From: Paenibacillus sp. JNUCC-31
GTDB lineage: Bacteria; Bacillota; Bacilli; Paenibacillales; Paenibacillaceae
Assembly: GCF_014844075.1 (NCBI RefSeq)
Contig: NZ_CP062165.1
Coordinates: forward strand, 2,108,001-2,172,000
DNA: 64,000 nt
Direction of reading: 5' to 3'
A model generated the notes under the pieces. It was not told the origin of the DNA. It saw nothing but the letters and a program-made list of their open reading frames with translations, and made no database searches. How positions within the stretch are numbered: the stretch's first letter is position 1; each line of letters opens with the position of its first letter. The translations under genes and the position numbers were made by a program. This document shows positions 1 to 64,000 of the stretch, in pieces.

Positions 1-90
1 AAATTTGATGAGAACAAAGACCGTTACTATAGAGATATCATTGAGAGGATTATAATTGAGAAACTTCGGTTACTTCCTCTTAAGAATTAA
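1..90 (+). CDS. C-terminal end of an unknown protein (partial)
   Basis: An open frame enters from the left edge in frame 1 and stops at TAA 88-90, giving 29 residues that are charged and rich in Lys, Arg, Ile and Leu, ending LRLLPLKN. It is on the opposite strand to the phage genes that follow. The sequence is AT-rich compared with the next 500 bases, which fits coding sequence ending here. No family can be recognised from so short a tail, and chance cannot be excluded. Confidence 0.35.
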   Translation, partial: KFDENKDRYYRDIIERIIIEKLRLLPLKN

Positions 91-588
91 TTGTTAAAGA
101 TAGTTCTCGTAACAACTTCCTAGAACCCCGAGTAAATTTAATCGCGCGGAATGTTGAGACACCTGATCCGGTGGCCCGCGCTCGGGGTCTTGGGGTTTAC
201 ACACTCCCGGCTCAACTACTCCCTCACCATCCGCATAAATATACATTCGTAGAGGATTACGGATATGTGATTATCAATCCCTCATACCATCCGCAAACCC
301 GCGCCACTACTGCGTTACCTATCCGTATGTAAAATACCGCGTTATTCATTGCATATACATTTCCAGTCTTACACGTACACAAACCGCATAGCCGCGCGGA
401 CTAATAGCGTATATCGGCCGTAACCTACTGGCAGTTTATGCAGCCGGTCATCCGCGCAGTATGCATCGATTATGCAGTCGTCCAACCCCGAAGTTTACCC
501 GTGGACGTCCGCCAGGAGCGCGGTGCAGGTTTTAACGCCCTCTCACCGCTATTCTGTCCGGTACCGTCCGGCAATCCTACGCCACCCA
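91..588. other. Long non-coding stretch with a two-tier hairpin
   Basis: No convincing gene is seen in these 500 bases. A composite hairpin is visible: CCCCGA (126-131) pairs with TCGGGG (182-187) and inside it GCGCGG (144-149) pairs with CCGCGC (176-181). Two imperfect direct repeats, CCCTCACCATCCGCA (221-235) and CCCTCATACCATCCGCA (279-295), follow. The stretch lies beyond the 3' end of the minus-strand phage operon and after the plus-strand partial frame, so the hairpin could terminate transcription from either side or be part of a non-coding RNA. Confidence 0.45.
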
Positions 589-1038
589 TCAGCCGACTAG
601 ATCGTTCAGGTCCGCGATATCTCTGCGGATTTCCTCGTCTGTCTTACGATTGTTTGTAATCTCATCGCGTCTATCCTCTACGATTGTACGATCGGACAGT
701 AGCGCAAATCTACGCATGTATAAATCGAGAGCTTTCACGCTCGGAAGACCGTTGTTACCGCCGCGAATCGCTTTCATTAGAGCAATGTTTACCTCCGATT
801 GCATCCCACGCAGATTATTGTCCGTAAGATAATTAACGTAATCAATAAACGGTTCTTGTGCTTTCCATTCGTAAAGAGTTGAACGCGCGATGCCGATCTC
901 TTCCGCTAACTCTTGCATACTCTTCTTGCGGCCATCTTCGGAAATGAGCTCACCCCAATCATTAGATACCAGCATTTGCGCAGCCTTACGTTGTTGCGGG
1001 GTCAAGCGTGCCTCTAATACACTACGTTGTTTATTCAT
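589..1038 (-). CDS. phBC6A51-family helix-turn-helix phage protein (small-terminase-like)
   Basis: This 149-residue protein starts at ATG 1038, preceded by AGGAGGATGATAGAT; the frame is open further upstream but that part overlaps the previous gene. Residues about 10-65 (LTPQQRKAAQMLVSND, then QELAEEIGIARSTLYEWK) match the helix-turn-helix of the phBC6A51/insertion-element HTH family, which in Bacillus phages occupies the small-terminase position and is expected to bind DNA. The charged C-terminus may be an oligomerisation or partner-binding tail. It is the last gene of the minus-strand phage operon here and overlaps its upstream neighbour by 8 bp. The expected large terminase does not follow on this strand. 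The family call is confident; the packaging role is inferred. Confidence 0.75.
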   Translation of the reverse strand: MNKQRSVLEARLTPQQRKAAQMLVSNDWGELISEDGRKKSMQELAEEIGIARSTLYEWKAQEPFIDYVNYLTDNNLRGMQSEVNIALMKAIRGGNNGLPSVKALDLYMRRFALLSDRTIVEDRRDEITNNRKTDEEIRRDIADLNDLVG

Positions 1039-1606
1039 ATCTATCATCCTCCTCGTATTCGTTAATCTCCGGCAGAACCTCGGCAATCGCGGTGTCTACG
1101 TCTTCCTCCGCCATAACAGCCGCGCCTCTACCGTGCTCCTTCTCGTAGTCCTTAATATCGTGAGACAACGCGGAATCCTTCGTCATTAGTCCGATGCTGA
1201 AATGCACCTTCCGCATTAGTCCGTTAATATCCAATTCCTCTGTCGTTCCACTATCGATTGCTTCATTAACGCTCTTAATGATCTGCAGGAACGCGCCAGC
1301 ACCAAGCGCATGTAATCCGCACCAAAATCCCTTAGAGTAGCGCAGGACCTTCGCAGCTTCCTCATATTTGGCGAGTTTACTTACGTCAATGCGCGTTACT
1401 TGACCGGAAGCCAGAACGCCGGCATACTTTACAGCGATTACTTTAAGCGGCTGTAGACGATCAACTAGCGCCTTTGATAACGGAATATCGACCACGTTCG
1501 GACGCGGCTCGGGATCGGGATTCCTCCCTTGCTCAATTCGTATCTGACGTAACCTCTCCGCTAACTGCGCGGTATCTGTCCGTAACTCTTCGTTAGTCAT
1601 TGCCAT
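1031..1606 (-). CDS. Phage protein of unknown function
   Basis: A 191-residue protein starting at ATG 1606 behind AGAGAGGCGTAAAC. It is acidic, especially the last 40 residues (EEDVDTAIAEVLPEINEYEEDD), with a predicted helical middle section and a small hydrophobic stretch (WCGLHALGAGAFLQII) too short and polar to be a clear membrane segment. Its stop overlaps the HTH gene start by 8 bp, so the two are probably translationally coupled. Neighbouring tail and small-terminase-like genes suggest a virion or assembly role, but no family was recognised. Confidence 0.7.
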   Translation of the reverse strand: MAMTNEELRTDTAQLAERLRQIRIEQGRNPDPEPRPNVVDIPLSKALVDRLQPLKVIAVKYAGVLASGQVTRIDVSKLAKYEEAAKVLRYSKGFWCGLHALGAGAFLQIIKSVNEAIDSGTTEELDINGLMRKVHFSIGLMTKDSALSHDIKDYEKEHGRGAAVMAEEDVDTAIAEVLPEINEYEEDDRYE

Positions 1607-1658
1607 GTTTACGCCTCTCTTCTATTAAAATAAGACGAGCCGAAGCCCGCCCCGTTGT

Positions 1659-1976
1659 TCATATCCGGTCAAGTATCAGATACCGTTGCCCTGCGCTAAA
1701 CATAACGACGGCAACTCGATCCCCAACCTTTAACGCATCCTTAAACGTAATCGTCGTATCCTGTCCGTTAATACTAACCTCACGCTCATGTTCGCGGAGG
1801 TGTTCGCATATTTCGCAATCTTCGGTATCTAAGTCGAAGTTAGCTTCGTCCAGCTTAACGCGAATATCCGGATACGCTATGACCGTACCTACCTCGATAT
1901 CGACGTCTTTGTTATAGCCGAGCTGACGGATGATATCACGCAATTTACTCACGCCGCCGCCTTCTAATAACTGCAT
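1659..1976 (-). CDS. DUF2577-family phage tail protein
   Basis: This 105-residue protein has the C-terminal pattern of DUF2577 proteins: a short beta-rich domain ending LKVGDRVAVVMFSAGQRYLI and then LDRI. In PBSX-like and other myovirus-like prophages this family is encoded among tail and baseplate genes (near XkdR/XkdS homologues), downstream of the tape measure gene, as it is here. A strong ribosome site (AGGGAGGAG) precedes ATG 1976; an internal GTG at 1952 (VSKLRDII) is a possible alternative start. A CEIC pair in the middle might bind metal but is not a known family motif. Confidence 0.7.
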   Translation of the reverse strand: MQLLEGGGVSKLRDIIRQLGYNKDVDIEVGTVIAYPDIRVKLDEANFDLDTEDCEICEHLREHEREVSINGQDTTITFKDALKVGDRVAVVMFSAGQRYLILDRI

Positions 1977-1989
1977 TCGGTCTCCTCCC

Positions 1990-3450
1990 TTATTGCGCTA
2001 GTACCGTAGACAGCTCGCGTGCCAGCTTCTGGATGTCCGCATCCTCGCGGATCGTTGCGTGAATCGTAATCTGTGGCGCAGAGTTTCCGCCTCCGTTACG
2101 GTAATCGCGCGCTTGTTGCGAATTGAGGACCATCTCGTCTTGGTGCAATCGCGCCGGATAGTTGTTGTATGGAACGCGGTCAAGACCCCCGGAGTGTCCT
2201 TTAACAGGGTATCCGACCGCTGCCATGCCCGCCTTAACTCCGCCCGGTGTTTTATCTCCGCCAAACTCCTGAACAATTTGTAGGTTCTCTGTTCCGGATA
2301 TCTGTCGATTAGCCACACTTTTCATGTCTACGGAGAAAAACTCCTTAATCCCTGCGTTGCTCCAAATACCTTCAAGGATTGACGCACCAACCTGTACGCC
2401 TATTTTCGTTGCAGCTTCGATTATAGGCTTGGATACTTTCAACGCATTACCTAGCGTGTCTACCATCTGACTAGCCATATTCTTGATAATTCCCGATCCA
2501 GTTGAGTCATACCAAGCTTGGAAGTCTGCTGCCAGGGTATCAAATATATAGCTTATCTTGGCAGGTATATCCGGGAGCGCTTGAAATTCGGGATTATTAA
2601 AAAAGTTATCTTGGAGATATGCCGTAGCCTCATGGACTGCATTCACCGCGCCATTTACGAGCCCGCCGAACGCATCCACACCCCAATCTTTAAGTGCGGC
2701 AAATTGTGGCCCCTTCAACCATGCGTTAAACTCCGCAAGAACCGGCTTGAGACTCGTTAACGCCTCCGTCCCCATCTCCCGGAATGCACGGTTAACTCCA
2801 CCGATTGCTGTACGCCATTGCCCCATAGCGGTCGTAGATTGCGCGTCGATCAGTTCGTTTGATGCGCCAAGCTTATCGAGAAATTTGTCCAGTTGGTCGA
2901 GTTGTTTTTCGAGAGGAAGCTTCTTGATTTCGTTGATGGCTGACCTTGGAACCTCGAAGCGCTCCACCAGTGACACTCCATCGCCAGAAAACAGCTCTTT
3001 TAATGCAAAAGCAGCTCCCCTGATACCTTGTTCGGGATCAATTGCGCCCAAACGTTCTGCGAGATTAATCATTTTCTCTAACTGCTTGTTGTCCTTTGTT
3101 GTCGGTATGAATGACTTACCCGCGTCCAAGAACTCATCGAGCGAGAATTGACTGACATCCGCGCGTGAGCCAACGTAGTCCATAAACTTATCTACGTTCT
3201 TCTCCGCGCTCTTACCGAACATGGCCGTAACCGTGACCTCTCTCATCTCGAACTCTGCCGCAGCCTTAATCGTTTTGTCTAGAACTTTGTCAACGGTAGC
3301 AATCGCTGCGATCGCGGCTCCAACGCCGGAAACAGCTATCGCGGTCTTAGCAGCAGCCGCTCCAAAATTCGCCATACCGCGCGTTGCGGAGATAATCGGC
3401 CGTGTTGCATTGTCGATAATACGCAAGTGTCCTACGATATCAAACGACAT
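1990..3450 (-). CDS. Phage tail tape measure protein (short)
   Basis: A 486-residue protein with an N-terminal segment typical of tape measure proteins (hydrophobic Ala/Gly-rich helix around residues 25-55), long predicted helices through the middle, and the characteristic glycine-rich C-terminal region GGLDRVPYNNYPARLHQDEM followed by a charged tail. Tape measure proteins set tail length and form the core around which the tail tube polymerises. At 486 residues it is short for the family, which would suit a short contractile or flexible tail. It overlaps the upstream gene by 11 bp and is followed by the DUF2577 tail gene. Confidence 0.8.
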   Translation of the reverse strand: MSFDIVGHLRIIDNATRPIISATRGMANFGAAAAKTAIAVSGVGAAIAAIATVDKVLDKTIKAAAEFEMREVTVTAMFGKSAEKNVDKFMDYVGSRADVSQFSLDEFLDAGKSFIPTTKDNKQLEKMINLAERLGAIDPEQGIRGAAFALKELFSGDGVSLVERFEVPRSAINEIKKLPLEKQLDQLDKFLDKLGASNELIDAQSTTAMGQWRTAIGGVNRAFREMGTEALTSLKPVLAEFNAWLKGPQFAALKDWGVDAFGGLVNGAVNAVHEATAYLQDNFFNNPEFQALPDIPAKISYIFDTLAADFQAWYDSTGSGIIKNMASQMVDTLGNALKVSKPIIEAATKIGVQVGASILEGIWSNAGIKEFFSVDMKSVANRQISGTENLQIVQEFGGDKTPGGVKAGMAAVGYPVKGHSGGLDRVPYNNYPARLHQDEMVLNSQQARDYRNGGGNSAPQITIHATIREDADIQKLARELSTVLAQ

Positions 3451-3760
3451 GTCCGGGTACCTCCCTCATCGCCTTAATCACGCGCTCGCCCATCTTCGCA
3501 GCCTTTGCGGCCTTTGCTTGCGTAAATCCCTTGTCGAAGTCGGCCAGGCACCGTTCGTATTCAACGAGCGCGCGACCATACGCTTTAACTTTACGGTTGT
3601 TGGAGCGCGAAAGTCTGCCGGCGGCCATACGGAAATCTCTGAATTGTCCAGGGAAACGCGCGGTGAACGTCCAGTCTTGCGGACTTATATACGTCAGTAT
3701 TTGCTCGATTAACGCGAGTGTCTTGTTTACAGTTTCAAGATCCGATTGATGCGTGTTCAT
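3440..3760 (-). CDS. Phage protein of unknown function, upstream of the tape measure gene
   Basis: A 106-residue, basic, helical protein (MNTHQSDLETVNKTLALIEQ at the start). It overlaps the tape measure gene by 11 bp, which implies translational coupling. Tail assembly chaperones are often encoded immediately upstream of the tape measure gene, but no chaperone signature or slippery frameshift sequence was recognised, so that role is only positional inference. It begins just after a hairpin terminator that follows the 3812-4459 gene. Confidence 0.6.
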   Translation of the reverse strand: MNTHQSDLETVNKTLALIEQILTYISPQDWTFTARFPGQFRDFRMAAGRLSRSNNRKVKAYGRALVEYERCLADFDKGFTQAKAAKAAKMGERVIKAMREVPGHVV

Positions 3761-3784
3761 TAAGTTCCTCCTCCTTCATAATAG

Positions 3785-3808
3785 AAAAAGAGACCCCGGA
3801 GGGCCTCT
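3785..3808 (-). terminator. Rho-independent terminator inside the phage operon
   Basis: Read on the minus strand: stem GAGGCCC/GGGTCTC with a short CCGG-type loop and one mismatch, followed by CTTTTTCT. It lies immediately after the stop of the 3812-4459 gene and before the 3440-3760 gene, so it probably reduces or separates expression of the tail genes. Confidence 0.65.
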
Positions 3809-3811
3809 CGC

Positions 3812-4459
3812 TTACTCTATCTCTCTACCTTCTGCAACGCTTGTTCTATAAACCTTGCCGTCCCGGTATGCACGCGCAGTTTCCAGCTCAGAAACACCAT
3901 GTACCTGACGTGATCCACCGCGATAGTGCAACGTGAGCTCCGGAAATGCCGGTTTTACGCTCTTTTCCAATCGGTTCGGATTCGTTTCTTGCCCGGTATT
4001 AAACCAGATGTTATATGCCTCTTTACGTAGCGCGTGGAGGTTTACGATAGATTGAAGGTACTCGTATTTGGCATCCTCGATCGCCTTCAACTTCGCGTCA
4101 TAGTTGTCGTGGAAGTGGCGTAAGGCTTCAACGCGAGCAAGTTCGATGGCTTCGTCGGCCAGTGCGGTGATACGACCGCTTGCGTTAATACTTACGGTGG
4201 TAGAGCGTTCTTCTGCCGCAGCGACATTCACCGTCAGTTCAGCAATCTTGCGTTGCAGGTCCGCTTCCCGCTGGACGTTCGCCTCGCTCGGGTCTGTTAG
4301 CGTGGTATTTTGGGCAACGGCGAGCTCGGAATGCGCGTCCTCTAATTGCTGCCTATACTTGGCCGAGCTATCTTGGTGGAGCTCAACCGCCTTACCTACT
4401 TTTGCCTTCTCCTCTTGGTACGCAGTAATTGCTGTCTGAACTGTTTGTGGTAGTTTCAT
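3812..4459 (-). CDS. Coiled-coil phage protein of unknown function
   Basis: A 215-residue protein dominated by Ala/Glu/Lys/Gln-rich helices with heptad-like spacing over residues about 10-150 (for example QREADLQRKIAELTVNVAAA), consistent with a coiled coil. The last 40 residues are less regular and basic (HYRGGSRQVHGVSELETARA). No catalytic motif is visible. It follows another coiled-coil gene at 4478-5224 and precedes the tape measure cluster, so a structural or scaffold role is possible; this is inference from position and composition only. Confidence 0.65.
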   Translation of the reverse strand: MKLPQTVQTAITAYQEEKAKVGKAVELHQDSSAKYRQQLEDAHSELAVAQNTTLTDPSEANVQREADLQRKIAELTVNVAAAEERSTTVSINASGRITALADEAIELARVEALRHFHDNYDAKLKAIEDAKYEYLQSIVNLHALRKEAYNIWFNTGQETNPNRLEKSVKPAFPELTLHYRGGSRQVHGVSELETARAYRDGKVYRTSVAEGREIE

Positions 4460-4477
4460 ATTGTATCTTCTCCTTTA

Positions 4478-5224
4478 TTAGTTATTTGTGGCTGGGGCAT
4501 CATCAGCCGGACGTTCATCTTCGTGATAGGAATAATAGCTTTCAGTGTTGTTAATGAAGGAACTGTACCGCACACCCAACCCCTCGCGTACGGAATCTTC
4601 AACTACTTTAAGGAAGAATTGCGATTGCTCCATATCATTAGCTGTATCCAAAGAGTTACGCGCTGCCTCTGCATCCGGCGACTCATAGCTCGCGTTCAAG
4701 TTATCGTATTGCTGCGACAAAGCTAAACGCATACCGGAAGAGTTATCCAGCGTCAGAACTGATGTAGACAAGTCCGCATAGGCTTCGGAAATCTTGTGAT
4801 GGAAGTATCTCTCGTCTACTCCTTCGATGAATTGAGTAAGCTTTTGCGCGGCTGCCTTGCCATCTCTCGCGAGCATGAGTTCCGTTCTTAGCTTCCGGAA
4901 TGATTCGTCGAACCGTTCAATTTTCGTTTGGTCAGGCTTCGGAATGTCGGAGTAGATTACCGCTTCTGCGTTTTTGCGAGCGTCTGCTAATAGCGCTTTA
5001 AACTCACGGTGACGTCTGTACGCCATTTGAAGCAGCTCTTTACCGCGAGTCTCACGGACTTTTGCTATTCTATTAGCGCGGCCCTCTTCTGATAGATCGC
5101 GATCTCCTTTTATTGCGTTAATTTCTTCGCGAAGCTTGTCATTAAACTGGCGATAGACACCTGTGTTCGCATTCTTTAATTCGTGGGCTTTCAAGATGCT
5201 TTCTTTCGCTTTTTGTCTACTCAT
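4478..5224 (-). CDS. Coiled-coil phage protein of unknown function
   Basis: A 248-residue, highly charged, helical protein. Basic helices fill the first 110 residues (for example KLREEINAIKGDRDLSEEGR) and the tail is acidic and Tyr/Ser-rich (YYSYHEDERPADDAPATNN). It starts at ATG 5224, overlapping the stop of the 5217-5525 gene by 8 bp. The pattern resembles phage scaffold or minor structural proteins, yet no family was recognised. It pairs by position and composition with the coiled-coil protein downstream. Confidence 0.65.
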   Translation of the reverse strand: MSRQKAKESILKAHELKNANTGVYRQFNDKLREEINAIKGDRDLSEEGRANRIAKVRETRGKELLQMAYRRHREFKALLADARKNAEAVIYSDIPKPDQTKIERFDESFRKLRTELMLARDGKAAAQKLTQFIEGVDERYFHHKISEAYADLSTSVLTLDNSSGMRLALSQQYDNLNASYESPDAEAARNSLDTANDMEQSQFFLKVVEDSVREGLGVRYSSFINNTESYYSYHEDERPADDAPATNN

Positions 5225-5525
5225 TCGTAATCTCTCCTTTGTAATGGTTAATGAGCGCCAGGATAGCCGCTCTTATCTCAGCTTTTGGGATTCCGTAATT
5301 TTTCGTTGGACTGTACTCCTTGCATATTGATATCGCGGTCTTCTCGATCAAACGATATAGCCGCGCATCCTCCATCTTGGCGGCGGTACTCATGACGACA
5401 TTGCGCTCGACGTGACCGTAAATCACCGATAGAAAATCCTCGCGCACATAACTGTCGATGACATAAGGCTCGAACTTAAGCGGTACCTTAGCGCCGTAGT
5501 CGACCGTAAAAGGCTCCGTAATCAT
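5217..5525 (-). CDS. Phage protein of unknown function
   Basis: A 102-residue protein (MITEPFTVDYGAKVPLKFEP at the N-terminus) with a mixed alpha/beta composition. Its ATG at 5525 overlaps the stop of a 48-codon gene in an ATGA arrangement and its own stop overlaps the next start by 8 bp, so it belongs to a translationally coupled run of four genes. In this region phages often carry short tail-tube or head-tail connector proteins, but no specific match is apparent. Confidence 0.6.
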   Translation of the reverse strand: MITEPFTVDYGAKVPLKFEPYVIDSYVREDFLSVIYGHVERNVVMSTAAKMEDARLYRLIEKTAISICKEYSPTKNYGIPKAEIRAAILALINHYKGEITNE

Positions 5526-5668
5526 CTTTTTCGCCCCTTCCGCCGACGCTTGACTTCTTCCGCATGAATTATAGGAGCCATGAACCGGATGTGTGCGCGG
5601 GAAACAGAATCACCGAACACTATCGTTATACCGTCGGAATATGAAACCTTTATCGTGCGCTCAATCAT
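5522..5668 (-). CDS. Small 48-residue phage protein
   Basis: Read on the minus strand from ATG 5668 to TGA 5522-5524, encoding 48 residues that begin MIERTIKVSYSDGITIVFGD and end in a very basic tail (KRRRKGRKR). A strong site, AAGGAGGGG, lies 4-6 bases before the start and the stop overlaps the next ATG as ATGA. These two signals make a real gene likely despite its small size. The basic tail suggests nucleic-acid binding, without further support. Confidence 0.6.
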   Translation of the reverse strand: MIERTIKVSYSDGITIVFGDSVSRAHIRFMAPIIHAEEVKRRRKGRKR

Positions 5669-5800
5669 TGCGTCCCCTCCTTATAAAATACAAGCATATA
5701 CCGCACCCTTTTACGTGATTTCACTTGATTTTAGACACGCAAAATAAGCGCGAGGGGTATTGTCCCTCCGCCTGTTAAAAGCTCTGTATTCACGTAAAAC

Positions 5801-6013
5801 CTACGTAATTTCTGCCACGTTGAACAACCTCTTAGCTACGCGTTTCCTAGCGGTAGGCACGCGATACTGCATACCGGTTACCTGACCTTTGCGCTCGTAC
5901 GTTGCCATTTCGTTAAAGTCCGGGTAACTACGTCGAACCTTTGCAATGACTTCCGGATCTTCCGTGTAGGCTGCGAGGTAATCAGCGCTTAGCCGCCATA
6001 TTACGTTGGACAA
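5801..6013 (-). CDS. Small phage protein of unknown function
   Basis: A 70-residue basic protein, MSNVIWRLSADYLAAYTEDP at the start and rich in Arg/Lys in its last third (TARKRVAKRL). Small proteins with a similar WxLSADYLAAY-like start occur in Bacillales prophages, but no function is known to me. It stands alone between the XRE gene and the 48-residue gene, with about 65 bp to the upstream gene and a 130-bp gap downstream. Confidence 0.55.
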   Translation of the reverse strand: MSNVIWRLSADYLAAYTEDPEVIAKVRRSYPDFNEMATYERKGQVTGMQYRVPTARKRVAKRLFNVAEIT

Positions 6014-6077
6014 TTCGGTTCACTTCCTTAAATTAACGATTTAAATCATTAAAGTTAGAATGCAAAATAAAAGACGC

Positions 6078-6302
6078 TTAAAGCGCCAATTTGTCGGACT
6101 CTTTTGCTCTTTGGATTGCCAATAGCACGTCATCTCCGGTTCCGAATACCTGGGCCAATTTGATCCTCAGATCACGCGAAACATTACGTCTTCCGTTCTC
6201 CACGTCGCTCACGCACGATTGGCTGACGTTTAGTGCTTCCGCAAATTGCGCCTGCGTCATGCCGGCCATTACCCGGATACCGCGTACTCCTGATCCGTCC
6301 AT
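6078..6302 (-). CDS. XRE/Cro-type helix-turn-helix regulator
   Basis: A 74-residue single-domain DNA-binding protein. Residues about 10-65 form a classic HTH_3 fold: IRVMAGMTQAQFAEALNVSQ, then SCVSDVENGRRNVS and helix DLRIKLAQVFG. It is on the same strand as the early and structural genes and opposite to the XRE repressor at 10188, so a Cro-like or late regulatory role is reasonable. An A/T-rich gap of about 80 bp separates it from the upstream gene. Confidence 0.8.
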   Translation of the reverse strand: MDGSGVRGIRVMAGMTQAQFAEALNVSQSCVSDVENGRRNVSRDLRIKLAQVFGTGDDVLLAIQRAKESDKLAL

Positions 6303-6381
6303 ATCACATACCTCCTTCGCTCATTTGGATTAACGCATAAGTCCGAAATAATTAATCAGGAACCTTCGTCCCCTTCCCTAC

Positions 6382-7341
6382 TTACGCGGAGATGTGGACA
6401 GTACGAGGCTTGCGACAGTCTACAAACTTCTCCGTCAAAGGCTGTTCGTACATGTTGTACGTGACCACCTCGCCCCACCGTATGTCATGATTGTTTCCCT
6501 TGTATTTGTTCCGATCACTCGTCCAGCCGTACACCCCGTCCAGGTATCCCGCGCCTTCTGTTCCTTTTTTGTCAATGAGCTGAACGGTAGTCCTGCGTCC
6601 GTGCTTCTCCTTGCGCTTCTTCGCGTTATCCATTTTGGCGAGCTGCCTCGCGTTACCCTTCGGTAATTCGGAACGCTCCTGAATATTGATCAACTCCTCC
6701 GGACTGTAGAACCCGTACTCAAGTTGCATCCGGTTCCGCTCGCCCTCAAGATCAATTGTTCCATACCGTTTATTGCGTTCCCATAAAGTTTTGTACAGGC
6801 GCCGGCAGGTCGGCCCACAATTGAGTTTAGTCGCGCGTCCTTCGAATGGATGTTGGCACACTAGGCATAGCTTCCCGCCGAACTTCTCAACGGCGCCCTC
6901 TGCGTCAGCCTCGCAGTAAATCCGGACGTTATGCTTCCGCATAAACACCCGCGCTCCTGAGCCTGGCGGAACGATAAGGTCACGGTCACGCGGCATGTCG
7001 TACGGATCGCGCATGATAGACAGTCCTTTAACGTGATCTTCCGCGAGAATGTAGTCGGTTAGGCGTTCCAAGCGCTGACATTCGAGCCGCGTACGGAAGC
7101 GGCCGTCTCCGCCTACATGGTTATCGTGGTAATATTCGTCGTACAACTCCGCCATAGTCTCCGCAATCTGCAGACGCTGAGCGAGCGGTTGTTTGGCGTA
7201 CGTCCGATAGTTGGCGCGTGTCCAATTCGGGAAGAGTTCGCAGGCGTTACCGGAGTAATCGTAGCGATCGACGTCGGGCGTGACGATGAGCTGTAAAGCG
7301 GGCCCTGTGCTGTATTCGACTAACTGTTTGGCTGCTTCCAT
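6382..7341 (-). CDS. Phage zinc-finger protein of unknown function
   Basis: The start at ATG 7341 (MEAAKQLVEYS) is fixed by AGGAGGGATTCAC; the open frame upstream has no ribosome site. The 319-residue product has a Cys4-type cluster around residues 160-185 (CLVCQHPFEG, then LNCGPTCRR) expected to bind zinc, followed by a basic segment (NAKKRKEKHGRRTTVQL). This suggests nucleic-acid binding. No nuclease or primase motif could be identified. It lies downstream of the winged-helix replication-type gene in the early region. Confidence 0.65.
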   Translation of the reverse strand: MEAAKQLVEYSTGPALQLIVTPDVDRYDYSGNACELFPNWTRANYRTYAKQPLAQRLQIAETMAELYDEYYHDNHVGGDGRFRTRLECQRLERLTDYILAEDHVKGLSIMRDPYDMPRDRDLIVPPGSGARVFMRKHNVRIYCEADAEGAVEKFGGKLCLVCQHPFEGRATKLNCGPTCRRLYKTLWERNKRYGTIDLEGERNRMQLEYGFYSPEELINIQERSELPKGNARQLAKMDNAKKRKEKHGRRTTVQLIDKKGTEGAGYLDGVYGWTSDRNKYKGNNHDIRWGEVVTYNMYEQPLTEKFVDCRKPRTVHISA

Positions 7342-7532
7342 GTGAATCCCTCCTTGTGGATGTTGACTGGTTTGACTTCCGCGTATCATTTGTTCTTTCT
7401 GTAAAGTCCCTCCGCGCTCTTATATCTCACCATACCTTTATGCGCGGTAACATTTATCCGCTAGGAACGAAGTGACGACGCGTGAGGGATAGTGTTCTTC
7501 TATCCCGAAACTCTGCTCGGTAATGTTTTATT

Positions 7533-7568
7533 TTTCTTTCTCGTTATTCTTTCTCGTTATTCTTTCTC
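7533..7568. repeat. Short tandem repeat, 13-bp unit
   Basis: Two exact copies of GTTATTCTTTCTC (7543-7555 and 7556-7568) preceded by a partial copy TTTCTTTCTC (7533-7542). On the minus strand this is a purine-rich GAGAAAGAATAAC repeat between the 7637-8113 gene and the 6382-7341 gene. It sits in a 295-bp gap without a gene (7342-7636). Confidence 0.7.
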
Positions 7569-7636
7569 TGGTTAAATGGCTTAACAACAGAGGAGAAATG
7601 GTTAACTATCCGAGTTTAAATCGTTTTACATCCACC

Positions 7637-8113
7637 TTATGATGCCTTGGGTTCCGGTTCAAATTCAGCCTGTTTTAGCTGCAATCGGTCCCTAGCCTCT
7701 TCAATCTCACGGTCCGCTGCGTCCATTCTATCTTGAAATGCACTCATCTCCTCAGCATAAATTGCGCGGAACTCTGCCTCGGTTAACGGTTCAAGCGGCT
7801 CGTAAATGCGTTTATTCGCCACCTTCCTCGACTTAGTGGCTTTTAACAGGCCGTATTTTTCGAGAACACTGATATGAGCTCGTATTTTGTACGCGGACAG
7901 CCCGGTTTGAGCGGTTATATCCGACTGGTTGAGCCACACTTTACCGTACATCGCGTGGCCCGACTTGTTCTGACGCCAGGACAGTAGATATCCGTATAGG
8001 CCCACCGTTTCCAGAGTGAACCCGTCGAGTATCGGGTACATCCGGAACAAGATATTTGGCATGCGCGCAAATCCGTCATCGTGGGCGAGTGGTTTTGTTA
8101 CGTCGATTGTCAT
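7637..8113 (-). CDS. Winged-helix protein, replisome-organiser-like
   Basis: A 158-residue protein. Residues about 15-105 look like a winged helix-turn-helix of the HTH_36/replication-initiator type: MPNILFRMYPILDG, then SDITAQTGLSAYKIRAHI and a wing ending LKATKSRKVANKRIYEP. The C-terminal 50 residues form a charged helix. Proteins of this shape start phage DNA replication or regulate early genes. The 680-bp non-coding stretch just upstream, with a SOS box and many hairpins, could be its regulatory region or an origin. Function is inferred. Confidence 0.65.
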   Translation of the reverse strand: MTIDVTKPLAHDDGFARMPNILFRMYPILDGFTLETVGLYGYLLSWRQNKSGHAMYGKVWLNQSDITAQTGLSAYKIRAHISVLEKYGLLKATKSRKVANKRIYEPLEPLTEAEFRAIYAEEMSAFQDRMDAADREIEEARDRLQLKQAEFEPEPKAS

Positions 8114-8458
8114 TGTTCACATCTCCTTTTTCACTATGGTTTGTATGGGAATCGGAATAATCCGCGAACCCTCTACTTTTTATGTTGCCATCTGAGAGCA
8201 TTTCGCACGGTTTTTGTCTCTACTCGTTTTAACGATGCCCGCTCGCTTGCATCACACTTAACGGAAAATTTCACTATACCTTACTAGTGCCGCCCGTCTC
8301 ATATCTCGGGCATATCACAGAAAAATCCTTATACTACGCTGTTCCCGACCGATTAGAATCTCGGGTAAGTTTCTCATAATATATAAGGACACCAAATTTT
8401 CAGTTTTTCATATACTTTGTGTCTAATTTGTGAACATTACATTAATCCGAAACCAATC
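8114..8458. other. Non-coding, AT-rich stretch
   Basis: No gene is apparent on either strand. The segment becomes increasingly AT-rich from 8300 onward, with runs such as TCATAATATATAAGG near 8374, and leads into the SOS-box and hairpin region at 8459-8773. It probably holds the promoter of the 7637-8113 gene on the minus strand, although no single promoter stands out. Confidence 0.4.
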
Positions 8459-8472
8459 GGAACATATGTTCG
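8459..8472. promoter_or_regulatory. Putative LexA/DinR (SOS) box
   Basis: The sequence GGAACATATGTTCG contains the perfect palindrome GAACATATGTTC (8460-8471) and matches the Gram-positive LexA consensus CGAAC-N4-GTTCG at all but the first base. It is the only such box noticed in the prophage and lies in the large non-coding gap between early genes, where a SOS-controlled promoter would make sense for prophage induction. Confidence 0.7.
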
Positions 8473-8493
8473 TATAACTTTATATAACAAACG

Positions 8494-8773
8494 GAAGAGA
8501 GCGTGCCTGAATGCGATAGCTAATCGCCACTCTCTTCGCCAGCGTTAGAAGCGCAGTTGCCGCTACACTCCGAATCTATGTTAAGCGATGTGCCTACGAG
8601 AGGTTGCCGCCTCTCCATCGCGTTAAAAGCTCCGGCCCAACCGTTGGCGCGGAAAGGCCGGATAAACTACGAACTGCATAGCGATCCAAATCGATAGTTG
8701 GCGCTACCGACTCAGTACAGTACGTTCCATGACGTGCGTCTTCTCCCCATTAGACAACCGAGCGGTTAGCGCC
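8494..8773. ncRNA. Candidate structured RNA or replication-origin region
   Basis: A run of nested stems without a gene. GAAGAGAG (8494-8501) pairs with CTCTCTTC (8530-8537) around GCGAT/ATCGC (8513-8517, 8523-8527). TTAAGCGATG (8581-8590) pairs with CATCGC-G-TTAA (8616-8626) around GAGAGG/CCTCTC (8598-8603, 8610-8615). CCGGCC (8632-8637) pairs with GGCCGG (8656-8661). GGCGCTACCG (8700-8709) pairs with CGGTTAGCGCC (8763-8773) with one bulge. The strand is undecided: plus would start after the SOS box; minus would end in the first stem followed by a T-rich run. A DNA-level role as an origin is an alternative. Confidence 0.45.
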
Positions 8774-8795
8774 ACCCGTGGCAGTGTCATTAGGT

Positions 8796-9155
8796 TCATC
8801 GAAGGTGTTCGAGCTTGAGATTAATATCTCCGCGGTCCTTTGTCCAAAGCATGATATCGATTAGGAACTGCAGCCCGTTCATCTGCTTTAGCTCCGTAAT
8901 AATTGTTTCTATTAAAGCGCGGGTATCCATGCCTTCGACTTCGTTGGCGATAATCAGCCCGCCGGAATCTCCGTCAATATACAAGTGATCCATGTGCGGA
9001 GCCTTATGTACCTGGCGTAGCCAAAGATTGCCCGCGTCCATAATGAAAATGTGGCGTTCGTTCAATACATAGCCTTCGTATAGTGCGAATTGGTGATCCT
9101 CGTCAAACGGACCAAGTATCATCGAAGCAAGTTCAAGTTCAACCTTCGTGCTCAT
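8796..9155 (-). CDS. Phage early protein of unknown function
   Basis: A 119-residue acidic protein (MSTKVELELASMILGPFDED at the start) with alternating beta-type segments and a helical C-terminus. Its ATG at 9155 overlaps the TAA of a 43-codon gene as TAATG, so it is probably translated by coupling. It is the third of four small early genes read leftward from the 10-kb divergent promoter. No family was recognised. Confidence 0.6.
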   Translation of the reverse strand: MSTKVELELASMILGPFDEDHQFALYEGYVLNERHIFIMDAGNLWLRQVHKAPHMDHLYIDGDSGGLIIANEVEGMDTRALIETIITELKQMNGLQFLIDIMLWTKDRGDINLKLEHLR

Positions 9156-9286
9156 TATGCGACCACTTCCTTCACAATCATTACAAGCGCGTACACGAAT
9201 TTGAGCATACGGATAAAGTTACGTTTATATGAAGTGTTTACTTCCTCGTTGTTACGCGTAGTTGGCATATTGGTAGTTGCAATCAT
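9155..9286 (-). CDS. Small 43-residue phage protein, possible membrane-associated helix
   Basis: Read on the minus strand from ATG 9286 to TAA 9155-9157. GGAGGTAACACAA precedes the start, and the stop overlaps the next ATG by one base. The product has a polar N-terminal half and a hydrophobic, basic C-terminal helix (FIRMLKFVYALVMIVKEVVA). The start lies inside the 3' end of the previous gene, a 35-bp overlap. The ribosome site and coupling favour a real gene. Confidence 0.55.
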   Translation of the reverse strand: MIATTNMPTTRNNEEVNTSYKRNFIRMLKFVYALVMIVKEVVA

Positions 9287-9707
9287 TTGTGTTACCTCCT
9301 TCAATAATAAATCCGACTTCGGCAAGCTTGGCGGCTGACAGTGCGGCGACTCCTTCGGTTGTCCGTGGACTCAATCCGAGAATCCTCCGTAGTGCTCCCG
9401 GCAAGATAACGAGCTGCTGTCCGGACGTGAGATGCGTTACGACGAAATTGCCTCCGTGCTTCTCGCTCAGTTCGTATGTAATCCGCGAGGATAACGGATC
9501 GGATATGTCTGCGATGATGCTAAGCGCTTCAAGCTCCGCCGCGGATGCCTCAACGTTGGCTGTTCGGTTACGGCGGTTGATGCGCGGGAATACTGCTAGA
9601 AACAGGTTATGCAGAATGTTGCGTTCGATACCGTTGAGAGTGACGATGAAGCTTGCGGCGATGCGATCGCGAGTGTACGGAAGTGTTACCGTTGGAACGA
9701 TTTTCAT
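9252..9707 (-). CDS. Phage early protein of unknown function
   Basis: The start at ATG 9707 (MKIVPTVTLPYTRDRIAAS) follows AAGGAGGCGTAATA; the frame upstream lacks a site and overlaps the preceding gene. The 151-residue product has a positively charged middle (VFPRINRRNRTANVEAS) and no recognised motif. It is the second gene read leftward from the early promoter. The last 12 residues are encoded over the start of the 43-codon gene. Confidence 0.6.
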   Translation of the reverse strand: MKIVPTVTLPYTRDRIAASFIVTLNGIERNILHNLFLAVFPRINRRNRTANVEASAAELEALSIIADISDPLSSRITYELSEKHGGNFVVTHLTSGQQLVILPGALRRILGLSPRTTEGVAALSAAKLAEVGFIIEGGNTNDCNYQYANYA

Positions 9708-9711
9708 ATTA

Positions 9712-9993
9712 TTACGCCTCCTTATGGGGAATAAGTTTTTGGAGTAATTCAACCGCGCTCATGTCACGGATATTATTAATGAAACTAAGGTCACCGACTT
9801 TTAAATCGAATATTGAAGGCTCGCCGTAAGTTGTGACGTACTCTACCCCATCAAAGCTAATGCGCTCCATGACTGCGAGACTAAACTCAGTGTCAACGTA
9901 AATCGCGTGATGTTCATCTATAAGCGTGCCAGCGTATTCAATCCGCCACGGTCCATCGACGTCTACGCCTTTGGTTACGATAGTGATCGACAT
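9712..9993 (-). CDS. Phage early protein of unknown function (first early gene)
   Basis: The start at ATG 9993 (MSITIVTKGVDVDGPWRIEY) is fixed by AAGGAGGTACGCAATT; the frame open to 10035 has no site. The 93-residue acidic product is beta-rich at the N-terminus. It is the first gene downstream of the divergent operator region on the minus strand, the usual place of a Cro-like or antirepressor gene, but it has no helix-turn-helix. No family was recognised. Confidence 0.6.
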   Translation of the reverse strand: MSITIVTKGVDVDGPWRIEYAGTLIDEHHAIYVDTEFSLAVMERISFDGVEYVTTYGEPSIFDLKVGDLSFINNIRDMSAVELLQKLIPHKEA

Positions 9994-10035
9994 AATTGCG
10001 TACCTCCTTGCGGGATTTAATGCGGACCAGTACAA

Positions 10036-10187
10036 TGTTGCTTGATAAAGATTTTCGAAACTTTTTTATACCTATATTCGTATATTCGCTTATCTGCTTT
10101 TTAGTATATACGCCTTTTAGTATAGAGTCAACACTTTATTTACGTATATCCGGATATTCGTTATAATTAAAGCAAGGGGGCATTCAT
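10036..10187. promoter_or_regulatory. Divergent promoter and operator region of the prophage switch
   Basis: A very AT-rich intergenic stretch between early genes (minus) and the XRE repressor (plus). For the repressor, TTTACG (10139-10144), 17 bp and TATAAT (10162-10167) form a good promoter. Between them lies the perfect palindrome ATATCCGGATAT (10146-10157), extended by CGTA...TTCG. Related motifs (CCTATATTCGTATATTCG) occur around 10069-10087 and a direct repeat TTTTAGTATA occurs twice around 10097-10126. These are likely repressor operators controlling both directions, including autoregulation of the repressor. Confidence 0.7.
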
Positions 10188-10400
10188 GTGCGGAAAATAA
10201 CTATTAGGCTTAACGAGTTAATGCAAGAACGTGGATTGACTCAAACGAAATTATCCGAGATGACAGGAGTACGCCAAGCGGCTATCTCTGAAATGTCACG
10301 GAATATAAGGGAACAGATAAATCTTCGTACTCTTGAAAAAATTGCTGACGCTCTCGAGATAGACAACATAGCTGATTTAATCAAAATTGAATATAAATAG
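10188..10400 (+). CDS. XRE-family prophage repressor (small)
   Basis: A 70-residue helix-turn-helix protein with a GTG start at 10188 behind AGGGGGCATTC. The whole protein is one HTH_26/XRE domain: MQERGLTQTKLSEMTGVRQA, recognition helix AISEMSRN and a final pair of helices (LRTLEKIADALEIDNIADLI). Such single-domain proteins act as dimeric repressors. It is transcribed opposite to the early genes from an operator-bearing promoter, so it is the best candidate for the lysogeny repressor. It lacks a LexA-like peptidase domain, so SOS cleavage is not expected. Confidence 0.8.
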   Translation: MRKITIRLNELMQERGLTQTKLSEMTGVRQAAISEMSRNIREQINLRTLEKIADALEIDNIADLIKIEYK

Positions 10401-10415
10401 AGGAGTGCTTCGTTT

Positions 10416-10679
10416 ATGGCAGACACATACCCAAAATTAATAAAGACTTGTTTAACTTGTTCTGGAAAAGGAAAAATAGACTCACCTGAATTAGAACGCG
10501 ATATAGACAGGATACAAGATACTCAAGGCCTTTCTTATGTAGATGCAGAGCGCCAAGCGATATCTCGGTTTAGAGGCGAACCTCACATCTTTTGTTCTGC
10601 TTGTTCTGGCAAAGGGGAAGTCTTATCGGAGCTTGGAGTAAAGGTTAAACGATTTATTAGCGAGTACAACGAGGTATAA
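10416..10679 (+). CDS. Small DnaJ-type zinc-finger protein
   Basis: An 87-residue protein starting at ATG 10416 behind AGGAGTGCTTCGTTT, 15 bp after the repressor stop. It has two CxxCxGxG units, TCLTCSGKGKI near the N-terminus and FCSACSGKGEV near the C-terminus, which together can form one zinc site as in the DnaJ central domain. Between them is a charged helical linker. No J-domain is present. It forms an operon with the repressor and ends before the terminator at 10707. Its role in lysogeny is unknown. Confidence 0.65.
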   Translation: MADTYPKLIKTCLTCSGKGKIDSPELERDIDRIQDTQGLSYVDAERQAISRFRGEPHIFCSACSGKGEVLSELGVKVKRFISEYNEV

Positions 10680-10907
10680 GTGAATACATACCGGAAGACA
10701 ACGAAGAGAGCCGTTAATCATACGGCTCTTTTTTGTGTGTATCTACCGTGTAATCAGCGCGTTAGGGCTTCGGTGAGGGAAGCGTACCCGGACGGCCAGG
10801 CGCGCTATATGTACGGGGATTTGACGGGGAGAACGCGGAATAACCGCAAACCCTGCGTGGGCTGCGGTTTTCGTAGTTATAAATACTTGTTTCCTCACAA
10901 GACCTGA
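10680..10907 (+). pseudogene. Uncertain ORF with Cys pairs, interrupted by a terminator
   Basis: A 75-codon frame beginning with GTG directly after the previous stop. A strong intrinsic terminator (10707-10734) lies inside its first third, which argues against expression of the whole frame. The later part has a protein-like look with Cys residues and aromatics (YPDGQARYMYGDLTGRT, then KPCVGCGFRSYKY), so it may be the 3' remnant of a phage zinc-ribbon gene. It overlaps the 3' end of the minus-strand insert at 10895-12007. Confidence 0.3.
10707..10734 (+). terminator. Rho-independent terminator of the repressor operon
   Basis: Perfect stem AGAGCCGT (10707-10714) / ACGGCTCT (10722-10729) with a 7-base loop followed by TTTTT and G. 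It lies 28 bp after the stop of the zinc-finger gene and ends the repressor operon. Confidence 0.85.
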
Positions 10908-12007
10908 AATGATTTCAGTTCCACTACCTCCCAAGTCTTACCAGAGGTATCAATGACACCTGTAATTCTAACTTGTTTCTTTTCTTTGTGGGCATCACAA
11001 GCACGTTTATAGTCATCTTGGTTCAACTCTAACTTCACACTATGTCTCTTATTCTCGTAGGTAGAAATTATATTAATACTACCATGTGTTAATTCTGAGT
11101 TGGATGATAATTTCGATATATACCCTTCTAGTTCGACGTCCTCAGATTTCTTTTCTCTCAAAGCTTCAGCTAAAACTTTTATTATGTGATAGTCAGATGA
11201 GTTTAAAGTAATTTTTTCTGGCAACTGTTCTGTATTCTCAATGGCTTTTGAATATTTAATCTTTGACTCCAGCTTGACCGATTCATTTTCGTCATAAAAT
11301 GAAAGTAAAGCATCGCAAATGTTAGCATTAATCCCTTCCGTGTAACCTCTTTCCACTAAATCATTAAGTTTGTTATTTTCATCATTGAAGCTTTCTATTT
11401 GATGCATAGATTTGTGTATACGCTTCATTACTCTGCGTGAGAATGGTTCCGTAATGAGAGTATCGTTTTCAATAGCTATTTCTATATCGTCGTTTACAAG
11501 AGATCCTGACTCCACTGTTACTACGTAACTACCGTGGGCAGTTTGTCCCAGCTTGAAAAAATCACTATAACTTTGCGCTTTTTGTGAGGCTCTTTTAAAA
11601 ACCCTTTGAGGAAGTTCTTCTGTATAGGCTGCTGAGACTATTAAGTTTTTAAGACCTTTTATTAAGTTTGATGCATAGCTTAAAGGTATGGCTCCATCTT
11701 CCGCAAACGATGAAACGATTCTAATTTCAAGTTTGTCGGTTGGTGAATCATAGCTAATTATATCTTTAAATATTAAGTCCCTACTTCTATTTTCAAAATC
11801 GCTTAAAATACCCAATGCAAAGTGCAAGCGCTGGTGGTAATCAGGGAATGACTCCTTAGCTGGTAATAAAACTGAAATCGGACTAGAATCGACAATGTCA
11901 TGAGAAAAAACAAAAACATTAGGATTTGGGAAGTCCTTCATTCGGTTCCATCCATTATTTCTGAGATATCCAACAAAATTACTTAAACTTATAGTATCAA
12001 GACTCAT
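10895..12007 (-). CDS. Unknown 370-residue protein, partner of the DUF4365 gene (candidate accessory/defence module)
   Basis: A 370-residue protein starting at ATG 12007, overlapping the DUF4365 stop by 4 bp (ATGA), so the two are one translational unit. The N-terminal third (SNFVGYLRNNGWNRMK, then ISVLLPAKESFPDYHQRLHF) resembles large uncharacterised protein families with a YLRxxGW...LP...DYxxR pattern. The C-terminus (KKQVRITGVIDTSGKTWEVV) looks like a small beta-barrel. No catalytic motif is evident. The gene is AT-rich with codon use unlike the surrounding phage genes, suggesting separate acquisition. A defence or accessory role is inferred from the partner and the moron-like placement between repressor and integrase. 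Confidence 0.6.
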   Translation of the reverse strand: MSLDTISLSNFVGYLRNNGWNRMKDFPNPNVFVFSHDIVDSSPISVLLPAKESFPDYHQRLHFALGILSDFENRSRDLIFKDIISYDSPTDKLEIRIVSSFAEDGAIPLSYASNLIKGLKNLIVSAAYTEELPQRVFKRASQKAQSYSDFFKLGQTAHGSYVVTVESGSLVNDDIEIAIENDTLITEPFSRRVMKRIHKSMHQIESFNDENNKLNDLVERGYTEGINANICDALLSFYDENESVKLESKIKYSKAIENTEQLPEKITLNSSDYHIIKVLAEALREKKSEDVELEGYISKLSSNSELTHGSINIISTYENKRHSVKLELNQDDYKRACDAHKEKKQVRITGVIDTSGKTWEVVELKSFQVL

Positions 12008-12507
12008 AAGTCTTCACCCATCTTTGTTTTATTCATAAGTTCTCTTAATGACACTTCAGTTAGTACCTGATTCTTATGAATACTTACCCTGACAGTATCG
12101 GCGTTACTCGTTGGTTGCATACCTTTAAGCGAGCACCACCACGCACAATTTTTCAAAATTGTTCCTCTTTCGGATATCGTTAACCATTCATTTTGGTCCT
12201 TTGGTAGCACAAAAAGTACCAACATTCTAGGTGTACCTACTTCTTCTGAAACAAGGTCATTATAGTTCTTGGCTTTCAAATCATATTTTATGTAGTTATC
12301 TTCCTGAACAATATTTATTGTTGTCTTGAGTTGAATATCAATATTGTAACCACTATCACAGTATCTCCCATTTATTTTTTGAATATCTCTAAATATACCA
12401 TCAAATCCATAGTCAAAATCAGGGCGGGAAAAATTCATTCCTGCTCTATGTGCTACTGCTATAGCGTAAGCTCTACTAAGTCCTTCCTTTATGTGGCTCT
12501 CAATCAT
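12004..12507 (-). CDS. DUF4365 domain protein (PD-(D/E)XK nuclease-like)
   Basis: The start at ATG 12507 (MIESHIKEGLSRAYAIAVAH) is chosen because AGAGGTGTAGAAATAAT precedes it; the frame is open for another 43 codons, but that part is AT-rich leader. The 167-residue product has the DUF4365 layout: an N-terminal helix with Glu, DFDYGFDGIF around residue 33, and YNIDIQLKTT around residue 58, which fits the E...D...QxK core of the PD-(D/E)XK nuclease fold, then a C-terminal part with WLTISERG and WWCSLKG. It likely acts on nucleic acid. It leads a two-gene operon that is clearly more AT-rich than the phage around it. Confidence 0.7.
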   Translation of the reverse strand: MIESHIKEGLSRAYAIAVAHRAGMNFSRPDFDYGFDGIFRDIQKINGRYCDSGYNIDIQLKTTINIVQEDNYIKYDLKAKNYNDLVSEEVGTPRMLVLFVLPKDQNEWLTISERGTILKNCAWWCSLKGMQPTSNADTVRVSIHKNQVLTEVSLRELMNKTKMGEDL

Positions 12508-12623
12508 ATTATTTCTACACCTCTGAGAATATGTAAGTAGTAAACCTGACTCTAGGATACCACTCTGTAAAATTTTATGAAATAGTTTTCTATAATAGAA
12601 TACATAAAATATATTAAAATCGA

Positions 12624-12725
12624 CCTCCCAACGCATACAATCGCGTGGCAGGCGAAGCGATATTCGAAATTGGGCGCCGATTGAAGCACATTAAAGAGAC
12701 GAAGATGCGTCTTTTTCACATTTGA
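12624..12725 (+). pseudogene. Remnant of a DUF3102-like phage gene
   Basis: A plus-strand frame between stops encodes YNRVAGEAIFEIGRRLKHIK and then ETKMRLFHI before TGA 12723-12725. The AGEAIFEIGRRLKHIKE part closely resembles the conserved core of DUF3102-type prophage proteins (typically VAGqaIfEIGrRLKhVKE...). Both ends are missing: there is no start with a ribosome site, and the conserved continuation is replaced by a short hairpin/T-run (GACG...CGTCTTTTT at 12698-12716). It lies exactly at the right border of the AT-rich DUF4365 insert, so that insertion or a related deletion probably destroyed the gene. Confidence 0.45.
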
Positions 12726-12804
12726 TTCCGCGCATCAAGATACCTACGGTCCGTAAAAGCAGAAAAAACGCCCACCTCCGGAGAGATGCGCTAGGTCTTG
12801 CGTA

Positions 12805-13101
12805 TTATAGAGGACGCGGCCATTCCCATCCGTGACGCACGTATTCTTTCGCATAATCCCGCAAGTCTTCCTTCTCCGCGTCATCAAGCGTTACAGTCGC
12901 CAGATATGCGTAACACTCTTCCGCCTCATAGTCGATTACAACGTCTTCGATAACGCGGTCGCGGTCGTCTCCGAAGGATCGTTCCCGAACTTTGTGGCCG
13001 ACTTGCGGCATCATACCCGTTTCGTATGCGCGGACGACTTGCGTAGAGAGTCCGGAAGTGGTTGCGATCGTTTGAACGATGATAACGTCAATTGTAGTCA
13101 T
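12805..13101 (-). CDS. Phage protein of unknown function
   Basis: A 98-residue acidic protein starting at ATG 13101 behind ACGGAGGTATTACGC. The N-terminus (MTTIDVIIVQTIATTSGLST) is hydrophobic and could form a helix, followed by VVRAYETGMMPQVGHKVRER and a charged helical C-terminus ending WEWPRPL. The segment TSGLSTQVVRAYETG has a helix-turn-helix-like rhythm, but the call is weak. It lies 30 bp upstream of nothing coding on its strand except the AT-rich insert, and follows the membrane-anchored gene. Confidence 0.5.
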   Translation of the reverse strand: MTTIDVIIVQTIATTSGLSTQVVRAYETGMMPQVGHKVRERSFGDDRDRVIEDVVIDYEAEECYAYLATVTLDDAEKEDLRDYAKEYVRHGWEWPRPL

Positions 13102-13130
13102 GCGTAATACCTCCGTAAGAATTTATGTAG

Positions 13131-13835
13131 TTACATGTTCTTTTCTTTTGGTAGACTAAACTTTTCGAGCTCATTGTATATATCATCTTGGATACGGTAG
13201 TTTCGCGCAAGCTGAAATGGTATTGTGTAGTCACCAAACATATTATCCAGCACCTGATCCATATCTACTTTCTCAGCTTGATCTCGGCGCCAAGACAGAT
13301 AAACTGCGTTATTCTCTCCGCCTCCTGCGTTATCAATTTTCACATCTATACACACCTCATATATGTTTGGGTTATCGAGCAATATCTTCGAATAAGCAAT
13401 GAGGGAACCTCCCGCCTTCTTCACAAAGTCTTTTTCGTCCCAAAACGTACCCGGATTAATCGTGAGTTCAACTCGCTCACCGTAAACGTCCGGACTGGAT
13501 ACAAATTTACGGAACGTTTCGTCAGTAAGCGGAATTGCAAACGCACCTCCAACGTTATCTAAAAGGGCTTTACGAACGTTCTCCTCGGTTACTTCTGCCG
13601 TGACCCACTTAAACGCGGGCTTTACCGGCTCTGGGTCTGCCTTGGGCTCTGGAATTGGCTCCGGGTCGGGCGCTTTTGTTTCGGCCTGAACTACGGGGGT
13701 AGATGCTTGTGTACTTACTGGCTGCTCGGTCTCTTCTTCGTCAAGCCCCCCAACCATTTTCAGCAAAACGATAAATAAAACAGCGAAAATAGTAAGCTTC
13801 ACATAAATCGGCATAACCTTCTTATCTCCTCGCAT
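13131..13835 (-). CDS. Membrane-anchored phage lysogenic protein of unknown function
   Basis: The start at ATG 13835 (MRGDKKVMPIYVKLTIFAVL) follows AAAGGGGGCGCGTCA; an in-frame ATG at 13856 is possible. The 234-residue product has one N-terminal membrane segment (residues about 9-26, IYVKLTIFAVLFIVLLKM) with a basic cytoplasmic start, then an acidic and Pro-rich linker (PDPEPIPEPKADPEPVKP), and a C-terminal domain of about 150 residues expected outside the cell. Being expressed from the integrase side, it could alter the lysogen surface, for example superinfection exclusion; that is inference. It ends 29 bp before the next gene. Confidence 0.6.
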   Translation of the reverse strand: MRGDKKVMPIYVKLTIFAVLFIVLLKMVGGLDEEETEQPVSTQASTPVVQAETKAPDPEPIPEPKADPEPVKPAFKWVTAEVTEENVRKALLDNVGGAFAIPLTDETFRKFVSSPDVYGERVELTINPGTFWDEKDFVKKAGGSLIAYSKILLDNPNIYEVCIDVKIDNAGGGENNAVYLSWRRDQAEKVDMDQVLDNMFGDYTIPFQLARNYRIQDDIYNELEKFSLPKEKNM

Positions 13836-13891
13836 TGACGCGCCCCCTTTAGTCAAATATACAATTTATCCCTGTGAAAATAAAGAAGAAA

Positions 13892-13934
13892 AGGCGCAGC
13901 CCTCAACGGAACTTAATCCGTGAGAACTGCGCCT
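13892..13934 (-). terminator. Rho-independent terminator of the recombinase operon
   Basis: AGGCGCAG (13892-13899) pairs with CTGCGCCT (13927-13934), with an inner stem CTCAACGGA/TCCGTGAG. On the minus strand the stem is followed by TTTTCTTCTTTATTTT. It lies just after the stop of the first recombinase gene at 13939. Confidence 0.8.
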
Positions 13935-13938
13935 CATT

Positions 13939-14904
13939 TCATTCTTCGTTTTCCTCAACGTTTAACTTCGTTAGTCTCTTTCTCTTCGGCTGTTCATCCG
14001 CGATCTTATTTAATGGTGAAGTCTTCGCATGTTCGATCTTCAAGTCATCGTTAATCAACGCAACATATCGCTTAGTCATTTCCATCGTGGTATGGCCGAG
14101 TGTCTTTTGTACCGCGAAGGATGACGAGCCGTTTCTGATCGATTCCAAGGCGTAGATATGACGAAGGTCGTAAGGCCGGATGTGAACGCCGATCTCTTTG
14201 CTATGTCGCTCAAGCCTATCGCCCCAGACATGCCTATTCAGCGCGTTTCCTTCATACGTACAGAATATCGGAACCTTATCTGCCCATCCCTGCGGCCGCG
14301 CACGGATTAGTTTATTCATCGCCTTAATTGTTGCGTCAGATATCGGAAGATCCCTTGAACGCCGGGTCTTCGCCGTTAACGCCGTTACGTGGATTTCGCG
14401 AGCCTTGGGACGGAAATTGCTCGGCACAAGCGCCAGGGCTTCCGACGGCCGAATACCGGTATCCAGCGTCAATAAGATTAACGCGTAATCACGTAGTCCG
14501 ACGAATGTTGATTGATCCGGAACCTTGAGGAGTTCGCGGAGAACTTCGATATCAACGCTGACCCGGCGACCTTCTTCACGGCGCTTCTTAAGATTAGCAA
14601 GTGGATTCTCCCTGATATAATTATTTTCTACGCACCATTTAAGGAATGTGCGTAAGTACACGAGACGACCGTTGTAAGTTGCTGGCGCTATGTCAGGCTG
14701 TGCGAGGTGTTCATATAGCATTGATTTTAGATTATGGGGAGAATCCCAGGCGTCAGGATAGCGCGACATAAACAGCGTCATGTTTCGCTCATAATCATCA
14801 ATTGTATGTTTACTTAACCCCTGCACTCTCTTCCAATTAATAAACTCCGCGATGCACTCTTCCCACGTTCGAATTTTAAGGCGGCCCTCATATCGTTTCC
14901 TCAT
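13939..14904 (-). CDS. Tyrosine recombinase/integrase (second of a tandem pair)
   Basis: A 321-residue phage-integrase-family protein. The N-terminal SAM-like core-binding domain spans about residues 8-100 and the catalytic domain the rest. Visible catalytic positions: Arg in DTGIRPSEALAL, Lys in TAKTRRSRDLP, the PYDLRHIYA box, His in TLGHTTMEMT and the nucleophile Tyr in KRYVALI. The first His of HxxR is Tyr here (YDLRH), a substitution also seen in other phage integrases. It overlaps the upstream recombinase by 4 bp (ATGA type), so both are made from one transcript, ending at the terminator at 13892. Confidence 0.9.
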   Translation of the reverse strand: MRKRYEGRLKIRTWEECIAEFINWKRVQGLSKHTIDDYERNMTLFMSRYPDAWDSPHNLKSMLYEHLAQPDIAPATYNGRLVYLRTFLKWCVENNYIRENPLANLKKRREEGRRVSVDIEVLRELLKVPDQSTFVGLRDYALILLTLDTGIRPSEALALVPSNFRPKAREIHVTALTAKTRRSRDLPISDATIKAMNKLIRARPQGWADKVPIFCTYEGNALNRHVWGDRLERHSKEIGVHIRPYDLRHIYALESIRNGSSSFAVQKTLGHTTMEMTKRYVALINDDLKIEHAKTSPLNKIADEQPKRKRLTKLNVEENEE

Positions 14905-15941
14905 CTCTCTACTCGCTTCTTAATGAACTTACCCGTAGGTGAGAATTGATCGTGACTGCGCCGAACATCTTCCGTATCCATCTGAATATATCTTCGCATC
15001 GTACGAATATCAGACCATCCGCCCATCTTCTGTATAGTGAACGGATCAGCACCGTTAATGACCATAGCGCGCGCCCATGTATGCCGATATACGTGCGCGG
15101 TCATCTTCTTCCCTTCAACGCCCGCCTTCTCACCGTGATACTTCAACCTCTTATTAAACTGGTTCGCAGAGATGGGGTCACCGAAGCACGAAAGGAATAA
15201 CCGATCCGTTGTGAAGTGCTGCCTGTTCTCATCTATAAGCTGCAGGATTAACTTCGCCACCGCGGCAGAGAACGGAACCATACGCGGCTTACGATTTTTA
15301 TTGGCCTCACCGGATAATGTGATAAACCGCGTCTGAAAGTCGATGTCGCCAATACGTAGTCCGAGCATTTCAGATACGCGGCAACCGCTATCGAGCATCA
15401 ACATAATGCCTACATAATCCCGGAATCCAACGAAGTCCCTCCGGTTCGGCTGCGCTAAGATGGCATTAATCTCTTCATCCGTTAGACAGTTTGTTAAGTC
15501 CACGTCCTGGCGTAGCAACTTCACTTTGCTTATCGGATTAAGTTCAATTAACTCGTCGCGCTCAAGCTGATTGAAGATCGCCTTTAACGTTCGTATACGG
15601 ATATTAACGGTCGTGTCCGATAAACCTACGCGCTGACCCTCCGCAGATATGTGCTTATGTCCTTCATAACGAACGCGATCGTACTTCATATACGAAATGT
15701 GGTCACGAATAATACCGATGTCGATATGCTCAATGAGCGTGATATTTGGATGGAACTCGCGCAGCCAGGTAACGAAATAACCGTAATGCTTTGCGTAATC
15801 CGTGAGCGTCCTTTCGCGTAGTCCCTCCACCTTCTTCGCGCTGATTACGAAATCAAGCGCCTGTTCTAATGTAAGTTCCGGGTATAGACGTACATCACGC
15901 GCGCCAACTGGAGCACGCCGTTCTCGTTTCTTTAACGCCAT
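14901..15941 (-). CDS. Tyrosine recombinase/integrase (first of a tandem pair)
   Basis: A 346-residue phage-integrase-family protein with an N-terminal core-binding domain (residues about 20-130) and a full catalytic domain: Arg in DSGCRVSEMLGL, Lys in NKNRKPRMVPF, HVYRHTWAR, the GGWSDIRTMRRY segment with the Tyr nucleophile. It starts at ATG 15941 with GGAGGTCTTTTTGTT upstream. The basic N-terminus (MALKKRERRAPVGARDVRLY) could bind arm sites. Position next to iscA and the repeat-bearing gap at 15942-16160 makes it the likely integrase; why two are encoded is not clear. Confidence 0.9.
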   Translation of the reverse strand: MALKKRERRAPVGARDVRLYPELTLEQALDFVISAKKVEGLRERTLTDYAKHYGYFVTWLREFHPNITLIEHIDIGIIRDHISYMKYDRVRYEGHKHISAEGQRVGLSDTTVNIRIRTLKAIFNQLERDELIELNPISKVKLLRQDVDLTNCLTDEEINAILAQPNRRDFVGFRDYVGIMLMLDSGCRVSEMLGLRIGDIDFQTRFITLSGEANKNRKPRMVPFSAAVAKLILQLIDENRQHFTTDRLFLSCFGDPISANQFNKRLKYHGEKAGVEGKKMTAHVYRHTWARAMVINGADPFTIQKMGGWSDIRTMRRYIQMDTEDVRRSHDQFSPTGKFIKKRVER

Positions 15942-16160
15942 AACAAAAAGACCTCCACAACGTAGTTAGTACGAGACTAATACGCCACAGAGGCCGTGAT
16001 CCACAACCCTGAAAAGGCATTTCAAGGGTTGATAACGTTCATCGTCCGGGGTTGTTAACCTACCGAAATACCTGCGCAATCCGCAATCCCCACCGTTTAG
16101 GCTACCGTTACAGGCTTGCGCCCGTCATCCGTTACCGAATGCGCTCAATCCCGCGTCAGA
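15942..16160. other. Prophage right-end region with repeats; probable attachment-site vicinity
   Basis: A gap without genes between the integrase start and the 3' end of iscA. It holds an inverted repeat AACCCTGAAA (near 16003) / TTTCAAGGGTT (near 16020), and two adjacent imperfect direct repeats ACCGTTTAGGCT (16092-16103) and ACCGTTACAGGCT (16104-16116), with a further CCGTTACCG at 16129. Such repeats beside an integrase commonly bind the recombinase arm domain. The crossover core is expected here or in the last codons of iscA; it cannot be fixed without the other end. Confidence 0.5.
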
Positions 16161-16517
16161 TTAACAATCCTTATCCGGTACGCCCGCTTCTTCCTTCGTA
16201 CGGAAGGATGAGCCGCAGCCGCATGTTGCCACTGCATTCGGGTTGTGAATGGTGAAACCGCCGGACATGCCGGATTCTTCAAAATCAATTTCGAGGCCAT
16301 TCAGATATTTCAGGTTTTCCTTCTCCACAACTACCTTCATATCCTGAATATCCATATAGAGGTCATCATCGGATTCTTTATCGTCAAAGCCCATGGCGTA
16401 CGAAAAGCCGGTACAACCGCCCGGTGCTACGCCAAGACGCAAGAACATACCAGGTGTCTCTTGCTGTGCAAGCATTTCTTTCAATCTGTCAGCAGCTGTT
16501 TCGCTGATGTTAATCAT
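16161..16517 (-). CDS. erpA: IscA/HesB-family iron-sulfur cluster carrier
   Basis: A 118-residue A-type carrier that binds and hands on Fe-S clusters. The three conserved Cys are visible: GGCTGFSY near residue 35 and CGCGSSF near residue 99. The protein starts MINISETAADRLKEMLAQQE at ATG 16517 behind AAGGAGAGTGACCTGGC. Length is normal for the family (B. subtilis YutM). The prophage abuts its 3' end, and the last residues (GVPDKDC) may be supplied by the attachment site. The leader carries the 167-bp inverted-repeat element described separately. Symbol erpA or yutM is by family only. Confidence 0.85.
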   Translation of the reverse strand: MINISETAADRLKEMLAQQETPGMFLRLGVAPGGCTGFSYAMGFDDKESDDDLYMDIQDMKVVVEKENLKYLNGLEIDFEESGMSGGFTIHNPNAVATCGCGSSFRTKEEAGVPDKDC

Positions 16518-16550
16518 GCCAGGTCACTCTCCTTTTTCATATAAAATCAT

Positions 16551-16717
16551 GTTCAAAAAGGGCGCTTTTCAGTACCAAGAAGATGGGATGAAGATAGAAA
16601 TGGAGTAGCGGAGCGTAGGCAAAACTACGTGAGCAACGGACATTTCGGCTGAATCCCATATTCGACGCTGAGATGCCCCTAGGCATCCTTCGTAATCAAA
16701 AGCGTACTTTTTTGAAC
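16551..16717. repeat. 167-bp element with terminal inverted repeats (MITE-like or structured leader)
   Basis: The ends GTTCAAAAAGGGCGCTTTT (16551-16569) and, inverted, GTTCAAAAAAGTACGCTTTT (16717-16698) pair almost fully. Inside are ATGGGAT/ATCCCAT (16585-16591, 16652-16658), a hairpin CGTAG/CTACG (16614-16618, 16624-16628) and GATGCC-CCTA-GGCATC (16672-16687). It has no coding capacity. It resembles short interspersed palindromic elements I associate with Paenibacillus genomes, though this could not be checked. It sits between the iscA promoter and start codon, so it would be transcribed as leader RNA. Confidence 0.75.
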
Positions 16718-16741
16718 AACCTTTCGTTAACTCTTCTTTAA

Positions 16742-16770
16742 ATTATACTCCACCCCGTCAAGGGCCTCAA
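16742..16770 (-). promoter_or_regulatory. Probable sigma-A promoter of iscA
   Basis: Minus-strand TTGAGG (16765-16770), 17 bp and TATAAT (16742-16747). The predicted start near 16735 gives a leader of about 215 nt, nearly all of it the inverted-repeat element. Confidence 0.65.
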
Positions 16771-17147
16771 GTCATGTTTGCCTGTTTCCGCGTTCCCCCT
16801 GAACTCCTTTTTCTTCCCAGTGTATTGAACCCCCGGGACACGAGGTTTATAATGAGTAGGTGATCGCCTTGAAATGTCGATATTTTGTCATGACTTATTC
16901 AGGTGATGGTCATATATGGAGTTGTAATTTTTTTCACATTTCGAGACTGCATGCAGTCCCCAATGCATATAGAGTCGTAAGACTCATTTTAATGAAAAAA
17001 TTAGTTTTACGTACGCAGCACACGCTGCACCGGGTAATGAAGAGTTAGTTCATATGAGAGGCGGCTGATGTCCGCATCTTTTCTATGTGGTTCTGTAGCA
17101 AGTCCTACACGCCAACTCGAATCCGGTAAAGAACAGGAGGATACAAC
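16771..17147. other. Intergenic leader upstream of mqnE
   Basis: No gene is seen. An imperfect stem around 17051-17095 (CATATGAGA, GCGG/CCGC, TTTTCTATG) could be leader structure. The mqnE ribosome site ACAGGAGGATACAAC ends this stretch. No known riboswitch class was recognised. Confidence 0.35.
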
Positions 17148-18254
17148 ATGTCTACATTGGTAACACCGTTCACAGACAAAAGAATGGCTGAAATCGTGGA
17201 GAAAGTGCAGAACGGCGTAAGGCTGAGCGTTGAAGACGGCGTTTATCTGTATGAAACAGATGATCTGCTGACTTTGGGCCAACTGGCTAATGAGGTCAAC
17301 CTGCGGAAGAATGGCAAGAAAGTGTATTTTATTGAAAACATGAGCCTGTATTTTACCAACGTATGCGAAGCACACTGTGCTTTCTGTAATTTCCGCAAAG
17401 ACCAGGGCGAAGATGGTTCTTACACGTTGTCCGGTCAGGAAATGATTGATTACGTAGAACAGCATATTCACCCAGGTGTACGTGAGTTCCATATTGTAGG
17501 CGGACATAATAACCATGTTCCTTTTCAATATTATGTCGATTCCTTGCGTGCTTTAAACGAGAAATATCCTGACGTTACGCTGAAGGCATACACGGCAGCC
17601 GAGATTGATTTCTTCACCCGGATCAGCGGACTGAGCATCAAGGAAGTATTACAGGAACTTCAAAAAGCAGGTCTGAAATCACTGACTGGCGGCGGCGCCG
17701 AGATCTTGTCCGATGAATACCGCAAAAAAATGCGTGTAGACAAAGCGAACGTTGATCGCTATCTGGAAGTGCACCGTACTGCTCATCATCTGGGCATGCG
17801 TACGCATACCACCATGCTTTATGGATCCATTGAATCCTATGAAGACCGCGTAAATCATATGGTACAGATTCGTGAGCTGCAGGATGAAACCAACGGTTTC
17901 ATGGTCTTTATCCCGCTTTCCATGCAGCCAAAAAGCAAAAACGCCAGCATCATGCGTCGTAACTCAGCGTACGAGGATCTCAAAACGATTGCAATCAGCC
18001 GCCTGATGCTGGACAACATCGATCATATCAAAGCCTACTTCATCAACATCGGTCCACAGCTGACTCAGGTCGCCCTTGGATTCGGTGCCTCGGATGCACA
18101 CGGCACGATCGTTCGCGAACGAATCAGTCATGCAGCAGGCGCACTTACGCCTGAAGGACTCACACGCAAAGAGCTCATATGGCTAATTAAGGGTGCTGGG
18201 CGCATTCCTGTGGAACGCGATACGTTCTACAATGAAATTCAAGTGTACGAATAG
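17148..18254 (+). CDS. mqnE: Aminodeoxyfutalosine synthase (menaquinone biosynthesis)
   Basis: A 368-residue radical-SAM enzyme. It joins 3-[(1-carboxyvinyl)oxy]benzoate with a SAM-derived 5'-deoxyadenosyl radical to form aminofutalosine in the futalosine pathway to menaquinone. The Cx3CxxC cluster motif is CEAHCAFC (residues about 72-79). Other family features are EFHIVGGHNNHVPFQYY, LTGGGAEILSD and SMQPKSKNASIMRR. ATG 17148 has an excellent site (AGGAGGATACAAC). Length fits MqnE (rather than MqnC). It stands alone; the other mqn genes are not in the window. Confidence 0.92.
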   Translation: MSTLVTPFTDKRMAEIVEKVQNGVRLSVEDGVYLYETDDLLTLGQLANEVNLRKNGKKVYFIENMSLYFTNVCEAHCAFCNFRKDQGEDGSYTLSGQEMIDYVEQHIHPGVREFHIVGGHNNHVPFQYYVDSLRALNEKYPDVTLKAYTAAEIDFFTRISGLSIKEVLQELQKAGLKSLTGGGAEILSDEYRKKMRVDKANVDRYLEVHRTAHHLGMRTHTTMLYGSIESYEDRVNHMVQIRELQDETNGFMVFIPLSMQPKSKNASIMRRNSAYEDLKTIAISRLMLDNIDHIKAYFINIGPQLTQVALGFGASDAHGTIVRERISHAAGALTPEGLTRKELIWLIKGAGRIPVERDTFYNEIQVYE

Positions 18255-18384
18255 CTATTGCACAAGCATCATTCCCATAAGCGACTTTCATTCTACTCGG
18301 GAGCGTTTGGCGTGGAATGGTGCATACTACTGAAATATATCTGTAATTTTAAATGCCAATTTTCAATCCATTCAAATCTACATT

Positions 18385-18420
18385 AAAAAAGGAGCAGCTA
18401 TGTTATTGCATAGCTGCTCC
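18385..18420 (-). terminator. Perfect minus-strand terminator upstream of yutJ
   Basis: GGAGCAGCTATG (18391-18402) and CATAGCTGCTCC (18409-18420) form a 12-bp stem with a 6-base loop. On the minus strand it is followed by six T (18390-18385). On the plus strand there is no T tail. The nearest minus-strand gene upstream is yuzB, more than 1.1 kb away, across the whole of yutJ. Confidence 0.8.
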
Positions 18421-18471
18421 ACAGGTTACAGCCCCGTTCACGCGGGACTGATGCAGAAAGGAAGCCGAGTC

Positions 18472-19533
18472 ATGAAAAATTTTGTCATTCTAGGAGGCGG
18501 CTACGGTGGCCTCACAATTATCAAAGAACTTTTGGAAGGCAAGATCCCGTCGGATACACAAATCGTGTTGGTTGACCGCAGTCCCTTCCAAGGATTGAAA
18601 ACTGAATATTACGCACTCGCAGCAGGGACCGTGTCCGATTATGACCTGCGTATCCAATTTCCCGTCAGTGACAAAGTCACTTATCGTTACGGAGAAGTCA
18701 CTTCGATCGACCTGGAACAGCGCCAGATTGAATTTGAAGGCCAGGACCCGCTGGAATATGACAAGCTCGTGATTGGACTTGGGTGTACAGACCGATTCCA
18801 CAATACACCCGGCGCTGAGGAATATAGCTGTACGATTCAAAGCTTCAGCAAAACACGGGAAACCTACCTTCGTCTTAACGAAGTCAAAGCCTATGGTAAT
18901 GTGCATATCGTCGGCGGTGGATTGAGCGGCGTCGAGATCGCTGCCGAGCTTCGTGAGAGCAGACCGGATCTGAACATCAGCATCCTGGACCGTGGTGAAC
19001 GCGTGTTATCCGCATTTCCACAACGTTTATCCGCTTATGTTCATGAATGGTTCGGCGAACATCAGGTCGAGACACGCGGACATATCGCCATTTCCCGACT
19101 TGAACCGAATGCCATTTTCAACCGGGATGAAGAAATTCTAACGGATGCGGTGGTCTGGACTGCCGGAATTCAGCCCGTAAAAGTCGTACAGGATCTCGAT
19201 GTAACCAAGGACCCGCAAGGCCGTGTCGTCCTGAACGAATATTATCAAATTCCCGAATATACCGATGTGTATGTGGTAGGTGACTGCGCCAGCGTGCCGT
19301 ATGCACCAAGCGGTCAGGCTGCCGAAGTACAGGGTGAACAAATCGCCCATATTCAGCATGCCCTCTGGAAAGGGGAAAAGCCCAATCCGCAGCCGCTTAA
19401 GCTTCGTGGCACACTCGGTGCACTTGGCAAGAAGGCTGGATTTGGGCTGATGGGCAAAACGTCCATGATGGGACGTGTGCCACGTATTTTAAAAAGCGGC
19501 GTGCTCTGGATGTCCAAGCGTCATCTCGGTTAA
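18472..19533 (+). CDS. yutJ: NADH dehydrogenase-like FAD oxidoreductase, YutJ type
   Basis: The start at ATG 18472 (MKNFVILGGGYGGLTIIKEL) follows GAAAGGAAGCCGAGTC; the frame upstream to 18400 runs through a hairpin. The 353-residue flavoprotein has an N-terminal FAD-binding GGGYGG, a second nucleotide-binding VGGGLSGVE near residue 146, WTAGIQP and VVGDCASVPYAP, as in type II NADH dehydrogenase relatives. KTEYYALAAGT and the C-terminus LKSGVLWM match B. subtilis YutJ. A membrane-peripheral role passing electrons to quinone is possible but unproven for YutJ. Its stop overlaps the yuzB stop by 4 bp. Confidence 0.88.
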   Translation: MKNFVILGGGYGGLTIIKELLEGKIPSDTQIVLVDRSPFQGLKTEYYALAAGTVSDYDLRIQFPVSDKVTYRYGEVTSIDLEQRQIEFEGQDPLEYDKLVIGLGCTDRFHNTPGAEEYSCTIQSFSKTRETYLRLNEVKAYGNVHIVGGGLSGVEIAAELRESRPDLNISILDRGERVLSAFPQRLSAYVHEWFGEHQVETRGHIAISRLEPNAIFNRDEEILTDAVVWTAGIQPVKVVQDLDVTKDPQGRVVLNEYYQIPEYTDVYVVGDCASVPYAPSGQAAEVQGEQIAHIQHALWKGEKPNPQPLKLRGTLGALGKKAGFGLMGKTSMMGRVPRILKSGVLWMSKRHLG

Positions 19534-19784
19534 TCGAGATCCAGCTCATCCCACGCATCGGCTTCGGCAATTTTGGCCAAGATGGCGTTATATAAATCCT
19601 CCACTTTGTCGGTAATGACAAGCTCGCCATTCACCAATGCAAATGGAGTCATGTAACATTGGCCGCAATTGCTGAGGCAGCCGTATTCTATCACATCATA
19701 GTCTGGATTTTCTTCCAGTTGATCCATGACTTCATCTGTACCAAAATGCATATTATTGGCACAAAATTCAATAATCGGTCTCAT
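19530..19784 (-). CDS. yuzB: YuzB/DUF1450 family protein
   Basis: An 84-residue protein with the family start MRPIIEFCANNMHFGTDEVM and a central YGCLSNCGQCYMTPFALVNG, whose Cys residues might bind metal or a cluster. Function is unknown in B. subtilis. It is convergent with yutJ and overlaps it by 4 bp with no terminator between; the nearest minus-strand terminator is at 18385. It is divergent from yutI, and both neighbours are tied to redox or Fe-S biology. Confidence 0.85.
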   Translation of the reverse strand: MRPIIEFCANNMHFGTDEVMDQLEENPDYDVIEYGCLSNCGQCYMTPFALVNGELVITDKVEDLYNAILAKIAEADAWDELDLD

Positions 19785-19864
19785 GTAGGTTCACCTGCTT
19801 TGTTTGACCATTTTAATTTATGGCCATTTGTAATATAATATAGTAAGGAAAGGAGTTGAAAAAA

Positions 19865-20110
19865 ATGAGCGAAAACGCACAAAGCACCATGTACGATGAG
19901 GTATCTGATGTGCTTGACAAACTTCGTCCGTTCCTGCAGCGCGATGGCGGTGACGTGGAACTGGTCGACGTGGAGGACGGCATCATTAAGCTGAAACTGG
20001 TCGGTGCCTGCGGCAGCTGCCCAAGCTCCACCATTACCTTAAAAGCCGGGATTGAACGCGCCCTTCTTGAAGAAGTTGAAGGTGTCGAAGAAGTCGTACA
20101 AGTATTCTAA
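19865..20110 (+). CDS. yutI: NifU-like iron-sulfur scaffold (YutI)
   Basis: The start at ATG 19865 lies 9 bp after AGGAG; an in-frame TTG at 19856 overlaps that site and is less likely. The 81-residue product is a stand-alone NifU C-terminal domain with the cluster-binding CxxC in [19 protein letters not shown]. It hands Fe-S clusters to apo-proteins and matches the B. subtilis YutI type. The gene ends in a strong terminator at 20135. Confidence 0.88.
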
Positions 20111-20134
20111 TCAATCCTTCACGAAATAAACCTC

Positions 20135-20175
20135 AAGAGCCTTTCGCTTCCCATGAAGCGGAGGGCTCTTTTTTT
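20135..20175 (+). terminator. Rho-independent terminator of yutI
   Basis: AAGAGCC/GGCTCTT with inner stem CGCTTC-CCAT-GAAGCG, followed by TTTTTTT. Confidence 0.9.
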
Positions 20176-20239
20176 GTGCAATTGAAGGCAGTCCCTTTTT
20201 TCATCGAACCTGATTATGCCTTATCCTTGCATTTCACGC

Positions 20240-21037
20240 CTAAGTCCGCACTTCGCCATCCTCACGCTGTATATTGGGACGAATCGGATCAAGTCCTCCA
20301 GATACATCCATAATATTGCCTGTTATAAAATCGGAATGATCCAGGCACAGATAGGTGATCACTCGCGCAATATCTTCACCGCTTCCAGGACGCCCTCTCG
20401 GCGTTTCCCCGTCGGCTATGCCAGCCATCTCATCAATTGTTTTCTCTTTGTTGGCACCGCGGATATCCCCCGGACATACCATATTAACTGTGATGCCGTA
20501 AGGAGCTTCCTCCACTGCAAGTGTCTTTGTAAATGAAACCAGACCTACCTTCGCAGCTGCGTAAACCGCCCGATGGGGCCATGACCTCGCTTCTCCTGCA
20601 TGACTGAAGCCAAAATGTATAATTCGTCCCCACTGCTTACGTCGCATCTCTGGCAATACACGCTGGTCCAACAGCATCGGTCCAAGCAGGTTTCCTTGCA
20701 CAAGCATCTGAACCTCATCTTCCGAATACTCGGCAAACCGTCGACGTTCGCGGACAAATGGACCCGCGTTGTTCACCAGAATATCAATGCTGCCCAATCT
20801 CTCTTCAACCTGAGCAACCAGCATGGTGATCTCTTCTGTCTTGGAAATATCGGCCTGGACGGCAATACAGCGCACACCCTTGGCTATGATCTGAGCCTTT
20901 AATGCCTCAGCTTCCGTACGGCTATGTACGTAATTCAGGGCAATATGGCACCCTTGATCTGCAAGACTGAGGGCCGTCATTTTACCAAGACCTTTGGCAC
21001 TTCCCGTTATGAGGGCAATCTTTCCCTTCACGTTCAT
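20240..21037 (-). CDS. SDR-family oxidoreductase (FabG-like)
   Basis: A 265-residue short-chain dehydrogenase. The homology start is ATG 21037 (MNVKGKIALITGSAKGLGKM), although the GAGGGGG before it is close to the start; upstream in-frame ATGs exist at 21064, 21085. Visible are the cofactor motif TGSAKGLG, the NNAG motif, and catalytic YAAAK with Ser in HFGFSHAG. NADP(H) preference is suggested by the basic/polar residues after the second strand (NYVHSR). The substrate is not predictable. It is monocistronic and faces the DUF2167 gene. Confidence 0.85.
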   Translation of the reverse strand: MNVKGKIALITGSAKGLGKMTALSLADQGCHIALNYVHSRTEAEALKAQIIAKGVRCIAVQADISKTEEITMLVAQVEERLGSIDILVNNAGPFVRERRRFAEYSEDEVQMLVQGNLLGPMLLDQRVLPEMRRKQWGRIIHFGFSHAGEARSWPHRAVYAAAKVGLVSFTKTLAVEEAPYGITVNMVCPGDIRGANKEKTIDEMAGIADGETPRGRPGSGEDIARVITYLCLDHSDFITGNIMDVSGGLDPIRPNIQREDGEVRT

Positions 21038-21359
21038 CCCCCTCTTCAAAGAGCAGTCACTCATCCAGTATAAAAGATTTATCATCCCCCCACAACTCGC
21101 GTTTCCCACCAATCTGTACCATTTGCAAAAAAGTGTAAATTAAGGACTAAATACTTATCTTTTGATGGACTAAATTATATCAACTTAGGTCTTTTGGAGG
21201 AAAATCAACCCTTTATCTCCATATATCTCTTGCCTGTTCTAAATGGCTATGATAATGTCGTTAGGTCCTTGTTTTTTAAACAAAAAGTTCCAAATACATA
21301 AATAAATTCATTATAGAATTGAACAGCACTTTTTCAGACTACACCGAAAGGAATTCGCT

Positions 21360-22349
21360 ATGAAAAACAAAAACAAACGATGTTTTCTTGCACTTCTATT
21401 GGTAAGTTTGTTAACACTTTCTTTTGCAGTACAGGTATTCGCATCAAGTGAGACCGACAAAGCACCCGATGAATATGACTGGATTGACGGACCAGCATCC
21501 GTTTCCCTGGATAATAAGGCCACTTTGGAAATACAGGAAAATAACTACTTTCTAGATAAAGCTAATACACAACGATCCATGTTAAACATGGGGTCAAAAC
21601 CTAACGGGAATGAGATTGGAAGTCTATACAGTGATAGCCAATTCGGTTCCTTGTATGTAGTGTTTGAGTATGTTAAAACAGGTCATATTGATGATAGGGA
21701 GCAGAATCTGGATGCCAATGAACTGTTAAGCAGTTATATCCGGGGCACGGAAGAAGAAAATAGAAATGCTGCCCCTGAAGATAAAATGTACGTAACAGGG
21801 TGGGAAATTGAACCGACATATGACAGTAGCAATCATCGTTTAATTTATTCTCTTGGTTTCAAGGATGCTTACCAGCAATCCATGGTCAATTACAACGTAA
21901 AGCTCCTGACACGTGAAGGATACATCACAGCCATTCTTGTCACAGAAACAGCCAACTTTCAGCAGAGTCGCCTTGCATTCGAAGAGATGGTTCTTAACAG
22001 GCTCAGCATAAATACAGGTTACACTTACGAAGATTATGATGCTTCCACTGACAAAACATCGACCGTCGGACTCAAAAGCCTTTTGGTTGGCGGAATTGGT
22101 TATACGGCGGGCCAAAAATTCAGCATACTGATTCTGCTAAAAAAAGGGTGGCCTTTTATCGTTATCGTATTTCTTGCCCTATTGGGCTGGAACAAATACA
22201 AAATGAAAACGTCGAACAAAGACGAAGCCATGCTATCCCCCACGGAGAAGGCCTATCTGCAAGATGCGGATGAACAGCAGTATGCTGAACAAAACGAATT
22301 ATCTTATTATCGCAAATCTGGACAGCAATCCGAAACGAAACGAACATAA
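21360..22349 (+). CDS. DUF2167 membrane protein
   Basis: A 329-residue exported protein. A signal peptide covers residues about 1-29 (FLALLLVSLLTLSFAVQVFA). The extracytoplasmic part begins with the family signature WIDGPASVSLDNKATLEI and includes VTGWEIEPTYDSSNHRLIYS. A membrane segment near residues 262-280 (WPFIVIVFLALLGWNKYK) anchors it, leaving a short charged cytoplasmic tail. No enzymatic role is known for the family. The gene has an ATG at 21360 behind CGAAAGGAATTCGCT. Confidence 0.8.
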   Translation: MKNKNKRCFLALLLVSLLTLSFAVQVFASSETDKAPDEYDWIDGPASVSLDNKATLEIQENNYFLDKANTQRSMLNMGSKPNGNEIGSLYSDSQFGSLYVVFEYVKTGHIDDREQNLDANELLSSYIRGTEEENRNAAPEDKMYVTGWEIEPTYDSSNHRLIYSLGFKDAYQQSMVNYNVKLLTREGYITAILVTETANFQQSRLAFEEMVLNRLSINTGYTYEDYDASTDKTSTVGLKSLLVGGIGYTAGQKFSILILLKKGWPFIVIVFLALLGWNKYKMKTSNKDEAMLSPTEKAYLQDADEQQYAEQNELSYYRKSGQQSETKRT

Positions 22350-22360
22350 CCAAAGACAGT

Positions 22361-22402
22361 AAAAAGGCCATGCATCTCTTGTTCAGAGATATACGGCCTT
22401 TT
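22361..22402. terminator. Bidirectional terminator between DUF2167 gene and metQ
   Basis: AAAAAGGCC (22361-22369) pairs with GGCCTTTT (22395-22402), with inner stem ATCTCT/AGAGAT. A- and T-runs on both sides allow use in both directions. Confidence 0.85.
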
Positions 22403-22444
22403 CTGTGTGTATATTTTGGCATGCTTTCAGCTTATTCGTTCAGC

Positions 22445-23281
22445 TTAAAATGCAGGTTCTACAGCACCTTGATAACGTTCTTTGATGAACGTTTTAACTT
22501 CTTCAGAATGCAGAGCTGCAGCCAGTTTCTTGATCGCATCTGCATCTTTGTTATCTTCACGGGATACAAGGATGTTTGCATAAGGGTTACCTTGCAGATC
22601 CTCAATCAGCAGCGCATCCTTCTCTGGGTTCAGATTGGCTTCCAGCGCGTAGTTGGCGTTAATGAATACCAGGTCAGCTTCATCCAGTTGGCGAGGCATC
22701 ATGGCTGCATCCAACTCAATAATATTCAGGTTTCTCGGATTGGCTGTGATATCTTGAAGATTGGAAGTGATATTTTTGTCGTCTTTCAGCGTGATAAGTC
22801 CTTCTTTCGCAAGCAGCAACAGTGCACGACCACCGTTCGATGGGTCATTAGGTATGGCTACTTTGGCGCCATCTTTCAGTTCATCCAAAGACTTAATTTT
22901 TTTGGAGTAGCCAGCAAATGGCTCAACATGCACAGGTGTTACAGCAACGAGGTGGAAACCACGTTCTTTGTTCTCTGTATCCAGGTAAGGCTGGTGTTGG
23001 AAAAAGTTTGCATCCAGCTGTTTGTCCTCAAGTTGTTGGTTCGGTTGAACATAATCATTGAACGTCACGATTTGCAAGCGAATGCCTTCTGCTTCGAGCT
23101 CAGGTTTGATGCTTTCCAAAATTTCCGCATGTGGTGTAGGTGATGCTCCCACTTTCAATTCCACGGTGCGCGGTGCGCCTCCGGCATTGTCTGCGCCGCT
23201 GTCGGAATCCTTATTGTTTCCGCAAGCTGCAAGAACCGCAATCAACATAATACTGAGTAGAGCAATAGACCATTTTTTCAT
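22445..23281 (-). CDS. metQ: Methionine-binding lipoprotein of the MetNIQ importer
   Basis: The start at ATG 23281 (MKKWSIALLSIMLIAVLAAC) follows GGAGAAGGGG. The 278-residue NlpA/MetQ-family protein has a lipobox LAAC at residues 17-20, then a Ser/Gly/Asp linker and the mature domain starting VELKVGASPTPHAEILES. EPFAGYS and IPNDPSNGGRALLLL are typical ligand-binding regions. It delivers D/L-methionine to the MetI permease. It is the last gene of the metN-metI-metQ operon, which starts at a SAM-I riboswitch. Confidence 0.93.
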   Translation of the reverse strand: MKKWSIALLSIMLIAVLAACGNNKDSDSGADNAGGAPRTVELKVGASPTPHAEILESIKPELEAEGIRLQIVTFNDYVQPNQQLEDKQLDANFFQHQPYLDTENKERGFHLVAVTPVHVEPFAGYSKKIKSLDELKDGAKVAIPNDPSNGGRALLLLAKEGLITLKDDKNITSNLQDITANPRNLNIIELDAAMMPRQLDEADLVFINANYALEANLNPEKDALLIEDLQGNPYANILVSREDNKDADAIKKLAAALHSEEVKTFIKERYQGAVEPAF

Positions 23282-23369
23282 GTGTAAAACCCCTTCTCCA
23301 ATAAATTTTTTTGCATGTTCCGTTATTTCACAATAAACACGAACATAACGCAACATTGCTGTCTATGTG

Positions 23370-24029
23370 TTATTTCCTGGTGAACCATTTAACCAACCGA
23401 TCGCCAGCCATCTGAAGCACTTGCACCAGTATGACCATAAATACAACGGCTATAATCATAATTTCATTTTGATAACGGTAGTATCCGTAATTGATGGCCA
23501 ATGTTCCCAGACCTCCACCACCAACCATTCCCGCCATTGCCGTGTAGGAAACAAGGGTAACGATCGTAATGGTGATCCCGGCTAGCAGACCCGGCAATGC
23601 CTCTGGCAGAAGCACACGCCGTACAATCTGTCCGGTTGAAGCTCCCATCGCCTGTGCCGCTTCAATGACGCCACGATCCACTTCACGCAGTGTAGTTTCC
23701 ACCAACCGAGCAAAGTATGGAGCTGCAGCAATGACGAGCGGTGGTATAACGCCCAATACACCTGTAGCTGTGCCAACCAGTGAACGCGTAAACGGAATGA
23801 GTGCAACAATCAGAATGATAAATGGCACCGATCGCAAAATGTTTACGATAAACGATAGTACAGTGTACACCACTTGAGACTGGATTGAGGCCGACCTTGC
23901 CGTCATGAAAAGCAATACGCCTAGCGGCAAACCAATAATGATCGTGAACAGGCCCGATGCCCCCAGGATCTGCAGTGTTTCAATTGAAGCCTTACCGATT
24001 TCTTCCCAACGTACCGTTGAAAAATCCAT
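23370..24029 (-). CDS. metI: Methionine ABC transporter permease
   Basis: A 219-residue MetI-type permease with five predicted membrane segments and the EAA loop (EAAQAMGASTGQIVRRVLLP) that contacts MetN. The stop-start junction with metN is immediate (metN stop at 24030, metI ATG at 24029), so the two are translationally coupled. The B. subtilis name is metP. The product forms the membrane channel of the methionine importer. Confidence 0.93.
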   Translation of the reverse strand: MDFSTVRWEEIGKASIETLQILGASGLFTIIIGLPLGVLLFMTARSASIQSQVVYTVLSFIVNILRSVPFIILIVALIPFTRSLVGTATGVLGVIPPLVIAAAPYFARLVETTLREVDRGVIEAAQAMGASTGQIVRRVLLPEALPGLLAGITITIVTLVSYTAMAGMVGGGGLGTLAINYGYYRYQNEIMIIAVVFMVILVQVLQMAGDRLVKWFTRK

Positions 24030-25064
24030 TTAACGAAGCACCTCCACATCAAGTCCCTGATCCATTAACTCATGAATGGTGAGATTAATCTCATCCGACT
24101 GCCCCTCAAACCGAACAGTCAGCTGTCCATAGGGAACTTGCTTGATCGTTGAAATGGTGCCTTGCAAGATGGCGAAATCCACTCCTGTTTTGCGAACCGT
24201 TCTGGACAAAATCGCCTCATATGTTTTATCGCCCAGGAAGGATATTTTTACAAGCTTAGAAGATCCGTCCGTCTGCAATGAAACACCCGCACTCGCCAGA
24301 GCAGTCTCTTCCAATGCAATTCCCACCTCATGGTCACGCATCATAAAGTCACGCGTAATTGCATGCTGCGGCTTGAGGAATACTTCCGTCACCGGCCCTT
24401 GCTCCACGATGCCTCCTTGATGGATAACCGCCACCTGATCACAGATATTCTGGATCACGTGCATCTCATGGGTGATTAGAACAATCGTGAGGTTATACTT
24501 TTCATTGATATCCAGCAATAACTTCAGAATCGAATCCGTTGTCTGGGGATCAAGTGCCGATGTGGCCTCATCACACAGCAGCACGGTTGGATCGCTCGCG
24601 AGTGCTCTCGCAATACCCACCCTTTGCTTCTGTCCGCCTGACAGTTGGGCCGGATATTTATTGCTGTGGTCCTCCAGTCCAACCAATGCGAGCATTTCCT
24701 TCACTTTGCGATCTATTGCATCCTTGGGTGTATTGACCAGTTTTAAAGGAAAAGCGACATTGTCGTACACCGTAGCCGAGGATAACAAGTTAAAGTGCTG
24801 AAAGATCATGCCGATCTTGCGCCGTTGTTGTTGCAAATCGGTCTTGCCCAGACGGGTTAGATTGATCCCATCAACCCAAACCTCGCCTGCCGTCGGTCTT
24901 TCGAGCAAATTGATACAACGGATCAATGTGCTCTTGCCTGCACCGGAATGACCGATAACTCCGAATATTTCACCTTTACCGATATTCAAATTCAGGTCCG
25001 ACAAGGCCGTCGTACTTTTAGCACCTTTACCGTACGTCTTGGTTAAACCTTTTAATTCAATCAA
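24030..25064 (-). CDS. metN: Methionine ABC transporter ATP-binding protein
   Basis: A 344-residue ATPase. The ABC domain has Walker A GHSGAGKST (near residue 38), Q-loop, signature LSGGQKQR and Walker B VLLCDEATS. The C-terminal NIL domain (about residues 265-344), which binds methionine and causes trans-inhibition in this family, is present. It is the first gene of the operon; its leader holds the SAM-I riboswitch ending in a terminator 70 bp before ATG 25064. Confidence 0.94.
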   Translation of the reverse strand: MIELKGLTKTYGKGAKSTTALSDLNLNIGKGEIFGVIGHSGAGKSTLIRCINLLERPTAGEVWVDGINLTRLGKTDLQQQRRKIGMIFQHFNLLSSATVYDNVAFPLKLVNTPKDAIDRKVKEMLALVGLEDHSNKYPAQLSGGQKQRVGIARALASDPTVLLCDEATSALDPQTTDSILKLLLDINEKYNLTIVLITHEMHVIQNICDQVAVIHQGGIVEQGPVTEVFLKPQHAITRDFMMRDHEVGIALEETALASAGVSLQTDGSSKLVKISFLGDKTYEAILSRTVRKTGVDFAILQGTISTIKQVPYGQLTVRFEGQSDEINLTIHELMDQGLDVEVLR

Positions 25065-25133
25065 AATTACTACTCCTTCCCACTACCTACATGTATCTTT
25101 ACCCGAATGAAAGGAAAACTCCCCTTGGTCGTA

Positions 25134-25330
25134 CAAAAAAGAGCCCCTTTTGCAGAAACAAAAAGGGCTCTTCACGTGAAAGATTATACCTTCTCATCTG
25201 CCAAAATCGTGCCTTGCACCATTTTGTAGGAATTAGCACCTAACATCTATAAAGTATGACACAGCTGTCATGCAGTTATAAATCGGTTGCCGGGCTTCAT
25301 CGGGCCTGTCCCTCCGCCGCTCTCGATAAG
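25134..25330 (-). promoter_or_regulatory. SAM-I (S-box) riboswitch with terminator, controls metNIQ
   Basis: Minus-strand reading shows the S-box landmarks in order: CTTATCGAGAG, GGCGGAGGGACAGGCCC, GATGAAGCCCGGCAACC, GGTGCTAATTCC and GGCAGATGAGAAGG. The expression platform is an intrinsic terminator, AAGAGCCCTTTTTG paired with AAAAGGGGCTCTT (25172-25135) and followed by T. SAM binding stabilises the terminator form, so the importer is made when SAM is low. Confidence 0.95.
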
Positions 25331-25410
25331 AAATATTTAATTTATAAGTTCAGTAGTTATAATGTTAATGTCATAAATGTTAATTCCATCTAACTGTCGA
25401 TCAGGAACTC

Positions 25411-25439
25411 AGTATAATCCAAGTATTCCGATTTGTCAA
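25411..25439 (-). promoter_or_regulatory. Sigma-A promoter of the met operon
   Basis: Minus-strand TTGACA (25434-25439), 17 bp and TATACT (25411-25416), placed about 75 bp before the riboswitch core. Confidence 0.8.
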
Positions 25440-25459
25440 AGGCAAATATTGCAATCCAA

Positions 25460-26188
25460 TCACCTCGCAGGGTGGTTCATTCCCTGCTTATGCCACTTCT
25501 CGTTGATGTAGCCATACGCTGCTTTTAATGTCTTACATACCATATCTACACCTTGGCGGAGTTCCAAAAGATGCTGATCCAGGTCCTCCAGCTTCACTTT
25601 CCCTTGCAAAGTCTGGTGCAGCTGCCACAGATCATCCTGCATTTCGGAGTTCATATAATGAATCTCCATGTTTCGTCGTTTGCGCAATTTGCTCATCGGC
25701 TCACGGTAGGAGTCCTTGATCTGGATCAGCTCGTTGGCAAGATCATGATGCAGCTTATCATAGCCAAACTGTCTTAATACGGTGAAATAAGAAAAATGAA
25801 TTTTAACATTGGTTGTATTCAGCTCAAATATTTCATTCAACACCGTACCTAACTTATCCAGAATGGCAAAACATCGGATGAAACCATCCTTGTAAAAGTA
25901 AACGTAACGGGCATACTCCGCTTTTTCTGGTATGGTCATATCATCCGTAAAGCCCGCTTTGACTTTTTGACGAAAATGGGAAGCAGCAAAACAGCTTTGC
26001 TCCAGTTCATCCAACGAGGAGATGAGTCCCTGGGTCCACACATACAGTTTACGAAAATCATGGGCAGGATCATGGTCCACATGCATTTGTCGCTGAAATA
26101 GCTCAAGCGTACCAGCCATCGCCTCCATTGCTTCCTTGAGTATGCCTTCGTTTTGACGCGGTAATTCACCCAGCAACGTTCGCAGCAT
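25460..26188 (-). CDS. Cthe_2314-type HEPN-domain protein
   Basis: A 242-residue, all-helical protein. Residues about 85-200 resemble the HEPN_Cthe2314 family, and the segment RKRRNMEIHY contains the Rx4H motif (RNMEIH) that in many HEPN proteins is an RNase active site. No antitoxin-like nucleotidyltransferase lies beside it, so it is not an obvious toxin pair. The start ATG 26188 has AGGAGGCTATATATGC behind it. Its stop is 21 bp upstream of the met promoter region. Confidence 0.65.
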   Translation of the reverse strand: MLRTLLGELPRQNEGILKEAMEAMAGTLELFQRQMHVDHDPAHDFRKLYVWTQGLISSLDELEQSCFAASHFRQKVKAGFTDDMTIPEKAEYARYVYFYKDGFIRCFAILDKLGTVLNEIFELNTTNVKIHFSYFTVLRQFGYDKLHHDLANELIQIKDSYREPMSKLRKRRNMEIHYMNSEMQDDLWQLHQTLQGKVKLEDLDQHLLELRQGVDMVCKTLKAAYGYINEKWHKQGMNHPAR

Positions 26189-26320
26189 ATATAGCCTCCT
26201 CTATCCACTCTGCAGATCATCAAAATAATAATAATTTATAATATTAAACAAAATCGGAATGAGAGTAAACGTATGACCGCTGCTTACATTAGGTTGCCCT
26301 GACTCGCCTGACATCAAACA

Positions 26321-26363
26321 AAGTTCACCTGTCCAATGATGTACATCATCGGATGGTGAACTT
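26321..26363 (-). terminator. Long hairpin after ctaA
   Basis: AAGTTCACC...CCAATGATG (26321-26341) pairs with CATCATCGG...GGTGAACTT (26344-26363) with a few mismatches; on the minus strand TTTGTTTG follows. It lies 40 bp after the ctaA stop. Confidence 0.65.
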
Positions 26364-26402
26364 CACTGGATTCATCCCCTGAACGACAATAATTCGGATA
26401 TA

Positions 26403-27341
26403 TTAGAAACGGTTAACGGGCCGATGCAACTTGTACACCAGGAAACTCATATAGGTTAATACACCGAACAAAATGGCAATATCGAGCATATGCGCCAACG
26501 CCACAAACATATACACTTCCGGGCGGTTCATCGTAAGCATTAGTCCAAAACCAATGACCACTTGCAACAAAACCAGCACAACAGAAATAACGCCGAGCGC
26601 TCTTAATTCCGTGTTATCCGGATGTTTGCGATACGCAAAATGACCGAGAATGGCAATGACGATCACTAATGAAACAGCCGCCACCCGGTGAGCAAAAGCA
26701 ACAGCTACGCCTCCCGAGAGTTCGGGAATAATCTGCCCGTTACAGAGTGGAAAACCTGAACAGCCGCCAGCAGAATCCGTATGGCTCACAAAGGCCCCAG
26801 TATATACCACGAGGTACGTATAGATTGTGGAAAACCATACCAGATTACGAAAACCTTTGCTGACCCGCGGGTATCGATTCAATCGTTCCAATCCACCGTG
26901 GCGAGCCTCCTGCCGAATACCGAGCGCCATCATCAAGGAGCTGGCAAAAGCGATTAAGGCAAATCCGAAATGCAGTGCCATGACTGCGGATGATTGGGAG
27001 AATACAACGGCAAAAGCCCCCATGATTCCCTGGACAATAACAAACACCAGCGTTAGAAAGGAAAACAATTGCAGGTCTCTGCGTGATTTGCCAAACCGCA
27101 AGAAGGCTACAAATGAGGCAATGGACAACAGTCCTGCCAGTGCGCTAACCGCGCGATGGGAAAATTCAATAAGTGAGGCTACAGTGTGTGCTGGCACAAG
27201 TTTTCCGTTACATAAAGGCCATTCCGCGCCGCAGCCAAGACCCGATTCCGTTCGAGTTACAACGCCTCCGCCAAATGTGGCCAGAAACATGACAAGACAG
27301 GTTAATACGGTTAACCATTTAAACAAGGTTAAGTGCTTCAA
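26403..27341 (-). CDS. ctaA: Heme A synthase
   Basis: A 312-residue COX15/CtaA-family membrane protein with eight predicted helices in two repeats. It oxidises the C8 methyl of heme O to give heme A for cytochrome oxidase. Each half has the conserved His pair region (EFSHRAVSALAG and AFAHRVAAVSL) and a Cys pair (GCGAEWPLCNG and GGCSGFPLCNG) as in Bacillus CtaA. It is monocistronic. A Sco-type copper chaperone gene at 49029 serves the same oxidase. Confidence 0.92.
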   Translation of the reverse strand: MKHLTLFKWLTVLTCLVMFLATFGGGVVTRTESGLGCGAEWPLCNGKLVPAHTVASLIEFSHRAVSALAGLLSIASFVAFLRFGKSRRDLQLFSFLTLVFVIVQGIMGAFAVVFSQSSAVMALHFGFALIAFASSLMMALGIRQEARHGGLERLNRYPRVSKGFRNLVWFSTIYTYLVVYTGAFVSHTDSAGGCSGFPLCNGQIIPELSGGVAVAFAHRVAAVSLVIVIAILGHFAYRKHPDNTELRALGVISVVLVLLQVVIGFGLMLTMNRPEVYMFVALAHMLDIAILFGVLTYMSFLVYKLHRPVNRF

Positions 27342-27568
27342 TTTTTTCTCACCCGCTGTTGGTTTAAGATGGCGAAGAACTACATTCTCCGCTTGATTCG
27401 ATACTTTGACACTTATTTCACAACTAAATTCATTATACCGGATAAATGTGTCATTGACGCCGCGCTTTGTGACAAAATGTTAACGTCTGTCGAAAAGTTG
27501 ACCCACAGGTCATCATCAAATATGTACATCACTACACGATAGTTTCTCCCGGAAATGATGAAAATACA

Positions 27569-27602
27569 AACGCCACTTCCCTATTTCAAGAGAAATGGCG
27601 TT
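27569..27602 (-). terminator. Terminator after the thioredoxin-like gene
   Basis: AACGCCA (27569-27575) pairs with TGGCGTT (27596-27602), with an A/T-rich inner part. On the minus strand TGTATTTTC follows. Confidence 0.6.
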
Positions 27603-27642
27603 CCTTTAATTATAACCTTTAACATGGTGAACCTGTCATACT

Positions 27643-27987
27643 TTATTTATGAATCGTGTTATACACCTCAACTGCCCGCTGCAGGAATTGTTCAATCTCT
27701 TCTCTCGACTTGCGCAGTTTGTTCACATAACGAACGAGTTCCCGGCCATCTGTGTAAGCTACAAAGCTGGGAATGCCAAGTATATTTTGTTCTTCACTCA
27801 CCGTACCCACCTGATCCACATCGACTTCAATCAACGTTAGGTCACGTGAAAACTTCTCTTCAACTTCAGGCATAAAGGGATCGATGAACTTGCAATCACC
27901 ACACCAATCTGCCTTAAATACCGCTACAGTTAAATGTGGAGATTGAATTGCCACATCAAATTCCGGTTTGGATGTAATCTTTTCCAT
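27643..27987 (-). CDS. Thioredoxin-family protein (WCGDC)
   Basis: A 114-residue thioredoxin fold protein with active site ADWCGDCKFIDPF near residue 30 and the cis-Pro region GIPSFVAYTDGRE. WCGDC rather than WCGPC suggests an altered redox potential, and the family includes B. subtilis YtpP-like proteins. The chosen start is ATG 27987 (MEKITSKPEFD); in-frame starts at 27993 (TTG) and 27999 (ATG) are close to the AAAGG site and possible. It stands alone. Confidence 0.8.
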   Translation of the reverse strand: MEKITSKPEFDVAIQSPHLTVAVFKADWCGDCKFIDPFMPEVEEKFSRDLTLIEVDVDQVGTVSEEQNILGIPSFVAYTDGRELVRYVNKLRKSREEIEQFLQRAVEVYNTIHK

Positions 27988-28130
27988 TATCAATATCATC
28001 CTTTCTATACCTTGTCTTATCCTCTTAGTGAAGCAAATTGCGGAGTGGAAGTCAAATATTCAGCGCATACTGATATCAACAGTTTATAAAACTCAACCAT
28101 AACCCGAATTTCAGGAAAGGATGTCATGCC

Positions 28131-29411
28131 ATGACTTCCGTTAAAACGGATTCTTCCGAGTCTGCCCATCACGGGTCGATCATGCAGATGGTTCGATCCA
28201 TTCCCGGTGCGGCCCGGGAAGTGTGGCGGGGAAAACAGGCCGCCTGGCAGGCTTCAAACCAGCTTCGTCATCCCTCGCGAGACATGGATTGGGACTCCGA
28301 CATGGCTGCAGCCTTGCAAGCTGAAGTGGAGCGTCTGTTGCCCGGGAACGAGAATGCTTTTGCACGAAATACGCTTAGTGCACTGGTTTGTGAAGAGGAT
28401 TGCATCATTCTGGAAGAGATCAAGACATTAACGCAAGAAAACAATCGAAGTAATATCACTCGCACAGCGGCATATCTGGAATGTTATGAACAGTATCCGG
28501 AGCTGCATTGGGCTTTACTGGCCCATATGGTCTCCCGCAACGGCGGATATCATATGACTGATCTTCAGAGTGACCTTATGCACAATCTGCAAAATCAAAC
28601 AGACCGTGAACACATGTATCGACTACTGGAGCGATGCAATGCACTCATTTTTCAGGATGCTTACCCCCAGCTCCTGTTGTACATGAACAGCCGCCGACTT
28701 GGCCGGAGTTGTTTTCATTTGCTGTCCCATTTTCATATATCGGCGTTCATGACGCCGTTCTGGGAACGATTTTGGCTGGAGCGATGCAGCTCACTGCTGA
28801 GTGTGGCGTTAATTATTAATGAGCAGAACTATATTGAGAGCCGGGTGGTGCAGCATCCTTATTTTCAAAAACAAGTGCTGTCCAAATCCGCATTCCATCT
28901 GCATAATCTGGCTGGGCTGAATCATATTGTATTTCCACTGGGACAGAGAAAAGGTCTTGCAGGCCGGGTAATTGAGCATTTTGGCAAGCTGGATGAGCGG
29001 ATTATGTTTGGCAAAGGCTTATATGCGATGCTATTCGGAGTGGAACACGTTTTCACACAAGTGTTAGAGTTTGCGCGCTCGGTTCCCCACCGTGGCTCAC
29101 GTGCTGAATACTGGCCTGGTCTGTTCACCGCTCATAAAGATGAAGCCGGAGAAGCGGAGCTCTATAGCCAGGAACTGCTGGATCAAGAATGGTTAGCAGA
29201 AGGACAACGGTTATATAGTCCTGAATTGCTGGCGGTATGGGGTGATACGCCGTATGAACCGATTACAAGGCAGGATTGGCTGCAAAATCGCGATTGTCTC
29301 GGTCATCTCACGATCCCGCGCCGCCCCTGGCTGTTCGAAATGAGCCATGAACACCGGTATGGCATGCTGAAGACTGCATTGGCGCATGATGCCAAAACCT
29401 TTACGCATTAA
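28131..29411 (+). CDS. DUF2515 family protein (YppC-like)
   Basis: A 426-residue protein. The family hallmark NRSNITRTAAYLECYEQYPE followed by LHWALLAHMVSRNGG and MTDLQSDLM is present around residues 105-150. It is mainly helical and lacks a signal peptide or membrane segment. B. subtilis YppC is the nearest named relative and has no assigned function. The start ATG 28131 follows AGGAAAGG. No operon partner is seen. Confidence 0.8.
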   Translation: MTSVKTDSSESAHHGSIMQMVRSIPGAAREVWRGKQAAWQASNQLRHPSRDMDWDSDMAAALQAEVERLLPGNENAFARNTLSALVCEEDCIILEEIKTLTQENNRSNITRTAAYLECYEQYPELHWALLAHMVSRNGGYHMTDLQSDLMHNLQNQTDREHMYRLLERCNALIFQDAYPQLLLYMNSRRLGRSCFHLLSHFHISAFMTPFWERFWLERCSSLLSVALIINEQNYIESRVVQHPYFQKQVLSKSAFHLHNLAGLNHIVFPLGQRKGLAGRVIEHFGKLDERIMFGKGLYAMLFGVEHVFTQVLEFARSVPHRGSRAEYWPGLFTAHKDEAGEAELYSQELLDQEWLAEGQRLYSPELLAVWGDTPYEPITRQDWLQNRDCLGHLTIPRRPWLFEMSHEHRYGMLKTALAHDAKTFTH

Positions 29412-29588
29412 AACAATTCTTCATTATAGATCGAAATGGTTCAAAATCGTCTATATCTTATACCTGCGAGCGAAAAAATTAAATAAAGCCACTGTGGATA
29501 TAAGGAACGATGCTATCGATTGAAAAGACCCATACTTTATTCGCTGTCGACTATCGACGCTTCCCGTTTGTATGGAATACCTCATTAC

Positions 29589-29626
29589 AAAAAAGCCCTG
29601 TCCGCTATGGAAGCAGACAGAGCTTG
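29589..29626 (-). terminator. Terminator after the flippase gene
   Basis: AAGCCCTGTC (29593-29602) pairs with GACAGAGCTT (29616-29625), one mismatch; on the minus strand TTTTTTG follows. The 29412-29588 stretch before it holds nothing recognisable. Confidence 0.8.
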
Positions 29627-29674
29627 TACTAAGTTTTAAACAGATAACAAAGTGTGAATTGTGGGTTGAACAGG

Positions 29675-31303
29675 TTATCCACGTTGCCCGGCTCGACGCT
29701 GTAGACGCATGAGCGGACGGAGTATCTTTTGCAAAATACGAGGGTAACTGCCCAGCTCGTCCTTGCGCAACACACGCAGAACGACCATGAGTACCAGATA
29801 CACAACAACCACAAGAGCACCGACAAACAGACAGGTAACAAGGAAAGATACACGTGTTGGCAGGAATAAATCAAAGATGGAGTTCCCGGCCCAGTTCGCG
29901 GCAAAACCAACACCCGCCGCGAGCAGCACGGTAATAATGAATCCTTTCCAGCGATCACCCATAATCGAGAAATCAACAATTTTCCGAAGCACCCGCAAAT
30001 TGAGGTACGTTATGACCAGGAAACACAATGCGGTCGCAATAATAATCCCGTAAATGCCAAAGATTGGAGCGAGGATCAGACTCGCCACGAGTTTGACTAC
30101 GATCCCTGCTGCCACGCTGATCATGGTGATCCGTGGTTTGCCTACCCCAAGCAAAATGGAGTTGGTGGTCATCATTGTAATTTGGAAAATCGTACCGAAC
30201 GTCAGCAATGTAATGATTGGTGTCCCGTCTGGACTGGTGAACAGCAATCCGTTAACGGAATACGCCGCCGCACACAGTGCAATGACAATCGGCATTCCTG
30301 TCAAAATTGAAATGCGCAAAGCAAGCGTCACCTGATTTTTCAGATGGACTTCATCCTTGCGTGCAAAAGCTGCCGAAATGACAGGCACCAAGGATTGACT
30401 CAGTGCGATAGCCAGAATTGGCGGAATACCTGCAATACTTTGGGCCTTCGCACCGAGAATGGCAAGTACGCCTGTCGCTTCCTCCAGACCAATACGTCCG
30501 CTGAGCAGCGGAACTACCAGAGATGAATCAATAAAGTTGATTGCCGGAACAGCGAGTGAAGACAACACAATCGGAATTGAAAGTTTGAAAATATCACTGT
30601 AGATGCCCCGCATGGGCAGTTGCTCCACACGCTCGTAATTCAATTGCGCTGCACGGTCATTTTTTCGCAGCTTCAAGGTGAAGTACAACATGACGCCAAA
30701 AGCGCCAATGCTTCCGAATACACCCCCAAATGAAGCCCCAGCAGCAATCGTTTGATCATCGTAATTCCATTGCAGCATAACAAACGCCACGATGATTGCT
30801 GTACCTACGCGTGCAAACTGTTCCACAATTTGTGAAATGCCACCTGCCGTCATGTTGCCGCGACCCTGGAAATATCCACGCATCATGGCGATGGCTGGAA
30901 AGAGCAGCAGCGCTGGAGCCAAGGCACGAATGGCGCTCACGGATTCCGGTACTTTGGATACGTACGTCGCATAATAAGGTGCCGCGAACCACAATAAAGC
31001 AGACATGACTACACCGGCTACAGCCGCAAAGATCAGGGCTGCACGGTAGATTTGTTGTGCTTCGCCTGCGCGTCCCAGCGCATAGCGTTCCGACACCATT
31101 TTGCTAAGTGTACTCGGTATGCCCGCCGTTGCGACGGTTAACAGCATTAAATATACCGTATTGGAGATGGTAAACGATGCGTTACCGATATCGCCGAGGA
31201 TATGCTCCAGCGGCACCCGTTGAACCAATCCGAGCACCCTTGCGATCAGCGCAGCTGCCGCCAGAATGAGCGTACCCTTAATAAATGTTTCTTTCTTAGA
31301 CAA
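29675..31303 (-). CDS. MurJ/SpoVB/YtgP-type polysaccharide or lipid II flippase
   Basis: A 542-residue MOP-superfamily exporter with about 14 membrane helices. The start is best read as TTG 31303 (LSKKETFIKGTLILAAAALI) because AAGGGGAATTGGC precedes it; the ATG at 31339 lies far upstream of any site. The N-terminal RVLGLVQRVPLEHILGD and MRGYFQGRGNMT fit the SpoVB/YtgP group, which in B. subtilis includes the lipid II flippase MurJ (YtgP). Which role applies here is not certain. It begins 60 bp after the DUF456 gene. Confidence 0.85.
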   Translation of the reverse strand: MSKKETFIKGTLILAAAALIARVLGLVQRVPLEHILGDIGNASFTISNTVYLMLLTVATAGIPSTLSKMVSERYALGRAGEAQQIYRAALIFAAVAGVVMSALLWFAAPYYATYVSKVPESVSAIRALAPALLLFPAIAMMRGYFQGRGNMTAGGISQIVEQFARVGTAIIVAFVMLQWNYDDQTIAAGASFGGVFGSIGAFGVMLYFTLKLRKNDRAAQLNYERVEQLPMRGIYSDIFKLSIPIVLSSLAVPAINFIDSSLVVPLLSGRIGLEEATGVLAILGAKAQSIAGIPPILAIALSQSLVPVISAAFARKDEVHLKNQVTLALRISILTGMPIVIALCAAAYSVNGLLFTSPDGTPIITLLTFGTIFQITMMTTNSILLGVGKPRITMISVAAGIVVKLVASLILAPIFGIYGIIIATALCFLVITYLNLRVLRKIVDFSIMGDRWKGFIITVLLAAGVGFAANWAGNSIFDLFLPTRVSFLVTCLFVGALVVVVYLVLMVVLRVLRKDELGSYPRILQKILRPLMRLQRRAGQRG

Positions 31304-31363
31304 GCCAATTCCCCTTCTTTCCCCCACACGGACATGCATCCAGATGAAGCCGCTATTGAACGT

Positions 31364-31855
31364 CTATGCGAATCTTACCACCCAGATAATAAACAGAACA
31401 ATCATGACGATTTGCAAAATAATTTTCATCACGGTGCTCGTAAACAGCCCCACCACGGAACCAAATCCGACTTTGGACGCTTTGGCAGGTGAAGACCCTC
31501 CGATCAGTTCCCCGATAAAAGCACCGATAAACGGCCCCAGTACCAGGCCGAACGCCGGAATGACAAATGGGCCAATGATAACACCAATCGTACTGAGTGT
31601 CGTCGATAATTTGGACCCGCCGAATTTCTTCACGCCCCAAGCACTGACGACATAATCAGCGACAAACAGCACCACTACAATCAAAATCTGGAAGATCCAG
31701 AACCACACACCGAACGGATCAAAGCTGAAGAACCAGCCATAGACCAGAAACGCGAAGAAAATCGCTACAGCACCAGGCAGTATGGGATATACCGTTCCGG
31801 CCATCCCCACCGCAAACAGCAGTACAATCAAAATCCAGCCAACGGTTGCGAGCAA
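31364..31855 (-). CDS. DUF456 membrane protein
   Basis: A 163-residue hydrophobic protein with four to five membrane segments. The family pattern MAGTVYPILPGAVAIFFAF near the start and VIPAFGLVLGPFIGAFIGEL in the middle is clear. Function is unknown. It follows the HAD gene by 3 bp and precedes the flippase by 60 bp, so the three are probably one operon. Confidence 0.85.
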   Translation of the reverse strand: MLATVGWILIVLLFAVGMAGTVYPILPGAVAIFFAFLVYGWFFSFDPFGVWFWIFQILIVVVLFVADYVVSAWGVKKFGGSKLSTTLSTIGVIIGPFVIPAFGLVLGPFIGAFIGELIGGSSPAKASKVGFGSVVGLFTSTVMKIILQIVMIVLFIIWVVRFA

Positions 31856-31858
31856 AGG

Positions 31859-32608
31859 TTATTCCCCCTTCAAAATATGTTCACGGATGACTTCGACAAT
31901 GCCATCTTCGTTGTTGCTCGCTACAATCAGGTCAGCCGCTTCCTTCACCTGCTCCTGCGCATTGCCCATGGCAACACCAAGACCCACAGCTTCAATAACA
32001 GCCAGATCATTCAGGCTGTCTCCGACAGCAACCACTTCGGACATCTCGATACCTAGCAGCTTGCAGACTTCGGCTACGCCGCTCGCTTTCGAAATGCCTG
32101 CAGGGTTAATTTCAATATTGACGGGTGAGGAATTCGTCATTTGAAGACCTCCCAGCTGCTGCAATTCCATCATGATCTGGTGACGGACTTCATCCACCTC
32201 TGTATTGAAGCCAAATTTCAGCCATTCCAGACCTTCAATATTGTCCGTCCAGCGATCACGGTTGAACAGCTCTTCCACGGAGTATGCCCAGTACCAGCTA
32301 TTATATTTTTCGCCAATCTCCTGCATTTTGCGGATCAATGCCGGATCCATCAGATGGCGCATATGCAGATCATGCGGAGCTTTCCATACTTCACTGCCAT
32401 TAACCGTAACCATCGGGGTCTCCAGCCCAAGCTGTACCGCATAAGGCATCGCATGAAACACGGCTCTTCCTGTTGAAAGGCACACATGCACTCCCCGGCG
32501 AATGGCGATCTGAATCCATTTGGCGGTTTCCTGTGTGATTTCATGATTATCGTTAAGCAATGTTCCATCCATATCGAGTGCAAGCAATTTGTATTTTAGT
32601 TCACTCAT
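31859..32608 (-). CDS. Cof-type HAD hydrolase
   Basis: A 249-residue HAD phosphatase with a type IIB cap. Motif I is LALDMDGTLL, motif II LSTGR, motif III Lys in the EINPAGISKASG region, and motif IV VAVGDSLNDLAVIEAVGLGV. Such enzymes dephosphorylate sugar phosphates, flavin or nucleotide intermediates; the substrate cannot be told from sequence. It heads a likely operon with the DUF456 and flippase genes. Confidence 0.88.
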   Translation of the reverse strand: MSELKYKLLALDMDGTLLNDNHEITQETAKWIQIAIRRGVHVCLSTGRAVFHAMPYAVQLGLETPMVTVNGSEVWKAPHDLHMRHLMDPALIRKMQEIGEKYNSWYWAYSVEELFNRDRWTDNIEGLEWLKFGFNTEVDEVRHQIMMELQQLGGLQMTNSSPVNIEINPAGISKASGVAEVCKLLGIEMSEVVAVGDSLNDLAVIEAVGLGVAMGNAQEQVKEAADLIVASNNEDGIVEVIREHILKGE

Positions 32609-32913
32609 GTTGTATTTCCTCCTCAGTTGTCTCTCTACTTCTCCCTATCCAACATACTCTCACAAAAAGATCGCCCGGCATCCCGCGAATGCGGATGCTC
32701 CGGACGTCACAGCTAACGATATTTTACCACAGATCGTTGACCAGCAACAAAGTGACCCGCAATGTGGATGAACCTTCACACCCGGACAGAAAAACGCTGG
32801 GAATTCTCCGGCTTTCAGTTCATACGAACACTCGCATACTATAAACTCAGGCACAGGCTCCAACATTCTACATTCGACACAGCACATTTTTTTGTATTGT
32901 ATAATTTTCTGAA
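32609..32913. other. Intergenic stretch
   Basis: No gene is supported here. Frames on both strands are shadow-like and lack ribosome sites. The part nearest 32609 holds the upstream region of the HAD gene on the minus strand. Confidence 0.4.
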
Positions 32914-32951
32914 CAAAAAAACGGTCCATCCCCTACAGGATGAACCGCTTT
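32914..32951 (-). terminator. Terminator downstream of the TetR gene (possibly bidirectional)
   Basis: CGGTCCATCC (32922-32931) pairs with GGATGAACCG (32938-32947), one mismatch; on the minus strand TTTTTTT follows, on the plus strand CTTTT. Confidence 0.75.
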
Positions 32952-33078
32952 TAGCTTAATCTTTGTCATTCTGCCTGTTCCAGAATGGTACGGCTCTTTG
33001 AACCGGCAGCAGCGACTTCGGCGTATCTTGGGTTAACGGATAGAGACGGGTCGCATACCCCGCAGCCAAGATTAGCCA

Positions 33079-33774
33079 TCATCCCCTGTCCGCTCTTCTA
33101 TCTGGCTTGGATACTACAAACAAGGATTGGGACATCAAATCCATTGTTTGTTTGTATACGGTATGTGCTGCATTTACATCACCAAGGAACCCGCCCATAT
33201 ACAGGTGGATTACACCGTGCAGTGATGCCCATATCGTGCTGACAAGAGTCCCGGTCTCTTCCTGGTCCGAAATCTGTCCTTGCTGCTGGGCGGTGCTGAT
33301 TAGAATCAGTAAACGGCGTATGGCGGTCATCGTTCCCTGCATACTCTCTGCATCCGGCTTAAACTCGGCAAAAGCCCCTCCGAACATCAGCTTGTAGTAG
33401 CTGGTATAATCCTGCCCGAACTGCCAGAAGGCTTCGCCCAAATCCAGCAAGTGCTGTAATAGGTCAGAGGACAGCGGCACTTCTTCAAAACGCCGGGCCA
33501 GCAATTTGCAGCCCTCCAGATACAGCTGCTGGGCCAGGCCTTCTTTATTGACAAACAAACTGTAAATGATCTTGGTGGAGCAGCCCATCTTTTGCGATAC
33601 TCCGCGCACGGTGACGGCTTCTGGCCCTTCTTCCTGCAGAATGGCTGCAGCCGCATCAACCACAAGCTTACGGAGATTTTCCGTATTTTGCAGACGGGCT
33701 TCCTGATATGTTTTTAATCCCCGCCCCCTGGATGGTGAGGGCTTGTCTTCATTACGGATAAGGATCACCTTCAT
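33079..33774 (-). CDS. TetR/AcrR-family transcriptional regulator
   Basis: A 231-residue repressor. The N-terminal HTH (about residues 30-80) reads VDAAAAILQEEGPEAVTVRG, then VSQKMGCSTKIIYSLFVNKE, the usual TetR pattern. The C-terminal helices (TetR_C, with YKLMFGGAFAEF) would bind an inducer. The N-terminus is extended and basic (DKPSPSRGRGLKTYQEAR). It is divergent from the SMP-30 gene, and three AACA-N-TGTT palindromes lie between them, so it probably represses that gene. Confidence 0.88.
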   Translation of the reverse strand: MKVILIRNEDKPSPSRGRGLKTYQEARLQNTENLRKLVVDAAAAILQEEGPEAVTVRGVSQKMGCSTKIIYSLFVNKEGLAQQLYLEGCKLLARRFEEVPLSSDLLQHLLDLGEAFWQFGQDYTSYYKLMFGGAFAEFKPDAESMQGTMTAIRRLLILISTAQQQGQISDQEETGTLVSTIWASLHGVIHLYMGGFLGDVNAAHTVYKQTMDLMSQSLFVVSKPDRRADRG

Positions 33775-33879
33775 TCGGTTATCACGTTACTGACCAGCAA
33801 CAGAGTTGCCGGCTTCTAACAGGCATTCTAACCATTTGCAGAAAGGTTGTCAATAAAGCCCTCACGCTGAAAAAAACAT

Positions 33880-33909
33880 TTGACACATGTGTATCTTTTT
33901 GGTTACTAT
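33880..33909 (+). promoter_or_regulatory. Probable promoter of the SMP-30 operon
   Basis: TTGACA (33880-33885), 18 bp and TACTAT (33904-33909), giving a start near 33916, immediately before the first palindromic operator. Confidence 0.65.
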
Positions 33910-33920
33910 GATTCACATAG

Positions 33921-34000
33921 GAAACAGTGTTACCGATATGGCTTTACGCCATCTTTTTTTCGAGATTTCAGTAACACTGTTTCTAATAGAAAACATTGTT
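33921..34000. promoter_or_regulatory. Three AACA-N-TGTT palindromes, probable TetR operators
   Basis: AACAGTGTT (33923-33931), AACACTGTT (33973-33981) and AACATTGTT (33992-34000). The first two are also exact inverse copies over 13 bp (GAAACAGTGTTAC and GTAACACTGTTTC). Between them, ATGGC-TTTAC-GCCAT (33938-33952) followed by CTTTTTTT looks like a weak terminator, so attenuation is also possible. Confidence 0.7.
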
Positions 34001-34017
34001 AAAAAAGGGCAGAAATC

Positions 34018-34152
34018 ATGAATATTAAAGGGAAACAGTACGTTGTTCCGGGACTCCGGAATTACCTGGGTGCCCAGATTTCCCGATTCATGACCCGCAG
34101 ACAAAGTCTGCGGCTGGTTGGGGGCATGCTTCGCCCCCGCAAACAATATTAG
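34018..34152 (+). CDS. Small 44-residue ORF leading the SMP-30 gene
   Basis: An ATG at 34018, 9 bases after AAAAAAGGGC, opens a 44-codon frame (MNIKGKQYVVPGLRNYLGAQ at the start) ending at TAG 34150-34152. The stop is part of TAGGAGG, the ribosome site of the next gene, so the two would be coupled. The peptide is strongly basic with amphipathic character and no known family. Its 3' half contains two stable RNA hairpins, CCGCAGAC-AAA-GTCTGCGG and GGGGGC...GCCCCC, which suggests a leader or regulatory role as an alternative to a functional peptide. Confidence 0.5.
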   Translation: MNIKGKQYVVPGLRNYLGAQISRFMTRRQSLRLVGGMLRPRKQY

Positions 34153-34163
34153 GAGGATTACTA

Positions 34164-35297
34164 ATGTCAACAGAACAAAAACAACGCAAACGATCCACTG
34201 GTCAACAAATTCGTAGATGGAGCCTGGCCCTGCTCGGGGTTATTGTGCTGGGAATCGCTGTATTTCTGCTGATGCCCGCCCCGGTGGAACCTGCTGCTTG
34301 GTCTGCACCTGCTGCCCCTTCTTTTGAGAAGGATGGCCCCTGGAAAGAGAACAACAAACTTAGCTCCGCTGAATTGGTTACAGACCGCGCGAAGTTCCCG
34401 GAATTTATCACTTTCGATACAGAAGGGCGGCTGTATACGGGTGACTCCGACGGCAAAATTTACAGAGTGGCCTTTGACGCGGAGGGCAAGGCACAGCCAG
34501 CCGAAGTGTTCGCCGATACCCACGGAACACCTAACGGACTGAAATTTGATGCTGCCGGGAATTTGATTGTGACGGATATTCAGAAAGGGCTGCTGTCAGT
34601 TGACCCGAAAGGGAATATCGAAGTACTCACCACTGAAGTTGATGGAGGGCCGATCTACCTGGCGAACGAGCTGGACATTGCGCAAGACGGATCGATTTAT
34701 TTTTCCGATACCTCTAACTATGGCAAGGTCATGTTCAAAGAAATTGCCGAGAACAAGCCGCATGGACGATTGTTGAAATATGATCCGCTGACCAAGCAGA
34801 CGACTGTTCTGCTTAAGGATTTATATTTTGCCAATGGGGTCGTATTATCTGCCGAAGAAGATTTCGTGCTTGTAGCCGAATCGTATCATTATCAGTTGAC
34901 CCGCTACTGGCTGAAGGGGCCCAAACAAGGCACCTCTGATATTTTTGCGGAGAATCTGGCTGGGTTTCCGGACAATATCACCCGTGACGCACAGGGACAC
35001 TTCTGGGTGGGGGTATTCACAACCCGTCTGCCTTTTGCCGATTACATGCATAGTCACCCTTGGTTAGCAGCGACGATGTCCAAAGTTCCACAGTCCTTGT
35101 TAAATGGAGCCAGCGCACCGGTGAAACATGGACTTGTCGCAGAATATGGACCAGAAGGAGAACTTGTGAATAGCTGGCACGATCCTGAGGGAACATTGTA
35201 TGGCATCACCACGGCCGTAAGCCAGGGGAAATATTTATATCTCGGAACCGCACCGGGAGGAAGTCAAGGGGTTCATCGGGTGCTTTTGAAACCGTAA
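34164..35297 (+). CDS. SMP-30/gluconolactonase-like beta-propeller protein, membrane-anchored
   Basis: A 377-residue protein with one N-terminal membrane segment (residues about 20-40, LALLGVIVLGIAVFLLMPA) and an extracytoplasmic six-bladed propeller of the SMP-30/strictosidine synthase-like clan. Blades are marked by PEFITFDTEGRLYTGDSDGK, NGLKFDAAGNLIVTD, LDIAQDGSIYFSDTSN and NGVVLSAEEDFVLVAES. A metal-dependent lactonase or esterase activity is common in the clan; the substrate is unknown. It is under the TetR-type operators and preceded by a coupled small ORF. Confidence 0.82.
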   Translation: MSTEQKQRKRSTGQQIRRWSLALLGVIVLGIAVFLLMPAPVEPAAWSAPAAPSFEKDGPWKENNKLSSAELVTDRAKFPEFITFDTEGRLYTGDSDGKIYRVAFDAEGKAQPAEVFADTHGTPNGLKFDAAGNLIVTDIQKGLLSVDPKGNIEVLTTEVDGGPIYLANELDIAQDGSIYFSDTSNYGKVMFKEIAENKPHGRLLKYDPLTKQTTVLLKDLYFANGVVLSAEEDFVLVAESYHYQLTRYWLKGPKQGTSDIFAENLAGFPDNITRDAQGHFWVGVFTTRLPFADYMHSHPWLAATMSKVPQSLLNGASAPVKHGLVAEYGPEGELVNSWHDPEGTLYGITTAVSQGKYLYLGTAPGGSQGVHRVLLKP

Positions 35298-35338
35298 GGT
35301 TTGGTTATAATTCATCTACCTCATTGCCACCTTTAGGC

Positions 35339-35383
35339 ATCCCAATAGCAGCTCACTCCGGCAGGAGGAGCTGCTATTGGGAT
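35339..35383. terminator. Bidirectional terminator between SMP-30 and mnt genes
   Basis: A perfect 16-bp stem: ATCCCAATAGCAGCTC (35339-35354) and GAGCTGCTATTGGGAT (35368-35383). Convergent genes lie on both sides. The T tail is weak. Confidence 0.75.
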
Positions 35384-35408
35384 TGGGTGGATCTTAAGTC
35401 TTTATGAA

Positions 35409-36281
35409 TTAACGTGCTGCGAATTTGCGACGAGCATAACGGAACACAATACCGTGCTTTGGAGACAGCAACAGAGCCAGCACAAACAGAATACCTGCTA
35501 CGGCAACCATACATCCTGCAATGGAAGCATCCAGCGCGTAAGCCATGATGTAGCCTCCAACCGAGGAAGCGGCTCCCACGAGCACGCTGTACAGAATCAT
35601 TTTGCCCAGTCGATCCGTGAGCAGGTAAGCCGTCGCCGCAGGTACAATCAACATGCCCACCACGAGAATGGACCCTACACTTTCAAATGAAGCCACAGAG
35701 GTCATGGAAACGAGCCCCATAAGCAGATAGTGAAACAGCACCACCGGAATGCCGCAGGCCGCAGCCAGCGCCGGATCAAAAGCACACAACTTGAACTGCT
35801 TGTAGAACAACCCGATTACAAGGAGGATAACCAGCAAGGTGATACCCAGCATCCAGACCGCCCTTGGGCCTACATCTGTCCCTCCAAGGGTTAGAGTATC
35901 CCACTGCACATAAGCGATCTCACCGAATAACACACAATCGAGATCCAAGTCTATATGTTGGGCGTTCAAACTAATCAAAATGACACCCACTGCGAATAGT
36001 GCTGTAAATACAATCCCGATGGAAGCATCAGACGATAGTCCTCCAGCCTGCAAGCTTTGAATGAAGAACACCGTCAGTAATCCAAATACGGTTGCGCCGA
36101 GCAGCATCCACAGAGAGTCACGTGAACCGCTCCACAGGAAGGCAATGGCAATACCCGGAAGAACCGCATGACTGATCGCATCTCCTACCAGAGCCATTCG
36201 CCTTAAAATCAGGAAACAGCCGAGAATGGCACAGGCGGAGGATACCAAGATAGCCGTCAATATAATCCAAAACGTTGCCAT
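35409..36281 (-). CDS. mntD: Metal ABC transporter permease (MntD-like)
   Basis: A 290-residue ABC-3 family permease with about eight membrane helices. AISHAVLPGIAIAFL near residue 38 and the helix with DPALAAACGIP are family features. It is the last gene of the four-gene importer and its start overlaps the stop of the other permease by 1 bp. With MntC it forms the channel for manganese (or zinc); the MntR-like box upstream favours manganese. Confidence 0.88.
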   Translation of the reverse strand: MATFWIILTAILVSSACAILGCFLILRRMALVGDAISHAVLPGIAIAFLWSGSRDSLWMLLGATVFGLLTVFFIQSLQAGGLSSDASIGIVFTALFAVGVILISLNAQHIDLDLDCVLFGEIAYVQWDTLTLGGTDVGPRAVWMLGITLLVILLVIGLFYKQFKLCAFDPALAAACGIPVVLFHYLLMGLVSMTSVASFESVGSILVVGMLIVPAATAYLLTDRLGKMILYSVLVGAASSVGGYIMAYALDASIAGCMVAVAGILFVLALLLSPKHGIVFRYARRKFAAR

Positions 36282-37240
36282 TACAGCTCACCCCGTTCCT
36301 GCTGTGCCCGCTGTGCGGAGATTGTCTGGAGCGTGGCACGCTCTTCTCTCAGATAAGCGGATTTCGCCTGAATGCTGCGTAAACGCCGAGCCAGCAATCC
36401 ACGACGTGGAGCCAGCAATGCAGAACCGGCAAACAACACTGTAGCTGCCAGAACCGTTACAGGTCCAGTTGGCAGATTAGGCACCAGTGTGCTGAAGATG
36501 GTACCTGTCGCACCACTCAGAGCGCCAAACACACCTGCCAGCAGCACCATAAGTGCGAGTGAATCGGTCCAGCACCGTGCTGCTGCTGCCGGTGTCACCA
36601 GCAGAGCGGCTACAAGTACCACCCCAACCGCCTGAATCCCTGCAACAACGGCGATAACAGTCAACAGCAGAATCAGTTGTTCCAGCATGGCGACTGGCAA
36701 CCCCATCCCCCGTGCAAATCCCGGATCAAAGCTCACCAGCTTGAATTCCTTGAACCATGCAAGACAAGCAATCAATAATACCAGACAGACACTGCCCATG
36801 ACGTACACATCCGTCATCACCATGGATGCGGCCTGACCAAACAAATATTTATCCAGTCCACTCTGACTGCCGCTTGCACCGTGCTGAATCCGAGTAAGCA
36901 TCACTACGCCAATACCGAAAAATACGGTCAGCACAATCCCCATCGCCGCATCTTGCTTAATCCGGGAATAGCGTGTAATCCACGATATGCCGAAGGTTGC
37001 AACAATCCCGGCGACAAGTGCGCCGAACAAAAATAATCCGACCGATTTGGTTTCAGTTAACATAAACGCGATACAAATCCCCGGGAGGGCTGCATGAGCC
37101 AGTGTATCTCCCATCAGACTTTGACGACGCAAAAATGTGAATGAGCCAATAATTCCACTACTGAATCCGAGCAGCAGACAGCCAAGCAATATCCAGCGTG
37201 TATTGGGATCGGACAAAATGGCTACTATCCAGTTCCACAT
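36281..37240 (-). CDS. mntC: Metal ABC transporter permease (MntC-like)
   Basis: A 319-residue ABC-3 family permease, longer than its partner by a basic, Arg/Gln-rich cytoplasmic tail (ARRLRSIQAKSAYLREERAT). GDTLAHAALPGICIAFM and SFDPGFARGMGLPV are family features shared with MntD. It lies 3 bp from the ATPase gene and overlaps mntD by 1 bp. Confidence 0.88.
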   Translation of the reverse strand: MWNWIVAILSDPNTRWILLGCLLLGFSSGIIGSFTFLRRQSLMGDTLAHAALPGICIAFMLTETKSVGLFLFGALVAGIVATFGISWITRYSRIKQDAAMGIVLTVFFGIGVVMLTRIQHGASGSQSGLDKYLFGQAASMVMTDVYVMGSVCLVLLIACLAWFKEFKLVSFDPGFARGMGLPVAMLEQLILLLTVIAVVAGIQAVGVVLVAALLVTPAAAARCWTDSLALMVLLAGVFGALSGATGTIFSTLVPNLPTGPVTVLAATVLFAGSALLAPRRGLLARRLRSIQAKSAYLREERATLQTISAQRAQQERGEL

Positions 37241-37243
37241 GGA

Positions 37244-38065
37244 CTACACCTGACCTTTCTCCGTCCGGCTTCCGATCATCGCAATCCGGCCTCCGTACGT
37301 CTCTTGCAATGTTTCCGGTACAAACACTTCACTCGTCGGTCCACCTGCAACCAGCCGTCCATTGAGCAGCAGCACATGGTCAAAATATTCCTCTACTGTC
37401 GCCAGATCATGGTGAACAACCAGTACGGTCTTTCCTTGCTTCTTCAACTGTTCCAAAAGTGAAATGATGGCTTTTTCCGTTGTGGCATCCACACCTGCAA
37501 ACGGCTCATCCATGAAATACAGATCGGCATCCTGTACCAGTGCCCGTGCCAGAAAGACACGCTGCTGCTGTCCGCCGGACAGCTGGCTGATCTGGCGATG
37601 CATATAATCTCCCATTCCCACTTGCTCCAGGCAGTGTGCGGCCAGATCCCGTTCTTTTTTGCCTGGACGACGGAACCAGCCCAGATGCCCATAACGGCCC
37701 ATCATGACAACATCAAGCGCATGAGTCGGGAAATCCCAATCGACAGATTCCCGCTGAGGGACATAGCCAATTCGACGCCGTTGTTCACGGTAGGATTGAC
37801 CGAAAATTCGGACCTCGCCGTGCATTTTAGGCACCAGCCCCAGAACCGCTTTGATCAGGGTCGATTTCCCGGCTCCATTGGGACCGAGTATACCGATCAG
37901 CTGGCCTTCAGGAATATCAAAGGACACCCCGCTAAGTACCGGCTTTTTATGATAGGCCACCGCCAGATCCCGAACACTCAGAGGAGCTGATGTTGGCTGC
38001 GTTCCTTGCAATTGATTAGGATTCGTATGTGTGTTGGATCTTTCGAATAAGGTTGCATCGCTCAT
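37244..38065 (-). CDS. mntB: Metal ABC transporter ATP-binding protein (MntB-like)
   Basis: A 273-residue ATPase. Walker A is GPNGAGKST, the signature LSGGQQQR and Walker B YFMDEPFAG; the switch His is in VVHHDL. The N-terminal 25 residues are an extra polar extension. Sequence and order match manganese/zinc ABC-3 transporters. It is 31 bp downstream of the substrate-binding gene. Confidence 0.9.
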   Translation of the reverse strand: MSDATLFERSNTHTNPNQLQGTQPTSAPLSVRDLAVAYHKKPVLSGVSFDIPEGQLIGILGPNGAGKSTLIKAVLGLVPKMHGEVRIFGQSYREQRRRIGYVPQRESVDWDFPTHALDVVMMGRYGHLGWFRRPGKKERDLAAHCLEQVGMGDYMHRQISQLSGGQQQRVFLARALVQDADLYFMDEPFAGVDATTEKAIISLLEQLKKQGKTVLVVHHDLATVEEYFDHVLLLNGRLVAGGPTSEVFVPETLQETYGGRIAMIGSRTEKGQV

Positions 38066-38096
38066 GCTCTATCCACTCCTCTCTTCATGTGGCTCA

Positions 38097-39050
38097 TCAT
38101 TTTAATGCTTCTACAATTGTCTCGGTATTGTGGCGGATCATGCCGATATACGTGCCTTCTTCTGTTCCCTCAGCACCCATCGCATCCGAGAACAATTCAC
38201 CACCAATGCTTACGGTATGACCTTTTTCGGCTGCCCCGGCAATAATCGCTTCCATTGCCTTTGCCGGTACGCTGGATTCTACAAATACAGCCTTGATATG
38301 GTTGTCCACGAGATAATCCCGCAGCTCGCTGACATCCCTCGCACCATACTCGGCTGCTGTACTGATTCCTTGAAGCCCCATCACGTTCATGCCATAGGCT
38401 TGGCCGAAGTATCCAAACGCATCATGCGCAGTTACCAATACCCGACTTGCTTCCGGGATCTCCTGGATTTTTTCCCGCACCTCAGAATCCAATGCCTCCA
38501 GTTTCGTTAGGTACTGCGCTGCCTGGGCCTTGTACTCTTCTGCATGTTCCGGGTCTGCTTCCACGAGTGTATCGCGCACAGCCTCTGTCGCATGCATCCA
38601 GTGGCTGACATCAAACCAGACGTGTGGATCGTATTCCGTTCCGCCTGTATCTTTTCCTGAACGCAATTGATCCACCGGAATGTTCTCCGTGACAGCCGTT
38701 ACTATTTTGCTCTTGGACATTTTCTCCAAGATGTCTGTCATTTTCCCTTCAAGATGCAATCCGTTATAGAAAATGACCTTCGCTTGCTCCAGCTTCCGAA
38801 TATCTCCCTGCGAAGCCTTGTACAAGTGAGGGTCTACCCCTGGGCCCATCAGCCCGGTGACATCAACATATGCCCCGCCGATCTCACGTGCTACATCCGC
38901 AATCATGCCTGTTGTGGCTGTGACCTGCACCTTCCCTTCACTACCTCCTGTTTCCGCTGCACCTGAGCATGCTGTTAGCATGATAACCAGAACAACAGCC
39001 GCCAGCGTCATCCATCCTCTCTGAATGCTCCTCATCTTTACCATCAACAA
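38097..39050 (-). CDS. mntA: Metal-binding lipoprotein of the ABC importer (MntA-like)
   Basis: A roughly 317-residue ZnuA/TroA-family lipoprotein. The signal ends with the lipobox LTACSG. Metal ligands are expected at His in GVDPHLYKAS, His in TEYDPHVWFDVSH, and further residues in VFVESSVPAKA and GGELFSDAMG, which is the manganese-type (MntA/PsaA/TroA) ending. The start is uncertain: TTG 39050 has the best spacing from AAAGGGG, but ATG 39044, 39080 and 39092 are in frame. It leads the mntABCD operon. Confidence 0.88.
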   Translation of the reverse strand: MLMVKMRSIQRGWMTLAAVVLVIMLTACSGAAETGGSEGKVQVTATTGMIADVAREIGGAYVDVTGLMGPGVDPHLYKASQGDIRKLEQAKVIFYNGLHLEGKMTDILEKMSKSKIVTAVTENIPVDQLRSGKDTGGTEYDPHVWFDVSHWMHATEAVRDTLVEADPEHAEEYKAQAAQYLTKLEALDSEVREKIQEIPEASRVLVTAHDAFGYFGQAYGMNVMGLQGISTAAEYGARDVSELRDYLVDNHIKAVFVESSVPAKAMEAIIAGAAEKGHTVSIGGELFSDAMGAEGTEEGTYIGMIRHNTETIVEALK

Positions 39051-39138
39051 TTCCAATCGCCCCTTTCCCTCTCCTAACATAATTGTCCTCATCTAATTTT
39101 GTTGTACAAGGTATTAAAATTTATATCAGACTAATAAT

Positions 39139-39157
39139 GTTTCCCTTGTGCAAATTT
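39139..39157 (-). promoter_or_regulatory. Putative MntR box upstream of mntA
   Basis: Minus-strand AATTTGCACAAGGGAAACA resembles Bacillus MntR operators (TTTGC, spacer, GGNAAAC type). It overlaps a possible -35 (TTGCAC, 39148-39153). Binding of Mn-loaded MntR would repress the importer. Confidence 0.5.
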
Positions 39158-39172
39158 TAGCCGATGAAAAAT

Positions 39173-39200
39173 AAAAAGGCAAGGGATAATTTCCCTTGCC
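39173..39200 (-). terminator. Terminator after the first PBP2 gene
   Basis: GGCAAGGGA (39178-39186) pairs with TCCCTTGCC (39192-39200); on the minus strand TTTTTATTTTTC follows. Confidence 0.85.
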
Positions 39201-39281
39201 TGTCCAAATGAGTATGACGGCCTTTTCATCGGCCTGTTTTCTTCTAACTTGTCTCCTCTATTTCTTGTGCGTCGCTTCACG

Positions 39282-41258
39282 TTACTCTGTATCTTTCTCC
39301 TGATTTTTCTTCCCTTTTGGAGTCCCATCAAGGCCATATACTTCATCGTATGCATCGAAGATTTTGCGTGCGATTGGAGATGCGCTGACCGATCCAAAGC
39401 CACCTTCGGGTACCACAACAGCTATAGCCAGCTTCGGATTATCCCGTGGTGCAAACGCGATAAATACACCGTTTTCCTTTTTGTTCGGTCCAGTCCCCTG
39501 CTCGGAGGTACCTGTTTTCCGTGCATAATCATAGGGGAAGCCGTCAAACGAGCTTACTTTGGTAACCATGCCTTTATGCACTTCATTCCAGTATGCATCG
39601 GCAAAATCAACCTCGTTTAACACTTTTGGTTTGATTTTCTTGACCACATTGCCCTCGGCGTCACGGATTTCTTTCACCAAATGAGGTTCCATCCGTTTGC
39701 CCTTATTGGCAAGCATGGTTGTATATTGTGCGAGTTGCAGCGTTGTATACTTCGCTTGTTGACCAAACGAGGCAAAGGCTAGACGTGTCAGCCCGGATTC
39801 ATCTTCATCAGTATATTCCAGTGTACCCAAATACTCTTTAGGCAGGTCCACTCCGGTAGACACACCCAATCCAAAATCTTTCATATATTCATGCCAAACA
39901 CCGACCCCTTTAACCGCTCCATATTTGTTATAGAGGCCTTTACCAACCATGTCGATCATAAAGGCATTGGAGGATTTTTCGATTGCCCGTCTTGCGGTAA
40001 TAGAGCCGTTAAATGCCGAGTGTGAGTTTCGAACCTTCCTCCCATCTTTCCCCAAAGTAGCGTAACCTTGGTCAAAATAGGTTTGACCTGTACTGAACAG
40101 CCCCTCTTTCAATCCAATTAGTACACTAAGTGGCTTAATAACGGAGCCCAACAAAACAACAGATTCAGCCTTTTTACCCGAATCATTGGGAGGGAAAGAC
40201 TCCGCGGTTCCGTTGCGGAATACATACTTTATTTTGTCGTAATCCCATTTCTCATTTGGATCATAATCCGGCATGCTGGCCATCGCTACTACGTTACCTG
40301 TATCGATTTCCATTGCCACAGCATATCCTGTAATGGCATTAGGCAACTTCCTCAATTCATCTGTAATAGCCTGTTGTGCAACCATCTGAATTTCCTTGTT
40401 AATGGTTGTAATTAGGCTATACCCCTTTTCAGGTGGGGTTAGATTCATCGTTCCGTCCGGCAAATTGCGTGCATCAATATCAATGGACTGGTAGCCACTT
40501 CGTCCACGAAGTTCTTCCTGATATTGGAGTTCCAATCCATCAAAGCCAACTTTCTCTTCCTGATTATATACAAGACCTGGGTCACGCTGAGTGGAGTTCG
40601 ACTCCAATATCGTTTTATATTGTTTCAACGTAGTTGGCACTCGCTTGAATTCTCTTGTGTAGCCGACCACCTGAACAGCTACTCCATCCGGATCATATTT
40701 TCGCACATTTTCCTCAAGGACCATAACGCCTGGATACTCTGCTTTTTTCTCCATAAAATAGGCAATCTCCTTGGTTGTTAAATCGGATTTAACCAGCCTT
40801 GGTACATATCCAAATGTCTTTTGGTAATCCAGATCCAAACGTTTAATGATCTCTTCTGCATCCGGTTGCTCTTTGTCACCCGGATTGAACTGCTTAAACA
40901 CAGCTGCCAGTTCATCAGCCAGTTCCTGTGCTTCCTGCTTGCGGTCATCATTTCGATAATCTTCATACAACAACACATAGAGGGACTGCACAGGCTCCGA
41001 ATAAGCCAGCGCTATTTTCCCTGTCGCATCATAGATTGGACCACGAACAGGGGCAAGTGGAATATCTTTGGTATTCCGACTGGTTTCCATATAAGTCAGT
41101 TCAGGTCCCTCGACAAATTGCACAAAGGCCAACCTGAAAATAAGGATACTGAATATCACAAACGCAGCGAAAAAAAACATATTCATTCTTGCACTAGACG
41201 GCTTGTTGATTGGTGTCTCCTCTTCAGACACTTTCTTTTTTCTCAATCGCTTAAACAT
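39282..41258 (-). CDS. Class B penicillin-binding protein 2 (transpeptidase), copy 1
   Basis: The start at ATG 41258 (MFKRLRKKKVSEEETP) follows GGAGAGGCTTATCCC. The 658-residue protein has a basic cytoplasmic start, one membrane helix (residues about 27-45), a PBP dimerisation domain and a transpeptidase domain. Active-site motifs are SVIK (SxxK, in VVLLGSVIKPLSVL), SSN (KSSNAFMID) and KTG (ARKTGTSEQ). It cross-links peptidoglycan, in rod-shaped cells usually with RodA. A very similar gene lies upstream at 43273, and an IS element separates the two. Confidence 0.9.
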   Translation of the reverse strand: MFKRLRKKKVSEEETPINKPSSARMNMFFFAAFVIFSILIFRLAFVQFVEGPELTYMETSRNTKDIPLAPVRGPIYDATGKIALAYSEPVQSLYVLLYEDYRNDDRKQEAQELADELAAVFKQFNPGDKEQPDAEEIIKRLDLDYQKTFGYVPRLVKSDLTTKEIAYFMEKKAEYPGVMVLEENVRKYDPDGVAVQVVGYTREFKRVPTTLKQYKTILESNSTQRDPGLVYNQEEKVGFDGLELQYQEELRGRSGYQSIDIDARNLPDGTMNLTPPEKGYSLITTINKEIQMVAQQAITDELRKLPNAITGYAVAMEIDTGNVVAMASMPDYDPNEKWDYDKIKYVFRNGTAESFPPNDSGKKAESVVLLGSVIKPLSVLIGLKEGLFSTGQTYFDQGYATLGKDGRKVRNSHSAFNGSITARRAIEKSSNAFMIDMVGKGLYNKYGAVKGVGVWHEYMKDFGLGVSTGVDLPKEYLGTLEYTDEDESGLTRLAFASFGQQAKYTTLQLAQYTTMLANKGKRMEPHLVKEIRDAEGNVVKKIKPKVLNEVDFADAYWNEVHKGMVTKVSSFDGFPYDYARKTGTSEQGTGPNKKENGVFIAFAPRDNPKLAIAVVVPEGGFGSVSASPIARKIFDAYDEVYGLDGTPKGKKNQEKDTE

Positions 41259-41589
41259 GGGATAAGCCTCTCCGTTCTTATGTAAAAGTAGATTCATCTA
41301 TCACGCCTATTGCATCATTCGGTTCAAATACATACCTTTCCTTCTACAAGTCTATCAAAGGTCAACTGCCATGTCCTCCAGATTTTGGTTACATTTTCGT
41401 AAACAGATGAGACATATAGTCCATTCTTCTAAAAAGGTGTCAATACAGACATATTGTTAATCTCATTATTTTTGAAATAAAATTTCATTCTCTTATATAA
41501 ACGTGGCATGAACGATGTTTGTTACATACTGATTTGCAGCAGCTTATGGGAAAGTTGGCCTCTCAGTCCTGACAAACGTAAAAAGGACT

Positions 41590-41599
41590 CTCGAAAGGG
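41590..41599. repeat. Target-site duplication, left copy
   Basis: CTCGAAAGGG, identical to 43237-43246 on the other side of the insertion sequence. Confidence 0.85.
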
Positions 41600-41643
41600 C
41601 AATGTCATTAAGATAAGGCACAGACCCAAAAATGAATAACAAG

Positions 41644-41676
41644 AGCAGGTCATCCAAAAGATGGCCTGCTTTTTTT
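41644..41676 (+). terminator. Terminator inside the IS, upstream of the transposase
   Basis: AGCAGGTCATC (41644-41654) and GATGGCCTGCT (41660-41670) form an 11-bp stem with one G-T pair, followed by TTTTTT. It would stop transcripts entering from the left before they reach the transposase gene. Confidence 0.85.
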
Positions 41677-41747
41677 GCGTAAAAAAACTTGACAAGTTGT
41701 TAGAAATGTGTGGCGAAGCCCCTTGAAACAAAGAGGAGGTTACGCCA

Positions 41748-43070
41748 ATGAATTCGTACGCAATTTCGCTAAAAGACAAGTTGACATCCCTCATACGAGA
41801 AATGTCTCTCGCGCCCGCACCTTATGTTAGAAACGCGGAAAACGATTTTACCCGAAAGAAAAAGTTGCCTTTTGAAACGGTAATGCATCTTCTCATCTCT
41901 ATGGGAGGCAACAGCCTGTACAAGGAGCTTCTGGAATCCCAAGGCTATGATGTGAACACCGCAACCACTTCTGCTTTTGTCCAGCAGCGGAATAAAATTC
42001 TGCCGTCTGCTGTGGAGTTCTTGTTTCACCAATTTACGCAATCCTACACGGATATCAAGGACTACCGCGGGTATCGGTTACTTGCCGTTGACGGTTCGGA
42101 TTTGCATATCGCTACGGACTCGTCAGACACGGATACCTACTTTCAAAATGCGCCTGGGACGAAAGGCTACAACCTGTTGCACTTGAACGCTGCCTATGAC
42201 TTATGCAACCGACTATATGTAGATGCGGTCGTCCAGCCGCGAAGATTGTGCAACGAGGGAAGGGCGCTCGCCACGATGGTGGATCGTTCTCCCATTCAGG
42301 GAAAAACCATTGTCATTGCTGACCGGGGCTATGAAAGCTACAACAATTTCGCACATTTGGAACGCAAGGGGTGGAGCTATGTCATTCGGGTAAAGGATCT
42401 GAATTCAAAGGGGATTCTTTCAGGCTTACACTTGCCTTCTGGGGGAGAATTTGATACGAACGTGCATCTGACACTTACCAAAAAGCAAACCAAAGAGATT
42501 AAGGCTCAGCCTGAGAAGTATAAGTTCGTCCCATCCACCTCTACCTTTGATTTTTTGGATCTGCAGGAGAATCTGTATTACCCGATTTTCTTTCGGGTTG
42601 TTCGTTTTGTACTGCCAACGGGCGATTATGAAACCGTCATTACAAATCTTTCAGCCGATGATTTTCCGCCGGATGCACTGAAATCTATTTATCACCTGCG
42701 CTGGGGCATTGAAACTTCTTTCAGGGCACTAAAATACACTGTGGGTCTGACCAATTTTCACGCCAAAAAGCAAGAGTCCATCGTCCAAGAGATATTCGCA
42801 AGAATGATCCTGTACAATTTTGCTGAAATGGTGACCTCGCACGTCATCATTTCGCAAATGGATAAACAGCACCTATACCAAGTAAACTTTACGGTTGCTG
42901 TTCATGTGTGTAGGTACTTTCTGCGCTCAAGGGACGAAGAACCCCCGCCTGATGTTGAAGCACTGATTCGCAAGAACATATTGCCCATTCGACCCCATCG
43001 ACCAGGACAGGAGAATAAGCGAAAAATCCGCTGGAAATCAGTCGTTAGCTTCGTATACAGAGTAGCATAA
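41748..43070 (+). CDS. IS4-family transposase
   Basis: A 440-residue DDE transposase with the expected residues: Asp in LLAVDGSDLHIA, Asp in IVIADRGYES and Glu in the IS4 signature Y-x2-R-x3-E-x6-K (YHLRWGIETSFRALK). The start ATG 41748 follows AAAGAGGAGGTTACGCCA. A -35-like TTGACA is at 41689, but no good -10 follows, which fits low expression. Nothing suggests inactivation. Confidence 0.92.
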   Translation: MNSYAISLKDKLTSLIREMSLAPAPYVRNAENDFTRKKKLPFETVMHLLISMGGNSLYKELLESQGYDVNTATTSAFVQQRNKILPSAVEFLFHQFTQSYTDIKDYRGYRLLAVDGSDLHIATDSSDTDTYFQNAPGTKGYNLLHLNAAYDLCNRLYVDAVVQPRRLCNEGRALATMVDRSPIQGKTIVIADRGYESYNNFAHLERKGWSYVIRVKDLNSKGILSGLHLPSGGEFDTNVHLTLTKKQTKEIKAQPEKYKFVPSTSTFDFLDLQENLYYPIFFRVVRFVLPTGDYETVITNLSADDFPPDALKSIYHLRWGIETSFRALKYTVGLTNFHAKKQESIVQEIFARMILYNFAEMVTSHVIISQMDKQHLYQVNFTVAVHVCRYFLRSRDEEPPPDVEALIRKNILPIRPHRPGQENKRKIRWKSVVSFVYRVA

Positions 43071-43236
43071 TTAGTGCCATATGAACATTTTTTAAGCGGA
43101 CATTCCTTCCGCTTTGTTTGCTGTATCATTTTTTCGTACTTGGACAAAAAAGTAACGGCACAGGACTTTTCCCATGCCGTTTCAATTTTATTTTTTTATT
43201 CTCATTTTTGTCTTTAAGCTAAACTTAATGACATTG

Positions 43237-43246
43237 CTCGAAAGGG
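43237..43246. repeat. Target-site duplication, right copy
   Basis: CTCGAAAGGG, matching 41590-41599. Confidence 0.85.
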
Positions 43247-43272
43247 TCCCCTCTTTAAATCAAGACTCACAT

Positions 43273-45300
43273 TTACTGTGTATCTGATTCTTTATTTTTA
43301 TCTTTCTTCGGTACACCGTCCAGACCAAACTCCTCGTCATACGCATCGAAGATCGCACGAGCAACTGGTGCCGCACTACTGGAACCGAAGCCCCCTTCCG
43401 GGATAACCACAGCTACAGCCAGCTTCGGATTGTTACGCGGTGCGTAGGCAATAAACACCCCGTTATCCACCGGTTTCCCCCCGACTACCTGTGTCGATGT
43501 TCCTGTTTTTCTGGCAAAGTCATAAGGGAAACCGCTAAATGAAGATACCTCCGTTGCCATGCCTCGTTGTACCTCATTCCAGTACGCATCATTAAAATCG
43601 ACTGTGCTGAGGACCTTCGGTTTCATTTTCTCAACCACATTGCCCTCTGAATCACGGAATTCACTGACTAATTGTGGCTCCATTCGTTTTCCTTTGTTCG
43701 CAAGCATCGTGGTGTATTGAGCAAGCTGCATCGTTGTATATTTCCCTTGTTGACCAAAGGAGGCATACACCAGCTTGGTCAAAGAACTCTCGATGCTGTC
43801 CTCACCATATTCTTTGCGCCCAAGATATTCATTAGGCAGGTCAACACCTGTGGAGATACCTAACCCAAATTTCTCCATATATTTGTCCCAAACGTCAACA
43901 CCCTTTGCACCATACTTGGAGTAAAGCTTTTTACCAATTTCGTCAATCATGAACACGTTCGAGGAATGACGAATCGCATCACGAGGATACAGCGCACCAT
44001 ACACATGCCCCGATGAGTTCTGCACTCTTCGGTTATCCCCACCAAACGTAGTAGAACCTCTATCCACGTACACCGAGTTAGTGGTAAAGAAACCTTCCTT
44101 CAAACCGATCAATACACTGAGTGGCTTGATCGTTGAGCCAAGCAATACGACGGATTCTGCCCGTTTGCCTGAGTCATCTGGCGGAAATCCACGAATCGTA
44201 CCATTTTGATAAATATATTTTATTTTGTCGTAATCTTCAGAACTTATACCGCCAGTTCTCCACACGTTAGTGTCATAATCCGGCATACTGGCAGCAGCAA
44301 CAATCTTCCCTGTATCCACTTCCATCGCCACCGCAAAACCCGTCTTGGCATTCGGATGCAGTTTGCCCGACACCGGGTTTCGATGAAGCCAGCTCAGTTG
44401 ATCCAGAATCGCCTGTTCCGTTTTCACCTGAACATTCTTGTTAATCGTTGTAATCAGGTCATACCCTTTTTCAGGTGGAGTTGATCCTGCCACACCTTCT
44501 GGCAAGTTCCGCAAGTCAACGTCAACGGAATTATAACCGCTTTTCCCCCGCAGAACATCCTGATATTGAAGTTCCAGTCCGTCGAAGCCAACAAACTCAT
44601 TCTCGGTATATACAAGACCTGGGTCCTTTTGCTTTTTATTGGCCTTATCAATCTCTTCGTACTTGTTCAACGCTTTGGAGCTTTTGAACTTTTTAAGATA
44701 ACCAATCGTTTGAACGGCTACCGTATCCGGATCATAGTAGCGCACACTTTCTTCCACAATCTGAATCCCCTTAAATTCATCCTTGTGCTGTAGAAAGTAG
44801 GCCACTTCCTCATCGGACAGATCACTCTTGATCAGACGCGGCATGAAGCCATTGGATTTGCGGGAATTGAGGTCCATCTCTTCAATAATTTTCTCCACCG
44901 TAAGATTCTCGGAATCCTTTTTCTTATACTGCTCAAACACATCATGCAGCCGGGTTGCGATGTCCTCCACTTCCGAAATATTCGGATTTGGCTTGCCATC
45001 CACATCTCCATAATTTTTGTATAAGGTCAGATACAAGGATTGAATCGGCTTGGAGTAAGCAAGCTTCACCTTACCCGTGGAATCATAAATGGTTCCTCTT
45101 ACTGGAGCGAGGGGTACGTCTTTGGTAATGTTGCTCGCTTCCTCCTGACTCAGCTCAGGCCCCTCCACGAATTGCAAGAATGCCAAACGTACAATAATAA
45201 CGCTAAAAATAACAAAGGAAGCGAAGAAAAATACGTTCATCCGGGAACTGAAGCGCCGTTTGTCCGTAAGTTCATCCTTCTCTTTTGAATGGTTGTTCAT
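43273..45300 (-). CDS. Class B penicillin-binding protein 2 (transpeptidase), copy 2
   Basis: A 675-residue paralogue of the 39282-41258 product, similar along its whole length. One membrane helix (residues about 22-42), dimerisation domain and transpeptidase domain with GSTIKPL (SxxK), RHSSNVFMID (SxN) and ARKTGTSTQ (KTG) are present. An extra loop (WLHRNPVSGKLHPNAKTG) distinguishes it. The start ATG 45300 follows AGGTAGGGTGA. The insertion of an IS downstream cut off any read-through into copy 1 but leaves the coding sequence intact; its own terminator may lie at or beyond the insertion point. Confidence 0.9.
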   Translation of the reverse strand: MNNHSKEKDELTDKRRFSSRMNVFFFASFVIFSVIIVRLAFLQFVEGPELSQEEASNITKDVPLAPVRGTIYDSTGKVKLAYSKPIQSLYLTLYKNYGDVDGKPNPNISEVEDIATRLHDVFEQYKKKDSENLTVEKIIEEMDLNSRKSNGFMPRLIKSDLSDEEVAYFLQHKDEFKGIQIVEESVRYYDPDTVAVQTIGYLKKFKSSKALNKYEEIDKANKKQKDPGLVYTENEFVGFDGLELQYQDVLRGKSGYNSVDVDLRNLPEGVAGSTPPEKGYDLITTINKNVQVKTEQAILDQLSWLHRNPVSGKLHPNAKTGFAVAMEVDTGKIVAAASMPDYDTNVWRTGGISSEDYDKIKYIYQNGTIRGFPPDDSGKRAESVVLLGSTIKPLSVLIGLKEGFFTTNSVYVDRGSTTFGGDNRRVQNSSGHVYGALYPRDAIRHSSNVFMIDEIGKKLYSKYGAKGVDVWDKYMEKFGLGISTGVDLPNEYLGRKEYGEDSIESSLTKLVYASFGQQGKYTTMQLAQYTTMLANKGKRMEPQLVSEFRDSEGNVVEKMKPKVLSTVDFNDAYWNEVQRGMATEVSSFSGFPYDFARKTGTSTQVVGGKPVDNGVFIAYAPRNNPKLAVAVVIPEGGFGSSSAAPVARAIFDAYDEEFGLDGVPKKDKNKESDTQ

Positions 45301-45405
45301 TCACCCTACCTCTTTCATGACTTGATGCATACCGTCCAGGCTGTACAGCCTCGGCATGATAACCAGGCAACGTCGTCATCTCCCGGACCCGTGTCCGGCG
45401 TAATC

Positions 45406-46554
45406 TTAAGCGGATTGATCTTTCAGATGGGTATCGGCAAAGTTAGGCGGATTGAACCAGTCGCCACTGATCGCCCAAGTGGGATCAAGCGGTATCCAGC
45501 TTTCCGAATCGCTCAAATATATTTCATTCCAGGCATGCGGACCGTATCCACCCTGCCCATTATAACCAAGGCCTGTGACCACTTTAACTTCAAGCCCCTG
45601 CGAACGAGCCATGACTGCATATAGACGAGCGTAATCGATACATACGCCTTGACGTGTATCAAATGTATTTTGTGGCGTCTGCTCGTGCCATATGCCCTTT
45701 TGCTCATAGTCATCCACTTTACCATAGTCATATTGAATACGAGAACCTACCCAGTCATATAATGCCCTAGCTTTGGCTTCATCTGTTGTTTGACCCTTCA
45801 CAATTTCTTTTGCCGCAGATTCAATATCCGCCGGAATGTTATGGTCAATGACTTCATATTTGCGTTGCAGGATTCCGCTCAGTTCCTTCTGAACCGCCTG
45901 AGTAAAAACCGGCAACTTATCCTTGATGAATGTACCGGATAATGGCTCTATGACCGATTTGGCCCCTTGCATATAAATGGGCGAAGCTTCTACATAGCGA
46001 CTGAACATGCTGCCCGGATAGAGACTGACAATCATGAACAACACGGCAATCACAATCATCCCGCGGACTGATCCAATGACTGTACCAATCACAGCACCCG
46101 TAAAGCGGCTGAAAAATCCCTTTGGTCTGCTCTCTTGCTCTCCTGAACTGTATCTTCTGCTGAAAATAAGGGAAGAGAGCAATCCGAGAATCAATCGGAT
46201 GAAACCATAACTAAGTACAAATAACACGGCAAACCGCATCAGCGGAAAATCAGCAATGGCCGTAATCAATGTATAATACATCTGCTCCCATCGGTTCAGC
46301 TCACGATTTGGCATGTCTGCAGCATGTACAGACAACCATTGCTGAACATATGGCGCCAGCCACAATGTTAAACCGATGGACAATAGAATGCCGATGACCG
46401 CCATAATACCATCCATGAGGAAACCAAAGAGTCTTCCAGCCGAACGTGAAGCTCCTCTGGACCATCCCTGCAGCAATGAAGCGGCCACAATCAGCAACAG
46501 CATAATAGTAATGCCATTAAATTCTTTTAGACTGTCGAGCCAACTTTGCAGCAC
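45406..46554 (-). CDS. Membrane transglutaminase-like protein with CvpA-like N-terminus
   Basis: A 382-residue protein with a GTG start at 46554 behind AAAGGAGGAATGAATAC. The first 200 residues hold four to five membrane helices and glycine-rich turns reminiscent of CvpA. Residues about 270-370 are a transglutaminase core with Cys in TRQGVCIDYARLYAV, His in YGPHAWNEIYL and Asp in PLDPTWAIS. It may act on proteins or wall peptides at the cell surface; the substrate is unknown. It follows the 46573-47028 gene by 18 bp. Confidence 0.8.
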   Translation of the reverse strand: MLQSWLDSLKEFNGITIMLLLIVAASLLQGWSRGASRSAGRLFGFLMDGIMAVIGILLSIGLTLWLAPYVQQWLSVHAADMPNRELNRWEQMYYTLITAIADFPLMRFAVLFVLSYGFIRLILGLLSSLIFSRRYSSGEQESRPKGFFSRFTGAVIGTVIGSVRGMIVIAVLFMIVSLYPGSMFSRYVEASPIYMQGAKSVIEPLSGTFIKDKLPVFTQAVQKELSGILQRKYEVIDHNIPADIESAAKEIVKGQTTDEAKARALYDWVGSRIQYDYGKVDDYEQKGIWHEQTPQNTFDTRQGVCIDYARLYAVMARSQGLEVKVVTGLGYNGQGGYGPHAWNEIYLSDSESWIPLDPTWAISGDWFNPPNFADTHLKDQSA

Positions 46555-46572
46555 GTATTCATTCCTCCTTTA

Positions 46573-47028
46573 CTACGAAGCCGGTGCTGTCCCGTTCTCT
46601 TGTGCCTGTTTGACAAAAGTTCGTATCGTTTCGTTGTCGACCTTCCATTCACCCAGTGAGATCCCCCGGAATGTAACATCGACTTTATCCGAATTCGTTC
46701 TACCCTTAATCTCCACATTGGGGCTTGTGATGGTAAATGCTCCATCCTGTCCCTTGGTATATGTTGCTTTGGAAGCTTCCTTAAGCATCATGCTGGTTGC
46801 TTCCTTCTTCAATGTGTCCATCGTACTGGATTGTACGTCTGTCACTGTCTGTTTGATCTGATCAATGGAGATGCCGCTGTATATCAGTAGAGCCGCAATA
46901 ATGATGATGGCAATCGCCCATTTCAATACGGTTTTGACCACGTTCAGAACAAAGAACAAAATGATCAACGCAACCACGATCACCAGCCAGTTCTGCATCA
47001 CAAACTCTTTGATTACTTCTATGTTCAT
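46573..47028 (-). CDS. Small membrane protein of unknown function
   Basis: A 151-residue protein with two adjacent membrane segments near residues 14-52 (WLVIVVALIILFFVLNVV, then WAIAIIIIAALLIYS) and a polar domain outside or at the membrane (KDQ-rich, TFRGISLGEWKVDNETIRT). ATG 47028 follows GGAAGGTGTAGTC. It is co-directional and close to the transglutaminase gene, so they probably form an operon. No family was recognised. Confidence 0.65.
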   Translation of the reverse strand: MNIEVIKEFVMQNWLVIVVALIILFFVLNVVKTVLKWAIAIIIIAALLIYSGISIDQIKQTVTDVQSSTMDTLKKEATSMMLKEASKATYTKGQDGAFTITSPNVEIKGRTNSDKVDVTFRGISLGEWKVDNETIRTFVKQAQENGTAPAS

Positions 47029-47245
47029 GACTACACCTTCCGTATTAGAGTTGATTATTTACACTTCCCGAATATTATACATGATTTCCGAAGCTGCTGT
47101 CAGCTAAGCACTGCCATGTAAAAATAAACGGTCTAAGTTCGTCCCACCTGGCGTACAAGTAGTACCATGAGGTTTTGCTTAAGGAACGGGGAACACGTTC
47201 ATGTCCAGTTATTGAACTAGCATCGCTTAACAAGGAGGGGCTTCT

Positions 47246-48421
47246 GTGAAAACGGCCATCTGGCTATATCTTTTTCTGTTCCTTGCTGTTTTTGATCTGC
47301 ACGCCCAGTATCCCATTTTGACCCCCTTCGCCATCTCGCTCGGGGCGGCTCCCACCTTCATCGGCTGGATGATGGGCATCTACTCCTTGACCCATCTCCC
47401 AGGCAATCTGATTGCCGGAACGCAAATCGACAAACACGGCAGTCGCCGTTATATTGTGTTCAGCCTGATGGGTGCAGGGATCATTCTACTTATTCAGGCG
47501 CAAATCCATACTCCCTGGCAGCTGCTTGCCCTGCGTTCCATCAGTGGATTCGTGCTTGCTTTCCTGTCCCCGGCCTGTCTCGCTCTGCTTGCCCAACTGT
47601 CAAACGATCCGATCAAGCAGGGCAAATATATGTCAGGCCATGGTGTCGTGCATACCCTGGCATCCGTGGTATCACCAGCCGCAGGCGCACTAATTGTCGG
47701 AGCGCTGGGATTCTCCGCCACCTTCGCAAGTCTTGGTTATCTGCTCATTCTATCAGGTGTAATTGCTTGGCTATCCATGCCTAAAGGTTTGACTGAGGTG
47801 CAGCATGAAAAAGTGACTGAGCCTCCCACACACAGCAACACGGCTGGGGGAAAAAGCAAATTTCTGCCTGTGTCCTGGCGATACTTTGCTCTGCCACTTG
47901 TCATTGCCTGTGCCCAAGGGATTCTTTTTTTTGAATTACCGCTGCGCGGAGGCGGACATTCGTCCATGATGTCTACAGGACTCTTGTTTTCCATCATCAG
48001 TATCGGAGCCCTATTTACTCTGAGCATGCTGTTTCTCAATCGGTACTCCCCCAAACTGCGCTTGGTTGCGGGTGTACTGCTCATGGCTTTATGTTTCTTC
48101 ACCCTGGCAGCAATGCCACAGATTCCTTTATATTCAGTACTCTTCGTTCTGGGGATGTCCAAAGGCATTGTCTTCCCAGCCATGGCAACACTTTTTATTC
48201 GGTTAAGTGGTGGAGCAAAGCTAGGACGCATCTTTTCATTGCAATCCATTGCTACCTCCATTGGTTCTTTCATAGGTCCAATCACTGCCGGGCAGCTGCG
48301 CGTGGACCTATCTCCATATTTCATTGCCTTTGTATTATTGATGATCGGTATGATGCTGCTCCCTTATTTCACAACCAGACGCGAGGCTCATCTGGCTGAT
48401 CCCAAAAGCATACTTGGTTAA
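47246..48421 (+). CDS. MFS transporter
   Basis: A 391-residue major facilitator with 12 predicted membrane helices. The loop 2-3 motif is DKHGSRRYIVFSLMG, the usual MFS motif A variant. The start is GTG 47246 behind AAGGAGGGGCTTCT. FDLHAQYPILTPFAISLGA at the start is typical of sugar- or drug-efflux type subfamilies. Substrate is unknown. No regulator is adjacent. Confidence 0.85.
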   Translation: MKTAIWLYLFLFLAVFDLHAQYPILTPFAISLGAAPTFIGWMMGIYSLTHLPGNLIAGTQIDKHGSRRYIVFSLMGAGIILLIQAQIHTPWQLLALRSISGFVLAFLSPACLALLAQLSNDPIKQGKYMSGHGVVHTLASVVSPAAGALIVGALGFSATFASLGYLLILSGVIAWLSMPKGLTEVQHEKVTEPPTHSNTAGGKSKFLPVSWRYFALPLVIACAQGILFFELPLRGGGHSSMMSTGLLFSIISIGALFTLSMLFLNRYSPKLRLVAGVLLMALCFFTLAAMPQIPLYSVLFVLGMSKGIVFPAMATLFIRLSGGAKLGRIFSLQSIATSIGSFIGPITAGQLRVDLSPYFIAFVLLMIGMMLLPYFTTRREAHLADPKSILG

Positions 48422-48590
48422 CCGTATCAAGATGATGATTCTACATCTGTACCCTTTGACAACAGAAAGGCTTGTTTTTTTTCCTGGCTTTGCATCATTC
48501 CCCCATTTACAGCTAAACTATAATCAGGTCGATTTTCGCTGCAACATTTCCCGGGGAATGTCGACATAAGCTCTCGACCAAGAGGTGAAT

Positions 48591-48941
48591 ATGATGCCTA
48601 TTCATGTCATTGTGGAAGGTAAAAATGACCGCAGCAAACTGAAACGTCTCGTAGGACCCGAAATCAACATTTTGTGCACGTTTGGCACACTGAATTCACT
48701 CAAGCTTGAGTCGCTGCGCAAACAGGTTGGTTACGATGAGGTCTACTTATTTATGGATAATGACAGCTCAGGCAAAAAAATCAGAGGTGTGCTTCGGGAT
48801 GCCTTCCCGGATGCAGTACAGATGTACACACGGCGTGGCTATGCGGGCGTGGAGGGAACTCCCGACGAGTACATTATCGCCCAGTTGGAGAAAGCCGGAT
48901 TGGAATCGTATATCCAATATCCTGAGTTCCCGTCATTTTAG
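48591..48941 (+). CDS. Stand-alone Toprim-domain protein
   Basis: A 116-residue protein made of one Toprim fold. The conserved Glu is in IHVIVEGKNDR and the DxD in YLFMDNDSSGKKIRG. Toprim domains hydrolyse or transfer phosphodiester bonds with magnesium, as in RNase M5, OLD nucleases and primases; this stand-alone type is like B. subtilis YusF. The start is ATG 48591 or 48594 behind AGAGG; a GTG at 48585 overlaps the site and is less likely. Confidence 0.8.
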   Translation: MMPIHVIVEGKNDRSKLKRLVGPEINILCTFGTLNSLKLESLRKQVGYDEVYLFMDNDSSGKKIRGVLRDAFPDAVQMYTRRGYAGVEGTPDEYIIAQLEKAGLESYIQYPEFPSF

Positions 48942-48948
48942 GAACAAG

Positions 48949-48999
48949 TAAGAGGCTGCTTGTCAGGGTGTTCAATCTACCCTGGCAAGCAGCCTCTTA
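48949..48999. terminator. Bidirectional terminator between the Toprim and Sco genes
   Basis: A 21-bp stem with one mismatch: AAGAGGCTGCTTG...CAGGGT and ACCCTGGCAAGCAGCCTCTT, loop of 9 bases. Confidence 0.75.
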
Positions 49000-49028
49000 C
49001 TATGACTTGTTCATGTATAAATGCCTCT

Positions 49029-49643
49029 TCATTCTTTGATCAGATTGCGAATGTCCTCGGCAATGACAGCAGGTTCAACATCCTCAGTATTAAACGCATT
49101 ATACACCTTGCGCAGCTGATTATTTCGGTCTACCAGTCCAATCATGTTCATATGGGCAAAATTGTCCTTGTTCTCACCCTCAATAAGAATCTGGAACGAT
49201 TCCTTGGCGAGCTGCTTTGTTTTGTCCATATCCCCCCTCAGGAAATACCAACCCGAATAATCCGCGTGGAATCGGTCTGCGAACTCCTTAATTTTCTCTT
49301 TCGTATCTACTTTCGGATCAAACGAAATGGACACAAACGAGACATCCTTGCCAAAGGTATCGTCCTCTTTCAACAGATCCTGCACCTGAGATAACGTAAA
49401 CGTCGTAATCGGGCATACATCCGGACAGCTGGTGAAATAAAAGTAGAACAAACGCACCTTTCCTTTCGTATCATCCAGAGACACTGTACTTCCATCTACA
49501 TTTTCCATAGAAAAGGATTGAATCTCCCTAATTTCAGGCAACTTTTCCTTGCTGGCAAATACAGTACCCCACATCAAATACACAGCCATAATCAGTGCGA
49601 GCCCCAGCAGCATCCATGTCCATTTATACTTTTTCAACATCAT
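49029..49643 (-). CDS. SCO1/SenC-family copper chaperone
   Basis: A 204-residue membrane-anchored thioredoxin-like protein. Residues about 10-30 are a membrane anchor (WMLLGLALIMAVYLMWGTVF). Copper ligands are CPDVCP (near residue 74) and His in DNFAHMNMIGLV. Sco proteins deliver copper to the CuA site of cytochrome c oxidase. ctaA at 26403 serves the same oxidase. The ATG 49643 or 49640 start has GGAAGGGACGAGA before it. Confidence 0.88.
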   Translation of the reverse strand: MMLKKYKWTWMLLGLALIMAVYLMWGTVFASKEKLPEIREIQSFSMENVDGSTVSLDDTKGKVRLFYFYFTSCPDVCPITTFTLSQVQDLLKEDDTFGKDVSFVSISFDPKVDTKEKIKEFADRFHADYSGWYFLRGDMDKTKQLAKESFQILIEGENKDNFAHMNMIGLVDRNNQLRKVYNAFNTEDVEPAVIAEDIRNLIKE

Positions 49644-50185
49644 TCTCGTCCCTTCCGTATCAGAGCATATGAATACGCATACATAAAACCTTGCTTGCTA
49701 TCGATGTTATCTTGAACTTTCCTGAATTGAAATTTTTAATGGAAGTTCCTCATGGTCATTCCACTCTGATGCATATGTATACGAAGAACCCAAGTGTACA
49801 TAATCACATAGACAATCTTGCCTAAAATACCGCATAATCCGGGCAAACCGAGAATCATGGCATAGGATAAAACGAATTTCGGTGGTAAATGCCCCGTTAG
49901 TTATTATTGGTTATATGCATGTTCCATTTCAGGAGATATCAAGTTCGCGGTTTTCCTTGATCTCTTGAGGTTACTTTCTGCTTCAATATAAAGTTTATCA
50001 CAGGAAAAGGGAAAAGAGTTTGACAATGCTCGTACATTTGCTGGCAAATGAGCTGGATCTTGTCATAACTTTGTTCGTTTAGGGTGTTTTGCTTCTGGGC
50101 AAGCGGATAATATACACTATATATGGGTATCACCTAGATAGAGAAGCTATACGCATTAACGATACACCACACAAAGGAGACGTTT
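49644..50185. other. 540-bp intergenic region, no supported gene
   Basis: Holds the divergent upstream regions of the Sco gene (minus) and yfhP (plus). An open frame on the minus strand (49939-50133) starts with GTG and has no ribosome site, so it is not called. The 5' part up to 49900 is AT-rich and the yfhP site CAAAGGAGACGTTT ends the region. Confidence 0.4.
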
Positions 50186-51166
50186 ATGGATACTTCTACA
50201 CATTTTGTCATGGGCATTGGTCTGGCTGGTCTGGCTTATGTCGATCCTGTCGTCGCGAGTAGTCCCATGCTCGCAGCAGCCGTCATGATTGGCACTATCG
50301 CAGGTTCCCAGGCTCCTGACATCGATACGGCGTTACGTCTCAAAAGCAACTCGCTCTACATCCGGAACCATCGGGGCATGTCCCATTCACTGCCATTTCT
50401 CCTGTTATGGGTGCTGCTCATTACCGGGGTTATTGCACTGATCTTCCCGGATGTCGCAATTGGACACGTCGCGGCCTGGACTGCTGTCGCCGTAGGCGTT
50501 CACGTTTTTACCGATTTGTTCAATACCTATGGAACCCAAGCAGCACGGCCATTTACAGAACGCTGGATTGCCTGGAACATCATTCATATTTTTGATCCAT
50601 TTCTATTTACTACACATGTGCTGGCCATTTTGTTATGGGCATTCGATCTGATCGCCCCTGCTCCACTTTTTGTTTCACTGTATATTTTAACTGGTCTGTA
50701 TTATGTATGGCGGACCATTGCTCGGGCTCAGGCTGTCAGCAAGGTGAAACAGCTCGATAAAAGTAACCCTGCTGGTCATTATATGGTAATTCCGACGATA
50801 TCCTGGAACCGCTGGCATGTGGTAAAAAGATATGCCGATGGCAGCTATGAGATTGGCAAAATGGATCATGCTGTCCTGATATGGAATCTCCATGCTTCAT
50901 CGTCCACTCACGCCGCTGTTGCCGCATCACGCGAATCACCTGAAGTCACAGCATTTCTTTACTTCACTTCCTATGCTGTCGCCGAGGTGGAGGAATTGCC
51001 AGCAGGATACAAGGTTCGCTGGGCAGATGTGCGTTATCGACACCGCAAACAGTATCCATTTGTCGCTGTGGTCGTTATGGATCGTAATTTTGAAACCATT
51101 GACACATATGTCGGCTGGTTAAGCGATGAGAAAATGGATAAGAAACTTTTATCTGCACGCTCTTGA
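50186..51166 (+). CDS. yfhP: YfhP-type membrane-bound metal-dependent hydrolase
   Basis: A 326-residue YdjM/DUF457-family membrane protein. Conserved His/Asp are in MDTSTHFVMGIGLAG, SQAPDIDTALR, RNHRGMSHSLPF and HVFTDLFNTYGTQA. About five membrane helices fill residues 5-185, and the C-terminal 140 residues are soluble. The family is annotated as a metal-dependent hydrolase and a regulatory link to LexA or sporulation is reported for relatives; biochemical function is not settled. ATG 50186 follows AAAGGAGACGTTT. Confidence 0.85.
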   Translation: MDTSTHFVMGIGLAGLAYVDPVVASSPMLAAAVMIGTIAGSQAPDIDTALRLKSNSLYIRNHRGMSHSLPFLLLWVLLITGVIALIFPDVAIGHVAAWTAVAVGVHVFTDLFNTYGTQAARPFTERWIAWNIIHIFDPFLFTTHVLAILLWAFDLIAPAPLFVSLYILTGLYYVWRTIARAQAVSKVKQLDKSNPAGHYMVIPTISWNRWHVVKRYADGSYEIGKMDHAVLIWNLHASSSTHAAVAASRESPEVTAFLYFTSYAVAEVEELPAGYKVRWADVRYRHRKQYPFVAVVVMDRNFETIDTYVGWLSDEKMDKKLLSARS

Positions 51167-51215
51167 CGAAAGATACTTGGAAGGGCACAATCAGACATAG
51201 GAACTGATGCGCGAG

Positions 51216-51245
51216 AAAGCCCGGAGCGTTTCCGCTCCGGGCTTT
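51216..51245. terminator. Bidirectional terminator between yfhP and the first SASP gene
   Basis: AAAGCCCGGAGCG (51216-51228) and CGCTCCGGGCTTT (51233-51245), perfect 13-bp stem with TTTC loop. Confidence 0.85.
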
Positions 51246-51273
51246 CTGCTTGTTGCTGACTTGTTAGGATGAA

Positions 51274-51495
51274 TTATTTGCCAGACCCAGCCAGAGACTG
51301 CTCAGCGATTTGCACCAGACGTTTGGTGATGTAGCCACCCAGAGAACCTGTCTCACGGGAAGTGTAGTTACCATAGTAACCGTCTTGTGGGATAGTTACA
51401 CCCAGTTCCTGTGCAGCCTCCATTTTCAATTGTTGCAGTGCTGCAGTCGCTTGAGGTACCACCAAGTTGTTAGAAGAACGAGATCCTTGAGCCAT
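51274..51495 (-). CDS. Alpha/beta-type small acid-soluble spore protein (first)
   Basis: A 73-residue SASP that coats spore DNA and protects it from UV and heat damage. The family motifs NNLVVPQATAALQQLKMEAA, the GPR protease site region TIPQDGYYGN and GSLGGYITKRLVQIAEQ are intact. It starts at ATG 51495 behind AAGGAGATTTAAAAT. A nearly identical paralogue lies at 54666. Expression by sigma-G in the forespore is expected from family knowledge; no promoter was resolved. Confidence 0.93.
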   Translation of the reverse strand: MAQGSRSSNNLVVPQATAALQQLKMEAAQELGVTIPQDGYYGNYTSRETGSLGGYITKRLVQIAEQSLAGSGK

Positions 51496-51614
51496 ATTTT
51501 AAATCTCCTTTCAATCTGTGTCTGTAATGTATTGCAAGCTTGCAAGATTATTATGGCTCGCACGCTTCAGGTTATACGGAATTTCATTAAATTTGTAGGT
51601 GGAGGTTTTTCCCA

Positions 51615-51818
51615 ATGAGCAAGGGTTTATCCTTATGGTTTGCATTCTCTTCGATTATGTTGTTAGCGGTTACGGCGATCATGATCTCATACTCTGGCTG
51701 GTTGGCTACACTGCTGTTTGTCGTGTCCATTGCTAACATCGGCTGGGGATTCGTTATTCGTGCAAAGAAAGAGCGCCAGGAAGGTCGCTCAGCTTCGGAG
51801 ACTGCTTCGAGCAGGTAG
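51615..51818 (+). CDS. Small membrane protein (DUF5325/YlaF-like)
   Basis: A 67-residue protein with two membrane helices (residues about 5-26 and 30-48) and a polar basic tail (RAKKERQEGRSASETASSR). Size, two-helix layout and WGFVIRAKK ending resemble the DUF5325/YlaF group, but this is a weak match. ATG 51615 follows GTGGAGGTTTTTCCC. It is divergent from the first SASP gene and convergent with trpS. Confidence 0.55.
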   Translation: MSKGLSLWFAFSSIMLLAVTAIMISYSGWLATLLFVVSIANIGWGFVIRAKKERQEGRSASETASSR

Positions 51819-51844
51819 TTTCACAATAGTCTGCACAACCACAT

Positions 51845-51873
51845 AAAGAGGAGCCGTAACAAGGCTCCTCTTT
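51845..51873. terminator. Bidirectional terminator between the small membrane protein and trpS
   Basis: AAAGAGGAGCC (51845-51855) and GGCTCCTCTTT (51863-51873), perfect 11-bp stem with 7-base loop and T/A-rich flanks. Confidence 0.85.
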
Positions 51874-51919
51874 ATTCATGTTAACTATTCATCTACTAAG
51901 CATATTTTCCCCTTACCAC

Positions 51920-52912
51920 TTACACCATACGTCTAGGAACAAACCCCATACGTTCTTTAACCTCATTCAGTGTTTGGGAAGCAACTGCTTCTGCGCGTCG
52001 TGCTGAAGTTTCCAGGATGTCGGCCAATTCGCCAGACTCACGAATCTCTTGATACCGTTGCTGTAAAGGTTCAATCACAGATACGACCACTTCAGCCAGT
52101 TCTTTTTTGAACGGACCATACATTTTGCCTTCATAACGCTCCGCAACTTCCTTCAATGTCAGACCCGCACATTCAGCGTAGATACTCATCAGGTTGCTGA
52201 CTTCAGGTTTGTTTGTTGGATCATATACAACTTCACGACCGGAATCGGTTGTGGCACGGCTGATTTTTTTGCGGATCACATCCGGCGGATCAAGCAAGGC
52301 GATGTAGCTGCCAGCATTAGGATTACTCTTGCTCATTTTCGAAGAAGCATCATCCAGCGACATCACACGAGCACCCACCTGTGGAATATAAGGGTCTGGA
52401 ATCGTAAAATATTCACCATAACGGTGGTTAAACCGTCCTGCCAGATCCCGTGTTAATTCCAGATGCTGCTTCTGATCTTCACCTACAGGCACCAGGTCAG
52501 CATTATAGAGCAAAATATCAGCAGCCATCAAAGAAGGATAAACAAACAACCCAGCGCCAACCGAATCTTTACCTGATGATTTGTCCTTGAACTGCGTCAT
52601 GCGTTCGAGCTCGCCCATCGAAGTCAGGGTGGTCATCAACCAGCCCAGTTCCGCGTGCTGCGGTACATGGGATTGCAGAAACACATTTGATTTTGACGGA
52701 TCGATTCCAGCCGCGATAAACAAGGCAGCTACCGCCTCGGATTGCTCACGAAGTGCTGCAGGCTCTTGAGCCACCGTCACAGCATGCAGATCAACCACCA
52801 TGAAGTGACATTGATAGTCATGCTGCAATTTCACAAAGTTTTTAATTGCCCCGATGTAGTTCCCCAATGTAAGCTTACCACTCGGCTGAATACCTGAAAG
52901 TACTGTTTTCAT
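51920..52912 (-). CDS. trpS: Tryptophan-tRNA ligase
   Basis: A 330-residue class I aminoacyl-tRNA synthetase. The start (MKTVLSGIQPSGKLTLGNYI) is near 52912, behind GGAGGCGTTATGTGAA; the frame upstream runs through the T-box terminator. The HIGH-equivalent is SGKLTLGNYIG and the KMSKS loop is KMSKSNPNAG. It charges tRNA-Trp. The leader carries a T-box with a UGG specifier, so it is induced when uncharged tRNA-Trp accumulates. Confidence 0.94.
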   Translation of the reverse strand: MKTVLSGIQPSGKLTLGNYIGAIKNFVKLQHDYQCHFMVVDLHAVTVAQEPAALREQSEAVAALFIAAGIDPSKSNVFLQSHVPQHAELGWLMTTLTSMGELERMTQFKDKSSGKDSVGAGLFVYPSLMAADILLYNADLVPVGEDQKQHLELTRDLAGRFNHRYGEYFTIPDPYIPQVGARVMSLDDASSKMSKSNPNAGSYIALLDPPDVIRKKISRATTDSGREVVYDPTNKPEVSNLMSIYAECAGLTLKEVAERYEGKMYGPFKKELAEVVVSVIEPLQQRYQEIRESGELADILETSARRAEAVASQTLNEVKERMGFVPRRMV

Positions 52913-52959
52913 TTCACATAACGCCTCCCTATTTGTTCGTTCCAATTCTCCGCAGACGC

Positions 52960-53217
52960 AAAAAGGCCCCACATCCGCAAGGGACGTGAGACCGTGGTGC
53001 CACCCTTATTCGCATTGCTCCATCCATCCCGATCTAATCAGATCAAGGTGAAGAAATGCCTTCATTTCCCCGTAACGTGGAGTATACGTCCAGTTCTACT
53101 GAGGATAGCCCAGGCTCGGACCTTTCCTGTTCAAACCAGCACTCAAGGGTCCATTCGGTAAAGAGTTCACACCGATTCGCATCAACCATCGGCTTTCTGG
53201 AGAGAATTCTCTTAACT
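52960..53217 (-). promoter_or_regulatory. T-box leader with terminator, tryptophan specifier
   Basis: On the minus strand stem I begins with GATGGTTGATGCGAATCGGT, the T-box sequence AGGGTGGCACCACG is at 53006-52993, and the terminator is TCACGTCCCTTGCGGATGTG followed by GGGCCTTTTTG (to about 52960). The specifier codon is read as TGG at 53153-53151 in CGAATGGACCC, which fits tRNA-Trp. Uncharged tRNA favours the antiterminator. Confidence 0.9.
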
Positions 53218-53490
53218 TACTTATCCCTGTCATCGCTTTGAATATCATTCATAAGATAAAACATATCTTTCAGAATTCCATCTTAATGCGCATAGAGCAG
53301 ATTGTCAAAATGGGAATAGCTTTTTTTACCCACTTCACAGAAATCTGTTATGATGGAATTGCTTATCCTGATCGCCAGCATTCACTTGGAATGCTAATGG
53401 ATAGGTGGCATGTACACAATGACACGCCTGCAACGGCAGATAGAAATGGCTGTTTGCAGACAGATTTCAAGTGGGAAAAGGAGCATCGAT

Positions 53491-54465
53491 ATGAAAAAAG
53501 TGACCAAAGGCCAATGGAATGGTTACGACACGTATATCCTACATAGCCGTGAATTGGAAATTACCTTGCTGCCACGTCTTGGAAATAATATCATTTCCAT
53601 TCGTGATCTCGTGCAGGGCCGCGATGTCGTTCGCAGTCCGGAAGAAGATGAACTCGCCTTTTATTTGCAGAAGCCGTATCACTTCGGCGTTCCGCTTCTT
53701 GTTCCGCCAGGCCGGATTCACCGAGGACAATTCCAGTATGAAGGTGTCCATTACCAATTCGATCAGAATACGGCCAATGACAACCATATTCACGGCCTCC
53801 ACCGCAGCCAGTCCTGGTGTGTCAGCGACATCGAAGAAGATGAAGATGGCTGTGCAATTACAACGGAATTATTAACTGAAAATGAAGCGCATTGGATGGC
53901 TCAATTCCCTATTCCTTTGAAACTTGAGATGACGTTCAGACTGCAAAACGCGGTGTTAAGCCAGCGCCTGCGTGTGACCAATCTGAGCTCTACTCCTGCG
54001 CCTTTTGGAATGGGATATCATACATGGTTTCTGCTTGACGGCAAACCTGCGGAATGGACACTTCAACTTCCGGTATCCGGAATTTACGCTCAGAATGAAG
54101 AGCAATTGCCTACAGGGGAGATAGAATCTCTTGGACATTGGTCTGCATTGAACGAAGGCATCAACATGCAGGGACGAAACTGGGATACCATTTTGAAAGC
54201 GGCTGAAGGGCAGCCAGCGGTAGCTCACTTGCGCAGGCAGGATGGATATACGCTGAAATATTCAGCAGATGAAGCATTTTTCAAACATTGGGTCCTCTTT
54301 ACAAAGGGCGAATCCGATCAATTTCTGTGTATTGAACCCTACACATGGCTTCCTGATGCACCCAATTTGAATTTAACAGACGAGCAGACGGGACTGATTC
54401 GTCTGGAACCCGAACAGCCGGTTGAGCTTTTCACACGTATTGAGATTGTTCTGCCAACCGAGTAG
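53491..54465 (+). CDS. Aldose 1-epimerase-like protein
   Basis: The start is ATG 53491 (MKKVTKGQWNGYDTYIL) behind AAAAGGAGCATCGAT; the frame upstream is not needed. The 324-residue protein has the galactose mutarotase-like fold: LPRLGNNIISIRDL, LVPPGRIHRGQF, catalytic His in NDNHIHGLHRSQSW, GMGYHTWFLLD and CIEPYTWLPDAPN near the end. It probably interconverts anomers of a sugar; the exact sugar is unknown. It is monocistronic and divergent from trpS. Confidence 0.85.
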   Translation: MKKVTKGQWNGYDTYILHSRELEITLLPRLGNNIISIRDLVQGRDVVRSPEEDELAFYLQKPYHFGVPLLVPPGRIHRGQFQYEGVHYQFDQNTANDNHIHGLHRSQSWCVSDIEEDEDGCAITTELLTENEAHWMAQFPIPLKLEMTFRLQNAVLSQRLRVTNLSSTPAPFGMGYHTWFLLDGKPAEWTLQLPVSGIYAQNEEQLPTGEIESLGHWSALNEGINMQGRNWDTILKAAEGQPAVAHLRRQDGYTLKYSADEAFFKHWVLFTKGESDQFLCIEPYTWLPDAPNLNLTDEQTGLIRLEPEQPVELFTRIEIVLPTE

Positions 54466-54665
54466 TAATCTTGTACTCTCAGGTTTTTTTAGAGGACACA
54501 GTCCCTATATTTACCTTATATTTCACACTGCCGATCCATACTGGGTCGGCTTTTTCTATGCAACAGCTCGTCATTTTTGTCCAAATTTTACCTTACACCA
54601 TATCATGTATATTTCCTCATTCTCTAACCATACTAACATCACCAAGCCATAAGGAGGTGACACAC

Positions 54666-54899
54666 ATGTACGGAGGTCAAAACCAAGGTAGCGGAAGCCG
54701 CTCCAACAATCTGGTTGTTCCCCAAGCAACAGCAGCATTGCAACAATTGAAAATGGAAGCTGCACAAGAACTGGGTGTAACGATTCCCCAAGATGGTTAC
54801 TACGGTAACTACACTTCCCGTGAGACAGGTTCTCTGGGTGGTTACATCACTAAACGTCTGGTGCAAATCGCTGAGCAGCAATTATCGGGTCGTTCGTAA
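54666..54899 (+). CDS. Alpha/beta-type small acid-soluble spore protein (second)
   Basis: A 77-residue SASP starting at ATG 54666 behind AAGGAGGTGACACAC. It differs from the 51274-51495 product mainly at the N-terminus (MYGGQNQGSGSRSNN) and the last residues (QQLSGRS); the middle is almost identical. The GPR cleavage region and the C-terminal helix are intact. Same role in spore DNA protection. Confidence 0.93.
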   Translation: MYGGQNQGSGSRSNNLVVPQATAALQQLKMEAAQELGVTIPQDGYYGNYTSRETGSLGGYITKRLVQIAEQQLSGRS

Positions 54900-54930
54900 G
54901 CTCGTAATTCGTGCTCCGTTATCTAAGTAC

Positions 54931-54965
54931 AAAAGCGGCCTTCCCCGGAAGTGCCGCTTTTCCTT
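54931..54965 (+). terminator. Terminator after the second SASP gene
   Basis: AAAAGCGGC (54931-54939) and GCCGCTTTT (54953-54961), then CCTTT; probably bidirectional with the gene that ends at 54982. Confidence 0.75.
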
Positions 54966-54981
54966 TGTGCTTATATTACTA

Positions 54982-55395
54982 TTATGAAGTCGACTCCATG
55001 CCTGAATCCATGTATGTATTGGTTCTAGGATAACGAATCATCAGGTTCGCCATATTATAGTTTGACTCCATCGTAGCATCAACCAGAATCATACCCTGTC
55101 TTACTGTAAAGTCATATGCAATTTCTCCGTGCGTCCAATTCCGTTTAAATTTCAAAGTCTCCAGTGCCATTGCGCGGAACGAAGAGCGTTGAATTTCGTT
55201 CAAGCCACCGTCCTCCACTTCCATTTGTCCATCACGTCCGGTTATCGGATTATGTCGAATTCCAAACTTTCCAATTACATTATTTCGTATTTGCACAAAA
55301 ACTACACCTGAATCTAACCCTGACAATTCATAATCAAGCTCTTTGAACACCAAATCCAACTGTCGTGCTAATGAAAGCTGGTCAATTTTTACCAT
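54982..55395 (-). CDS. Uncharacterised protein, 137 residues
   Basis: A soluble alpha/beta protein (MVKIDQLSLARQLDLVFKEL at the start, FVQIRNNVIGKFGIRHNPIT in the middle). ATG 55395 follows GGAGGAGCGTT. I recognise no domain or active-site motif. It is monocistronic between the second SASP gene and the oligopeptidase gene, and convergent with the SASP. Confidence 0.6.
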   Translation of the reverse strand: MVKIDQLSLARQLDLVFKELDYELSGLDSGVVFVQIRNNVIGKFGIRHNPITGRDGQMEVEDGGLNEIQRSSFRAMALETLKFKRNWTHGEIAYDFTVRQGMILVDATMESNYNMANLMIRYPRTNTYMDSGMESTS

Positions 55396-55601
55396 AACGC
55401 TCCTCCTTTATGCACTTCATCCTACAAAACAAGGACTTACGACTCATTATATGACAACAATTGGGGCCATTCAACAAATACAAACAAACTTGGGTAAATA
55501 TAACTACAATTTGCACAATTAGTTGCCATTTTGCATTCTTCAAGTGAGTTTTTTCTCTGAATTGCGACAAATTATTCAATTTCAACTACATTCATAAATA
55601 A

Positions 55602-55648
55602 CAAAAAAAAGACTGCAACCCCATGTGTATCACATCGAATTGCAGCCT
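55602..55648 (-). terminator. Terminator after pepF
   Basis: GACTGCAA...ATGTG pairs with CACAT...TTGCAG; on the minus strand TTTTTTTT follows. It lies about 25 bp after the pepF stop. Confidence 0.75.
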
Positions 55649-55671
55649 CATTTCATATATAGGCATACGAT

Positions 55672-57471
55672 TTATTTTGCTGTTTCCGTCATCTCAAGGA
55701 ATTGCTCAATATCGGCAATGACCAAGTCCGCTGCATTTTGCCAGAAATCAGGTTGAGTAAGATCCGTACCCAGATGTTTCTGCGCAAGCTCCTCTACCGA
55801 CATGCGTCCTGTATCTCGTAACAAATCATCATATTTATCCGCAAAGGCTGTACCTTCCTGCTGTGCTTTGGCATAAATACCCGCACTGAACATATAGCCA
55901 AAGGTATATGGGAAGTTGTAGAATGGCACACCTGTCAGATAGAAATGTAGTTTCGATGCCCAGAAATGCGGGTGATCCGACGCAAGCACACCACAGAAAG
56001 CCTCCTGTTGTGCTTCTACCATGAGTTTGGATAGCTCATCAGCATTCACCAGACCTTTTTTGCGTTGCTCATAGAAACGGTTTTCGAACAGGAAACGTGC
56101 ATGAATGTTCATGAAGAAAGCAACACTTCGCTGAATCTTGTCTTCAAGCAGAGCCAGCTTCTCCTGTCCATCCTCCGCAGCCTGAACCAGCGCATCGGCT
56201 ACAATCAACTCGGCAAAAGTAGAAGCCGTCTCTGCCACATTCATGGCATAGCGTTGATTCAGCGCAGGCAGTTCTTCCATAATGTGCTGATGATATCCAT
56301 GTCCGAGTTCATGAGCAAGTGTCGACACATTGGAAGGCGTCCCAGAGAAAGTCATGAAAATACGTGTTGCTTTGCTGAGTGGCAATGATGTACAAAATCC
56401 CCCTGGACGCTTGCCAGGACGATCCTCTGCTTCGATCCAACGTTTCTCAAACGCCATCTCTGCAAATTTGGAAAGTTTGGGACTGAACTTGGCGAATTGA
56501 TCAACAATATTGATGGCCGCCTCGTCATATGTGACTTTTCCTCCCGATTTCCCTACAGGTGCATCAACGTCACTCCAGCTGAGTTTGTCCACTCCAAGCA
56601 GTTGTGCCTTGCGCTCCAAATACTGAACCAATGCAGGCTTGGCACCGTTAATGACGTCCCACATCGTATCGAGCGTCTGACGTGACATCCGGTTCATCGC
56701 CAGTGGCTCTTTAAGAATGTCATCCCAGCCGCGCTTCTCATACAACTTGAGGCGGAAACCGGCGAGATGATTCAATGTATCTGCACAGAAGTCCTCAACA
56801 TCAGTCCATGCCTGTTCCCAGTTAGCAAATACCGTCTCGCGTACATTGCGGTCACTGTCACTCAGTTTGTTGGCAGCCTGACCTGCGGACAGCATCACGG
56901 TTTCACCATCTTGCTCAAATGGAATGTTTACCTTGCTCACGATTGTGTTATAGAATTTGCCCCAGCCATGGTAACCATCTACGCCGAGATCAAGCGCAAG
57001 ACCTTCAAGCTCAGGAGACAGCTTCTCACGAGCTTGCGTGCGGCTCTCATTCAGTGCAAAGGCAAGCGGCTGAACATCTTCCCGGGCAATCCATGCGTCC
57101 CATACAGAATCGGACGTCTGGCTAAGCGTATTATCAAATTGGGATTTGGTACTGTTCAACATTGCCGCAAGAGAACTAATGCTTCCCTGAAGCTGAACTG
57201 CCTTTTTATCATTTTGATTTTGCGAAGAAAGACAGGATACAAAGGCGGAGCCTTCCGAAATTCGGATGTAACAGCTCTGCAGCAGTTCGAGGATTGGATC
57301 AAACGCATGGGTCTCTTCCAATGACTTGGGTGCAGGTGTTTCTTTCAAAAGATTTTGCAGCTTGCGCACATCTTGCTCCAGTTCAATCAAATATGCAGCG
57401 AACGATTCGGAGGCAGAACCTCCACTAAAAATGGACTCCAAATCCCAGACGGGTTGTAATGGTGTTTTCAT
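55672..57471 (-). CDS. pepF: Oligoendopeptidase F, M3 family
   Basis: A 599-residue cytoplasmic zinc metallopeptidase that cleaves short peptides. The zinc-binding HExxH is in STLAHELGHGYHQH near residue 390 and the third ligand Glu is expected in NVAETASTFAELIV. The PepF N-terminal domain is complete. ATG 57471 follows GAGAGAGGTGCCTTATTAA. It is monocistronic. Confidence 0.93.
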   Translation of the reverse strand: MKTPLQPVWDLESIFSGGSASESFAAYLIELEQDVRKLQNLLKETPAPKSLEETHAFDPILELLQSCYIRISEGSAFVSCLSSQNQNDKKAVQLQGSISSLAAMLNSTKSQFDNTLSQTSDSVWDAWIAREDVQPLAFALNESRTQAREKLSPELEGLALDLGVDGYHGWGKFYNTIVSKVNIPFEQDGETVMLSAGQAANKLSDSDRNVRETVFANWEQAWTDVEDFCADTLNHLAGFRLKLYEKRGWDDILKEPLAMNRMSRQTLDTMWDVINGAKPALVQYLERKAQLLGVDKLSWSDVDAPVGKSGGKVTYDEAAINIVDQFAKFSPKLSKFAEMAFEKRWIEAEDRPGKRPGGFCTSLPLSKATRIFMTFSGTPSNVSTLAHELGHGYHQHIMEELPALNQRYAMNVAETASTFAELIVADALVQAAEDGQEKLALLEDKIQRSVAFFMNIHARFLFENRFYEQRKKGLVNADELSKLMVEAQQEAFCGVLASDHPHFWASKLHFYLTGVPFYNFPYTFGYMFSAGIYAKAQQEGTAFADKYDDLLRDTGRMSVEELAQKHLGTDLTQPDFWQNAADLVIADIEQFLEMTETAK

Positions 57472-57589
57472 TTAATAAGGCACCTCTCTCAGTAAATTGG
57501 ATAAGCAAACCTTGAATTAGAACTGGTTTTATAGGCACTATATCTCTATACTAGAGAAATAGTTTAAGCTATTTTCAGGAGGTCATTGT

Positions 57590-57760
57590 ATGAAACCTTT
57601 ACAAGTCTCGGCTGACACAGCCGTCAAATTAGCAGAATCTCTGGGTGTTCCCCTCGAACATCTGATGCATATGCCGCAGCATATCCTGATGCAGAAAATT
57701 GCCGAACTGGCTAAAGAGGAAGCAGCTAAGGCTGCGCCTAAAGAAGGCGAGCAGGAATGA
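57590..57760 (+). CDS. yycC: YycC-like small protein
   Basis: A 56-residue protein not long enough for most gene callers' cut-offs, starting at ATG 57590 behind AGGAGGTCATTGT. MKPLQVSADTAVKLAESLGV followed by PLEHLMHMPQHILMQKIAEL matches the YycC family of Bacillales. The function is unknown. Its stop overlaps the next start as ATGA, so both genes are probably coupled. Confidence 0.75.
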   Translation: MKPLQVSADTAVKLAESLGVPLEHLMHMPQHILMQKIAELAKEEAAKAAPKEGEQE

Positions 57761-57990
57761 TTCCATTTGAGAACAGCTGGCCTTACGATATTGTGATGGG
57801 GGACATCTATGTACAGCAATGTCCGTACTGCCATGCAAGCAACGTCCTGCTGCCGCTCAAACCCAAGGAGCTTGTACGCATTCGCGAAGGCAAAAAGAAA
57901 TTGCTGGTCTTTCCTTGTTGTAATGCCAGTATGACTGTAATCGACAATGATAGTGATTACCTGTTGTCCAGTCGTCCTGTCCGTAATTAG
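57757..57990 (+). CDS. Small zinc-ribbon-like protein coupled to yycC
   Basis: A 77-residue protein with two Cys pairs, QQCPYCHASNV and FPCCNASMTV, spaced about 30 residues apart, which suggests one zinc site. The ATG at 57757 overlaps the yycC stop. No family name was recognised. It is convergent with the DUF2225 gene, 14 bp apart and without a clear terminator between. Confidence 0.65.
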   Translation: MIPFENSWPYDIVMGDIYVQQCPYCHASNVLLPLKPKELVRIREGKKKLLVFPCCNASMTVIDNDSDYLLSSRPVRN

Positions 57991-58004
57991 AGAACAACGG
58001 TCAT

Positions 58005-58748
58005 TTATCCAATGGGGCTGCGTTTCGCAGCCTCTTTGTCTGCTTCAATCATCTCAGCTGGCAATTCCATCTTGCTCGAGATCATCTGTTCTCGCAGCAA
58101 TGCCCACTGCTCCCGCGAAGCACGAATCATGGCAGCGTCGGTTATGCGTTTGTCATGGATGACTTTGCCGAACCATTTCACAGCCTCATGGAATCGACCG
58201 ATCCTGCGGTTCAACTCCCCGAGCAGATATAGCAGCTTGGCTTCATTCCCGCCCGTACCTTCACGTTCAAAGACCTTCACGTAAGCCTCAAGACTAAATT
58301 CAAGAAATCGTTTTTCCTGAACATGATCCTCCATATACCGATACAGCCAGGCTATATGATGCAACAGTCCAGCGACGACGCGGTCTTTCTCCTGAATAAC
58401 CTGTGCGCACAGCAAGCCCAGCTTGTAGGAATCCATTGCCTGGTCAAGTGTCCGCGCCCCGCTATAGTCCCGTTTCACCCATCGGTTGCCGATTTGTTCC
58501 TTGAAAGCCTTACGTTGAATGTCATTCAAATGCTCTGTTGCATTTTCTGTGGAGGCAAATCCGCATTGCGGACAGATTCGTACAACATAAAAATCCGGGT
58601 TCTCCCGCTTGTAGTACGCGCAAAAATCGGAATCTGTCCGATATGGCCGTTTCAGGCTTGGTCTTACTCGTGAGGTTTCATACTCAGTCTCGCAGTAATG
58701 ACACTTCACCTTTACCTTATACAGAGGCTCTAATTCCACTTGTTTCAT
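58005..58748 (-). CDS. DUF2225 family protein
   Basis: A 247-residue protein. The N-terminal zinc site is made of CHYCETEYETSRVRP and, 45 residues later, RICPQCGFASTE. The remainder is tetratricopeptide-like helices (EAVKWFGKVIHDKRI). Function is unknown; relatives occur widely in spore formers. The ATG 58748 start has GGAGAGGAATGAAAC around it. It is 28 bp downstream of the haemoglobin gene, so the two may be co-transcribed. Confidence 0.82.
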   Translation of the reverse strand: MKQVELEPLYKVKVKCHYCETEYETSRVRPSLKRPYRTDSDFCAYYKRENPDFYVVRICPQCGFASTENATEHLNDIQRKAFKEQIGNRWVKRDYSGARTLDQAMDSYKLGLLCAQVIQEKDRVVAGLLHHIAWLYRYMEDHVQEKRFLEFSLEAYVKVFEREGTGGNEAKLLYLLGELNRRIGRFHEAVKWFGKVIHDKRITDAAMIRASREQWALLREQMISSKMELPAEMIEADKEAAKRSPIG

Positions 58749-58775
58749 TCCTCTCCCCTAAGCTTGTAGTCGGAA

Positions 58776-59153
58776 CTAAGGTGTATTCACAAAGTGATGT
58801 GCAGGTCCAGACAATCGTTGCAGGACAAAAGAATGTAATGGTTCTTCCACACCGACCTGGGTCAGCGCCTGGTCCATACACGCAAGCCAAGCTTCTGCCC
58901 GTTCAACCGTCACTTCAAAGTGCATATGGCGGGCACGCATCATCGGATGGCCAAAAGCTTCGGAAAACAATGCAGGGCCACCGAAAAACTGAGACAAAAA
59001 CATGTATTGTTTGTCCATTACCGGCTGAATGTCTTCTGGAAAAAGAGGAGCCAGTTTCTCATTTTGCTGAACAATCGGATAGAAAGCCTCGACCAGTGCG
59101 CGAACACCTGCCTCACCACCCAGATTATCGTAGATGCTTAAATTAGGATTCAT
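58776..59153 (-). CDS. Truncated haemoglobin (group II type)
   Basis: A 125-residue 2/2 globin starting MNPNLSIYDNLGGEAGVRAL. The proximal His is in MMRARHMHFEV, the B10-type Tyr in AFYPIVQQNE and the FFGGPALFSEAFGHP loop is typical. Such proteins bind oxygen or nitric oxide. B. subtilis YjbI is the nearest named relative. ATG 59153 follows AGGGGGAATAAGTGA. Confidence 0.88.
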   Translation of the reverse strand: MNPNLSIYDNLGGEAGVRALVEAFYPIVQQNEKLAPLFPEDIQPVMDKQYMFLSQFFGGPALFSEAFGHPMMRARHMHFEVTVERAEAWLACMDQALTQVGVEEPLHSFVLQRLSGPAHHFVNTP

Positions 59154-59354
59154 TCACTTATTCCCCCTCTCTTGTGTCGAATTTTGACATATATTACACT
59201 CCCATGCTTAATTGTGAAAGGAGATTAAACAACAAGGCCACGAACGCCTTTATCTTCATTCTATCAAAAAAATCCCAAAAGTCCTATATCACATGTCATG
59301 GGTATGGTTCCTCATAGCTATGATCCTTACAGGTCCTTCACGGGCTGAAGGCAC
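59154..59354. other. Intergenic stretch upstream of the globin gene
   Basis: Nothing coding is supported. It contains the globin promoter region; no clear -35/-10 pair was picked. Confidence 0.35.
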
Positions 59355-59383
59355 AAAAAAGCGCCAAACAAGAGGTTTGGCGC
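59355..59383 (-). terminator. Terminator after the small membrane protein
   Basis: GCGCCAAAC (59361-59369) and GTTTGGCGC (59375-59383), perfect stem; on the minus strand TTTTTTG follows. Confidence 0.85.
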
Positions 59384-59396
59384 ACCAGATATTTCA

Positions 59397-59498
59397 TCAA
59401 TAACTTCGCCAGTCCTCTTCTTCAGAGCGCACAAGCGAGGCACGTATAACATAAACAAAAGCACAAACCAGGATTCCGGTGACAAGGCTCATAATCAT
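59397..59498 (-). CDS. Very small membrane protein (33 residues)
   Basis: Reading from ATG 59498 (or 59492) to the stop at 59397 gives MIMSLVTGILVCAFVYVIRA and an acidic tail SLVRSEEEDWRSY. One membrane helix covers nearly the whole N-terminal part. GGATGGAGTG precedes the start. The frame is open further upstream but has no better site. A perfect terminator follows at 59355, which supports a transcribed gene. It is divergent from ylbJ. Confidence 0.5.
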   Translation of the reverse strand: MIMSLVTGILVCAFVYVIRASLVRSEEEDWRSY

Positions 59499-59715
59499 CA
59501 CTCCATCCGATTTTATTCCACCTTCTATAAACATGAGGTGACGTTCAGGCGTTTTCATTATTTTAGCATACATCTCTCCAAAACACAGCCACTTTTGCAA
59601 GCGCTTTCTAAACATTAATTTGTACTGTTTGTCCACCTTGTCTCATATATTGAAGGCAGAAGCGCGAGCGATCTACTGCACAGTTGACCATTCCAAAAAT
59701 AAAGGAGAAGAATTC

Positions 59716-60966
59716 ATGGCCGCTTCACAACGAATCACCCATGTCCTGATCCCACTCGCTCTCCTGATCCTGTGTGTGTTAATGGTGCTGTATCCAACAG
59801 AAACCTGGCATGCAGGCGTACGCGGACTATCCATTTGGTGGGACGTGCTTTTCCCCTCCCTTTTTCCCTTTTTAGTACTGTCTGAGCTGCTGCTCGGCTT
59901 TGGCATTGTCCACTTTTTGGGTACCCTCCTTAATCCGCTCATGCGTCCGCTGTTTCGTGTTCCCGGAAGTGGCGGCTTTGTCTTTGCCGTCAGTTGCGCT
60001 TCCGGATACCCCACTGGAGCCAAATTAACCGCACAGTTGTGGGAACAAAAATTGGTTACGCGGGAAGAGGGGGAACGACTCGTTTCTTTCACCACATCAT
60101 CCGATCCCATCTTCATGATTGGGGCGGTATCGGTTGGTTTTTTTCATCATGCTGCCATCGCTCCCGTACTGGTTACATCGCACTATGCTGCTGCTTTTCT
60201 AGTAGGCTTGATCATGAGGTTCCATGGAAATTCTGCGAAAAGCAAACAGATGCCTAGCGACAGTCCGTCCGTCTCTGGAGAAGTACACAGGAACAGACTG
60301 CTTCAAGCCATATATGCGATGCACGAAGCAAGAATGGCTGATGGACGGGCTTTTGGTGAATTGTTGCGTCATGCGGTCTCTTCATCCCTTCGCCTTATTA
60401 TTATCGTAGGAGGGCTGGTTGTATTCTTCTCTGTCATGATGGAGTTGCTTGTACAGACGGGATCGCTCGGTGGATTATATGCAATAACAGAACAATTGCT
60501 TCAATATACCGGATTGCCTCCGGCCTTATCACACAGTATCGTAGGTGGATTATTTGAGGTCACTTTGGGAGCCAAAGAAGCCGGAAGCGCAGGCTCATCA
60601 ATTCCGCTTGTGTATAAAGCTGCTGCTGCTGCCTTTGTTCTCTCCTGGGGTGGGCTGTCTGTCCATGCACAGATTATGAGTGTGCTAAGCAACACGCCGA
60701 TGAGATACGGACCTTTTCTGTTCGCCAGAGCCATTCATGCCCTTATTGCCCCTATTCTTGTACTTTTGCTCTGGAACCCGATGATGGGTGAAACGGGATC
60801 GCCTGTGTTCCTTCAAACCGGTGTCAAGCCAGAATCATTTGCATATACACCAGACTGGGGACAAAACCTTTTTTCGGGAGCAGCTGTATTTGCAGGCGTG
60901 TTACTATTCCTGTTGATGCTTTCGCTAATAAGTCCCTTGTTCTTACCCCGACGTGTCAAAAAATGA
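59716..60966 (+). CDS. ylbJ: Sporulation integral membrane protein YlbJ
   Basis: The start is ATG 59716 (MAASQRITHVLIPLALLILC) behind AAAGGAGAAGAATTC. The 416-residue protein has about eight membrane helices. SLFPFLVLSELLLGFGIVHF and VSCASGYPTGAKLT are the YlbJ/nucleoside-transporter-gate landmarks. In B. subtilis YlbJ is needed for spore coat or cortex formation. It is monocistronic; sigma-E control is expected from family knowledge only. Confidence 0.9.
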   Translation: MAASQRITHVLIPLALLILCVLMVLYPTETWHAGVRGLSIWWDVLFPSLFPFLVLSELLLGFGIVHFLGTLLNPLMRPLFRVPGSGGFVFAVSCASGYPTGAKLTAQLWEQKLVTREEGERLVSFTTSSDPIFMIGAVSVGFFHHAAIAPVLVTSHYAAAFLVGLIMRFHGNSAKSKQMPSDSPSVSGEVHRNRLLQAIYAMHEARMADGRAFGELLRHAVSSSLRLIIIVGGLVVFFSVMMELLVQTGSLGGLYAITEQLLQYTGLPPALSHSIVGGLFEVTLGAKEAGSAGSSIPLVYKAAAAAFVLSWGGLSVHAQIMSVLSNTPMRYGPFLFARAIHALIAPILVLLLWNPMMGETGSPVFLQTGVKPESFAYTPDWGQNLFSGAAVFAGVLLFLLMLSLISPLFLPRRVKK

Positions 60967-61072
60967 GCGATCTTGTGCATGTATATTCGACCGAAATATC
61001 ACTCCAAACATTGTGTTATTCCCTGGAATTGATTATCATCGGTAGTATAATGACCACAAAGGAGCTTTCATC

Positions 61073-61876
61073 TTGAGATACTATGTTCAAGACCGCGGAG
61101 ACCAGTTATCGATTGATCTCAGTCAGCAGTTTCATGCGCTGGCCAAAGAGGAAGGGTTCAAACTGGATGCAGAATCACCGGAGATCGTCATTTCCATCGG
61201 GGGCGATGGTACGATGCTGCAGGCATTTCACAATTTCATCGACCGCATTCCGGATATCGCTTTTGTTGGGGTTCATACAGGACACCTCGGCTTTTATGCC
61301 GATTGGAAGAAGGAAGAATTGCGGGAATTGGTGAGATTGATGAGTGGCAAAGGAGACCCGGAACGACTTAAACCTCGAATTGTCGAGTATCCGCTGCTGG
61401 AGCTTGAGATTCGCAAAAAGTCGGGCAATACCTCTTATATCGCACTGAACGAATTTACGTTAAAAGGTGTAGACGGTACGGTCGTTGCTCAGGTCGACAT
61501 TAATGACGTTACGTTCGAGATGTTCCGGGGAGACGGTATCTGTGTGTCCACACCTTCAGGCAGTACCGCGTACAACAAGGCACTTGGCGGTGCCATGGTG
61601 CATCCCACGATTGAGGCGATTCAGATCGCAGAAATCGCTTCAATTAATAACCGCGTCTATCGAACGTTGGGTTCACCGGTTATTTTGCCCAAGCACCATC
61701 ACTGCGATATCTTCTCTCGCAAGGACCAGCGGTTGTTGCTTACCATTGACCACGTAAATATTATGGTGGAAGATCTTATATCGGTGCGTTGTCAGGTATC
61801 CAAACATAAGGTAAGTTTTGCGCGTTTTCGTCCCTATCCATTTTGGAATCGGGTTCGTACTGCCTTTCTGGATTAA
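61073..61876 (+). CDS. nadK: NAD kinase
   Basis: A 267-residue NAD kinase starting with TTG 61073 (MRYYVQDRGDQLSIDLSQQF), 8 bases after AAAGGAG; no nearby ATG would keep the N-terminus. It makes NADP from NAD and ATP. Motifs are ISIGGDGTMLQAFH, ALNEFTLK and STPSGSTAYNKALGGA. It is monocistronic, ending in the terminator at 61889. Confidence 0.94.
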   Translation: MRYYVQDRGDQLSIDLSQQFHALAKEEGFKLDAESPEIVISIGGDGTMLQAFHNFIDRIPDIAFVGVHTGHLGFYADWKKEELRELVRLMSGKGDPERLKPRIVEYPLLELEIRKKSGNTSYIALNEFTLKGVDGTVVAQVDINDVTFEMFRGDGICVSTPSGSTAYNKALGGAMVHPTIEAIQIAEIASINNRVYRTLGSPVILPKHHHCDIFSRKDQRLLLTIDHVNIMVEDLISVRCQVSKHKVSFARFRPYPFWNRVRTAFLD

Positions 61877-61888
61877 AACATATGTATC

Positions 61889-61921
61889 AAAAAAAGCGGT
61901 CCTTCTCAGGAACCGCTTTTT
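61889..61921. terminator. Bidirectional terminator between nadK and yutD
   Basis: AAAAAGCGGTCC and GGAACCGCTTTTT, one mismatch, with T on one side and A on the other. It overlaps the last codons of yutD. Confidence 0.85.
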
Positions 61922-62304
61922 GCTTTGGCTGGAGGCTGATCTTTGCTCTTTTGCAGAACAAAGTACGCACAACCGAAGTTGCAATATTCATTGATGTAAT
62001 CCACCATGCTTGAGATCGTGGAATCCTTTGTTGCTTTGGGATGGTTGTCCCGGTAAAAACCTTTCAACCGCAGCTGGCTGTAACCCCAGTCCCCAATAAT
62101 GTAATCGTACCGCTCCAGCACTTCGCTGTAACGGTCACGGAAGACTTCTGGATTCCAGCCCTCTTTGTGATTCTGGACGATTTCATAATTCTTACCGCCG
62201 ATTTGTACAATGATTGGTTCTTTCGGTTTGTCTTGAACCGACTCCTGAACCGATTCGTGAACCTCTTCTTGACTTTTTTCTTCTTCCAACCTTGTATCCT
62301 CCAT
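61906..62304 (-). CDS. yutD: YutD family protein
   Basis: A 132-residue protein with an acidic Gln/Glu-rich start and then the YutD core: IVQIGGKNYEIVQNHKEGWN, FRDRYSEVLERYDYIIGDWG and YINEYCNFGCAYFVLQK. Function is unknown. The ATG overlaps the lipA stop by 1 base (TAATG), so it is translated together with lipA, as in B. subtilis where yutD lies beside lipA. Confidence 0.88.
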   Translation of the reverse strand: MEDTRLEEEKSQEEVHESVQESVQDKPKEPIIVQIGGKNYEIVQNHKEGWNPEVFRDRYSEVLERYDYIIGDWGYSQLRLKGFYRDNHPKATKDSTISSMVDYINEYCNFGCAYFVLQKSKDQPPAKAKSGS

Positions 62305-63203
62305 TATGCGTGAGATGCCGCCTGTTCAGCATTTTTCGCAGCCGATTTCACCTGCTCATGCGCATGGTAAGAGCTGCGGACCATAGGTCCGGATTCGACG
62401 TGGCTGAATCCACGCTGCAGACCTTCCTGTTTCAGCGATGCGAACTCTTCTGGCGGATAATACTTCTCCACAAACAAATGTTTTTCCGATGGCTGCAGAT
62501 ATTGACCAATCGTCATAATATCACAGTTCACAGCGCGCAGATCATCCATCGTTTGCAAAATTTCATGGTATTCTTCTCCTACACCAAGCATGATGCTTGA
62601 TTTCGTCGGAATATTCGGCTGCATTTCCTTGGCACGAGCAAGCAATTCAAGTGAACGCTTGTATTTCGCCTTCGCACGTACTTTGTCTGACAACCGCTCA
62701 ACCGTCTCAATGTTGTGATTCAGAATATCCGGTTTGGCATCCATTACAATCTGCAAGGATTCCCGATCACCCAGAAAGTCTGGAATGAGCACTTCCACAC
62801 TGCATAACGGCAAACGACGGCGAACCGCCTTCACCGTCTCAGCAAAGATCGTTGCTCCTCCATCCTTCAGGTCGTCACGAGCCACACTCGTAATTACGCA
62901 GTGCTGCAAGTTCATCTGTTCTGCCGCTTCCGCAACGCGTTCTGGTTCCTGCAAATCAAGCTCCGTTGGCAAGCCGGTATTTACCGCGCAAAAACGGCAT
63001 GCCCTTGTGCAAATATCACCCAAAATCATAAAAGTAGCCGTCCGATTGGCCCAACATTCATAAATATTCGGACACCGTGCTTCCTCACATACTGTATGCA
63101 GCGTTTTGGAACGCATCATCGTTTTCATTTCCTGATAGTTGTCGCCGGTTGTCAATTTGATCCGAATCCAGTCCGGTTTCGGTTCTTTAACACGTTTAGC
63201 CAA
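62304..63203 (-). CDS. lipA: Lipoyl synthase
   Basis: A 299-residue radical-SAM enzyme that inserts two sulfurs into octanoyl groups on lipoate-dependent proteins. The auxiliary cluster Cys are in [14 protein letters not shown] and the radical-SAM CxxxCxxC in [18 protein letters not shown] near the C-terminus supplies the Ser ligand. The start ATG 63203 has GAAGGTTTTACCC behind it. An extended -10 promoter (TGGTATAAT, minus strand, 63248-63259) lies 50 bp upstream. Confidence 0.95.
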
Positions 63204-63250
63204 TGGGTAAAACCTTCTTTCTACTGAAGTTAGGCTGTTGCTCGGAACAT

Positions 63251-63259
63251 ATTATACCA
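63251..63259 (-). promoter_or_regulatory. Probable promoter of lipA-yutD (extended -10)
   Basis: Minus-strand TGGTATAAT, an extended -10; the -35 region is weak. Confidence 0.55.
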
Positions 63260-63397
63260 TGAAAGCACTGGAAAAACCCCCATTTGTCACATCTCATTCA
63301 TGGTGGATAAAATGGAGACTTTTGAAGAACGCTAGGTTATAGCTTGGTTTACCGGGCATCATGTGCATCATCTTATTGGAAAGGGGGCTGCTTCCCT

Positions 63398-64000
63398 GTG
63401 CAAGATCGCCTTACATCGCGTTTCACTTACTCCTTTTGGATCAAAACATTACTCGCAGGCACACTGCTTCTCCCATTCTTGCCTGTTGATGTTTACAGTG
63501 AACCGGCTACCGCTGATTCCAGACCACAGGCTGCTGAGCAAAAACCAGAGGACATTTTCGCTTCTCGCCGACACTTGTATGAAAGCATCGGTCAAATGAC
63601 TCAAATTCCCTGGTACAGGCTAGCAGCAATCGATCAATATGAACGAACCATCACACGTGCCCATCCCAAGGATCGCAAACATCCCGAACGGCTTACAGGC
63701 ATCTTCATGACTTCCCCAGCCTGGAGAGGCTGGTTGAACCCTGATGAGACGGATCAACAACCCGCGTCCATTATTTTTTTTAATGGGTATGGTCGTGATG
63801 GTTCTGGAGATGGCCTAGCAGATGCCAATAATGATCTGGATGTGCTTTACAGCATGGCTTCCGTTATTCAAAATTACGGGACGAAGCCCGAGGATTTCAA
63901 CATCGCCCTGTGGGAATATTATCACAACTCTCGGGCTGTTCAGCGCATTCAGCAATTCGCGAAATTATATGAGCATTTTGACAGCCTCAATCTCTTTGGT
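63398..64000 (+). CDS. Exported YunA/LytH-type protein, N-terminal part (cut by window end)
   Basis: A GTG at 63398 behind AAAGGGGG opens a frame that stays open to the window end (201 codons). A signal peptide spans residues about 10-35 (FWIKTLLAGTLLLPFLPVDV). The mature part contains WYRLAAIDQYERTITRAHP and later SIIFFNGYGRDGSGDGLADA, similar to the region ahead of the peptidase domain in YunA (LytH), a sporulation L-Ala-D-Glu endopeptidase gene that lies next to lipA/yutD in B. subtilis. The M23 domain itself would be beyond base 64000. Confidence 0.75.
   Translation, partial: MQDRLTSRFTYSFWIKTLLAGTLLLPFLPVDVYSEPATADSRPQAAEQKPEDIFASRRHLYESIGQMTQIPWYRLAAIDQYERTITRAHPKDRKHPERLTGIFMTSPAWRGWLNPDETDQQPASIIFFNGYGRDGSGDGLADANNDLDVLYSMASVIQNYGTKPEDFNIALWEYYHNSRAVQRIQQFAKLYEHFDSLNLFG

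Follow-up and report, generated by a model that had tools for sequence, protein, structure and literature searches.

We report two adjoining genes in a 64,000-nucleotide stretch of the Paenibacillus sp. JNUCC-31 genome (hereafter, the window) that, with a probability we put at roughly 0.55, encode an anti-phage module of PDC-M02 type, made up of two proteins and travelling as cargo of a satellite-like element, in which protein A would be a sensor-gated DREN nuclease and protein B its sensor and scaffold. The evidence comprises the pairing of the two genes across loci, their overlap, the co-divergence of their products, conserved motif residues, predicted folds, and genomic contexts that are mobile and in part of the defence type. 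The features of the pair are as follows.

12004..12507, minus strand: gene A, 167 aa, predicted DUF4365/DREN-type PD-(D/E)XK nuclease, PDC-M02A, predicted catalytic residues D36, Q59 and K61
10895..12007, minus strand: gene B, 370-aa partner, PDC-M02B, without Pfam match, OB-like fold at residues 286-370
10895..11152, minus strand: C-terminal OB-like domain of B (residues 286-370), structure-based, from the predicted fold
12004..12007, minus strand: ATGA overlap of the A stop and the B start, from the sequence

Both genes lie where the original prediction had placed two ATGA-coupled minus-strand genes, B occupying 10895..12007 and A ending at 12004, and the overlap suggests translational coupling. 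Although the reading frame of A stays open upstream to 12636, we place its start at the ATG at 12507, because AGAGGTG lies ten bases ahead of this ATG and the closest homologues have lengths of 166-167 aa. The AT-richness that had been claimed for the pair is real: its GC content is 35.3%, compared with 48.5% in the rest of the element within the window and 46.7% in the host part, and only 2 of 624 equally long segments across the 64 kb (mean 46.8%, sd 3.0) fall below it, both overlapping the pair. The nearest named homologues of B are from Paenibacillus (79% identity).

Protein A belongs to DUF4365 (Pfam, 76.7 bits, cut-off 24.3; domain span residues 9-160), and its predicted fold is of the DREN type with D...Q-x-K residues, with a likeness to junction resolvases as well. 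The PD-(D/E)XK-like nuclease features proposed from the sequence thus agree with the predicted fold, and the motif residues are conserved: in an alignment of 38 of the 72 A homologues (the window's own included), K61 is invariant and D36 and Q59 are nearly so. Of the residues suggested for mutation, the D and K of DFDYGFDG/DIQLK, the lysine (K61) stands, but the conserved set is D36-Q59-K61, and D57 of DIQLK varies (32/43). When solved structures were searched by sequence, A and B gave chance-level matches or none, whether used singly or as profiles. In a draw of 398 genomes from the phylum, 14 have DUF4365 and three have B; the sole DUF4365 proteins with A-profile scores of at least 171 bits are those in the three B genomes, whereas the remaining 13 DUF4365 places reach no more than 15.7 bits, if they score at all. 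Since high A-profile scores are confined to the three B genomes of this set, a special DUF4365 subfamily accompanies B.

No Pfam family matches protein B at E <= 1, and the label DUF4935, which one homologue (P0006) carries in its source, was therefore not adopted. Its C-terminal residues 286-370 are predicted to adopt an OB-like fold; this domain filled the result lists of fold searches with the whole protein, which gave no fold for residues 1-285. A first scan of genome contigs with B as single query found no relative, and a second scan with the B alignment (A1; all 20 homologues used) yielded 29 loci. The predicted fold of a 101-aa protein of Nodularia phage vB_NspS-kac65v162 (BFVD A0A482MK90) closely matches the OB domain (84 alignment columns, rmsd 1.5, 32% identity); it is possibly a stand-alone OB relative or a decoy, and sequence searches that followed up this structural hit gave none. 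We also considered a smaller variant of B, reduced to its N-terminal part plus the OB domain, since in two loci (L030:5862-6474 and L033:7576-8178) B lacks its middle, about residues 92-277. Comparison with the nearest relatives showed middle deletions, out of frame in L030, whose DNA is 86% identical to L013, and in frame in L033, which has no A, and we read these short forms as decay or assembly loss rather than as a variant.

The original prediction knew of no named system with this pair, yet PADLOC lists both genes, as PDC-M02A and PDC-M02B. A matches model PDLC04290 with 189.7 bits (residues 3-163) and B matches model PDLC04318 with 580.3 bits (residues 2-370), which makes the pair a known candidate rather than an unnamed one. 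With both models matched over nearly their full length and the genes adjacent across the ATGA overlap, the window pair is a member of PDC-M02, and we found no difference. The PDC-M02 database entry carries no description, and in PHROGs each protein falls into a family of unknown function. PADLOC entries of the PDC-x kind are, in the accessible parts of the sources, described as unpublished candidate systems (PMC11811056) whose validation is still pending for most (PMC12988326). Our literature search found no paper that names PDC-M02, nothing on the A/B pair in work on OB-fold anti-phage proteins and on Paenibacillus satellites, and no paper for DREN combined with anti-phage; the pair is thus a catalogued candidate system for which the literature yielded no description of mechanism.

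We next assessed how strictly A and B occur together, using 56 loci with B matches: that of the window, two from the phylum search, 29 from genome contigs, 11 viral ones, and 13 from named phage and plasmid records (2 of 4 phage and 11 of 13 plasmid records; those repeating another were left out). B is full length in 48 of them, and in 44 of these A lies directly upstream on the same strand (in L042 clipped by the contig start), which supports the proposal that the two form one unit. Among the four exceptions, whose neighbours are named from readings of the translations, A is broken with a transposase in between in L026, an IS-like fragment occupies its position in L051, the record edge cuts the locus and leaves a weak A remnant (16.6 bits) in L055, and only L027 is a plain orphan with full-length B and no A. 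The eight loci with partial B (L012, L016, L029-L033 and L056) are mostly cut by contig ends or broken; A is absent despite upstream room in L016 and L033, and L056 has a broken A-like reading frame. Swapping of the effector was considered as well and rejected on inspection of the B loci without adjacent A, which hold a transposase or IS-like fragment, a broken A, a record edge or an orphan B.

In a non-redundant set of 34 of the 43 complete pairs (B below 90% identity), the start of B lies between 11 bases before and 4 bases after the A stop in all 34, and a 4-base overlap is possible in 20, counts that favour short spacings because the B start nearest to the A stop was picked. Distances between A proteins correlate with those between B proteins (r 0.80, 34 pairs), a value reached by none of 2000 permutations, which ignore shared ancestry; vertical descent alone could also yield this correlation.

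The pair resides in a slot of an integrated element, the relevant features of which are listed below.

10188..10400, plus strand: small HTH repressor-like gene (PHROG transcription-regulation families, best 41.7 bits)
10870..13877, no strand: variable cargo slot, from blastn against five sister elements and their slot contents
12805..13101, minus strand: 98-aa ORF in the slot, outside the pair (weak match to phrog_17183, 29.7 bits, a phage family of unknown function)
13131..13856, minus strand: 241-aa ORF in the slot, outside the pair (hydrophobic N-terminal stretch, proline-rich part)
13939..14904, minus strand: tyrosine recombinase 1 (phrog_1 integrase, 149.9 bits)
14901..15941, minus strand: tyrosine recombinase 2, overlapping recombinase 1 (phrog_1 integrase, 171.2 bits)
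16161..16256, minus strand: putative attachment-site copy at the 3' end of a HesB-like gene (gene label from a reading of ORF 16161-16517)

A 96-bp stretch of the HesB-like gene 3' end is repeated with 100% identity at window 16161-16256 and, outside the window, at genome 2107359-2107454; because this repeat bounds both ends, the element measures 16.9 kb including both copies. It carries a terminase-small-subunit-like gene (84.5 bits), a DnaD/replication-initiation-like gene (28 bits) and a 486-aa protein with weak tail tape measure likeness (14.7 bits), and a PHROGs scan of 18 of its ORFs, at least six small ones of up to 166 aa lying outside the scan, gave no match to capsid, portal or large terminase. 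The carrier, bounded by the repeat at 16.9 kb, looks like a small satellite-like element rather than a full prophage. The claimed placement between a prophage repressor and an integrase is accordingly right in its flanks, with the repressor-like ORF on one side (one ORF, 10416-10679, plus strand, intervening) and the recombinases on the other (two ORFs, 12805-13101 and 13131-13856, intervening), but not in the kind of carrier. Among known elements it comes closest to phage-inducible satellites of the PICI-like type. It resembles such satellites in its length of about 17 kb, integrases, small-terminase-like gene, DnaD-like gene, cargo slot and site-specific integration, while neither the DNA of window 5800-10400 nor one backbone protein found a match in 50,697 phage records.

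The recombinase pair recurs over its whole length, at 80-87% identity, in five other genomes among 75 of the genus (own included), and parts of it in some further ones, whereas B occurs in one of the 75, its own. Eight stretches were extracted, of which L094 is the element itself, five served for the slot comparison, and L099 and L101 were left out. Four of these five (L095-L098) show the site a second time, 16.6 to 18.4 kb away; the L100 stretch lacks the left end. These elements outline a satellite-like family of about 17 kb at the 3' end of the HesB-like gene (here window 1-16256, genome 2107359-2124256). At the same site, L099 holds a 2.8-kb remnant and L101 a different 7-kb insertion.

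Homology to the five sister elements ends at 10749-10869 and restarts at 13878-13896. Since the sisters hold other genes between the same borders, the window pair is one filling of a cargo slot, and the suggestion of an accessory locus near the integrase takes concrete form as a slot of swapped cargo beside the element's integrases. In L095 (slot 12794-16259) and L097 (slot 13014-15174) the cargo is a 433-436-aa protein with, in our own reading, a PD-(D/E)XK-like EVKG motif; one of the two proteins reached a Pfam Mrr_cat score of 13.5 bits, which is under the cut-off. L096 (slot 11815-14482) has an FRG-domain protein matching PDC-S15 with 158.7 bits, the only clear defence-candidate match among the sister cargo. 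L098 (slot 12330-15017) and L100 (slot 9251-12814) hold a protein of membrane type that resembles SLATT_1 below the threshold. These cargo genes have 34-38% GC inside stretches of 46-47%. In the window's slot, the 241-aa ORF matched no family apart from a weak TonB linker likeness.

Elsewhere, homologous pairs are present on Leptospira phage LE1 and at the start of a mycobacterial prophage record, where they are genes one and two, as well as in many MAGs and on plasmids in several phyla, among them Entomospira p28 with DUF262, Abi and HicA-type neighbours. The expectation that the pair would stand beside integrases as a rule failed, as only 3 of 32 other loci contain a tyrosine-recombinase-like ORF, a count made over stretches of unequal length with a profile seeded by the window's two integrases and limited to the tyrosine type. 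For the neighbours, 126 ORFs were computed in 25 chosen loci and 119 were scanned (dropped were three of L006, one of L017, two of L024 and one of L028). Matches to type IIG and III restriction-modification, MADS, BrxH, DrmD, HmaA and YhcG-like genes appear among the best 25 of 176 families in PADLOC and the best 25 of 82 in Pfam; phage portal, terminase and plain metabolic genes are also among the matches listed, and the list carries no enrichment claim because it was drawn up without a control set. On Rhizobium plasmid p3 (L057:1-5090), the pair lies near a STY4851/ECs_5259-type gene and a large DEAD/DEAH helicase, a layout perhaps reminiscent of Druantia-like loci.

In three MAG loci (L009, L013 and L014) the pair is part of a same-strand gene run in the order P-loop ATPase of about 940 aa, PglZ-like gene, STAND-type ATPase (L013), A, B, DUF1156-type methyltransferase, and SNF2/DrmD-like helicase (L014), with both flanks visible in L013:2270-11092, the left in L009:1121-6612 and the right in L014:1073-9623. 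A homologous left flank accompanies decayed B in L030 (STAND-type gene and A included) and L033 (ATPase and PglZ-like gene, no A). Some of the assignments to BREX-related genes are weak and draw in part on gene order and a Walker motif: the ATPases matched only a MADS model (21 bits) and none of the Pfam and NCBIfam families scanned, PglZ models scored 19-21 bits in L009 and L033 and nothing in L013, which is linked through 70% identity to L009, and the methyltransferase scored 24-29 bits at a cut-off of 24. The runs resemble the gene set of the DUF499-centred BREX-related (BR) Type 3, in whose description, as far as the accessible text goes, the pair does not appear (PMC12839542); the term DUF4365 is not found in that text, supplements apart. 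The window pair differs in standing alone, with no ATPase, methyltransferase, helicase or PglZ match among the four slot ORFs; such genes were found only around its distant relatives, whose ATPases do not match DUF499.

The DUF4365 literature relevant here consists of Argonaute papers, in which DREN is the effector of the Argonaute-guided system SPARDA (short prokaryotic Argonaute plus DREN-APAZ nuclease). A shares with it the predicted DREN fold and the D...Q-x-K residues. In SPARDA, however, APAZ is fused to the nuclease, for which A, its 167 aa filled by the DUF4365/DREN fold (residues 9-160), leaves no room; and the SPARDA partner is a short Argonaute (MID-PIWI), whereas here it is B, with no Pfam match and an OB-like fold at the PIWI-equivalent C-terminal place. 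By analogy with SPARDA DREN, A would probably be idle as a monomer. The OB fold of B would probably bind nucleic acid of the invading phage, most simply exposed single-stranded DNA, and the N-terminal part would hold and oligomerise A, which would then cut DNA with a metal bound by D36 and Q59 and with K61 taking part. B would thereby fill the role of Argonaute-APAZ, recognition falling to the OB fold and assembly to its other parts. Nucleic-acid sensing by B, activation by oligomerisation, a role in phage defence, and cutting that is either collateral (abortive) or confined to the invader are steps that we infer.

Of the other explanations, direct restriction fares best, though we consider it improbable: B would recognise phage DNA by its single-stranded, modified or forked state and bring A to it, so that only the invader is cut and no collateral killing ensues. 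Against this, the slot ORFs of the window gave no methyltransferase or helicase match, and collateral action is what the accessible sources describe for the SPARDA DREN domains, to which A is most closely related. Somewhat less probable still is a toxin-antitoxin pair in which A would be toxic through constitutive nuclease activity, with B as its inhibitor, so that phage infection or loss of B frees A. The order of nuclease gene first and partner second, the overlap and the near-strict pairing would fit, as would the two full-length B genes without any A (L027, and L051 with its IS-like fragment), since an antitoxin can persist in this way; against it, B exceeds A more than twofold in size and carries an OB-like domain, and the accessible part of PMC12205087 describes SPARDA DREN, the closest nuclease that has been characterised, as inactive by itself, so that no inhibitor is called for. 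Least credible is a service to the element rather than the host, by interference with helper or rival phages or by processing of its own replication or excision intermediates: the satellite-like carrier, the resemblance of A to junction resolvases and the pairs on Leptospira phage LE1 and the mycobacterial prophage agree with it, but the pair is missing from five sister elements that share the backbone and is thus not needed for their maintenance, and relatives also occur on contigs and plasmids of many phyla.

The sensor-gated module is, in our view, the most parsimonious reading. To what the catalogue gives for the candidate, this analysis adds that its nuclease is linked to SPARDA DREN, that the partner has an OB-like domain, that the two genes pair almost strictly, and that they sit in a cargo slot here and within BREX-related runs elsewhere. 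Tentatively, and with less confidence than the module itself, PDC-M02 may represent an Argonaute-free counterpart of SPARDA, in which an OB-fold protein that senses foreign single-stranded nucleic acid would activate a stand-alone DREN nuclease through induced oligomerisation; the system would serve as a plug-in effector, alone on phages, satellites and plasmids, and also as a second, collateral nuclease layer in BREX-related operons. The locus further points to a family of small elements in this genus with a readable cargo slot and three other kinds of low-GC cargo, and the slot of the sister elements may be a good hunting ground for new defence genes. If DREN is indeed gated by an OB-fold sensor, a trigger that needs no guide could drive the same effector. 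This would show how bacterial immune systems exchange effectors and sensors, and a new collateral nuclease responsive to single-stranded DNA might come of it.
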